Assembly: GCA_944349855.1 (NCBI GenBank)
Contig: CALVNS010000027.1
Coordinates: 1 to 33,202 of the forward strand
DNA length: 33,202 nt
Direction of reading: 5' to 3'
Source: an uncultured Eubacteriales bacterium
GTDB taxonomy: Bacteria; Bacillota; Clostridia; Christensenellales; Aristaeellaceae
Shown: piece after piece, positions 1 through 33,202 of the stretch
Numbering within the stretch: position 1 is the first letter of the stretch
Layout: the number at the start of each line of letters is the position of its first letter
Made by a program: the position numbers and the translations under genes
Notes under the pieces: model-generated
Database searches by the model: none
The model's input: only the letters and a program-made list of their open reading frames with translations
What the model was told of the DNA's origin: nothing

Positions 1-36
1 GTTTTTTTATCATTTTCACCGCCATAGGCTTTTTTG

Positions 37-66
37 AACCACTCGCCTAGCGAGTGGTTTTCTTTA
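37..66 (+). terminator. Intrinsic terminator for a gene left of the window
   Basis: A perfect 10-bp stem (AACCACTCGC / GCGAGTGGTT, three-base loop, 37-59) is followed by TTCTTT on the plus strand. It would end a plus-strand transcript entering from the left. On the minus strand it is followed by an interrupted run (CAAAAAAG), so it is a weaker terminator in that direction. Confidence 0.65.
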
Positions 67-69
67 TAC

Positions 70-107
70 AACAAGGCGGGACGGACGTGCAATACGTCCG
101 CCCCGCC
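70..107 (-). terminator. Probable terminator of the seven-gene catabolic operon
   Basis: Arms at 75-88 and 94-107 form a 14-bp GC-rich stem with one wobble pair and a five-base loop. It lies just after the RpiB stop codon on the minus strand. The trailing tract is U-rich but interrupted (TTGTTGTAT), so efficiency is uncertain. Confidence 0.55.
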
Positions 108-123
108 TCTGTCTTCTGCCCTT

Positions 124-582
124 TCACGCGTTGCCGCTGCGGGCGGCATCCATCTGCGCGAGCTTGTCGACGCGCCGGCGGAACTCCTCGCCGCCGGAGA
201 AGCACGCGTGGAGGAACAGCTCGATCAGCTCCAGCGCCGCCGTGTGTCCAATGATCTGTCCGCCCAGCGCGATCACCTGCACGTCGTCGTGCTCCACGCA
301 CTGGTGCGCGGTGTACAGGTCGTGGCACACGCTGGCCCGGATGCCGGGCATCTTGTTGCAGGCGATCGCCGCGCCTACGCCCGTCCCGCAGAACATGATG
401 CCCCGCTCGCAGCGCCCCTCCAGAATCGCGCCGCATACCTTGCGCGCGATGTCCGGAAAGTCCACCGGCTGCGGGTCGTAGCTTCCGAAATCCTCCAGTT
501 CATAGCCCTTCGCCCGCAGCGGCGCGAGCACCTTCTGCTTGAGTTCAAACCCCGCATGGTCCGATCCAACCGCGATCTTCAT
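124..582 (-). CDS. RpiB/LacAB-family sugar-phosphate isomerase
   Basis: This 152-residue protein belongs to the RpiB family, which interconverts aldose and ketose phosphates in the cytosol (ribose-5-P/ribulose-5-P, or C4 sugars such as D-erythrulose-4-P). Family marks are the N-terminal KIAVGSDHAGFELK segment (D8, H9), the catalytic cysteine in GIMFCGTGVG (C65), and the EHDD/GG segment near 98-108. Length is normal. The ATG has a strong GGAGGAGGG site upstream. It is the last gene of the minus-strand operon, 84 bp after the SDR gene. Because the operon holds acid-sugar enzymes rather than pentose genes, a C4 or C5 sugar-acid-derived ketose phosphate is a more likely substrate than ribose-5-P. 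The family is seen directly; the substrate is inference. Confidence 0.93.
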   Translation of the reverse strand: MKIAVGSDHAGFELKQKVLAPLRAKGYELEDFGSYDPQPVDFPDIARKVCGAILEGRCERGIMFCGTGVGAAIACNKMPGIRASVCHDLYTAHQCVEHDDVQVIALGGQIIGHTAALELIELFLHACFSGGEEFRRRVDKLAQMDAARSGNA

Positions 583-666
583 GCGTCTGTCCCTCCTCCG
601 CCGCGCGCATCGCCCGCGGCCTTTTTGAATGAAATTCGTCCCCAGCCCGGGAAATCCTGCGCTGGC

Positions 667-1410
667 TCACATGTACGATCCGCCCGACACCACCAGGCAT
701 TCGCCCGTCACAAAGCTCGAGTCGTCCGAGCACAGGAACGCCGCCGCCGCGGCCAGCTCCTCCGGTTCGCCCAGCCGCTCCATCGGGATGGCCGCCAGGA
801 ACCGCTGCATCGTCTGCTCCGGCACCGCCTGCAGCATCTCGGTGTTGATGTAGCTGGGCGCGATGCAGTTGACCGTGCAGCCGTTGCGCGCCACCTCGCG
901 CGCCAGGCACTTGGTAAAGCCGATCACGCCGCCCTTGGACGCTCCGTAGTTCGTCTGCCCGACATTGCCAAACGCCGATACGGACGCCAGGTTGACAATC
1001 TTGCCATACCGGCGCGCGCGCATGCCCGGCACCACCGCCTTGCAGCAGTTGAACATGCCCTTCAGGTTCACGGCGATCACCGTGTCCCACTGTGCCTCGC
1101 TCATCTTGTGAAACATCGCGTCCCGCGTGATGCCCGCGTTGTTGACCAGGATGTCCACCCGGCCAAAGCGCGCCTCAAGCTGCGCAAAGACCGCCACCAC
1201 GCTCTCGCCGTCCGCCACGTCGCAGGCGTAGCCGCCTGCCCGCTCGCCGGTCGGGTCCAGCCGCACGGCCTGCGCGCGCACCGCCTCCTCACTGATGTCC
1301 AGCAGCGCCACGTACTGCGCGCCCTCGTCATACAGCCGCCTGGCGATCGCCGCGCCAATGCCCTGCGCCGCGCCGGTCACCGCCGCAATCCTTCCCTCAA
1401 ACCGCATCAA
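667..1410 (-). CDS. SDR-family oxidoreductase (FabG-like dehydrogenase)
   Basis: This 247-residue short-chain dehydrogenase/reductase has the full classical motif set: TGAAQGIG at 12-19 for the dinucleotide, NNAG near 90-93, and the catalytic S143, Y155 and K159 (YGASK). An aspartate at 38, at the end of the second strand, favours NAD(H) over NADP(H). Such proteins are often named 3-oxoacyl-ACP reductase. Inside a catabolic operon with an acid-sugar kinase and a beta-keto acid cleavage enzyme, a role oxidising a hydroxy acid to its 3-oxo acid is more plausible. The start overlaps the end of the kinase gene by 14 bp, which suggests translational coupling. The substrate is unknown. Confidence 0.9.
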   Translation of the reverse strand: MMRFEGRIAAVTGAAQGIGAAIARRLYDEGAQYVALLDISEEAVRAQAVRLDPTGERAGGYACDVADGESVVAVFAQLEARFGRVDILVNNAGITRDAMFHKMSEAQWDTVIAVNLKGMFNCCKAVVPGMRARRYGKIVNLASVSAFGNVGQTNYGASKGGVIGFTKCLAREVARNGCTVNCIAPSYINTEMLQAVPEQTMQRFLAAIPMERLGEPEELAAAAAFLCSDDSSFVTGECLVVSGGSYM

Positions 1411-2863
1411 CCGTCACGTCCTCTCTATGATCGCGCTGCAATTTGACCACTGCGTCGTACAGCGCCTCGTCGTCGCCCACGTTGCCCGGAAAGATGACAT
1501 AGGGCATGCGCGGGAACTTGCTCTCCTCGTCCGTCAGCCATACGGGCACGCCCTTGAGGATCTGCCCGAGCACCAGCGCGCGCCGCACGCGCAGCGCCTT
1601 GGTCCCGATGTCGCTGGAGGTGATACCGCCCTTGGCCACGATGAACGCCGGGCGCGCCGTCAGGCGCTCCACAATGCCCGTCACCGCCTGCGAGATGCGC
1701 ACCGACAGGCGCAGTTCCGCCTCCCTGTCGCCCGTGCCCAGGTCAAACCGCTCCCGGCGCGTATACACCGCCACCGTGCGTCCCGCACAGATCGCCGCCT
1801 GCGCCTGCGCCACCACGCGCCGCTGCTCCGCCTCAAACGCCGCCTCATCCGTCACCAGGTGCTGGTTGAACTCCACGAACTCGACAAACGCGGCGCGGCG
1901 CAGCGCCTGCAGCTGCCGGGTCGTCCGCTCTACGTGCGACCCGACGACGATCAGTCCGCCATGGGGATTTTGCGCATCCGTCAGCTCCTCGCGCGTGAGC
2001 AGCGGCCGGTCGCTCACGCCCCCCAGCGCCTTGGGCAGGGCGGCCGCGCTTCGAAAGAGGAAGCGCTTGCCCCGCCGGATCGCCTCGATCAGCGCCGTCG
2101 CAAAGACCTCCACGTCCGCGTCGTCCACTGCATTGGCGATCGCTCTTTCAAACCCGCTCAGCCCCATCAGCTGCTCCACGACCGCCGCGTAGTCGCAGCG
2201 GCGCAGCGTCTCCAGCCCAATGGACGCGACGCGCTCCGCCGCGCATGCGCCACGCGTCTTCTCCTGAATCCACGCGCGCAGGTTGGAGCTTTCATAGCCG
2301 AACGTCTTGTCCCGGGCAAACTCCGTCTGCCCGGCCGGCACGAGCCGGTCGCCCATGCGCACATAGTGCACGTCGTCCACGGTGTAGCGCCCGCCCTCCA
2401 GAAAGAAGGGCAGGAGGATCTCGCCGTCGTATGGCCGTCCCGTCTCCCGCTCCAGCTCCTCGCGCAGCGTCTGCGTCTCCAGCGGATAGTGCCCCCGCAG
2501 CGTCGAATCCCCGCGGCTGATAAGCACAAAGTCCCGCCCTGCCGCCTGTGCCGCCGCCGCCACGGCCCGCGCGATCTGCTGGTGCACGCGCTGCGTCTCC
2601 TCCTCGCTCATGCTGCGCGAGTTGGTCAGCACGAAGAACATCCGCTCCGGCGCCTCAAAGGCCGCGCGCAGGCTCTCGGGCCTCCAGTCCGTATACACGT
2701 ACACGTCGTGCACCGTCTGCACGCCGGTGGGGTCGTCGTCCAGCACGACGATCTTGTCCTGCCAGCCCGACAGTGCCTGCATGAGGCGCCCGCGCACCTG
2801 CGCGCGGTCGTAGGGCTGAAAGCGCGCGAGCGTCCGCTCCGCATCCAGAATCCGTTCCGTCAC
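1397..2863 (-). CDS. Four-carbon acid sugar kinase family protein (DUF1537)
   Basis: This 488-residue protein is a DUF1537 kinase (OtnK/DtnK/LtnK group), known to phosphorylate 3-oxo-tetronates, threonates and related sugar acids with ATP. The N-terminal substrate domain opens with VLDDDPTGVQT (DDDPTG 42-47). The C-terminal nucleotide domain has KGGITSSDIG from residue 411 and a glycine-rich FPGNVGDD near 458-465. The start is GTG with GGAGAAGGGAG upstream. It lies 24 bp after the thiolase gene and overlaps the SDR gene. Known partners in tetronate pathways are a dehydrogenase, an OtnI-type isomerase and an OtnC aldolase. Here the first two types are present but no class II aldolase is, so the product must be handled differently. 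Family firm; substrate open. Confidence 0.9.
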   Translation of the reverse strand: MTERILDAERTLARFQPYDRAQVRGRLMQALSGWQDKIVVLDDDPTGVQTVHDVYVYTDWRPESLRAAFEAPERMFFVLTNSRSMSEEETQRVHQQIARAVAAAAQAAGRDFVLISRGDSTLRGHYPLETQTLREELERETGRPYDGEILLPFFLEGGRYTVDDVHYVRMGDRLVPAGQTEFARDKTFGYESSNLRAWIQEKTRGACAAERVASIGLETLRRCDYAAVVEQLMGLSGFERAIANAVDDADVEVFATALIEAIRRGKRFLFRSAAALPKALGGVSDRPLLTREELTDAQNPHGGLIVVGSHVERTTRQLQALRRAAFVEFVEFNQHLVTDEAAFEAEQRRVVAQAQAAICAGRTVAVYTRRERFDLGTGDREAELRLSVRISQAVTGIVERLTARPAFIVAKGGITSSDIGTKALRVRRALVLGQILKGVPVWLTDEESKFPRMPYVIFPGNVGDDEALYDAVVKLQRDHREDVTVDAV

Positions 2864-2887
2864 GGCTACTTCTCCCTTCTCCGCGCG

Positions 2888-4075
2888 TCACAGCGCCTCC
2901 AGGATGGCGCTCATGCCCTGCCCGCCGCCGATACACAGCGTCGCCAGACCGTAGCGCTCGCCCCGGCGCCGCATCTCGGAGATCAGCTTGATCGTGATGA
3001 TCGCGCCCGTCGCGCCCACCGGATGCCCCAGCGAGATGCCGGAGCCGTTGACGTTGCACCGCGCGGGATCCACGCCCAGCTCGCGGATGCACGCCAGCGC
3101 CTGCGCGGCAAACGCCTCGTTCAGCTCCACAAGGCCGATGTCCTCCAGCCGCATGCCGGCCCTGGCCAGCAGCTTGCGCGTGGAGGCCACCGGTCCCATG
3201 CCCATGTACTTGGGATCCACGCCCGCGGTCGCATAGTCCACCACGCGCGCGAGCGGCCTGAGCCCCAGCGCCTGCGCGCGCTCGCGCCGCATCACGACCA
3301 GCGCCGCGCCCGCGTCGTTGACGCCGGACGCGTTGCCCGCCGTCACCACGCCGTCCGCCTTGAACAGTGGGCGCAGCCGCGCAAGCTGCTCCATGCTCGT
3401 CTCCCGCGGGTGCTCGTCTGTGTCAAACGTGAAGCTCGTCTTGCGTTCCCGCACCTCCACGGGCACGATCTCGTCCTTGAATTTGCCCGCGTCGATGGCC
3501 GCGCGCGCGCGCCGCTGGCTCTCCAGCGCGTAGGCGTCCAGCTCCTCGCGCGAGAGCCCGTAGCGCGCGGCGATGTTCTCCGCCGTCACGGCGATGTGGA
3601 CCTTCTCGCCGGAGGTCGGCTCGCACAGCGCCGTCTGCAGGCTGTCCAGCAGCGCCAGCTCGTCCACGCCCATGCGCATGCCCCAGCGCGCCGACTGCAG
3701 GGTGTACGGATAGTTCGACATGCTCTCCGCACCGCCCGCCACGACCACCTGCGCGTCCCCGGCCTCCACCAGCATCGACGCCGTCACCAGCGCCTGCAGG
3801 CCGGACGCGCACATCCGGTTCACCGTCTGCGCCGACGCCTCCTCGCGGATGCCCGCCCCGAGCCCCACCAAGCGCGAGATGAAGGCGTTGAGCCCGTACT
3901 GGCCCACACAGCCGTAGACGACCTCGTCCACCTCCTGTCCCGTGAGGTTCGCGCGGCGCAGCGCCTCCTTTACCGCCACGGTCCCCAGCTCCACGGCGCT
4001 CTTGCTGCGCAGCGAGCCGCCGAAGCTGCCCACCGCCGTGCGCGCCATGGAGACGATCACCGACTCCCGAAACAT
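2888..4075 (-). CDS. Thiolase (acetyl-CoA C-acyltransferase)
   Basis: This 395-residue thiolase has all catalytic elements: the nucleophile C89 in [11 protein letters not shown], the GHPVGATGA motif with H351, and C381 in LCIGGGQG. Length fits the biosynthetic/degradative thiolase family, which makes or cleaves acetoacetyl-CoA or longer 3-oxoacyl-CoA in the cytosol. It sits between the acid-sugar kinase and the beta-keto acid cleavage enzyme (16 bp downstream of the latter). The cleavage enzyme releases acetoacetate while consuming acetyl-CoA. The thiolase could split the derived acetoacetyl-CoA or act on a 3-oxoacyl-CoA, but no CoA-transferase gene is present here. Family assignment is secure; chain-length specificity cannot be read from the sequence. 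Confidence 0.94.
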
Positions 4076-4091
4076 GCCCTTCTCCCTCCGA

Positions 4092-5036
4092 TCAGAAGTT
4101 CACCTTGTCCAGCCCCTTGAGCTGCAGCTGCTCGCGCGCGTCGTCCGGCGTGGCGATCTCATAGTCAAGGTCCTCCAGCACCCGGGCGATCTTGGCCACC
4201 TGCTGCGCGCTGCTGTGCGCCAGCTCGCCGTTGGGCCGGATGTACAGCCCGTCTTCCATGCCCACGCGCACATTGCCGCCCAGCAGCGCCATCATCGTCG
4301 AGATGCGGAACATCCGCCGGCCCGGCGCGACGGTGGAGTACTGCACATCCGGCCCGAAGATCTTCTTCGCCTGGTCGACCATGAAGGCGATCTGGTCGTT
4401 GCCGATGGGCATGCCGCCCATGATGCCGGGCACGAACTGCAGGTAGACCGGCTTTTGGATGACGCCCTTCTTCACAAAGTAGGAGAGGTTGGCCATCTGG
4501 CCGTAATCAAACACCTCGAATTCCGGCCGCGTGCCACAGGCGTTCATCGTGTTGACGCAGTACTCGATGTCCTTGAACGTGTTCTTGAACACGTTGTCGT
4601 ACGTGCGCTCGATGAACGGCCGCTCCCACTCGTACTCGAACCGCTCCACGCCCTCCGCCAGGCGCGAGAAGCAGAAGTTCATCGACCCGCCGTTGGCCGA
4701 GGCCATCTCCGGGCTGAAGCGCGTGATGACGGAAAAGCGCTCCTCCACCGACATGCCCTGCGCGCCGCCGGTCGTGATGCCGATGACGACGTTGCAACGC
4801 TTCTTGACGTTGGACAGGATGTACTCGAACGTGTCAAAGTCCGTCGTGGGGCAGCCGTCCTCGCGCCGGGCATGGATATGCACGATGGCCGCGCCCGCCT
4901 TGGCCGCGTTGACCGCATCCTCGATGATCTGGTCCGGCGTCTTGGGTAGGTATTGGCTCATCGTGGGCGTATGCACGCCGCCGGTCACAGCCGCGCTGAT
5001 GACGACCTTTCTCTGTGCTTTGGGGGCCATGTTCAT
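4092..5036 (-). CDS. Beta-keto acid cleavage enzyme (BKACE, DUF849; Kce-like)
   Basis: This 314-residue protein belongs to the BKACE/DUF849 family, zinc enzymes that condense a beta-keto acid with acetyl-CoA to give acetoacetate and a new acyl-CoA. The lysine-fermentation enzyme Kce is the best-known member. Visible marks are the N-terminal [13 protein letters not shown], the zinc-binding HIH (H53, H55) in IVHIHAR, the SMNF stretch near 117, and [10 protein letters not shown] near the C-terminus with the usual glutamate. No other lysine-fermentation gene is nearby, so the 3-keto-5-aminohexanoate name should not be taken literally. Its start overlaps the stop of the preceding isomerase gene as ATGA, indicating coupled translation. 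Substrate is likely a sugar-acid-derived beta-keto acid (inference). Confidence 0.92.
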
Positions 5037-5818
5037 TCCTCCTCTGTTCTTGTCTGCTTGAGCATCTGCAGCGACCGCGCGGCCTCCCGCGCGTCGTATG
5101 CCACGTCGATCTCCAGCGAAATGCGGCCGTCATAGCCGGCCGCCGCCAGTCCGCGCATGCGCCGCGCGTGGACTTCGCGTCTGTCCGGCCGCAGATAGGC
5201 TCGGCGGCACGGATCGCCCGCGTCGTCCGAGATGTGCGCGTGCCGGATCCACGGCGCATACGGCCGCAAGTCCGCGTCCGCCTCGCCGCTGTGTTCCATG
5301 TTGTAAAAGTCGAGCACGACGCCCAGGTTGGGCCGGTCCGCTTCCTGCGCCAGCCGCACCGCCTCGTCCAGCCGGTTGACGAAGTTGCAGTAGCAGGGGC
5401 CCAGCGCCTCCACGCAGATCTCAATGCCGTATCCGGCAAACGCGCGGGCCGCCTCCCGGAAAAAGCGCACGGCCTGCCGCCACGCCAGCGCCCGGTCAAA
5501 GCCCGCCGGCAGCGTGCGCGAGGCGGGCGAGCCGACGCCCACCACGCGCACCCCCAGCGCGGCCGCACGGGCCGCGAGCCCCTCGGCATAGCGCCGCGCC
5601 GCGTCCGGGTCAAACCCCGGCCCCGCAATGACGACCTGCGGTGGGCAGTACGCGTTCAGCCCCAGGCAGGGCAGCCCGCGCGTGACCTGCCTGCAAAGCG
5701 CCTCAAAGGCCGGGCCATCCATCGCAGCGATCTCACGCCCCGCAAACTCCACGTAGTCGTAGCCGCTGTCTCCGGCCGCCCCGTAGTTCCGCGGCGCGAT
5801 GACGATCCCATACTCCAT
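5033..5818 (-). CDS. Sugar phosphate isomerase/epimerase-like TIM-barrel protein
   Basis: This 261-residue protein is of the xylose isomerase-like TIM-barrel family (AP endonuclease 2 fold), which includes hydroxypyruvate isomerase, OtnI, tagatose/psicose epimerases and 3-oxo-isoapionate decarboxylase. Probable metal ligands are E137 (CVEALGP), D170 (VVLDFYNME), H195 (RHAHISDD) and E236 (ISLEID), in the order expected for the family. I place the start at the ATG for MEYGIVIAPRNYG, where the first strand begins. The open frame runs further upstream but would overlap the PPC gene. The chosen start is 5 bp after that gene's stop. It overlaps the DUF849 gene by 4 bp. In this setting it may isomerise or decarboxylate an oxo-tetronate-type acid; that is inference. 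Confidence 0.85.
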   Translation of the reverse strand: MEYGIVIAPRNYGAAGDSGYDYVEFAGREIAAMDGPAFEALCRQVTRGLPCLGLNAYCPPQVVIAGPGFDPDAARRYAEGLAARAAALGVRVVGVGSPASRTLPAGFDRALAWRQAVRFFREAARAFAGYGIEICVEALGPCYCNFVNRLDEAVRLAQEADRPNLGVVLDFYNMEHSGEADADLRPYAPWIRHAHISDDAGDPCRRAYLRPDRREVHARRMRGLAAAGYDGRISLEIDVAYDAREAARSLQMLKQTRTEEE

Positions 5819-5823
5819 GGCGC

Positions 5824-6252
5824 TCACCGGCGGTCGATGTAGCTCACGCCCGCCCCGTCCAGCCTGCGCACGAGGTCCGCGTCCGTCAGCTCCATCAGGC
5901 TGATCTCGGCCAGGTACTGCACCTCGCACCCCTCCTCCAGGTGCCCGCCGAACGCACGCTCCCGGTCGCAGCAGGTGATGTGCAGGTGCGGCTCGCCGTC
6001 CAGAATCAGGCCCTGCAGCGCGCACATTTCGATGGGCCCCTCAACCGTGAGGTATTCGTTTGCCGGCAGGTCCTGCGTGGAGGCGATCCGGTGATAGCGC
6101 ACCTTGCGCAGCGATCCGATCCCGCTGGTCACCACCGCGTCGTTCAGTTCCAGCGCCCTGCACGCCGACAGGATGCCTTCCTGCACTTTCTCGCCCTTTC
6201 CCAGGTGCACGACGATCTGACGCCCATACCGGCCGCACGCATAGGTTCTCAT
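5824..6252 (-). CDS. PPC/DUF296-domain protein
   Basis: This 142-residue protein is a single PPC (DUF296) domain, a fold found alone in prokaryotes and fused to AT-hooks in plant AHL proteins. Visible marks are TSGIGSL (43-49), the HLHITCCD segment with H89 and H91, and FGGHLEEGCEV with H104. Prokaryotic members form trimers and have been linked to metal binding, but their biochemical role is not settled; 'DNA-binding protein' in databases comes from the plant fusion. No AT-hook or helix-turn-helix is visible. It is the first gene of the operon, with AAGGA before its ATG and a sigma-A-like promoter about 55-85 bp upstream. Co-transcription suggests an accessory enzyme or metabolite sensor for the pathway. 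Confidence 0.82.
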   Translation of the reverse strand: MRTYACGRYGRQIVVHLGKGEKVQEGILSACRALELNDAVVTSGIGSLRKVRYHRIASTQDLPANEYLTVEGPIEMCALQGLILDGEPHLHITCCDRERAFGGHLEEGCEVQYLAEISLMELTDADLVRRLDGAGVSYIDRR

Positions 6253-6306
6253 GATCCTTCATCCTTTCCGCAATCTGTTCCCCAGCGCGTCGGGGAAGAT
6301 GCCTTT

Positions 6307-6336
6307 ACTATAGCCGCCGCCGTTTTGCGCGGTCAA
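6307..6336 (-). promoter_or_regulatory. Sigma-A-type promoter of the catabolic operon
   Basis: On the minus strand TTGACC (6331-6336) and TATAGT (6307-6312) are separated by 18 bases, upstream of the PPC start at 6252. This is the only good promoter match in the gap before the seven-gene operon. Confidence 0.65.
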
Positions 6337-6448
6337 TTCACACATAAATCCGCCCGCCGTTTTTGCCAAATTGGTCATCTGATGCGGCGCGAATTTTCTT
6401 TTTGGTTCATCCCGTTTGAAAAAAGGTGCATGCAGATGCCTCCCATCC

Positions 6449-6480
6449 AAAAAGGCCGCGGCTCTCGCCGCGGCCTTTTT
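6449..6480 (-). terminator. Bidirectional-type terminator after the AraC gene
   Basis: A perfect 14-bp hairpin (AAAAAGGCCGCGGC, loop TCTC, complementary arm) lies 8 bp beyond the AraC stop codon. A five-T run follows the stem on both strands. It separates the AraC gene from the catabolic operon on the same strand. Confidence 0.88.
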
Positions 6481-6487
6481 CATTCTC

Positions 6488-8818
6488 TCAGGCTCCCCTC
6501 TGTGGCTTATCCCCGGAGGTCATGCTCTCGCGGTATTTTCCCGGCGTCATGCCCACGACCCGCTTGAACATGCGAATGAAACTCTGTGCGTTCAAATAGC
6601 CGACCTTTTCGCCGATCTCGCCGATCTGTAGACTCGTGGTGGCGAGCAACTCCTTCGCCTTGTCGATGCGCACCTCCGTCAGCAGGTCGTAAAACGTCTT
6701 CTGGGTGGTCGCCTTGAGCAGGTTGTTCAGGTGCGTCGTCGTATACAGGAACGTGTTGGACAGGTCCGTCAGGCTGATGTCCTTGTAATAATTCTGCGTG
6801 ATGAACCGGACAATTGCGTCCGACGCATGGCGCGTCTTGTCCATGCTGTTTTGGCGGAACCTGCATGCGATTTGCAGGTAGGCATCCAGGACCAGCGCGC
6901 ACAGGTCGTCCAGCGATTGGGCAAAGGAGACGCGCTGCGCGAGCAGCTCCGGGATCTCCTCTCCCGGCTGCGCGGGGAGCTCCTGGGCAGCCAGCAGCGC
7001 GATGTTCAGCAGGCCGCCAAAGATCCTGCGGACATATTCGAAGGGATACTTGCCGGCGCACACGAGCTGCCGAAGCTGCGACAGGATCGCGCGGATCTCC
7101 ACGTCGTTTCCCGACTTGACCGCGCCCAGCAGCGAGCGTTCGTAGGACAGGGGATTGATGTAGGGCAGCGACGTCTGATGCACCGCCGCGTAAAAGATGA
7201 CGGGATTTCTGTCATACGCATAGGCGTATTCCAGCGCGTCGAACGCCTGATCGTGCGAGGCGCTCAGGTCCATCAGGTCGTCTACGGGTTCGCCGATGCA
7301 GATGGCGGCGGAGACCGCCAGCTCTTCTTCTATATAGTTGGATACGTCGCTGCAGATCGAGAACAGCACCCGGGGGATGTTGGCGGCATCCTCCCTGGCC
7401 AGGCCGACCGTGGCCACGATCTGGCCGGAGGCCATCTGCACCGCGTGGCAAAACAGTCCTGCCTTTTGTGCCCGCATCTGCGCGTAATCCCGAATGGACA
7501 GCCTGTAAAACGCCTGCTGCTCCATGCTGCTGTGCTCGCAGGATTCGGCGCTGAGCACGATGATGAACACGACGAAGACGCCCGCGTCGCCCGTGTCGAT
7601 GCCCAGAAAGTCCATGTACTGCGCCGTAGCGGCGCTCCTTTGCACGGTTCCGTGCAGCAGGCTGATGAAAAAGCGCGTGACCAGCGTCGGCTTGAAGCCC
7701 TCCAGCGTTTTGCTCAGCTGGTTTTTGTCCTCGATCAGCCCGCGCACGCTGCGCTGGATCTGGGAGAACTCTTCATATTGCTCCAGCGCGACGGCCTCTT
7801 GCTCGTCGTCCGACGTGCAGCGCAGCAGCGCCTCGACCGGCTGATACAGCCGCGCGCTGAGCCGGCGGATGACCATCAGCGAACATGCGATCAGCACGAA
7901 CGAGAAGAGCATCACGACGACGATCAGGGAGACCGAGGCGCGCATGAGGTCCTGAAAGGGGGTATAGGTCACATACATCCAGTCGTTTACTGCCGAGCGC
8001 TGCAGCGTCGTCAGCCCCGTCCAGTGGCCAAAGGACTCCGTATCGCCCAGCGCCGACAGATCCCGGCCCTGCATCGTCGCCCGCAGGCTTTCATACGCCT
8101 GGGAGCCGAGCACGTCCTTGCTCGCGCTGACGACCTGCCCATCCGGCTCGATGAGCAGCATGATGCCGAACGAGCCCGTCTGCGAGCGGCCCATCAGGTC
8201 GGAGATGAAGCTCTCCTTGACGTTATACACGACGTATCCCTGAGGCTTTGCGGCATAAAAGGGCACTCTGCACACGAGCGAGACAACGTCCGCCGTGACG
8301 CGCGTGAGCTTGTCCTTCAAAATCGTATGCTTGCCCTGCCAGGTCACGCCGCGCTTTGTGGCGTCCGCCGTCGCCTGCCACGTCAGGTCGTGAAAGATGT
8401 CGTAGGCGAAGAAGCCGTAGGAGCTGACGACCCGATTCTGCTCCGGAAAGACGATGTAGATCGAATCCGTGTAGTCGTTGGCAGAGCACATGTTGGTCAG
8501 CAGCGACTGGAGCTGGCCCAGCTCCTCATATTCCACCGAATCGCTGCTTGCGTTCGCATACTTTGTGACCGTTTGATTGACGCTCAGTTGAATGACGCTT
8601 CCATTCACATAGTGCAGCATCTGCTCAATCAGGGCCTTCGAGCCGTTGAGCAGCTCCGTGTTGTAGTCCAGCGTCACCTGATAGAGCCTGTTAAAGAAAA
8701 AAGTTCCCATGCAGATCGTCGCGATGATGATGATGCAGGAGCAAACCGATCCAAACCCCAGCAGCATTCGCGCATAATAGCTCTGCCGCAGTCCGGAAAA
8801 GGTCGCCCGTTTACCCAT
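6488..8818 (-). CDS. Membrane-anchored AraC-family regulator with extracellular sensor (YtdP-like)
   Basis: This 776-residue regulator has a short cytosolic N-terminus and a first membrane helix at about 19-45. A large extracellular region of Cache type runs to about 290, and a second membrane helix spans 293-317. A cytosolic linker leads to a C-terminal AraC domain of two helix-turn-helix units (about 670-770, ending in AQSFIRMFKRVVGMTPGKYRES). Length and layout match Bacillus YtdP, which sits beside ytcP/ytcQ transport genes. I chose the ATG preceded by a near-perfect GGAGGTGATT site; the frame stays open 58 codons further but without support. It is divergent from a CUT1 sugar transporter and presumably activates it on sensing an external sugar ligand. 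The ligand is unknown. Confidence 0.93.
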   Translation of the reverse strand: MGKRATFSGLRQSYYARMLLGFGSVCSCIIIIATICMGTFFFNRLYQVTLDYNTELLNGSKALIEQMLHYVNGSVIQLSVNQTVTKYANASSDSVEYEELGQLQSLLTNMCSANDYTDSIYIVFPEQNRVVSSYGFFAYDIFHDLTWQATADATKRGVTWQGKHTILKDKLTRVTADVVSLVCRVPFYAAKPQGYVVYNVKESFISDLMGRSQTGSFGIMLLIEPDGQVVSASKDVLGSQAYESLRATMQGRDLSALGDTESFGHWTGLTTLQRSAVNDWMYVTYTPFQDLMRASVSLIVVVMLFSFVLIACSLMVIRRLSARLYQPVEALLRCTSDDEQEAVALEQYEEFSQIQRSVRGLIEDKNQLSKTLEGFKPTLVTRFFISLLHGTVQRSAATAQYMDFLGIDTGDAGVFVVFIIVLSAESCEHSSMEQQAFYRLSIRDYAQMRAQKAGLFCHAVQMASGQIVATVGLAREDAANIPRVLFSICSDVSNYIEEELAVSAAICIGEPVDDLMDLSASHDQAFDALEYAYAYDRNPVIFYAAVHQTSLPYINPLSYERSLLGAVKSGNDVEIRAILSQLRQLVCAGKYPFEYVRRIFGGLLNIALLAAQELPAQPGEEIPELLAQRVSFAQSLDDLCALVLDAYLQIACRFRQNSMDKTRHASDAIVRFITQNYYKDISLTDLSNTFLYTTTHLNNLLKATTQKTFYDLLTEVRIDKAKELLATTSLQIGEIGEKVGYLNAQSFIRMFKRVVGMTPGKYRESMTSGDKPQRGA

Positions 8819-9141
8819 GAAATCACCTCCTGTCCGGGTAATACACCGCCTGCCCGCCAGGACGGAATGCGTTCTCTCGACGGATTTTTTCCCGAAAACA
8901 GACAAATATTCATCCTTCTTCCTGTATAGTTTAAGTTCATTTGCAAACGAGGCCAATATACAATTTTGAAACCAGCATATACAAATATGCAAATCATCTC
9001 AAAACAGTCGTTCTCAATTATTAAAAACGCACCAAAAACCAAATATGAACATTGAAAGTCCATATCCGGTTCCCTTATGCTAGGAGCAGCAAATCGCATC
9101 GTCAATTTCGACGCAAAAACCATCGGGAGGTATGTGCAGCC
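8819..9141. promoter_or_regulatory. Divergent AraC/transporter control region
   Basis: This 323-bp gap is much more AT-rich than the flanking genes, mainly 8930-9060. It contains the inverted repeat GCATAT-acaa-ATATGC at 8975-8990, a candidate operator for the AraC regulator, and several TATA-like hexamers (for example TATACA on the minus strand near 8925). I could not pick out one convincing -35/-10 pair for either direction. No additional gene is visible. Confidence 0.55.
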
Positions 9142-10089
9142 ATGGTCAAAACAGCAAAAATCGCGCAGCGAAACGTTGGGAAAAAAAGCCCCCTATGGTC
9201 GCGGGTCAGCAAGTACAAATTTCTATATTTGATGCTCGTTCCCGGGCTGATCTATGTAGTTCTGTTCAAGTATCTGCCCATCGCGGGCAATATGATCGCC
9301 TTCAAGGAGTACAAGATCTTCCAAGGAATCTGGGGAAGCCCCTGGTGCGGGTTGGACAACTTCATTCGCCTGTTTGAGTCGGATAACTTCTACGTCATCA
9401 TGCGCAATACGCTGCTCATCAGCTTTTACAAGATCCTGATCGGCTTCCCCGTGCCGATCGTGCTGGCTCTGCTGATCAATGAGGTGAACAACACGGCGTT
9501 CAAGCGCACAGTGCAGACGATCGCCTACCTGCCGCACTTCATCTCCTGGGTCGTCATCGCCTCGCTGGCCTCCTCGCTGCTCTCGCCCACCGACGGCGCG
9601 ATCAACATGCTGCGCGCGGACCTGGGCCTGGATCCCATCTTCTTCATGGGCGACAGCCGCTACTTCCGCAGCGTACTGGTGCTGTCCGACATCTGGAAGG
9701 AGATGGGCTGGTCGGCCATCATCTACCTGGCAGCGCTGGCCGGCATTCCGCAGGACATGTACGAGGCCGCGACGATCGACGGCGCCTCCAAGCTGCAAAA
9801 ACTCGTCTTCATCACGCTGCCCAGCATCGTGCCCACGATCATCATCATGCTGCTGCTGCGCGTGGGCGGCATCCTGAACGCGGGCTTTGAGCAGGTCTTC
9901 ACCATGTACAATACCGCCGTGTACGACGTGGCGGACATCATCGACACGTACGTCTATCGCATCGGCATCGTACAGACGCAGTATGGCTTTTCTGCGGCGG
10001 TGGGACTGTTCAAGTCGGTCATCGCCTGCATCATGGTCGTATCGTGCAACTGGATCGCCGGCAAGGCGGATCAGGAAACGCTGTTTTAA
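9142..10089 (+). CDS. Carbohydrate ABC transporter permease (LplB-type)
   Basis: This 315-residue integral membrane protein is the first permease of a CUT1 sugar importer. A helix begins at YLMLVPGLIYVVLF, about six helices follow, and the cytoplasmic EAA loop reads EAATIDGASKLQ...LP, the site that docks the ATPase. The start is the ATG at MVKTAKIAQ, with GGGAGG upstream; an earlier in-frame ATG would add 30 unconserved residues. It is followed 14 bp later by the second permease. No ATPase gene is present in the window. This is usual for the LplB/YtcP group, which shares an MsmX-like ATPase. Related transporters take up plant polysaccharide fragments; the substrate here is unknown. Confidence 0.94.
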   Translation: MVKTAKIAQRNVGKKSPLWSRVSKYKFLYLMLVPGLIYVVLFKYLPIAGNMIAFKEYKIFQGIWGSPWCGLDNFIRLFESDNFYVIMRNTLLISFYKILIGFPVPIVLALLINEVNNTAFKRTVQTIAYLPHFISWVVIASLASSLLSPTDGAINMLRADLGLDPIFFMGDSRYFRSVLVLSDIWKEMGWSAIIYLAALAGIPQDMYEAATIDGASKLQKLVFITLPSIVPTIIIMLLLRVGGILNAGFEQVFTMYNTAVYDVADIIDTYVYRIGIVQTQYGFSAAVGLFKSVIACIMVVSCNWIAGKADQETLF

Positions 10090-10103
10090 GGGGGAATATA
10101 CAC

Positions 10104-11030
10104 ATGGTGGATTCCATCAAAAGGACGGGCCGTCCGGCCCGGAACAAGATCCGCACGCGCCGGGGCGACCGCATTTTTGCCGTCATCAATTATACCATTC
10201 TCGTGTTGGTGGCCTTCGTGACGCTCTTTCCCTTTCTGGACGTGGTCTTCACCTCGATCACGCCCACGGAGGAGATCGTGCTCAACGCGAAAAAGATCAT
10301 CGCGGCGCCGCAGCATCCGACGTTTTCGCACTATCGCTACATCTTCAGCGGCAACCGGCAGATGATCAACTCCATGATCATCACCGTCATCCGCACGTCC
10401 GTGGGCACGCTGCTGAGCCTTGTCATCACGGCGCTGACCGCCTATCCGCTCTCCAAGCGCTATCTGCCCGGCGTCAACGGCATCATGAAGGTGTTCTTCT
10501 TCACGATGATCTTTTACGGCGGCATGATCCCCACGTTCCTGGTGGTCAAGTCCTACCGCATGGTCGACACGATCTGGGCGCTGATCATTCCCGAGATGCT
10601 CAGCGTGTACAACATGATCATCATGCGCACATTCTTCCGTTCCATCCCGGACGAGCTGGAGGAAGCGGCGCGCATCGACGGCTGTTCGGACGTCAAGACG
10701 CTGGTCAAGATCGTACTGCCGCTGTCCATGCCGGTGCTGGCCTCCATCGGCCTGTTCTACGCCGTGTGGCACTGGAACGCGTTCTTCGACGCCGTGCTGT
10801 ACATCACGGACCGCAACCTCTGGCCGCTGCAGACGTTGCTGCGCGAGATCCTGCTCTCCACCAGCATCAGCGAGCTGCAGCAGGGCAACCTGCTGGCCGA
10901 CAGCATGCCCCCCTCCTCCGCAGTCATCGCCGCCTCGATCATGATTTCGACCGTTCCCATCGTGTGCGTCTATCCGTTCCTGCAAAAGCACTTCGTCAAA
11001 GGCGTCATGGTCGGCTCCGTAAAGGGCTGA
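10104..11030 (+). CDS. Carbohydrate ABC transporter permease (YtcP/LplC-type)
   Basis: This 308-residue second permease of the importer has six predicted helices and the EAA loop EAARIDGCSDVKTLVKIVLP. The start is the ATG at MVDSIKRTGRP, preceded by AAGGGGG. The open frame extends 20 codons upstream into the first permease gene but without a ribosome site. It should pair with the LplB-type permease as a heterodimeric channel. It is followed by an 88-bp gap and the solute-binding protein gene, so the three form one transport operon under the divergent AraC regulator. Confidence 0.94.
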   Translation: MVDSIKRTGRPARNKIRTRRGDRIFAVINYTILVLVAFVTLFPFLDVVFTSITPTEEIVLNAKKIIAAPQHPTFSHYRYIFSGNRQMINSMIITVIRTSVGTLLSLVITALTAYPLSKRYLPGVNGIMKVFFFTMIFYGGMIPTFLVVKSYRMVDTIWALIIPEMLSVYNMIIMRTFFRSIPDELEEAARIDGCSDVKTLVKIVLPLSMPVLASIGLFYAVWHWNAFFDAVLYITDRNLWPLQTLLREILLSTSISELQQGNLLADSMPPSSAVIAASIMISTVPIVCVYPFLQKHFVKGVMVGSVKG

Positions 11031-11044
11031 TACGCATAGATTCC

Positions 11045-11068
11045 AAAGGAGGTGACTCTCGCTTCACC
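11045..11068 (+). other. Orphan Shine-Dalgarno in a small hairpin
   Basis: AAAGGAGGTGA (11045-11055) is a near-perfect anti-16S match but no start codon follows at usable distance. GGTGA (11051-11055) can pair with TCACC (11064-11068). The solute-binding protein gene has its own AAGGAGGA at 11103-11110. The site may be the relic of a lost leader ORF or a ribosome standby element that raises expression of the binding protein. Confidence 0.4.
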
Positions 11069-11118
11069 CGGGTTTCCCGTCATCTGTACCCGACGATAAA
11101 CGAAGGAGGATTCGTCTC

Positions 11119-12567
11119 ATGAGAAAGCTCGTTTCCCTTCTGCTGGCCCTGTGCCTGTGCCTGTCACTGACGCCCGCCATCGCCGAGGAAGACAACACCG
11201 TCACGTTCGTCTTCACCAAGGGCGGCTTCGAGGGCGTGCCGGAAAACGACCCCATCAAGCAAAAGATCGAAGAGGCCGCCGACGTCACGCTCGATCACAT
11301 CGCGCCGCCGGCCGCCAACTACGACGAGAAGGTCAACATCATTCTCTCCTCCAACGACCTGCCGGATCTGGTCAAGCTGTCCAATGCGCACTTCAACGAC
11401 ATGTTCGACTACGTCGAGCAGGGCGCGCTGATGGACCTGACGGATCTGGTCAACGAGAACTGCCCCAACATCCTGGAGAACATTCCCCAGGAGGCGCTGG
11501 AGCGCTGCATGGTCGACGGCCGCCTGTACGGCATTCCGGTCTGGTGCAGCCCGCAGCGCATGAACTTCGTCGTGCGCCAGGACTGGCTGGACAACCTCGG
11601 CCTGGAGGCCCCCACGACGCTGGACGAGCTGTACACCGTCATGAAGGCCTTTGTCGAGGATGACCCCGATGGCAACGGCGTGGACGACACCTACGCCTAC
11701 ACTGGCTGTGGTCTGGAAGGCTTCGAGCCGATCTTCGGCGCCTTCGGGTTCACCGGCGTGGCGCATTCCTACTGGTTTGAGGACGAGGATGGGCAGCTCA
11801 AGCCCTCTGCGCTGCACCCCAACGCGCCGGAGGCCCTGGCCCTGCTCAATCAGTGGTACGAAGAGGGCCTGATCGACCCCGAGTTCGTCATCATGAAAAA
11901 CGACTCCGAGCTCAACGACAAGGCGATGAAGAACCAGTGGGGTTTCGTGTACCGCTGGTGGACGTATGAGCCCAAGATCGAGATGGAGCTGCAGAAGGTC
12001 GACCCGAACGTCAAGTTCGCGCGCATCGCGCCGCCCGTCGGCCCCTACGGCGACTCTGGCGCGCGTGGCGTCAGCCTGACCAACGGCGTTGTCGTCATGC
12101 TCAAGACCGCCAAGAATGTCGACGCGTGCCTGCGCCTGCTGGACTGGTACCACACCGAAGAGGGCATGATGACCACCTACACCGGCGTGGAAGGCCTCCA
12201 CTGGGAGAAGACCGAGGAGGGCACCTACGTCAATCTGCCCCAGTATGAGGTTGACCAGAAGTGGATCCAGTGGTATTCTGCTTTCGAGAGCGAGTGGCCG
12301 CTGCTGATGGTGGAGACGCCGCTGGTGCAGTCCCGCCGCGACGCGCTGAAATGGCCCGTCATCACCAACGCAGCTGACGGCATGCTGACCGACGCCGAGC
12401 TGCGCTACAAGACCGACCTGCAGGACTTTGTCAACACCTCCTATGCCAACTTCATCACGGGCAAGACGGATCTGGCCGAGTGGGACGCCTTTGTGGAGGA
12501 GTTCTACGCGAAGGGCGGCGCCGAGTGGGAGGCGGAACTCAACGAGCTGAAGGCCTCCGCGCAGTAA
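11119..12567 (+). CDS. Extracellular solute-binding protein of the sugar ABC importer
   Basis: This 482-residue protein is of the LplA/YtcQ-like solute-binding family. A Sec signal peptide (MRKLV, hydrophobic core, AIA at 20-22) precedes the mature domain beginning EEDNTVTF. The mature part shows family features such as DLPDLVKL and acidic and aromatic segments (YWFEDEDGQL, WYEEGLIDPEF) typical of sugar-binding members. Unlike Bacillus LplA it has no lipobox cysteine at the cleavage site, so a monoderm cell would need another way to retain it. It follows the two permeases and precedes the ADP-ribosylglycohydrolase-family gene by 31 bp. The ligand cannot be read from the sequence. Confidence 0.93.
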   Translation: MRKLVSLLLALCLCLSLTPAIAEEDNTVTFVFTKGGFEGVPENDPIKQKIEEAADVTLDHIAPPAANYDEKVNIILSSNDLPDLVKLSNAHFNDMFDYVEQGALMDLTDLVNENCPNILENIPQEALERCMVDGRLYGIPVWCSPQRMNFVVRQDWLDNLGLEAPTTLDELYTVMKAFVEDDPDGNGVDDTYAYTGCGLEGFEPIFGAFGFTGVAHSYWFEDEDGQLKPSALHPNAPEALALLNQWYEEGLIDPEFVIMKNDSELNDKAMKNQWGFVYRWWTYEPKIEMELQKVDPNVKFARIAPPVGPYGDSGARGVSLTNGVVVMLKTAKNVDACLRLLDWYHTEEGMMTTYTGVEGLHWEKTEEGTYVNLPQYEVDQKWIQWYSAFESEWPLLMVETPLVQSRRDALKWPVITNAADGMLTDAELRYKTDLQDFVNTSYANFITGKTDLAEWDAFVEEFYAKGGAEWEAELNELKASAQ

Positions 12568-12598
12568 GGCGGGCCGAGCGAAAGGAAGAGGGACGACT

Positions 12599-13660
12599 AT
12601 GCACATCACGCTGAAGGATAAGTTCCGCGGCTGCATCATGGGCGCGCACATCGGCTCCGCAATGGGCGCGCAGGTGGAGGGCTGGACCTGGCAACGGATC
12701 GAACAGGAGTGCGGCTTTGTGGAGGATTTCGCCTCCTACGAGCACTACAACAACGGCTGGAAGCGCGAGCCCGGCACGACCGAGGACGGCATCGAGCGCC
12801 AGAAGCTGATGATCACCGCCATCATGGAGAAAGGCGACCGCGTGACGGCTGAGGACGTGCGCGCCGCCTGGATCAAGCATGCGAACCCGAACGCGGGCGG
12901 GCTGGTGTCCGAGCCCTTCGAGGGCATCCTGCTGGCGATGGCCAAGACCGGCATCCCCGCGCGGGACCTGGGCAAATACTGCGACTATGCGGGCCTGAAC
13001 AGCTTCTCCCGCGCGTGCCATGCGATCGGCCTGATCAATGCCGGCAACGTCGAGACGGCCAAGCAGGACATCCTCGAAGTCGGCCAGCTGTACCAGACCT
13101 CCAACAGCCGTGGTCTGCAGTGGGCCTGCGTCACGGGCGTGGCGATCGCGGCGGCGACGCTGCCCGACGCGACGGTGGACAGCGTGTTGGGCGCCGTCTA
13201 TGACAACTGCGATCCCGACATGGTCATCCGCGAGCTGGACAAGCAGCTCAAGGCCACGGCGGGCATGAAGGACATCCGCGAGATGCGCGAGTACTTCGAC
13301 GGCGTATACAACGGCTTTGGCATGCCCTACCCCTTCAGCTACGCCAACGAGGTCGTCACCAAGGGCATGTGCATCTTCCAGATGGTCCGGGGCAACACGA
13401 AGGATGCGATCCTCGCAGGGGTCAACATGGGCCGCGACACCGACTGCGTGGCCGCAGTGGCCGCCGGCATCACCGGCGCGCTGGGCGGCACGTCCTCCAT
13501 TCCGCAGCGCTGGATCGATCAGCTGGAGAAGGCCACGCGCCTGAACCCGCATACCAACAGCAAGCGCACGATGGTCGAGCATGCGGACGGCCTCTACGCC
13601 GCCTTCAAAAACCGCCTGCGCAAGGAGCGCGCATATGTGGCGCTCATGGACATCGACTGA
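12599..13660 (+). CDS. ADP-ribosylglycohydrolase-family protein in the sugar operon
   Basis: This 353-residue protein is of the ADP-ribosylglycohydrolase (DraG/ARH) fold. It begins with the typical DKFRGCIMGAHIG segment and ends with the metal-binding GRDTDC (278-283) followed by an alanine/glycine-rich helix. The first acidic metal motif, usually TDDT, reads TEDG (61-64), and the canonical GDALG reads GSAMG (19-23), so the metal site is altered. It is last in the transport operon, with GGAAGAGG before its ATG, and is followed by a strong terminator. Family members in sugar loci may hydrolyse N- or O-glycosides of small molecules rather than deribosylate proteins. A role in processing the imported sugar is inference. 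Confidence 0.85.
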   Translation: MHITLKDKFRGCIMGAHIGSAMGAQVEGWTWQRIEQECGFVEDFASYEHYNNGWKREPGTTEDGIERQKLMITAIMEKGDRVTAEDVRAAWIKHANPNAGGLVSEPFEGILLAMAKTGIPARDLGKYCDYAGLNSFSRACHAIGLINAGNVETAKQDILEVGQLYQTSNSRGLQWACVTGVAIAAATLPDATVDSVLGAVYDNCDPDMVIRELDKQLKATAGMKDIREMREYFDGVYNGFGMPYPFSYANEVVTKGMCIFQMVRGNTKDAILAGVNMGRDTDCVAAVAAGITGALGGTSSIPQRWIDQLEKATRLNPHTNSKRTMVEHADGLYAAFKNRLRKERAYVALMDID

Positions 13661-13678
13661 GCGCCTTGCGCAAAACGA

Positions 13679-13708
13679 CGGGGACCCGATCGGGTCCCCG
13701 TTTTTTTT
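13679..13708 (+). terminator. Strong terminator of the sugar-transport operon
   Basis: A perfect 22-base palindrome (13679-13700, arms beginning CGGGGACCCG) is followed by eight T residues. It also lies downstream of the convergent glycosyltransferase, where four T residues follow on the minus strand, so it may work in both directions. Confidence 0.93.
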
Positions 13709-13736
13709 CGTTCGTCCGTTCAATGCGACGCGGTCC

Positions 13737-14579
13737 TCAGTCCGGTTCCGTCCTTTGCAGGAAGTCGCGTCCGCCCTCCAGCTGTCCGGGACGAAAGACG
13801 TGAAAGGCCGGATAGACCGTGTCTGCAAACAGCGGAATGTCCCGCGCCGCGGCGCGCACGCAGAAGTGCCGGTCCTCGCCCCAGAAGCTCAGGTTGCGCA
13901 CCGGGCGAAAGCTCACGCCCTGTTCCAGCGCGCTGCGCCGGATCATCGTGCAGGCGCCCAGGCCGCCCACCTCGTAGAGCCCCGGCACGCGCAGCATGGC
14001 AAAGAAGGCGTAGGTCCTGGCCCGTTCCTCCGCCTGGGTGAGCTGTTCCCCGGGCTTTTGATCAAACTGCGTGTAAAAGTCCCGTATCCACACCTGCGGC
14101 TGTTCCACAGCGTCCTCCTGCCAGCGCGTCCAGAACACCTGCGAGACGATCTCCTTGCCCGTGTCCATCAGATGCCGGACCGCCTTTGGGTGCAGCAGCA
14201 CGTCGGAGTCCACCAGGAACAGGTGGGTGAATTCCTCCCGCAGGGCGCGTTCGATCATGTGGTTCTTGTACTGCGCCACCTTCCAAATGATGTGCTCATT
14301 CCAGTTATGTCCCCGGTACTGCATTTCCGCCTCCTGCCGCTGCGGCCGGCGCACCGTGACGTTCGGCACCTCAGCCTGAAACGCCTCCAGCAGCGCTTTG
14401 GAGCGCGGATCGTGGTTGTCATCCACGAAGTGATAGGCCGCCTGCACGCCGGGCAATTCCAGGCGCCGCAGCGACCGCAAAAACAGTTTCAGGACCTCCG
14501 GCTCCTGACAGACCGGACAGCCGATCAGCAATCTTTCCGTCGGGATGCGCCCCCTTCCCTCCCCATATCGGTACAGCAT
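13737..14579 (-). CDS. Glycosyltransferase family 2-like protein
   Basis: This 280-residue protein has a GT-A glycosyltransferase layout. A first strand opens with LLIGCPVCQEP, a DSD metal/nucleotide-sugar motif lies at 124-126 in LFLVDSDVLLHP, GGLGACTMIRRSAL forms an acceptor-side element, and EDRHFCVRA supplies a catalytic-type acidic pair. No membrane helix is evident, so it is probably cytosolic or peripheral. The ATG has GGAAGG upstream. The gene lies 54 bp downstream of a LysR gene on the same strand and converges on the terminator at 13679-13708. It is isolated from other glycan genes, so donor and acceptor are unknown. Family confidence is good; role is not determined. Confidence 0.8.
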   Translation of the reverse strand: MLYRYGEGRGRIPTERLLIGCPVCQEPEVLKLFLRSLRRLELPGVQAAYHFVDDNHDPRSKALLEAFQAEVPNVTVRRPQRQEAEMQYRGHNWNEHIIWKVAQYKNHMIERALREEFTHLFLVDSDVLLHPKAVRHLMDTGKEIVSQVFWTRWQEDAVEQPQVWIRDFYTQFDQKPGEQLTQAEERARTYAFFAMLRVPGLYEVGGLGACTMIRRSALEQGVSFRPVRNLSFWGEDRHFCVRAAARDIPLFADTVYPAFHVFRPGQLEGGRDFLQRTEPD

Positions 14580-14633
14580 ATGCCCTGCCTTCCGCTGGCG
14601 TGCCGCCCTCCGGGAGGGGGTGCGCTGGAGCGC

Positions 14634-15569
14634 CTACGGCCGGCGCCCGCCTGCGTCGCAGCAGTCCGAAGGGCCCGTTTGCTGCGCGCAGAGGATGGTC
14701 TGCTCCAGAGCCGTTGCCGCAATGCTCGGCACACGGTTTTGGGGCCGCAGAAACACGATGGAGCGGGGAGGAATCTGCTCCTTGAGGCGCAGGCGCAGAA
14801 TGCCCGCGCGCTCGGGCTCGTCCTGGAGGAAGGCGTCCGGGATGAAGCCTATGCCCAAATCGCTGCGCACCAGCGGCAGAACCTGATCTGCGGTGGCCGC
14901 CTCAATGCTGGGCGAGAGCGTCAGCCCGTGGCGGAGAAACCAGGCATTGTACAGCTCGTACGTCTTGGTCTGTCTGCCCAGACAGACGATGGGGTATTGG
15001 CTCAGCTCGGACAGCGCGATCTCCCGTTCGGCCAGATGCGCATAGCTCTTTCCGCACACGGCGACCTCCCGAATCTCCATCAGAGGGACGGCCATGCAGT
15101 CCGCCGGCCCGTCGACGGGCGTTGTGACGACGGCCAGATCGGAAAGGCCATTTTCCAAAGCTGCGACAGCCTGCGGGGTAGAGCCGTTATTCACCCGAAT
15201 CTGTATGCCCGGATAGCGCTCCTTGAACCGTTTGAGAATGGGCAGCAAAAAGCAGCGAAGGGCGACCTCCGTCGCGCCGACGCAGACCATGCCTTCCCGC
15301 AGGCTTTTGCTCAGCGCCAGCTTTCGTTCGGCGCTCTCGATGTGCTCAAACGCGATGCGGACATGGGCAAGCAGCGTCTCGCCCTCCGGCGTGAGCGTCA
15401 CCCCATGATGGTCGCGAACCAGCAACCGGCATTCCAGCTGATCCTCCAGCCGGTTGAGGGTACGGGTGACGTTGGGTTGGGAGGTCATCAGCTTCTGCGC
15501 AGCGCCCGTCAGGCTCCCGCACTGGGCTGCGCACAGGAAGACGCGCAGGTACTCAAGGTTGACCTTCAT
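14634..15569 (-). CDS. LysR-family regulator divergent from the MATE exporter
   Basis: This 311-residue LysR-type regulator has an N-terminal winged helix-turn-helix (about 1-60, with SLTGAAQKLMTSQPNVTRTLNRLE) and a periplasmic-binding-like effector domain (about 90-295). The start ATG has GGAG eight bases upstream. It is divergent from the MATE gene across a region with a perfect palindrome overlapping both -35 elements. By LysR convention it should therefore control the exporter and itself. The glycosyltransferase gene follows on the same strand and may be co-transcribed. The effector is unknown. Confidence 0.92.
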   Translation of the reverse strand: MKVNLEYLRVFLCAAQCGSLTGAAQKLMTSQPNVTRTLNRLEDQLECRLLVRDHHGVTLTPEGETLLAHVRIAFEHIESAERKLALSKSLREGMVCVGATEVALRCFLLPILKRFKERYPGIQIRVNNGSTPQAVAALENGLSDLAVVTTPVDGPADCMAVPLMEIREVAVCGKSYAHLAEREIALSELSQYPIVCLGRQTKTYELYNAWFLRHGLTLSPSIEAATADQVLPLVRSDLGIGFIPDAFLQDEPERAGILRLRLKEQIPPRSIVFLRPQNRVPSIAATALEQTILCAQQTGPSDCCDAGGRRP

Positions 15570-15603
15570 GATGCAGCTCCATATAACTTTGATATAGAAT
15601 CCA

Positions 15604-15646
15604 TGTAAAATATATATTTTACAAATGAACTCATTCCGATTATACT
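15604..15646 (+). promoter_or_regulatory. Palindromic operator overlapping divergent promoters
   Basis: A perfect 20-bp palindrome (15604-15623, half site TGTAAAATAT) ends in TTTACA on both strands. On the plus strand TTTACA (15618-15623) is spaced 17 bases from TATACT (15641-15646), a strong promoter for the MATE gene. On the minus strand TTTACA is 18 bases from TATATG, pointing at the LysR gene. This places a LysR-box-like operator over both -35 elements. Confidence 0.72.
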
Positions 15647-15863
15647 GACATCGTCTGTGGATTGCAAGCCAAGCAAGCCAATATGCTCAAGAAATTCAAA
15701 AATTGTAGGGGTGAGAGCGTGGATACCACCATCTGTCTGGCCCGCCGGTATGCCCGCACAGGACGGGAGACCGGCGAGGAGCCCGCACGAAAGCCGGATA
15801 CGCCGCGCCGCCATCAGCGCGCGCAGGCCCTTGCAGGGCGCACTGGAGAGGAGGCCGGCGGCC

Positions 15864-17201
15864 GTGAATAGAGACCTGACGGTGGGCAAGCCCTCCTCCG
15901 TGCTGTTTCGGTTCTGTCTGCCGCTGTTTGGCAGCATCATCTTTCAACAGCTGTATAACATTGCCGACAGCCTGGTGGCGGGGCGCTTTGTGGGAGAAAA
16001 CGCCCTGGCCGCGGTGGGCAACAGCTATGAGATCACGCTGATCTTCATCGCCTTCTCCTTCGGCTGCAACATCGGCTGTTCGGTGGTCGTGGCCGAGTTC
16101 TTCGGGGCAAAGCACTATGAACAGATGAAGACCGCCGTGACGACGGCGCTGATCTTCTCCGCAGCGCTGTGCGCACTGCTGATGGCGGCGGGGCTGATGG
16201 GCTGTACGGCGCTGCTGCGCCTGATCCGCACGCCCGCGGAAATCATGAACGACTCGGCGCTGTACCTGTCCATCTACATCTGGGGCCTGCCCTTTCTGTT
16301 CTTCTACAACATCGCCACGGGCATTTTTTCTGCGCTGGGCGATTCCAAGACGCCGTTTGTGTTCCTGGCCATTTCATCCCTGTCCAATATTGTCGTGGAT
16401 GTCCTGTTTGTCACGCTGCTGCACATGGGCGTGGACGGCGTGGCGTGGGCGACATTTCTGTGCCAGGGCGTGAGCGGCGTGCTGGCGCTCATCGTGGTAT
16501 TCAAGCGGCTGGGCAAGATCATGACGGATCGGCCCGCGCCGCTGTTTTCCAGGGTGATTCTGTACAAGATCATACGGATTGCGGTGCCCAGCACGCTCCA
16601 GCAGAGCTTTATCTCCGTGGGCAATATCATGATCCAGAGCGTCATCAATGGATTCGGTGCGGGCGTCATTGCGGGGTATTCGGCGGCGGTCAAGCTCAAT
16701 AACCTGGTGATCACCGCCTTTACCACGCTGGGCAATGGCATTTCGAACTACGCGGCGCAGAACCTGGGCGCAGGCAAGCCTGAACGCGTGCGGCAGGGTT
16801 TTTCGGCGGGCATTCGCCTGGTCTGGGCGCTGTGCGTTCCGCTGGTTCTGCTCTATTTCCTGTCTCCCCGGCTCCTGCTCAGGCTGTTCATGGAGCAGCC
16901 GACGACTGCCGCCATGCAGACGGGCGTGATGTTTTTGCGCCTCCTGTCTCCGTTCTACTTTATCGTCTCGGCCAAGCTGGTAGCGGACGGCATTCTGCGC
17001 GGCTCCGGCAAGATGACTGCCTTCATGACGGCAACCCTGACCGACCTGGCCCTGCGCGTTCTGCTGGCCTTCGCCCTGTCCGGCACGTCCCTGGGCGCGA
17101 CGGGCATCTGGTGCGCATGGCCCATCGGCTGGTGCATTGCGGCGGCGTTGTCGGTTATATTTTACCGCGCTGAGTATCGCAGGCTGGAGCCAGCGGCGTA
17201 A
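15864..17201 (+). CDS. MATE-family multidrug exporter
   Basis: This 445-residue integral membrane protein has about twelve predicted helices. It begins LTVGKPSSVLFRFCLPLFG...QQLYNIADS, the usual opening of MATE proteins, and has the repeated second half starting near IRIAVPSTLQQSF. MATE proteins export cationic drugs or metabolites against H+ or Na+. The start is the GTG at 15864, preceded by GGAGAGGAGG nine bases upstream; the open frame reaches 69 codons further back but that part is not membrane-like and overlaps the leader. With this start the length is typical. It is transcribed divergently from the LysR gene through a palindromic operator region. The substrate is unknown. Confidence 0.93.
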   Translation: MNRDLTVGKPSSVLFRFCLPLFGSIIFQQLYNIADSLVAGRFVGENALAAVGNSYEITLIFIAFSFGCNIGCSVVVAEFFGAKHYEQMKTAVTTALIFSAALCALLMAAGLMGCTALLRLIRTPAEIMNDSALYLSIYIWGLPFLFFYNIATGIFSALGDSKTPFVFLAISSLSNIVVDVLFVTLLHMGVDGVAWATFLCQGVSGVLALIVVFKRLGKIMTDRPAPLFSRVILYKIIRIAVPSTLQQSFISVGNIMIQSVINGFGAGVIAGYSAAVKLNNLVITAFTTLGNGISNYAAQNLGAGKPERVRQGFSAGIRLVWALCVPLVLLYFLSPRLLLRLFMEQPTTAAMQTGVMFLRLLSPFYFIVSAKLVADGILRGSGKMTAFMTATLTDLALRVLLAFALSGTSLGATGIWCAWPIGWCIAAALSVIFYRAEYRRLEPAA

Positions 17202-17276
17202 GAAGGGCCTCGCAGGGAATCGACCGGCCACACTTTCCCGCTTCCATGCCGTTTCGGGCTCTTGCTGAAATGCGGG

Positions 17277-17305
17277 TTGTCCATTTTTCCCATCCGTGGT
17301 ACAAT
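17277..17305 (+). promoter_or_regulatory. Promoter of the first redox-island LysR gene
   Basis: TTGTCC (17277-17282) and TACAAT (17300-17305) are spaced 17 bases, 34 bp upstream of the LysR start. This is a good sigma-A match in the 137-bp gap after the MATE gene. Confidence 0.65.
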
Positions 17306-17338
17306 CAGCCTAGATGTTCCCCGGAAAGGAAGGAAGCC

Positions 17339-18229
17339 ATGGAACTGCGCGTGCTCAAATACTTTCTGATGATTGCCCGCGAGGAAAACATGACCCACGC
17401 GTCGCAGCTTTTGCATGTGACGCAGCCCACCCTCTCCCGGCAGATCCGGGACCTGGAAAAGGAGCTGGGCGTCACGCTGTTTGAGCGGAGCAACCATCGC
17501 ATCGTCTTGACGCAGGACGGCCTGCTGCTTCGCCGCAGGGCGCAGGAGATCGTAGAGCTGGCAGAGCGCACGCAGCGGGATTTTGCCAATAGAGATGAGG
17601 AGCTCTGCGGCGAGATCGCCATCGGCAGCGGCGAAACCCGCAGCATGTCGGCGCTGGCGGAGATTCTCGCCTCCTTCCGCCAACGTCATCCCAGGGTGCG
17701 CTACCGCTTTTACAGCGGCAATGCCGACCACATCAAGGAGCGCATGGAAAATGGCACGCTGGATATGGGGCTGCTGCCCGAACCGGTGGACATCTCCAGA
17801 TATGATTTTTTCCGCGTGCCCGTGATGGAAGAATGGGGCGTTCTGACCCGGGAGGATTCTCCGCTGAGCGGCTTGGAGGCCGTCCGTCCCGAAGATCTCG
17901 TCGGGCGTCCACTGATGATCTCCGGTCGGGAATTGGTGCAAAACGAACTGGCGCACTGGTTCGGCGACAGCCTGGATCAGCTGAATATGCTCATTCGCTA
18001 TAATCTCCTTTACAACGTCGCCATGCTGGTGAAGAGCGGCTTGGGCGATGCGCTGTGCATCCGGCTGGACTGCTCGTATCCAGGGCTCCGGTTTGTGCCG
18101 CTGCACCCGCCGCTCGCCTTCGGCTCCGTGCTGATCTGGAAGAAACATCAGGTGACCTCTCCGACGGTCGGCGCGCTGATTGCGCAGGTCAAGCAATGCC
18201 TGGAAGGCATTTCTGAATATAATGGATAA
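17339..18229 (+). CDS. LysR-family regulator opening the redox island
   Basis: This 296-residue LysR-type regulator has an N-terminal helix-turn-helix (MTHASQLLHVTQPTLSRQIRD, about 19-40) and an effector domain to the end. The start is the ATG at MELRVLKYF with AAGGAAGG upstream; 31 upstream in-frame codons include the promoter and are excluded. It is clearly paralogous to the minus-strand LysR at 26157-27041: both start MExRVLxYF, share SGN-(A/T)-(D/E)-x-I in the effector domain, and carry Dx-S-x-Y-(D/N) and WKK segments at matching places. The two bracket the redox genes and probably sense related ligands. The effector is unknown. Confidence 0.92.
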   Translation: MELRVLKYFLMIAREENMTHASQLLHVTQPTLSRQIRDLEKELGVTLFERSNHRIVLTQDGLLLRRRAQEIVELAERTQRDFANRDEELCGEIAIGSGETRSMSALAEILASFRQRHPRVRYRFYSGNADHIKERMENGTLDMGLLPEPVDISRYDFFRVPVMEEWGVLTREDSPLSGLEAVRPEDLVGRPLMISGRELVQNELAHWFGDSLDQLNMLIRYNLLYNVAMLVKSGLGDALCIRLDCSYPGLRFVPLHPPLAFGSVLIWKKHQVTSPTVGALIAQVKQCLEGISEYNG

Positions 18230-18232
18230 GTA

Positions 18233-18261
18233 TTAGACATGGAAATAGAAGCTGTTATACA
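18233..18261 (+). promoter_or_regulatory. Possible promoter ahead of the redox genes
   Basis: TTAGAC (18233-18238) and TATACA (18256-18261) are spaced 17 bases. Transcription would start inside the hairpin described next, so the two elements probably interact; the call is tentative. Confidence 0.4.
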
Positions 18262-18295
18262 ATATGGGTGTCCGAACTGGACGCCCATATTTTTT
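18261..18295 (+). terminator. Hairpin with T run between LysR and the flavin reductase-like gene
   Basis: A 13-bp stem with one wobble pair (arms 18261-18273 and 18279-18291, loop GAACT) is followed by TTTT. It looks like the LysR terminator. A long reading of the next gene from an ATG at 18241 would run through it, which argues for the shorter start. Confidence 0.7.
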
Positions 18296-18328
18296 ATTGA
18301 AGGCAATGGCTTAAAGGAGATGGAGGTA

Positions 18329-18865
18329 TTGAGAAAGGACCTTGTCAGCGTGCTGGCGCTCTATCCCACCCCGCTGGTTCTGGTGGGAGCCATAACGCCA
18401 AACTGGGTATTGGCGGGCCACGTGGGCATTATGGGGCATGACCATATCATGGTGAGCTTGTCCCAGACGCATTATACCAACCGGGGTATACGGGCGCACG
18501 GGATGCTTTCTGTCCATATGGTAGAGGAAGACCTGTTCAAAAAGGCGGACCTGGCGGGATGTGTAAGCGGCGCAAAGGTGGATAAGTCAACGCTGTTTCC
18601 CTACAGCGTGACGCAGGAAGGCGTTCCGGTCATTGACCAGTCCAGGTTGACCATGGTCTGTGCCGTGGAAAGAAACGATCCAACTCCAGGATTTGACAAT
18701 TTCATTCTGAAGATCCTGCACACCTACGCGGACGAAGCAATTCTCACCCCCAATGGCAGGATCGACTATGACTCGTTTAAACCGGTGCTCTTTGAAATGC
18801 CCGGCTACACCTATCTGCGAACGGGCGAAACCATTGCCAAGTGCATGAGCCTGAACGCCAAGTGA
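18329..18865 (+). CDS. Flavin reductase-like FMN-binding protein
   Basis: This 178-residue protein resembles the flavin reductase family with an FMN-binding split barrel. It opens MRKDLVSVLALYPTPLVLVGA, the usual first strands of anaerobe members, and contains HIMVSLSQTHYTNRGI and HMVEEDLFKKADLAGCVSG, which match the family's flavin-contact and loop segments. I prefer the TTG at 18329, nine bases after AAAGGAG; the ATG at 18320 lies directly against that site. Such proteins reduce free flavin or act as small flavin-dependent reductases in the cytosol. It is the first structural gene of the island, 20 bp before the MerR gene. Confidence 0.8.
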   Translation: MRKDLVSVLALYPTPLVLVGAITPNWVLAGHVGIMGHDHIMVSLSQTHYTNRGIRAHGMLSVHMVEEDLFKKADLAGCVSGAKVDKSTLFPYSVTQEGVPVIDQSRLTMVCAVERNDPTPGFDNFILKILHTYADEAILTPNGRIDYDSFKPVLFEMPGYTYLRTGETIAKCMSLNAK

Positions 18866-18885
18866 AGAGAGGAGCTACGCTGCCC

Positions 18886-19236
18886 ATGACCAAGGAAGAG
18901 GCAAGCAAGCGCTACCAAATTCCCATCGAGATTTTGAACGAATATGAAGGCTGGGGCCTGTGCGGCACCGTGAAGCAGGTCATGGGCTGCTGGCAGTATG
19001 ACGATCAGGACCTGGAACGCCTGAGCGTCATCATGGCGCTGCATGACATGGGCTTTGCCGCCGACGAGGTGGAAAGCTATATGCGTCTGCTGCTTTCGCA
19101 GGCAGACACCACCCCAGAGCGCATGCGCATGCTGGAAAGAAGGCGCAACGCGGCGCTGGATGAAATTCACCTGAAGGAAAGGCAACTGCAGCGACTGGAT
19201 TACTTGCGCTACAAGATGCGCACGCAAAAGGCGTGA
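18886..19236 (+). CDS. MerR-family regulator
   Basis: This 116-residue protein has a short MerR-type winged helix-turn-helix (TKEEASKRYQIPIEILNEYE, then CWQYDDQDLERLSVIMALHDMGF) and a C-terminal dimerisation helix ending RLDYLRYKMR. C26 and C35 lie in the DNA-binding half, and no C-terminal metal-binding cysteine motif is present. The ATG is 12 bp after GAGAGGAG; an upstream GTG at 18841 would overlap the preceding gene. It sits 13 bp before the aldo/keto reductase gene. MerR proteins beside aldo/keto reductases in Bacillota often respond to aldehydes or other electrophiles; that role here is inference. Confidence 0.86.
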   Translation: MTKEEASKRYQIPIEILNEYEGWGLCGTVKQVMGCWQYDDQDLERLSVIMALHDMGFAADEVESYMRLLLSQADTTPERMRMLERRRNAALDEIHLKERQLQRLDYLRYKMRTQKA

Positions 19237-19249
19237 GAAAGGAGCTTCT

Positions 19250-20287
19250 ATGCAATACGTCAAGCTGGGAACATCCGACCTGAACGTTTCCGGGGTATGT
19301 CTGGGCTGCATGGGATTTGGCGACGCGGCCCACGGCCAGCACAGCTGGACGCTGGATGAGGAATCGTCCCGAAAGATCATCCGCCGGGCGTTGGAACTGG
19401 GCGTCAACTTCTTTGACACGGCCATCGTGTATCAAAACGGCACCAGCGAGCAGTACCTGGGCCGCGCCCTGCGGGACTTTGCCCGCCGGGAAGACGTAGT
19501 AGTGGCCACCAAGTTCCCCGTGCGCGCCCAGGAGGAGATCGACGCAGGGATCAGCGGTCAGGAGCATGTGCGCCGCATGCTGGATCAAAGCCTGCAAAAC
19601 CTGGGCATGGACTACGTGGATCTGTACATCTGCCATATGTGGGACTACCGGACCCCGCTGTACGAGATCATGGAGGGATTGAATCGCGCCGTAAAGGCGG
19701 GCAAGGCGCGCTACATCGGCATCTCCAACTGCTTTGCCTGGCAACTGTGCAAGGCCAACGAGCTGGCCCGTCGGGAGGGCTTTGCGCCCTTCGTATCCGT
19801 GCAGGGGCATTACAACCTGATCTTCCGGGAGGAAGAGCGGGAGATGATCCCCTACTGCCGGGAGGAGGGCATTGCCGTTACGCCTTACAGCGCGCTGGCC
19901 GGCGGCCGCCTGTCAAAGCTGCCGGGGGAGACCTCCAAGCGTTTGGAGGAGGATACCTACGCCAAGGGCAAGTATGACGCCACCGCGATGCAGGATGCCC
20001 GCATCATTGAGCGGGTGGCGGAGTTGGCCCGTTCCCATGGCGTAACCATGACGGAGATTTCCCTGGCCTGGCTGATGGGCAAGGGCGCCATCCCCGTGGC
20101 CGGCGCCACCAAGCTCAGCCATGTGGAGGGCGCGGCCGGCGCCACGGATTTGCGCCTCTCGGCAGAAGAAACCGCCTATCTGGAGGCGTGTTACGTGCCG
20201 CACCGGCTGGTGGGCGTCATGGCGCAGAACACCCAGGAAACAGCGAACAAGCCGCAAGTCTGGTCTTCCAATACGCCCAAAATCTAA
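19250..20287 (+). CDS. Aldo/keto reductase (YajO-like)
   Basis: This 345-residue cytosolic aldo/keto reductase closely resembles E. coli YajO along its length, in segments such as LGCMGFG, EESSRKIIRRALELGVNFFDTA, YLGRALRDFARREDVVVATK and GKARYIGISN. The TIM-barrel tetrad is present: D and Y in FFDTAIVY, K in ATKF and H in YICHMWD. The C-terminal NADPH segment (VAGATKLSHVEGA) is intact. Substrates are usually small aldehydes or ketones reduced with NADPH. It has AAAGGAG before its ATG and lies 20 bp before the cytosolic flavodoxin gene in the same operon. Confidence 0.94.
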   Translation: MQYVKLGTSDLNVSGVCLGCMGFGDAAHGQHSWTLDEESSRKIIRRALELGVNFFDTAIVYQNGTSEQYLGRALRDFARREDVVVATKFPVRAQEEIDAGISGQEHVRRMLDQSLQNLGMDYVDLYICHMWDYRTPLYEIMEGLNRAVKAGKARYIGISNCFAWQLCKANELARREGFAPFVSVQGHYNLIFREEEREMIPYCREEGIAVTPYSALAGGRLSKLPGETSKRLEEDTYAKGKYDATAMQDARIIERVAELARSHGVTMTEISLAWLMGKGAIPVAGATKLSHVEGAAGATDLRLSAEETAYLEACYVPHRLVGVMAQNTQETANKPQVWSSNTPKI

Positions 20288-20307
20288 AGCAGAAAGGAGC
20301 ATTTGTT

Positions 20308-20796
20308 ATGAAAACCCTTGTGGCTTACTTTTCCGCCAGCGGGGAAACCGCCCGCCTGGCCAAGACTCTCGCACGCGCTGCGCAGGCAGATCTGTACGAG
20401 ATTCGGCCCGCGCAGCCCTATACCGCCGCGGACCTCAACTGGCACGACAATCAAAGCCGTTCCTCCGTGGAGATGAAAGATCCGGCTTGCCGCCCGGCAA
20501 TCGCCGGGGACGCGCCGGACCTGACGGCATACGATACGGTCTTCGTCGGCTTTCCCATCTGGTGGTATCAGGCCCCGCGCATCATTGAGACGTTTCTGGC
20601 CTCGTGCGATTTTTCCGGCAAGCGTGTGGTGCCCTTCGCCACCTCCGGCGGCAGCGGCATGGGCCGCACGGAGGAGATCCTGCAAAAAGCCTGCCCCTCA
20701 AAGGTCCGCTGGCTCCCTGGCAGGCGCCTGGACAGCCGCGCCAGCCTGGACACCCTTCACGATTGGCTGCAAGCTCTCCAGATCCATCAAAAATGA
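20308..20796 (+). CDS. Cytosolic flavodoxin (Flavodoxin_4-like)
   Basis: This 162-residue flavodoxin carries FMN as a one- or two-electron carrier. The phosphate-binding loop is YFSASGET (7-14), the flavin-stacking segment is FPIWWYQAPR (W85, W86), and SGGSGMGR (113-120) forms the third flavin loop. It has no signal peptide, so it is cytosolic. I start at the ATG after AGAAAGGAG; the open frame reaches 40 codons upstream into the aldo/keto reductase gene. It is immediately followed by a paralogue with a signal peptide (10-bp gap), a striking inside/outside pair. Its reductant could be the flavin reductase-like protein upstream (inference). Confidence 0.92.
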   Translation: MKTLVAYFSASGETARLAKTLARAAQADLYEIRPAQPYTAADLNWHDNQSRSSVEMKDPACRPAIAGDAPDLTAYDTVFVGFPIWWYQAPRIIETFLASCDFSGKRVVPFATSGGSGMGRTEEILQKACPSKVRWLPGRRLDSRASLDTLHDWLQALQIHQK

Positions 20797-20806
20797 GGAG
20801 GAATGC

Positions 20807-21400
20807 ATGATGAAAAAAACGTTTGCCCTGGCGCTGGCCCTGCTGCTGAGCCTGACCTTCGCCCGTGCGGAGGAGCAGGAACCCGCCTTCACGCCCACCG
20901 ACTCCACCGTGCTGGTCGCCTGCTTCTCGGCCACGGGCAACACCTGGCCGCTGGCGGAGTACGCCGCGGAATACCTTGGCGCCGACCTGTTCCGCATCGA
21001 GCCGGAAATCCCCTACACCGATGCGGACCTGAACTACAGCGACAGCAACTGCCGCGCCAATCAGGAGATGAACGATGAAACCAGCCGGCCGGCCCTGGCC
21101 GCGACGGTGGAAAACATCGCGCAGTACGACACGGTGGTCCTCGCCTTTCCCATCTGGTGGGGACAGGCGCCGCGGCTGATCGAAACCTTTGTGGAAGCCC
21201 ACGACCTGAGCGGCAAGACCGTGCTCACCTTCTGCACCTCCGCCAGCAGCGGCTATGGCCGCACCGGCGAAATTCTCGCCGCCCTGACCGATGAAACGGT
21301 CAACTGGATCGAAGGGGCGCGCTTCCCTGCCTCCATCACGGCAGAGGAAATGCAGGCCTGGCTCGCGGAAAAAGGCATTGCACCCTATACGGCAGAGTAA
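20807..21400 (+). CDS. Exported flavodoxin, paralogue of the preceding gene
   Basis: This 197-residue protein has a Sec signal peptide (MMKKTFALALALLLSLTF, ARA at 19-21) followed by a full flavodoxin domain. Visible elements are the CFSATGNTW phosphate loop (39-47), PYTDADLNYSDSN, FPIWWGQAPRLIETF and SASSGYGRT. The domain aligns with the cytosolic flavodoxin just upstream in every motif. There is no lipobox cysteine at the cleavage site. FMN would have to be loaded outside the cytosol or before export. The ATG at 20807 (or 20810) follows GAGGAGGA. It lies 34 bp before the decarboxylase-cupin fusion. The electron donor and acceptor are unknown. Confidence 0.9.
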   Translation: MMKKTFALALALLLSLTFARAEEQEPAFTPTDSTVLVACFSATGNTWPLAEYAAEYLGADLFRIEPEIPYTDADLNYSDSNCRANQEMNDETSRPALAATVENIAQYDTVVLAFPIWWGQAPRLIETFVEAHDLSGKTVLTFCTSASSGYGRTGEILAALTDETVNWIEGARFPASITAEEMQAWLAEKGIAPYTAE

Positions 21401-21434
21401 CGGCCCTTTGAATTGCATGAAAGGAGATAAAACC

Positions 21435-22193
21435 ATGTCTGTCAAACAAACCGCGGGGCGCAACGCCCTGGGAACCTTCGCCCCGAAATTTGCAGAACTC
21501 AATGACGACGTGCTCTTTGGGCAGGTCTGGAACCGCACGGACAAGCTCTCCCTGCGCGACCGCTCCCTGGTGACGGTTACGGCGCTGATGGCGCAGGGAC
21601 TCACGGATTCCTCCTTCCGCTATCACCTGACCACTGCCAAGCAAAATGGCATCACCCGGGAGGAGATCGCCGAGATCCTGACCCATGCCGCCTTCTATGC
21701 GGGCTGGCCCAAGGCATGGGCTGCGTTCAACATGGCCAAAGAGGTCTGGTCGGACGATGCCGCGCCGGCGCAGGACGCCAAGCAGGCGCACGCGGCTTCG
21801 ATGGTGTTCCCCATCGGCCAGCCCAACGACGGCTTTGCGCAGTATTTCATCGGGCAAAGCTACCTCGCGCCGCTTTCCACCCAACAGGTGGGCATCTACA
21901 ATGTGACCTTTGAGCCGGGATGCCACAACAACTGGCATATCCATCATGCCGATGAAGGCGGCGGGCAGATCCTGGTGTGCGTAGCGGGGCGTGGCTGGTA
22001 TCAGGCGTGGGGCGAGCCCGCGCAGCAGCTCACACCCGGCGACGTGGTGAACATTCCTGCGGGGGTCAAGCATTGGCACGGCGCGGCCCGGGACAGCTGG
22101 CTGAGCCACCTGGCCATCGAAGTGCCCGGCACAAACGGCCGCAATGAGTGGCTGGAGCCGGTCACCGACGCGCAATATGAGGTGCTGGCGTGA
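21435..22193 (+). CDS. Carboxymuconolactone decarboxylase-cupin fusion protein
   Basis: This 252-residue protein joins two domains. Residues 1-105 are a carboxymuconolactone decarboxylase (CMD) fold, with LSLRDRSLVTVTALMAQG, H64 in RYHLTTAKQNGIT and ILTHAAFYAGWPKAW. It lacks the CxxC of AhpD, so it is not an AhpD-type peroxidase adaptor. Residues 145-240 are a cupin with HIH (H168, H170) and PGDVVNIPAGVKHWHG (H213, H215), suggesting a bound metal. The fusion recurs in redox clusters of anaerobes with unsettled function; lactone, keto-acid or electrophile chemistry is plausible. AAGGAGA precedes the ATG. Its stop overlaps the next gene's GTG start. Confidence 0.9.
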   Translation: MSVKQTAGRNALGTFAPKFAELNDDVLFGQVWNRTDKLSLRDRSLVTVTALMAQGLTDSSFRYHLTTAKQNGITREEIAEILTHAAFYAGWPKAWAAFNMAKEVWSDDAAPAQDAKQAHAASMVFPIGQPNDGFAQYFIGQSYLAPLSTQQVGIYNVTFEPGCHNNWHIHHADEGGGQILVCVAGRGWYQAWGEPAQQLTPGDVVNIPAGVKHWHGAARDSWLSHLAIEVPGTNGRNEWLEPVTDAQYEVLA

Positions 22194-22723
22194 ACGTGCT
22201 GGTACTCATGGGCAGTCCCAATTCACGGGGCTCTACATACCTGTTGGCGGACGCATTTTGCAAGGGCGCGCAGGAGTGCGGACATGCGGTCAAGCGCATC
22301 GACGTGGCGCATGCCCGCCTGGCCCCCTGCGGCGGCTGCGTCGCCTGCGGTTACGACGGGCCCTGCGTCCAGCAGGACGACATGGAATGGATCGGCGCGG
22401 CCATTGTCCAGGCCGATATGCTGGCGCTGGCAACGCCCTTGTATTACTATGGCATGTCGGCGCAGCTCAAAACGGCGATTGACCGCTTTTGCGCCTTCAA
22501 TGGCCGCATTCAGCGCAAGCGCATCAAGTCCGCGCTGCTCAGCGTGGCATGGAACGCGGACGGCTGGACCTTTGACGCGCTTGAGGCACATTACCGCACA
22601 TTGGTCCGATATTTGAACCTTCAGGATCAGGGCATGGTGTTGGGCAAAGGCTGCGGCACGCCCGCCATGACGCGCGCAAGCGTCTATCCTGAACAGGCAT
22701 ACCGATTGGGGAAACGGCTTTGA
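22190..22723 (+). CDS. Iron-sulfur flavoprotein (NADPH-dependent FMN reductase fold)
   Basis: This 177-residue flavodoxin-fold protein carries a compact cysteine motif C47-x2-C50-x2-C53-x5-C59 (PCGGCVACGYDGPC). It matches the 4Fe-4S site of the archaeal iron-sulfur flavoprotein Isf. The FMN loop is MGSPNSRGSTYLLA near the N-terminus, and ATPLYYYGMSAQLK is the flavin-side segment. Isf-type proteins pass electrons between ferredoxin and FMN and can reduce oxygen or peroxide in anaerobes. The start is a GTG overlapping the previous stop (GTGA), so translation is coupled to the CMD-cupin protein. A second protein of this family is broken by an amber codon at 32431-33021. Confidence 0.9.
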   Translation: MNVLVLMGSPNSRGSTYLLADAFCKGAQECGHAVKRIDVAHARLAPCGGCVACGYDGPCVQQDDMEWIGAAIVQADMLALATPLYYYGMSAQLKTAIDRFCAFNGRIQRKRIKSALLSVAWNADGWTFDALEAHYRTLVRYLNLQDQGMVLGKGCGTPAMTRASVYPEQAYRLGKRL

Positions 22724-22739
22724 CGCAAAAGGAGCGCGC

Positions 22740-23402
22740 ATGAAATCCAAAGTGAAGACGGGCGTGGATATCGCCATGACGGCCCTGTTCCTCTGCCAGA
22801 TGGGCTATCACATGATGGACAACCGGATACATGAGTGGACGGGCGTGACGCTGTGCGTGCTGTTCCTTCTCCATCATGCGCTCAACCCCGGCTGGCATCT
22901 TGGGCTGTTCAGGGGAAGGTATCCCGCCTCCCGCGTGTGGCTGACCCTCGTGGATCTGCTGCTCACCCTGGCGATGGCGGCGGTCATCGTCAGCGCCATT
23001 CTGGTTTCCCGCCACGTGTTCGACTTCCTGGGCCTGCGCATGCGGGCGGTGGGGCGGCGCATTCACATGCCGGCCACCATGTGGGCGTTCGTGCTGACGG
23101 GGCTGCATATCGGGCTGCACTGGCACATTGTGCTGGGCAAGCTGGGCAAGCCGGGAAAACGCGTCTGGCTGGCCAGGCTGGTGCTGGTAGCCACAGTTGC
23201 CTTTGGCCTGTGGGAATTTGCCACGCGGGGCCTGTGGATGGAGCTGTTCATGCTCCGGGAATTCGCCTTCCTGGAATATGGCGAACCCCTGGCGGTATTC
23301 TTCGCCTCCTACGCGGCCGTGCTGTGCGTATGGGCTGCACTGTCCTACTACATCGGCAAAGCGTTACGAAATGAGCGCCGCAGCCGAACAAAAGGGAGGT
23401 AA
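22740..23402 (+). CDS. DUF4405 membrane protein, cytochrome b561-like
   Basis: This 220-residue protein has about five membrane helices. The first two resemble DUF4405: MGYHMMDNRIHEWTGVTL then LFLLHHALNP. Histidines H24, H31, H45, H46, H53, H92, H109, H123, H127 and H129 cluster near helix ends, and the GLHIGLHWH repeat (121-129) recalls heme-binding helices of the formate dehydrogenase gamma/cytochrome b561 type. Heme binding is inference from family likeness. Between a cytosolic iron-sulfur flavoprotein and an exported flavodoxin, it is the natural candidate to carry electrons across the membrane. The ATG follows AAAGGAG; the next gene starts 7 bp later. Confidence 0.84.
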   Translation: MKSKVKTGVDIAMTALFLCQMGYHMMDNRIHEWTGVTLCVLFLLHHALNPGWHLGLFRGRYPASRVWLTLVDLLLTLAMAAVIVSAILVSRHVFDFLGLRMRAVGRRIHMPATMWAFVLTGLHIGLHWHIVLGKLGKPGKRVWLARLVLVATVAFGLWEFATRGLWMELFMLREFAFLEYGEPLAVFFASYAAVLCVWAALSYYIGKALRNERRSRTKGR

Positions 23403-23409
23403 CCGGTTC

Positions 23410-24120
23410 ATGAAAAAACCATTGATTCTACCTCTGTGCCTGCTGCTCCTCCTGGCAGCCTTTCCCGCAGCCGCGCAGGAATCGCCTTCTATCCTCATCG
23501 CCTATTTCACCTGGGCGGAAAACACCGTCATTGACGACCAGGAAGCCTCTCTGGCCAGCGCACTGGAACATTACGACAATATGGGCGACACCCACAGCGG
23601 CGCGGATGCCACGTCCTCGGCCAGCCTGCTGATGCCAGGCAACACGGCGGTCATGGCGTCCCACATTCAGCGCCTGACGGGCGGGGATCTGTTTTCCATT
23701 CAGGCGGAGCAGCCCTATCCCAGCAACTACGACGACTGCCTGGACCGCGCGGCGGAGGAGCTGGACGACGGCGTCCGCCCGGCGCTCAAGACCCACATAG
23801 AGGACATGGACGCCTACGACGTGGTGTTTCTGGGCATGCCCAACTGGTGGTATTCCTGTCCCATGGCCATTCTGACCATTGTAGAGTCGTATGACTTTTC
23901 GGGCAAGACGGTCATTCCCTTTGTGGCCCACGGCACGGGCGGCATTTCCGGTTCGGTGCGCGACATGAGCGCCTCCCTGCCGCAGGATTGCACGGTGCTC
24001 CCGCCCGTCGGCGTATACCGGCCGGATATCCCCACCTGTGGCCCGGCGATTGAAGAATGGCTGAACGAACTCGCGCTGCCCTTTCCCATCGGGGATTCCC
24101 TGGCGGCGGCAAAAGAATGA
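23410..24120 (+). CDS. Exported flavodoxin-like protein (second)
   Basis: This 236-residue protein has a Sec signal peptide (MKKPLILPLCLLLLLAAF, AAA at 20-22) and a flavodoxin domain. The phosphate loop is YFTWAENT (32-39), an atypical sequence. An insertion of about 45 residues follows before the conserved ADLF-like GGDLFSIQAEQPYP. The flavin segments GMPNWWYSCPMA and AHGTGGISGS are present. The insertion is seen in long flavodoxin-like proteins of gut anaerobes. The ATG follows GGGAGG. The gene ends in ATGA overlapping a 42-codon ORF of doubtful reality. Function is unknown; extracytoplasmic electron transfer is inferred from position. Confidence 0.88.
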   Translation: MKKPLILPLCLLLLLAAFPAAAQESPSILIAYFTWAENTVIDDQEASLASALEHYDNMGDTHSGADATSSASLLMPGNTAVMASHIQRLTGGDLFSIQAEQPYPSNYDDCLDRAAEELDDGVRPALKTHIEDMDAYDVVFLGMPNWWYSCPMAILTIVESYDFSGKTVIPFVAHGTGGISGSVRDMSASLPQDCTVLPPVGVYRPDIPTCGPAIEEWLNELALPFPIGDSLAAAKE

Positions 24121-24245
24121 GAAAGGCATTGGGATATCTGTCCTGCCTGGATCGCGGCAATGGCATGAGAGAAGCCGCCTGCCGCGCAGACGAAGGATTT
24201 TGCCGGCGCAATGGAATGGCCGTGGGAAGCGCCGGCTGCGACTGA
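24117..24245 (+). CDS. Doubtful 42-residue cysteine-containing ORF
   Basis: The ATG overlaps the stop of the exported flavodoxin gene (ATGA). The product would have four cysteines (10, 22, 29, 41) and no recognisable motif. It has no ribosome site of its own beyond coupling, and its third-codon-position GC looks lower than in its neighbours. It fills the only sizeable gap (147 bp) in the island. It could be a relic of a larger gene or simple leader sequence for the DUF362 gene. Confidence 0.2.
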   Translation: MRKALGYLSCLDRGNGMREAACRADEGFCRRNGMAVGSAGCD

Positions 24246-24267
24246 ACACGCGTAAGGAGGTCTCATC

Positions 24268-25212
24268 ATGAAAAGGGCATTATGCTTTCTGTTGCTCATG
24301 GCGCTCTTTCCCCTGTATGCGCTTGCCGAGACGGCCGATGCGCCGGCGGTGTACATGACCTCCCGGATCACCCCGGAAGGGCTGATGGCCGTGTACGAAG
24401 CGCTGGGACGCGAGGCACAGGGCGAAAACGTGGCGGTCAAGATCTCCACCGGGGAGACGGGCAGCAACTATCTGCGGCCCGAGCTCATCGGAGAATTTGT
24501 ACAAGCCATCGGCGGCACCATCGTGGAGTGCAACACCGCCTATGGCGGCCAGCGCGCCTCCACGGCCATGCACTATCAGCTGGCTGAGGATCACGGCTAT
24601 ACGGCCATCGCGGATGTGGACATCATGGACGAAAATGGCTCCATGACCCTGCCGGTCACCGGCGGCACGGTGCTCACCGAAAACTACGTGGGCGTCAACT
24701 TGCAAAACTACGACTTTCTGGTGGTGCTCTCCCACTTCAAGGGGCATTCTATGGCTGGCTTCGGCGGCGCAATCAAGAACCTGTCCATCGGCTGCGCTTC
24801 GTCCGAGGGCAAGGCGTGGATTCACTCCGGCGGCACGGGCGGCAGCATGTGGGGCGGCGAGCAGGACGCGTTTCTGGAGGCCATGGCCGAAGCGGCCAAG
24901 TCCGTTGTGGACTACTTTGGGGACGGTGAGCGCGCGCTGTACATCAACGTCATGAACCGCCTGAGCGTGGATTGCGACTGCGACGGCAGCCCCGCCGAGC
25001 CGGACATGCACGACATTGGCATCCTGGCCTCTGTCGATCCTGTGGCGCTGGACCAGGCGTGCATTGACCTGGTCTATGCGGCGCAGGACGGCGGCTCGCT
25101 CATTCAGCGCATCGAAAGCCGCAACGGCCTGCACACGCTGGAGCACACGCAGACCATCGGCTTTGGCAGCCGTGCATATACGCTGGTGAACATCGATGAT
25201 GGACTGGATTGA
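24268..25212 (+). CDS. Exported DUF362-domain protein
   Basis: This 314-residue protein has a Sec signal peptide (MKRALCFLLLMALFPLYALA, cleavage after residue 20) followed by a DUF362 domain. Marks are VAVKISTGETGSNYLRPELI, CNTAYGG, the VVLSHFKGHSMAGFGGAIKNL core and ILASVDPVALDQA. DUF362 proteins are usually cytosolic iron-sulfur-associated proteins of unknown reaction, often with a ferredoxin tail; this one has no ferredoxin tail and is exported. Cysteines in IGCASSEG and VDCDCDG could hold a metal, but this is not shown. AAGGAGG precedes the ATG. It overlaps the permease gene by 17 bp, so the two are translationally linked. Confidence 0.88.
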   Translation: MKRALCFLLLMALFPLYALAETADAPAVYMTSRITPEGLMAVYEALGREAQGENVAVKISTGETGSNYLRPELIGEFVQAIGGTIVECNTAYGGQRASTAMHYQLAEDHGYTAIADVDIMDENGSMTLPVTGGTVLTENYVGVNLQNYDFLVVLSHFKGHSMAGFGGAIKNLSIGCASSEGKAWIHSGGTGGSMWGGEQDAFLEAMAEAAKSVVDYFGDGERALYINVMNRLSVDCDCDGSPAEPDMHDIGILASVDPVALDQACIDLVYAAQDGGSLIQRIESRNGLHTLEHTQTIGFGSRAYTLVNIDDGLD

Positions 25213-26104
25213 GCGCGAAGCGATCTACCTGTGGTATTACCTGGACCTCCAGCTGCGGCAGATTCTGCCCTACTGGGCGCTGGGCATCCTGCTGGGATCG
25301 GCGGTGTCGGTGTTTGGCAAGCGTTGGATTCACGGCGCTTTTGCCGGCGTCGGCCGCGGCAAATGGGGCTGGATGGGCGTTGTCCCGGCCAGCCTGCTGG
25401 GCATCGCCTCGCCATTGTGCATGTATGGCACCCTGCCCATCGCGGCCTCCTTTTCCGAAAAGGGGGTCAGAGATGACCATCTGGCGGCGTTCATGATGTC
25501 CTCCGTCCTGCTCAATCCCCAACTGCTGATGTATTCGGCAGCGCTGGGGCAATCCGCGCTGCTCATCCGGCTTGCCTCGTGCTTCCTGTGCGGCTGCGCG
25601 GCGGGGTGGCTGGTACGGGCCTGCTGTCGGGGCAAGCCCTTCTTTGACTTTCGCGGCTTTCATGCCCGCGCCGGCCGGGATACGCACCCCAGCCTGCCGA
25701 TACGCTATCTGCTCAATGTGCTGCGCAATATCCGGGCCACAGCGCCGTGGTTCTCTGTGGGCGTTGTTTTGACTGCCCTATACCAGATCCACGTCCCCCA
25801 AGATTGGGCTGCCGGCCTGTTTGGCGGCGGTGGCTTTGGCGTGCTGCTGGCCGCGACGCTGGGTGTTCCACTGTACATGTGCGGCGGAGGCACCATTCCG
25901 CTGTTGATGCAATGGCTGGCAAGCGGCATGACGCTGGGCAGTGCAGCCGCATTTATGCTCACAGGGCCGGCGACCAAGATCACCAATCTCGGCGCCTTGA
26001 AGATCGTGTTGGGCGCGAAGCACTTTTCCCTGTATCTGGGGTTTGTGCTGGCCTTTTCGCTCCTGACCGGTCTGGCCGTCAACGCCTGGTTTGCCGTGGC
26101 CTGA
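25196..26104 (+). CDS. Permease of the ArsP/DUF318 family
   Basis: This 302-residue membrane protein has about eight helices and the duplicated core of the DUF318/ArsP permease family. The first repeat contains IASPLCMYGTLPIAASF and LLNPQLL; the second contains VPLYMCGGGTIPLLMQW and FMLTGPATKITNLGAL. Family members export metals or organoarsenicals, or have unknown cargo. The conserved proline/cysteine/glycine motifs keep one cysteine in each repeat. The start (ATG at 25196 or 25199) lies inside the DUF362 gene. Tight coupling to an exported DUF362 protein suggests it supplies a metal or small ligand to the outside, which is inference. It converges on the minus-strand LysR gene 52 bp away. 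Confidence 0.85.
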   Translation: MMDWIEREAIYLWYYLDLQLRQILPYWALGILLGSAVSVFGKRWIHGAFAGVGRGKWGWMGVVPASLLGIASPLCMYGTLPIAASFSEKGVRDDHLAAFMMSSVLLNPQLLMYSAALGQSALLIRLASCFLCGCAAGWLVRACCRGKPFFDFRGFHARAGRDTHPSLPIRYLLNVLRNIRATAPWFSVGVVLTALYQIHVPQDWAAGLFGGGGFGVLLAATLGVPLYMCGGGTIPLLMQWLASGMTLGSAAAFMLTGPATKITNLGALKIVLGAKHFSLYLGFVLAFSLLTGLAVNAWFAVA

Positions 26105-26156
26105 GGTGCGTCTGCTTTGACCCACGAGCGCGGGGCGGCAAGGCCGGGAAGGGGCG

Positions 26157-27041
26157 CTATGGCATGTCGCCATACCGCCTCTGAAGCGCGTCCAGCAGCC
26201 GTCGGGCCGCCGCAGAGAAGATTTGGTACTTCTTCCACACCACATACATCTTCGTGGTCAATGCGGGGACGAGGGGGCGAAAACACAATTCGCTGTCCTC
26301 GCCTGAGTCGGCCAGCCTGTCAAAGCTGAGGGCGTATCCCAGCCCTTCGCGCACCAGCACTGTGGCGTTGTACACCAGGTTAAAGGTCGCCACCACGTGC
26401 AGCGCGTCGACCTTTTCCCGAAAGAACTTCGGATAGTCCGCCTTCATGCCCTGCCGCGAGCAGATCAGGGGCAATGCCAACAGATCCTCCATGCGGACGG
26501 CTTCCTGCCTGGCCAGGGGGCTGTCCTTTCGCATGATCACGCCCCAGGTGTCGACATGGGGCAGTTCGAGGTAATTGTACTTGGATAGATCCACATCCTG
26601 CACGATGACGGCAAAGTCCAATATCCCCGCATCCAGCCGCCCCGCAATATCCTCCGTGTTTCCGCTGTGCAGGTGGCACCGGATGCGGGGATGCCGGGCC
26701 TGCACGTCCCGCAGGCAACGCGCCAGGCAACGCATGCCGTCGGACTCCGCGCAGCCTACATGGACGTCGCCTCCCTCGTCCGCATCGAGCGCTCGAAACT
26801 CTTCCGTAATTTTATCCGTCATGTTCAGCACATCTTCGGCTCGCTTGCGCAGCAACATCCCGGCATCCGTCAGCCGGATGCTGTAATTGGTGCGCACGAA
26901 CAGCTTCTGCCCCAGTTCCTCCTCCAGGTCCTTGAGCTGCTTGGACAGCGTGGGCTGAGAAATGTGAAGTCGAACCGCCGCGTGGGTGATGCTCTCCTCC
27001 CGAGCCACCTCCAGAAAATAGCGCAAGACGCGAATCTCCAT
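26157..27041 (-). CDS. LysR-family regulator, paralogue of the first island regulator
   Basis: This 294-residue LysR protein has the N-terminal helix-turn-helix ITHAAVRLHISQPTLSKQLKD and an effector domain to the end. GGAGG precedes its ATG. It is divergent from the small-protein/alcohol dehydrogenase/exported reductase operon, and the shared intergenic region holds a dyad and a promoter in each direction. It should therefore control that operon. Its similarity to the LysR at 17339 suggests duplication within the island and related effectors. Two cysteines (IRCHLHSGN and LICSRQG) could be redox-responsive, but this is speculation. Confidence 0.93.
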   Translation of the reverse strand: MEIRVLRYFLEVAREESITHAAVRLHISQPTLSKQLKDLEEELGQKLFVRTNYSIRLTDAGMLLRKRAEDVLNMTDKITEEFRALDADEGGDVHVGCAESDGMRCLARCLRDVQARHPRIRCHLHSGNTEDIAGRLDAGILDFAVIVQDVDLSKYNYLELPHVDTWGVIMRKDSPLARQEAVRMEDLLALPLICSRQGMKADYPKFFREKVDALHVVATFNLVYNATVLVREGLGYALSFDRLADSGEDSELCFRPLVPALTTKMYVVWKKYQIFSAAARRLLDALQRRYGDMP

Positions 27042-27059
27042 GCATACACCTCCTCTGCC

Positions 27060-27088
27060 AGTATAGCAGGCCCAATTATTCTATTCAA
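27060..27088 (-). promoter_or_regulatory. Promoter of the second island LysR gene
   Basis: On the minus strand TTGAAT (27083-27088) and TATACT (27060-27065) are spaced exactly 17 bases, 19 bp upstream of the LysR ATG. Confidence 0.75.
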
Positions 27089-27094
27089 GAATAA
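27076..27094. promoter_or_regulatory. LysR-type dyad in the divergent region
   Basis: TTATTC (27076-27081) and GAATAA (27089-27094) form an inverted repeat separated by seven bases. It overlaps the -35 of the LysR promoter, the usual place for autorepression, and lies about 20 bp upstream of the divergent operon's -35. Confidence 0.6.
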
Positions 27095-27115
27095 CTTGAT
27101 ATAGAAACAAAGTAT

Positions 27116-27144
27116 TTGATATTTCCCCCTTTTGCGATTATCCT
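27116..27144 (+). promoter_or_regulatory. Promoter of the small protein-alcohol dehydrogenase-reductase operon
   Basis: TTGATA (27116-27121) and TATCCT (27139-27144) are spaced 17 bases. The predicted start of transcription, near 27151, falls just before the GAAGGGGG ribosome site, giving a very short leader. Confidence 0.65.
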
Positions 27145-27166
27145 ACAGGGTGAAGGGGGCGATGGC

Positions 27167-27427
27167 GTGGCGGAGGCTTCGGATGCAAGGGCAATGCTCC
27201 GGCAAAACCTGGCGGATGCCGGATGCGGCGGCGAGCTGACCGAACAGATTCTGCGCCTGTCCGCCGATGGACAGATTGCGCAGGAAATCGCGCTGCTCCT
27301 GGAGCATCGCCGGGCCGTGCTGGACGGCTGTCACGCCGCGCAGAGACGGCTGGACTGTCTGGATTACCTGATCTACCGGCTCAGACAAAAACAGAAGGCA
27401 GGAGGAAACGATCATGATGAGCTTTGA
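27167..27427 (+). CDS. Small helical protein resembling a MerR C-terminal domain
   Basis: This 86-residue protein is predicted all-helical and has no DNA-binding domain. Its C-terminal half (LEHRRAVLDGCHAAQRRLDC then LDYLIYRLR) aligns with the dimerisation helix of the island's own MerR regulator (LERRRNAALDEIHLKERQLQ then RLDYLRYKMR), sharing LE, RR, LD, H, LDYL and the final arginine. I start at the GTG at 27167, seven bases after GAAGGGGG; an upstream TTG lies before the predicted transcription start. Its end overlaps the alcohol dehydrogenase start by 14 bp. Similar small ORFs recur beside such dehydrogenases in Clostridia as far as I recall. A role as a MerR-dimer partner is inference. 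Confidence 0.72.
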   Translation: MAEASDARAMLRQNLADAGCGGELTEQILRLSADGQIAQEIALLLEHRRAVLDGCHAAQRRLDCLDYLIYRLRQKQKAGGNDHDEL

Positions 27428-28589
27428 TTTTTACAACCCCACCCATCTGCTGTTTGGCAGCGGCAAACTGAACGCCCTGCACGCGCAGCCCATGCCCGGG
27501 AAGAAGGCGCTGCTGCTGATTTCCACCGGCAAATCCACGAAGGAGACCGGCTCCCTGGCCAGAACGCAAGAGCAGCTGTCGCTTGCCGGGGTGGCGTATG
27601 TGGTCTGCCCCAAGATTCACGAAAACCCCTCCAAGACCTGTGTGATGGAGGCTGCCGCCTTTGCCAGAGAGCAGGGCTGCGATTTCATCGTAGCGCTCGG
27701 CGGCGGCGCGGTGCTGGATGCCTCGGTGGCGGTAGCGGCCATGGCCACCAATCCCGGCGACCTGTGGGATTACGTCTCCGGCGGCACCGGCAAGGGCCAG
27801 CCGCTGATGAACGATCCGCTGCCCATCGTCACCATCGCCACCACCTCCGGCACCGGCTCGGAGATCAACTGCTGGGGCGTGATTTCCAACCTGGCCACGC
27901 ATGAAAAGATCGGCTTTGGCGGCGACCCCCGGCTGGTGCCGGTGCTCTCTGTGGTGGATCCGGAGCTGATGCGCAGCGTTCCCTCCAAGTATACGGCGTT
28001 CCAGGGCTTTGACGCGCTGTTCCACCACACCGAGGTGATGATGAGCAAGGGGTGCAACGTGCTCAGCGAGACCCTCGCCCTTTCCGCCATTGAAAACATC
28101 GCCCGCTACCTGCCCCGCGCCGTGCAGGAGGGCTCAGATCTGGAGGCGCGGGAACATGTGGCCTATGCCAGCACGCTGGCGGGCATGACCATGCAGCTGA
28201 CCAGCACCACCGCCCAGCACTCCATGGAGCATGCCATGAGCGCCTATCATCCGTCTCTGCCCCACGGCGCGGGCCTGATTATGATCTCTGTAGAATTTGC
28301 CCGGTTCTTCATCGAGCGCCACGCCTGCGACGGGCAGTTCATCAAAATGGCGCGGGTCATGGGTATGCCACAGGCCGAGAGCGCGCAGGACTTCCTGACG
28401 GCGCTGATCCGCCTGCAGGAGGCCTGCGGCGTGGACGGTTTGAAGATGAGCGACTATGGCATGACCAAAGAGGAGTGCATGACGCTGGCCGTCAACGCGC
28501 GGGGGACGATGGGCGGCCTGTTCCTCGCCAACCCCTGTGAACTGAACGACGTGGATTGCGCCCGCATCTTTGAAAGGGCATACCGTTAA
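27414..28589 (+). CDS. Iron-containing alcohol dehydrogenase
   Basis: This 391-residue group III (iron-type) alcohol dehydrogenase resembles the YqhD/butanol dehydrogenase branch. The nucleotide site is GGGAVLD (97-102) and TTSGTGSE (143-150). Metal ligands expected from the family are D200, H204, H273 and H284 (GFDALFHH, SMEHAMS, LPHGAG). It would reduce aldehydes to alcohols with NAD(P)H in the cytosol. The start overlaps the small-protein gene (two consecutive ATGs at 27414 and 27417). It is followed 10 bp later by the exported aldo/keto reductase. The operon as a whole suggests detoxification or use of a carbonyl compound. Confidence 0.94.
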   Translation: MMSFDFYNPTHLLFGSGKLNALHAQPMPGKKALLLISTGKSTKETGSLARTQEQLSLAGVAYVVCPKIHENPSKTCVMEAAAFAREQGCDFIVALGGGAVLDASVAVAAMATNPGDLWDYVSGGTGKGQPLMNDPLPIVTIATTSGTGSEINCWGVISNLATHEKIGFGGDPRLVPVLSVVDPELMRSVPSKYTAFQGFDALFHHTEVMMSKGCNVLSETLALSAIENIARYLPRAVQEGSDLEAREHVAYASTLAGMTMQLTSTTAQHSMEHAMSAYHPSLPHGAGLIMISVEFARFFIERHACDGQFIKMARVMGMPQAESAQDFLTALIRLQEACGVDGLKMSDYGMTKEECMTLAVNARGTMGGLFLANPCELNDVDCARIFERAYR

Positions 28590-28599
28590 AGGAGGACGC

Positions 28600-29562
28600 A
28601 TGAAAAGGATACGCGTGATCCAGGCTTGCCTGCTGGCGCTGCTCTCTCTGCTTTGGACCGCCGCTGCATCGGCCGGTGCAGATCAATCACGGATGACCGC
28701 CTCGGGGTCGCAGGAAGTTCCTTCTAATCCTGGCTCCTTCGATTTCACCACCCGCACCGTCACCCTGAACAGCGGATATACCATGCCCATCAACGGCCTG
28801 GGAACCTACAGCCTGCATGGAGACGAATGCGTCAACGCCGTAAAGGCTGCGCTGCAGTGCGGCGTGCGTCTCATCGACACCGCCTCCGCCTACGGCAACG
28901 AAGATGAGATCGGCCGGGCGATTCGGGAGAGCATGGCGGAGCTGGGCATTTCAAGGGAAGAGATCTTTGTAATCACCAAGATCTACCCCGGCAGCGAGAT
29001 GGCCAACCCCGAGGCCTCCATCCAGGCCTGCCTGGACCGCCTGGACATCGGCTATGTGGATATGATGCTGCTCCATCACCCGGACAGCCATGATGTGCAG
29101 GCATACAAGGCCATGGAGCAGTTTGTGCAAGCGGGCAAGATCCGCTCCATCGGCCTGTCCAACTGGTATGTGGAGGAGCTGGAAACCTTTTTGCCTCAGG
29201 TCGACATCCTGCCTGCGCTGGTGCAGAATGAAATCCATCCGTACTATCAGGAAAATGACGTGATTCCCTACATCCAAGGCCTTGGCATCACGGTCCAGGG
29301 ATGGTATCCGTTGGGCGGCCGCGGGCATACGCAGGAGCTCTTGAACGACGAGGTGATCTGCGACATCGCGCAGGCCCATGGCGTATCCTCCGCGCAGGTC
29401 ATTCTGCGCTGGAATCTGCAAAAGGGCGTCGTGGTCATTCCCGGCTCCAGCAATCCCGATCATATTCTGGAAAACACGCAGCTGTATCACTTTGTTCTGA
29501 GCGACGAGGAGATGGAGCGCATCAACGCCTTGGACCGCGGCGAAAAACACGACTGGTATTGA
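28600..29562 (+). CDS. Exported aldo/keto reductase
   Basis: This 320-residue protein has a Sec signal peptide (MKRIRVIQACLLALLSLLW, ASA at 23-25) and a 25-residue linker before a complete aldo/keto reductase barrel. The tetrad is intact: D93, Y98, K127 and H159, and the NADP-binding segment IPGSSNPDHILEN is present. It resembles 2,5-diketo-gluconate reductase-type enzymes. The signal has no twin-arginine motif, so Sec export (unfolded, without cofactor) is expected; NADPH is not normally available outside. This makes its chemistry puzzling. AAAGGAGG precedes the ATG. An upstream in-frame ATG would overlap the dehydrogenase gene and hide the signal peptide. Confidence 0.9.
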   Translation: MKRIRVIQACLLALLSLLWTAAASAGADQSRMTASGSQEVPSNPGSFDFTTRTVTLNSGYTMPINGLGTYSLHGDECVNAVKAALQCGVRLIDTASAYGNEDEIGRAIRESMAELGISREEIFVITKIYPGSEMANPEASIQACLDRLDIGYVDMMLLHHPDSHDVQAYKAMEQFVQAGKIRSIGLSNWYVEELETFLPQVDILPALVQNEIHPYYQENDVIPYIQGLGITVQGWYPLGGRGHTQELLNDEVICDIAQAHGVSSAQVILRWNLQKGVVVIPGSSNPDHILENTQLYHFVLSDEEMERINALDRGEKHDWY

Positions 29563-29666
29563 GCCCATGGCGCGCCACCAAGGCGTTCAAGGGATACATG
29601 GGATGGTCCGATCAGACGCTGTTGATTTGCGGATGTTTCGTACGGATTCCCCTCGCTTTACCGCTC

Positions 29667-29697
29667 AACGCCCGCGCGCATCATGGCGGCGGGCGTT
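29667..29697 (+). terminator. Possible terminator after the exported aldo/keto reductase
   Basis: AACGCCCGC (29667-29675) pairs with GCGGGCGTT (29689-29697) around a 13-base loop, followed by a poor U tract (CTTGATT). It lies about 105 bp beyond the stop codon. No gene is visible in 29563-29807; a second inverted repeat (CCGCATA/TATGCGG, 29734-29752) has no T run. Confidence 0.45.
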
Positions 29698-29807
29698 CTT
29701 GATTGGCCCTCCTTTGGCGCGCCGCGGATCCGCCCGCATAGGCCATATGCGGATTGCCCCGGACCAACATCGAAGCGGCTTCTCGCTCATGCCGCGCTGG
29801 GGGCTGT

Positions 29808-30143
29808 CTATTCTTCGTCCAAGCGGCTCTTTTGGTAGTCCCTCCCCCACGCTTCCATGGCGTCCATGAGCGGGCGCAGCGATTTTCCCAAATCGCTCAG
29901 CGCATACTCGACGCGGGGCGGCACCTCCGCATAGACGGTGCGGGTGATGATGCCATCCTCCTCCATGGAGCGGAGGCTGTCCGCCAGCACCTTCTGGCTG
30001 ATTCCCCCCAGATCCCGGCGCAGTTCATTGAAGCGCCAGGGGCGCTGCATCAGGTTTCGTATAATCAGAAGTTTCCATTTGCTCCCGATCAACTGTACCG
30101 TAGTGGCCACGGGGCAAGCCGGCATTTCCGCTTTGGTCAGCAT
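29808..30143 (-). CDS. HxlR-family regulator
   Basis: This 111-residue winged helix-turn-helix protein is of the HxlR family (YodB, HypR, HxlR). Marks are the N-terminal ACPVATTVQLIGSKWKLLI, then RPWRFNELRRDLGGISQKVL, and the wing segment EVPPRVEYALSDLG. C10, next to a proline, is in the place of the redox-sensing cysteine of YodB/HypR, which responds to quinones, diamide or hypochlorite. I chose the ATG after GGAGAGG; the open frame reaches 75 codons further through the promoter. It is divergent from the macrodomain/sirtuin pair and has two inverted repeats in its control region. Confidence 0.9.
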   Translation of the reverse strand: MLTKAEMPACPVATTVQLIGSKWKLLIIRNLMQRPWRFNELRRDLGGISQKVLADSLRSMEEDGIITRTVYAEVPPRVEYALSDLGKSLRPLMDAMEAWGRDYQKSRLDEE

Positions 30144-30188
30144 CTGCGCCTCTCCTCTCCGGATTCCAGAATGGAATGCTATAGTTTG

Positions 30189-30217
30189 ATTATAGTGCGG
30201 CATTTCCGCACGCGCAA
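30189..30217 (-). promoter_or_regulatory. HxlR promoter with a palindromic spacer
   Basis: On the minus strand TTGCGC (30212-30217) and TATAAT (30189-30194) are 17 bases apart. The whole 17-base spacer is an inverted repeat: GTGCGG and CCGCAC around a five-base centre (30195-30211). A dimer bound there would block the promoter or alter its spacing. Confidence 0.75.
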
Positions 30218-30220
30218 GCA

Positions 30221-30238
30221 GGTTACAAAAAAGTAACC
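30221..30238. promoter_or_regulatory. Inverted repeat GGTTAC-N6-GTAACC, likely HxlR operator
   Basis: A perfect 6-bp inverted repeat surrounds six A residues. AT-centred dyads of this kind (GTAAC-type half sites) are typical of HxlR/YodB operators. It lies 3 bp upstream of the HxlR -35 and about 20 bp before the weak plus-strand -35, so it could serve both directions. Confidence 0.65.
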
Positions 30239-30550
30239 AAGTAATGGATTTGTGCGTACTTTTCCCCCAGCCGGCCGTGCAGTACAATGGAATTGCCAAC
30301 GGGGCCCTTTGACAACGAAAACAGGAAGTAGCGCACGATGGCCATCTGTCTGAGTGGAGCCCGGGCATGAGCCTTGCCCGCCCGCAGGGCTGGCGACCAG
30401 TAATCCGTTCTGTCGTTGCAAGGGCCGCTCCCGACGGGCGCGTGCCTGCAATCCTGACGATCGTTCGGTCAGCCCGATTTCAAATACATGCGAGGGAGCG
30501 CGGCATGAATTGTGCTGAAAACCGTCAGGCACGAGAAAGCGTGGGTTGAT

Positions 30551-31351
30551 ATGACGCAAGCAGAGCGCAGGATTTTTTTGATCCGGGAATTGCTCCGGGA
30601 ACAGCCGCAGTATGCGGATATACGCCTGCCGGCGGATGAAGACACGCAAAGACGCTTGCTGCGCTCGCTCATGAACGTCCGCATGCCTCATGCCGCCAAC
30701 TCCACATTCCTGGCGGTGCAGGATGCCTATTTGCAGGCGGAAATTGCGGCAAAGGGGATCACCGATTGCGCCGCCCTGACGCCGGTAGCCGCGGGGATCT
30801 ACCTGTGGCGGGGCGACATTACCACATTGCGCTGCGACGCCATCGTCAATGCGGCCAACAGCGGGCTGACCGGCTGCTATCTCCCTTGTCATGCCTGCAT
30901 CGACAACTGTATCCATACGTATGCCGGCATTCAACTGCGGCTTGCCTGCGCTGAGCTGGTGAGGCGACAGGGGCACGATGAAGAAACCGGGCTGGCAAAA
31001 TTGACGCCCGCGTTCAATCTGCCCTGCCGGTATGTGCTCCATACGGTCGGTCCCATCGTCTCGGGCAGCGTGACGCAGGCAGACGAGCGCCTGCTGGCCT
31101 CCTGCTATCGCTCCTGCCTGGCGCTGGCGCAGCAAAGCCATATCAAAAGCGTCGCGTTCTGCTGCATCTCCACGGGCGAGTTTCATTTTCCCAACCGGCT
31201 GGCCGCACAAATCGCCGTGCAGTCGGTGCGAACCTTCCTCGCTCAAACGCAGGAGCATATGGAGGTGATTTTCAATGTCTTCAAGGATGTCGATGAGGCC
31301 ATCTACCGGGAACTGCTCGGCGCAGATGGAACGGCTAAAAGCGGAGCTTGA
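30551..31351 (+). CDS. Zinc-dependent macrodomain, protein-ADP-ribosyl hydrolase
   Basis: This 266-residue protein is of the Zn-macrodomain class that removes mono-ADP-ribose from proteins and pairs with class M sirtuins. An N-terminal helical part (1-80) precedes the macro fold: WRGDITTL (87-94), AIVNAANSGLTGC (97-109) and then the zinc/catalytic segment LPCHACIDNCIHTYAG, giving C113, H114, C116, D118, N119 and H122. HTVGPIVSG and CISTGEFHFP complete the ADP-ribose site. The ATG is weakly preceded by a ribosome site (GAGAAAG, distant). It overlaps the sirtuin gene by 26 bp. In staphylococci and streptococci the pair acts on a lipoylated GcvH-like carrier; no such gene is in this window. Confidence 0.93.
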   Translation: MTQAERRIFLIRELLREQPQYADIRLPADEDTQRRLLRSLMNVRMPHAANSTFLAVQDAYLQAEIAAKGITDCAALTPVAAGIYLWRGDITTLRCDAIVNAANSGLTGCYLPCHACIDNCIHTYAGIQLRLACAELVRRQGHDEETGLAKLTPAFNLPCRYVLHTVGPIVSGSVTQADERLLASCYRSCLALAQQSHIKSVAFCCISTGEFHFPNRLAAQIAVQSVRTFLAQTQEHMEVIFNVFKDVDEAIYRELLGADGTAKSGA

Positions 31352-32195
31352 AACTGCGCAGGCCATCGTCGTCGGCGCCGGGGCAGGCCTTTCCGCCTCG
31401 GCGGGATTTGTCTACAGCGGGGAGCGGTTCCGCCAGTATTTTGCTGACTTTGAGCGCGCCTATGGGTTTCATGACATGTATACCGGCGGCTTTTACCCCT
31501 ATGCGACGCCGGAAGCGCACTGGGCCTATTGGAGCCGCTTCATCTATGTCAATCGTTATGTGGATGCGCCTAAGCCCGTATATGAAGCGCTGCTGCAATT
31601 GGTCCAGGGCAGAGACTACTTTGTCCTCACGACCAATGTGGATCACTGCTTTCAAAAGGCCGGTTTTGACCGGCAGCGGCTCTTCTACACCCAGGGGGAC
31701 TACGGCCTGTGGCAATGCTCCAGGCCCTGTCATTCAAAGACCTACGACAATGAGGGCGTCGTGAAAAAAATGCTCGCAGAGCAACGGGATATGAAGGTCC
31801 CCAGCGAGCTGGTGCCGCACTGTCCCGTCTGCGGCGCGCCCATGTCGATGAACCTGCGGGCGGACCATACCTTTGTGGAAGACGCCGGGTGGCACGCTGC
31901 CGCCGCGCGGTATCAGAACTTTATCCGCCGCCACGAGGGATTGCACGTCCTGTATCTGGAATTGGGCGTGGGCGGAAACACGCCGGGCATCATCAAATAT
32001 CCCTTTTGGAACATGACCCGTCAAAACGCAAAGGCCGTCTATGCCTGCATAAACCTGTCGGAGGCATGCTGCCCGGTCGAAATTGAGCCGCAGTCGATTT
32101 GTATCCACGGGGATATTGGACAAGTTCTGCATATGCTGCGCACGCAAAGCGGGAAGCAGCGTCCCCCACGCGCGGCGGCGTCTCAGAACGATTGA
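31326..32195 (+). CDS. SirTM (class M sirtuin), protein ADP-ribosyltransferase
   Basis: This 289-residue sirtuin fold protein starts with the NAD-binding VVGAGAGLSASAG (15-27). TTNVDHCF contains N104. YTQGDYG has Q123 at the place of the usual catalytic histidine, the hallmark of class M sirtuins that ADP-ribosylate rather than deacetylate. Zinc cysteines are C131, C135, C166 and C169. The chosen ATG lies inside the macrodomain gene end; an earlier in-frame ATG at 31275 is possible but unsupported. With the macrodomain it forms a write/erase pair using NAD+. The target protein is not encoded nearby. The adjacent HxlR suggests control by oxidants. Confidence 0.93.
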   Translation: MERLKAELETAQAIVVGAGAGLSASAGFVYSGERFRQYFADFERAYGFHDMYTGGFYPYATPEAHWAYWSRFIYVNRYVDAPKPVYEALLQLVQGRDYFVLTTNVDHCFQKAGFDRQRLFYTQGDYGLWQCSRPCHSKTYDNEGVVKKMLAEQRDMKVPSELVPHCPVCGAPMSMNLRADHTFVEDAGWHAAAARYQNFIRRHEGLHVLYLELGVGGNTPGIIKYPFWNMTRQNAKAVYACINLSEACCPVEIEPQSICIHGDIGQVLHMLRTQSGKQRPPRAAASQND

Positions 32196-32430
32196 AGGGG
32201 CCTGTCCGACAGCCGCGCAAAAGCAGACCGCATGGCATCGGACGCATTATCCGTGCGGATTTTTCCGCAGGCAAAAGCGCCTTTGCCCCCAAGCCCGACT
32301 GATTTTCCGGCGCAACGGAGAGGCAGGCTGCTTGGACGATTCTGCCCCGCCTCGCTTCCCGCAGCCGTCCGCTTTCCATTGCGATTGGCGCCATGCAGGG
32401 CATCTCCAAAACGAATGGGAGGAGATTACG

Positions 32431-33021
32431 ATGAAGGTTTTAGCGATCAACGCCAGTGCCAGAAGAGATGGGAATACGGCGCTCCTGATCCGCAGCGTGT
32501 TCGAAGCCTTGGATCGGGAAGGCATTGAGACGGAGATGGTCCAACTCGCCGGGCAGACGATCGAGCCCTGCAAAGCGTGCTAGGCGTGCGGTGGGCGCAA
32601 AAACTGCGTCCATCAAGCGGACGCTTTTCATGAAATCTTTGAGAAGATGAAAAAGGCCGATGGCATCTTGCTGGGTTCTCCCGTCTACTCGGCCAACATC
32701 TGTGCAAAAATGCAAGCGCTGTTGGAAAGGGCGGCAGTAGTCTGCGACCTGAATCCAGGCCTTTTGCGCCACAGGGTAGGGGCTGGCGTGGCGGCTGCCC
32801 GGCGCGGCGGCGCCCTACAGGCGATCGACGCGATGAACCATTTCTTTCTCAACCACGAGATGATCGTGGTGGGCTCCACCTACTGGAACATGGCCTATGG
32901 GCAGAAGCCCGGCGATGTAAAAAACGATGTGGAAGGTCTCTCCAACATGAAAAATCTGGGCGAGCACATGGCCTTTGTCCTGAAGGCGCTGAAAGCCGTC
33001 GATGAAAGCGGCGCCGTATGA
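32431..33021 (+). pseudogene. Iron-sulfur flavoprotein gene interrupted by an amber codon
   Basis: The frame from ATG 32431 (GGAGGAG upstream) to the TGA at 33019 encodes a 196-codon Isf/FMN-reductase-like protein with one in-frame TAG at codon 51 (32581-32583). Before it are AINASARRDGNTALLI (FMN loop) and C47, C50. After it are C53 and C59 (ACGGRKNC), then LLGSPVYSANICAKMQALLER and the usual C-terminal helices. The stop thus falls inside the C-x2-C-x2-C-x5-C cluster motif while both sides stay in frame and well conserved. A TGG-to-TAG change is the simplest origin. It could be a recent mutation, a base error, or suppressed. An ATG at 32647 could give only a fragment without the cluster. Confidence 0.85.
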
Positions 33022-33167
33022 CAGACGAGGTCTGCCCTGTCGGCGAACGGCTCGTCGCATGCCGCGCCGTCAGGCCAGTCTATGGGGCGCAGGGCCGCCC
33101 GGCTGCCCCGCTGAGGGGCGGTCGCACGGGCTTGCATGCCCATCACCTGCCCCTGAACCCCGACAAT

Positions 33168-33184
33168 CCCCCCCCCCCCCCCCC
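33168..33184. repeat. 17-base C homopolymer at the window edge
   Basis: Seventeen consecutive C residues are followed by a CG-only tail (33185-33202). No gene is visible in 33022-33202. The tract is most likely a contig-end or base-calling artefact; a phase-variable tract would normally lie in a coding or promoter context, which is not seen. Confidence 0.8.
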
Positions 33185-33202
33185 GCGCCGCCCGCCCGCC
33201 GC

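What the first reader, a model, noticed from the sequence alone, without database searches (positions are those of the whole stretch)
18329..29562. Redox island with matched cytosolic and exported carriers
Within 11 kb there are one cytosolic and two exported flavodoxins, an exported DUF362 protein, an exported aldo/keto reductase, an iron-sulfur flavoprotein, a CMD-cupin fusion, a multi-histidine DUF4405 membrane protein, a permease, and cytosolic aldehyde/alcohol reductases, with LysR, MerR and LysR regulators. The signal peptides and motifs are seen directly. The inference is a membrane-spanning redox system in which DUF4405 moves electrons between the inner flavoproteins and the outer flavodoxins to act on an external carbonyl or quinone compound. 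I know of no described pathway with this set.
Basis: partly seen in the sequence, partly recalled or inferred. Interest (0 to 1): 0.78.

Follow-up and report, generated by a model that had tools for sequence, protein, structure and literature searches.

The report
Cross-membrane flavin redox gene island
A gut bacterium carries, side by side, genes for electron-carrying proteins inside the cell, a likely heme wire through the membrane, and matching carriers and a reductase outside; relatives in which some of these parts are joined in one protein suggest that they work together on a compound outside the cell.

Summary
In detail: at 18320-29562 lie one cytosolic and two exported Flavodoxin_4 proteins, exported DUF362, an exported DkgA-like aldo/keto reductase (AKRx), DUF4405, and cytosolic partners. 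Part of the idea is in print: PMC11334425 (2024) found heme b in one DUF4405 protein and flavinylated Flavodoxin_4 in DUF4405/apbE clusters. The window fits, with its only ApbE on another contig. Flavodoxin_4 lies within 5 kb of DUF4405 in 15 of 22 relatives' loci, against 0 of 35 control windows; four relatives fuse the two. I found no paper on the rest: AKRx belongs to an exported clade (leader in 23 of 25 rows) that keeps the catalytic tetrad, lacks the NADPH-phosphate clamp (25 of 25), and is fused to exported flavodoxin in 8 proteins. Substrate, heme loading and electron flow are untested. New variant of a known kind.

The parts
17339..18229 (+). LysR1 regulator of the left module
   Evidence: HTH_1 + LysR_substrate
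18261..18291 (+). 14-pair terminator-like hairpin + T run between LysR1 and the left operon
   Evidence: consensus match only
18320..18865 (+). FlavRed, flavoredoxin-like flavin reductase, predicted cytosolic (start moved from 18239 by homology)
   Evidence: PF01613; flavoredoxin structures 3bnk/2d5m; start by relatives. Its hydrophobic segment falls in the domain's own first strand
18886..19236 (+). MerR regulator, nearest NmlR but far below its cut-off
   Evidence: PF13411, NF041849 33 of 175 bits
19250..20287 (+). AKR1, cytosolic aldo/keto reductase
   Evidence: PF00248
20308..20796 (+). FldC, cytosolic Flavodoxin_4
   Evidence: PF12682, no leader
20807..21400 (+). FldX1, exported Flavodoxin_4 without loop insertion
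   Evidence: PF12682; leader MMKKTFALALALLLSLTFARA|EEQ
21435..22193 (+). CMD-cupin fusion, cytosolic here, with a leader in 19 of 21 Bacteroidota loci
   Evidence: PF02627 + PF07883; relatives
22190..22723 (+). FMN_red protein with 4-Cys motif (iron-sulfur flavoprotein type)
   Evidence: PF03358; motif 44 of 44
22740..23402 (+). DUF4405, predicted bis-heme b membrane cytochrome, six hydrophobic segments
   Evidence: PF14358; conserved His; segments
23410..24120 (+). FldX2, exported Flavodoxin_4 with a loop insertion holding DATSSAS (ApbE-type flavinylation motif)
   Evidence: model pLDDT 79.9
24268..25212 (+). exported DUF362, LarA-like predicted fold
   Evidence: PF04015; model and fold search
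25196..26104 (+). ArsP_1 permease; follows DUF362 in 8 of 12 other loci with DUF362, two of the other four being cut by a contig end
   Evidence: PF03773
26157..27041 (-). LysR2, regulator of the right module
   Evidence: LysR divergent from the AKRx genes in many relatives
27116..27427 (+). small conserved ORF between LysR2 and Fe-ADH
   Evidence: near AKRx in 8 of 20 loci vs 0 of 35 controls
27414..28589 (+). iron-type alcohol dehydrogenase, cytosolic
   Evidence: PF00465; nearest GbsB/FucO models, below their cut-offs
28600..29562 (+). AKRx, exported DkgA-like aldo/keto reductase
   Evidence: PF00248; leader; exported clade

Best explanation
The island is an extracytosolic flavin electron-transfer system in two modules. 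Left operon (18320-26104): cytosolic flavoproteins (FlavRed, FldC, FMN_red) pass NAD(P)H electrons to DUF4405, a two-heme cytochrome b across the membrane, which reduces the exported flavodoxin FldX2. FldX2 is predicted to hold FMN covalently, attached by the genome's only detected ApbE, encoded elsewhere. Right module (26157-29562, own LysR): a cytosolic alcohol dehydrogenase and the exported reductase AKRx. Exported flavodoxins (FldX1 type, non-covalent FMN) would then feed AKRx or act directly on an external carbonyl or quinone, while AKR1 and the alcohol dehydrogenase treat the same kind of compound inside. Shown here by sequence: gene content, leaders, conserved histidines, motif, fusions, co-location. 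Inferred: heme and FMN loading, electron direction, donor, AKRx reduction by flavodoxin, substrate. Stepwise belief: DUF4405 -> FldX2 about 0.75; inner flavoproteins as donor about 0.5; flavodoxin -> AKRx about 0.3; carbonyl substrate about 0.4.
For: Within 5 kb of DUF4405 in 22 loci of 18 genomes: Flavodoxin_4 15/22, AKR1 8/22, CMD-cupin 5/22, FlavRed, DUF362 and ArsP 4/22 each, against 0, 1, 0, 0, 0 and 0 of 35 control windows. DUF4405 His31 and His45 30 of 30 rows, His109 30 of 31 (the exception is the cut row L145), His123 31 of 31; rows include the window and one duplicate. Four DUF4405-flavodoxin fusions: L032 direct (five segments, inner loops basic, so the flavodoxin is outside), L055, L143 and L151 with an FGE-like domain between (L143 and L151 by BLAST only). 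The flavinylation-type motif is in 14 of 109 flavodoxins, all 14 with leaders (0 of 38 without); 8 of 9 motif loci hold DUF4405 against 19 of 58 other loci. ApbE lies in the same cluster in L065, L130 and L132 and in the genomes G000, G002, G009, G089 and G046, all five examined. The three Flavodoxin_4 genes found in the genome are all in this island. No MenA found, so no quinol donor of that kind. Exported AKR clade with 8 flavodoxin fusions, at least 4 changes forced on the tree. DUF4405 in 9 of 18 AKRx genomes against 30 of 382 class genomes, nine of these 30 being AKRx genomes themselves.
Against: The sister species (L150) has most of the left operon but no FlavRed or FMN_red hit, no AKRx or small ORF in 20 kb, and only pieces of the alcohol dehydrogenase gene; Ventricola L022 shows nothing of the set beyond CMD-cupin downstream. 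So the set is mosaic and the proposed donors are not all needed. CMD-cupin loci seldom hold DUF4405 (6 of 78). No ferrochelatase found in G000, so heme would have to be scavenged (genome 92.8% complete). The fused flavodoxins and FldX1 lack the covalent-flavin loop. NAD(P)H, the usual AKR cofactor, is not expected outside. p-values treat related loci as independent.
Confidence: 0.55

Rival explanations
1. Two independent stress cassettes that happen to adjoin: a cytosolic aldehyde/quinone detoxification operon (AKR1, FldC, FMN_red, CMD-cupin, Fe-ADH) under LysR/MerR, with exported proteins that do unrelated envelope work and no electron path between them.
For: Many relatives carry CMD-cupin with LysR alone or with FMN_red; the right module recurs without the left one and is missing or broken in the sister species; MerR is nearest to the stress regulator NmlR, far below cut-off.
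Against: Fusions join DUF4405 with flavodoxin and flavodoxin with AKRx; Flavodoxin_4 near DUF4405 15/22 vs 0/35.
Confidence: 0.25
2. Exported AKRx works without the cell's electrons: a closed-cycle enzyme with a tightly kept nicotinamide cofactor that moves hydride between two external substrates, as recalled for periplasmic glucose-fructose oxidoreductase.
For: Tetrad DYKH kept and phosphate clamp lost in 25 of 25 clade rows; most fusion genomes tested show no DUF4405.
Against: Recurrent fusion to a flavodoxin (8 proteins in 7 genomes) implies flavin chemistry; sequence cannot show cofactor retention.
Confidence: 0.15
3. The DUF362-ArsP_1 pair marks a metal or organometal handling system, the flavoproteins reducing an organoarsenical or metal before export.
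For: ArsP_1 follows DUF362 in 8 of 12 other loci with DUF362, two of the other four being cut by a contig end; permease nearest the SO_0444 Cu/Zn efflux model, far below its cut-off (93 of 300 bits).
Against: The pair is in only 4 of 22 DUF4405 loci, and no ArsP was counted in 20 AKRx loci (a cut DUF362 lies in L195), so it is an accessory; no arsR-type regulator or other ars gene was seen among the proteins scanned.
Confidence: 0.1

Closest known systems
DUF4405 cytochrome + ApbE-flavinylated Flavodoxin_4 clusters (Huang et al. 2024, PMC11334425; abstract and passages seen)
   Same: DUF4405 with four central His, exported Flavodoxin_4 with an insertion between strand 1 and helix 1 carrying the flavinylation motif, in Firmicutes; ApbE in the genome.
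   Different: apbE is not in the cluster here; the paper's main text has no hit for DUF362, aldo or muconolactone; here two more Flavodoxin_4 genes (one cytosolic, one exported without the loop), an exported AKR, DUF362-ArsP and CMD-cupin are added.
DkgA/2,5-diketo-D-gluconate reductase (AKR family)
   Same: Fold and catalytic tetrad; PDB matches include 1vp5, 1mzr and 1m9h.
   Different: Exported, fused in relatives to flavodoxin and surface-type domains, and lacking the Lys and Arg that bind the NADPH 2'-phosphate.
MsrPQ and Listeria flavin-based extracellular electron transfer (recalled; MsrQ likeness of DUF4405 also in PMC11334425)
   Same: Cytosolic reductant -> membrane heme or quinone step -> outer redox protein.
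   Different: Other membrane protein family, other outer protein, no MenA found in this genome.
TM1010/GtHNL-type cupins and carboxymuconolactone decarboxylase
   Same: Both halves of CMD-cupin match solved members (2f4p, 4bif, 4g9q).
   Different: Fused; below the NCBIfam cut-offs for both activities.

Membership tests
DUF4405 / flavinylated-flavodoxin electron-transfer system | DUF4405 with four conserved heme-ligand His | tested here: met
   His31 and 45 in 30 of 30 rows, His109 in 30 of 31 (exception: cut row L145), His123 in 31 of 31
DUF4405 / flavinylated-flavodoxin electron-transfer system | exported Flavodoxin_4 with a flavinylation motif in a strand1-helix1 insertion | tested here: met
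   FldX2 DATSSAS, leader present
DUF4405 / flavinylated-flavodoxin electron-transfer system | apbE in the gene cluster (the paper says only a minority of DUF4405 proteins co-localise with apbE) | tested here: not met
   single ApbE on contig C61, beside DUF1846 and SpoIID-SH3 genes
DUF4405 / flavinylated-flavodoxin electron-transfer system | heme b bound and FMN covalently attached | not testable with these tools
   needs protein; no ferrochelatase found
DkgA-type NADPH aldo/keto reductase | catalytic tetrad Asp-Tyr-Lys-His | tested here: met
   DYKH in 25 of 25 clade rows and 11 of 11 outside rows
DkgA-type NADPH aldo/keto reductase | Lys/Arg clamp for the NADPH 2'-phosphate | tested here: not met
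   IPGSSNPDH; clamp absent in 25 of 25 clade rows; of 11 outside rows 5 keep both, 2 Lys only, 4 neither
DkgA-type NADPH aldo/keto reductase | cytosolic location | tested here: not met
   leader in 23 of 25 clade rows by a home-made rule
Iron-sulfur flavoprotein (Isf) type FMN_red | compact C-x2-C-x2-C-x4-7-C motif (recalled) | tested here: met
   window C-x2-C-x2-C-x5-C; 44 of 44 homologues with x3-8
LarA (NPN) superfamily, for DUF362 | LarA-like fold | tested here: inconclusive
   Foldseek E 1e-6 but TM 0.47 on a model of pLDDT 77.8; LarC in genome
ArsP organoarsenical efflux permease | equivalog-level match to a known efflux family | tested here: not met
   PF03773 yes, NCBIfam SO_0444 93 of 300 bits

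The most novel reading that the evidence does not exclude
A lineage of cell-surface aldo/keto reductases in gut Clostridia runs on electrons from exported flavodoxins instead of free cytosolic NADPH, so that carbonyl compounds are reduced outside the cell. Flavodoxin and reductase, in some species with a wall-binding domain, are joined in one protein, and in other species are supplied by a DUF4405 heme wire.
Probability: 0.22. Interest if true: 0.86.

Novelty: new variant of a known kind. Interest (0 to 1): 0.62.

Why it matters
If right, gut Firmicutes, and perhaps Bacteroidota (CMD-cupin with a leader in 19 of 21 loci), have a modular outer-surface reductase system for dietary or host carbonyls and quinones. 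It would give the published DUF4405/flavodoxin wire a candidate terminal enzyme, and it raises a sharp question: how an aldo/keto reductase can work where NADPH is not available. Natural fusions give ready single-protein constructs to assay.

Tried and rejected
Signal-peptide calls by my simple rule gave false hits for AKR1 and missed or misjudged some proteins with upstream-extended starts; AKR1 is treated as cytosolic. The label 'YqhD' used in scripts was dropped. A first motif count (12 of 114) missed proteins because of wrong strand-1 placement; one search replaced it. The L081:9045 flavodoxin ORF is broken and was left out of the structure alignment. DUF362 as an aminotransferase relative (E 0.34) was rejected as chance. 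Rnf genes next to ApbE on C61 were looked for among the ORFs scanned and not seen. A segment count for fusion L055 was not clear (5 at a strict, 8 at a lax threshold), so only L032 is used for sidedness. Literature (open-access library only): no paper on an exported AKR with flavodoxin in the listings of searches (one gave none); DUF362 with flavodoxin or with gut gave one unrelated paper each. Of PMC8238504 and PMC10434189 I saw passages only; they did not bear on the AKR part. Structures: no distance between FldX2 Ser72 and FMN could be measured. No mobile-element test of the island was made.
Full report
WHAT IS THERE. The window lies on contig C27 of an assembly of 2.73 Mb, 92.8% complete. 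Its same-genus relative G002 matches Candidatus Onthenecus intestinigallinarum: the same match position on a 100413-base contig appears as L021. Order on the + strand: LysR1, FlavRed, MerR, AKR1, FldC, FldX1, CMD-cupin, FMN_red, DUF4405, FldX2, DUF362, ArsP_1; then LysR2 on the minus strand; then a small ORF, an iron-type alcohol dehydrogenase and AKRx on the + strand. The left genes are close-packed on one strand. A 14-pair terminator-like hairpin lies between LysR1 and FlavRed. The layout suggests two units, each with a LysR.

LEADERS. FldX1, FldX2, DUF362 and AKRx each show one hydrophobic segment within residues 1-24 after basic residues; FldC and CMD-cupin show none. Of 13 DUF362 relatives, 12 have a leader by my rule. 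Export was judged by a simple rule, not by a trained predictor.

CO-OCCURRENCE. 80 CMD-cupin loci were fetched, the best of 587 found. Rich relatives: L065 (Eisenbergiella MAG: MerR, FlavRed, flavodoxins, AKR, CMD-cupin, FMN_red, DUF4405, DUF362, ArsP, motif flavodoxin, ApbE), L099 (Monoglobus MAG, without a DUF4405 hit) and G009/L128. DUF4405 relatives: 19 of 396 genomes of the order including own. Within 5 kb of DUF4405 in 22 loci (18 genomes): Flavodoxin_4 15, AKR1 8, CMD-cupin 5, FMN_red 5, FlavRed 4, DUF362 4, ArsP 4, AKRx 3, ApbE 2. In 35 control windows, the first 10 kb of 35 regions (40 fetched from the same or related genomes, 5 shorter than 10 kb dropped): 0, 1, 0, 2, 0, 0, 0, 0, 0. 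For 78 CMD-cupin loci: Flavodoxin_4 36, FMN_red 23, LysR 18, AKR1 15, FlavRed 13, but DUF4405 only 6, DUF362 2 and ArsP 2. For 20 AKRx loci: Flavodoxin_4 12, LysR 12, small ORF 8, alcohol dehydrogenase 4, DUF4405 2, and no DUF362, ArsP or FlavRed. So the set is a mosaic: CMD-cupin is a common partner of flavodoxins, DUF4405 a less common one. In the sister species (L150) most of the left operon is kept at 78-92% identity, but FlavRed, FMN_red, the small ORF and AKRx gave no tblastn hit in 20 kb, and the alcohol dehydrogenase gave only pieces of its first 133 residues.

THE WIRE. DUF4405 His31 and 45 are present in 30 of 30 rows, His109 in 30 of 31 (the exception is the cut row L145), His123 and 127 in 31 of 31; the rows include the window and one duplicate. 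The two pairs are 14 residues apart, as in bis-heme cytochromes b (recalled). The window protein shows six hydrophobic segments at a lax threshold. Huang et al. 2024 (PMC11334425, abstract and passages) expressed an Oscillospiraceae DUF4405 protein and saw heme b, and showed by gel that Flavodoxin_4 proteins with an insertion between strand 1 and helix 1 are flavinylated by ApbE. A 2015 paper (PMC5898192, passages) had placed DUF4405 in the cytochrome b family. FldX2 has such an insertion, with DATSSAS; relatives read DATTSAS, DAVSGAS, DASTSAS and the like. The motif is in 14 of 109 flavodoxins, all with leaders, against 0.3% in shuffles; 8 of 9 motif loci hold DUF4405 against 19 of 58 others. 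The genome's single detected ApbE is on C61 beside unrelated genes.

FUSIONS. L032 (Lachnospiraceae MAG) joins DUF4405 to a motif flavodoxin; its DUF4405 part scores just under Pfam's cut-off (25.2 of 26.7 bits). It has five hydrophobic segments, with the basic loops on one side, so the flavodoxin is outside. L055, and by BLAST the unnamed L143 and L151, join DUF4405, an FGE-like domain and a flavodoxin. L059 (Oscillospiraceae MAG) joins SLH repeats, Flavodoxin_4 and AKRx. L180 joins a cyclophilin-like domain to AKRx.

THE EXPORTED AKR. AKRx relatives at E 1e-70 occur in 19 of 391 class genomes including own. In a 36-row tree they form a clade (25 rows, 100/99); 23 of 25 have leaders; the flavodoxin fusion needs at least 4 changes on well-supported branches. 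Tetrad DYKH is kept in 25 of 25. The usual IPKS...R is IPGS...H (or the same with one neighbour changed) in 25 of 25. The two changes correspond to K232G and R238H, which a published table lists for the redesigned enzyme 1M9H (PMC4580623, one passage); that this design favours NADH is recalled, and the residue match is my own alignment. Against a strict link to export: of 11 rows outside the clade 4 also lack both residues, 3 of them without leaders.

LIMITS. DUF4405 is found in 9 of 18 AKRx genomes against 30 of 382 class genomes, nine of these 30 being AKRx genomes; yet 5 of 6 unnamed fusion genomes lack a match. These must get electrons otherwise, or the fusion does not need them. The genome of L059 was not tested. 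No ferrochelatase and no MenA were found in G000, consistent with scavenged heme and an inner flavoprotein donor; both are absence in an incomplete assembly.

OTHER PARTS. DUF362 folds like lactate racemase LarA by prediction (E 1e-6, TM 0.47), keeps HFKGH, GGA-x-KN and CDC motifs in 8 of 8 aligned rows, and the genome has LarC; it may be a metal or hydride enzyme, unproven. ArsP_1 follows it in 8 of 12 other DUF362 loci; of the other four, L020 and L195 are cut by a contig end, L089 and the distant L063 show none. The CMD-cupin has a leader in 19 of 21 Bacteroidota loci (by record title) and in 0 of 58 others; one of the 80 loci could not be read.

VERDICT. Real, recurrent in parts, and more than a stress operon, but its electron-wire core is a described system. 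The new and testable part is the exported aldo/keto reductase clade tied to exported flavodoxins.

Noticed in passing
window 30512-32195; L056, L136, L194: A macrodomain protein-ADP-ribose hydrolase beside a sirtuin-like (SirTM type, recalled) gene; the same pair recurs in the same fetched stretch as flavodoxin/AKR genes in three relatives.
   Followed up: no
L065:6745-8046, L055:11486-13804, L099:12438-14618, L143:9723-11900, L151:6965-9142: FGE-sulfatase-like domain fused to Flavodoxin_4, in three of these also to DUF4405; an unexplained architecture in anaerobes.
   Followed up: partly
L147:2547-3803, L146:9696-10790: DUF4405 proteins with a tail of short Cys motifs (C-x-G-C-x3-C-x6-C in L147 twice; C-x-G-C-x3-C-x6-C in L146 once), perhaps a metal site.
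   Followed up: no
L195:526-3030: One protein with a leader by my rule, CMD, Cu_amine_oxidN1 and cupin domains (two CMD and two cupin stretches), next to DUF362, AKRx, DUF4405 and a flavodoxin.
   Followed up: partly
L060:8931-9926, L093:8931-9926: Flavin reductase with a lipoprotein-like leader in Bacteroidota, fused to an ABM domain (Pfam for L060; L093 by sequence likeness).
   Followed up: no
L020:4537-5592, L021:8398-9705, L180:9219-10736: Cyclophilin-like domain (PF18050) fused to exported flavodoxin, DUF362 or AKRx.
   Followed up: no
L150 (sister species) 10614-11004: Pieces of the alcohol dehydrogenase gene in more than one frame directly after ArsP_1: perhaps a remnant of the right module, or an assembly error.
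   Followed up: no
window 29808-30236: HxlR regulator downstream of AKRx on the minus strand.
   Followed up: no
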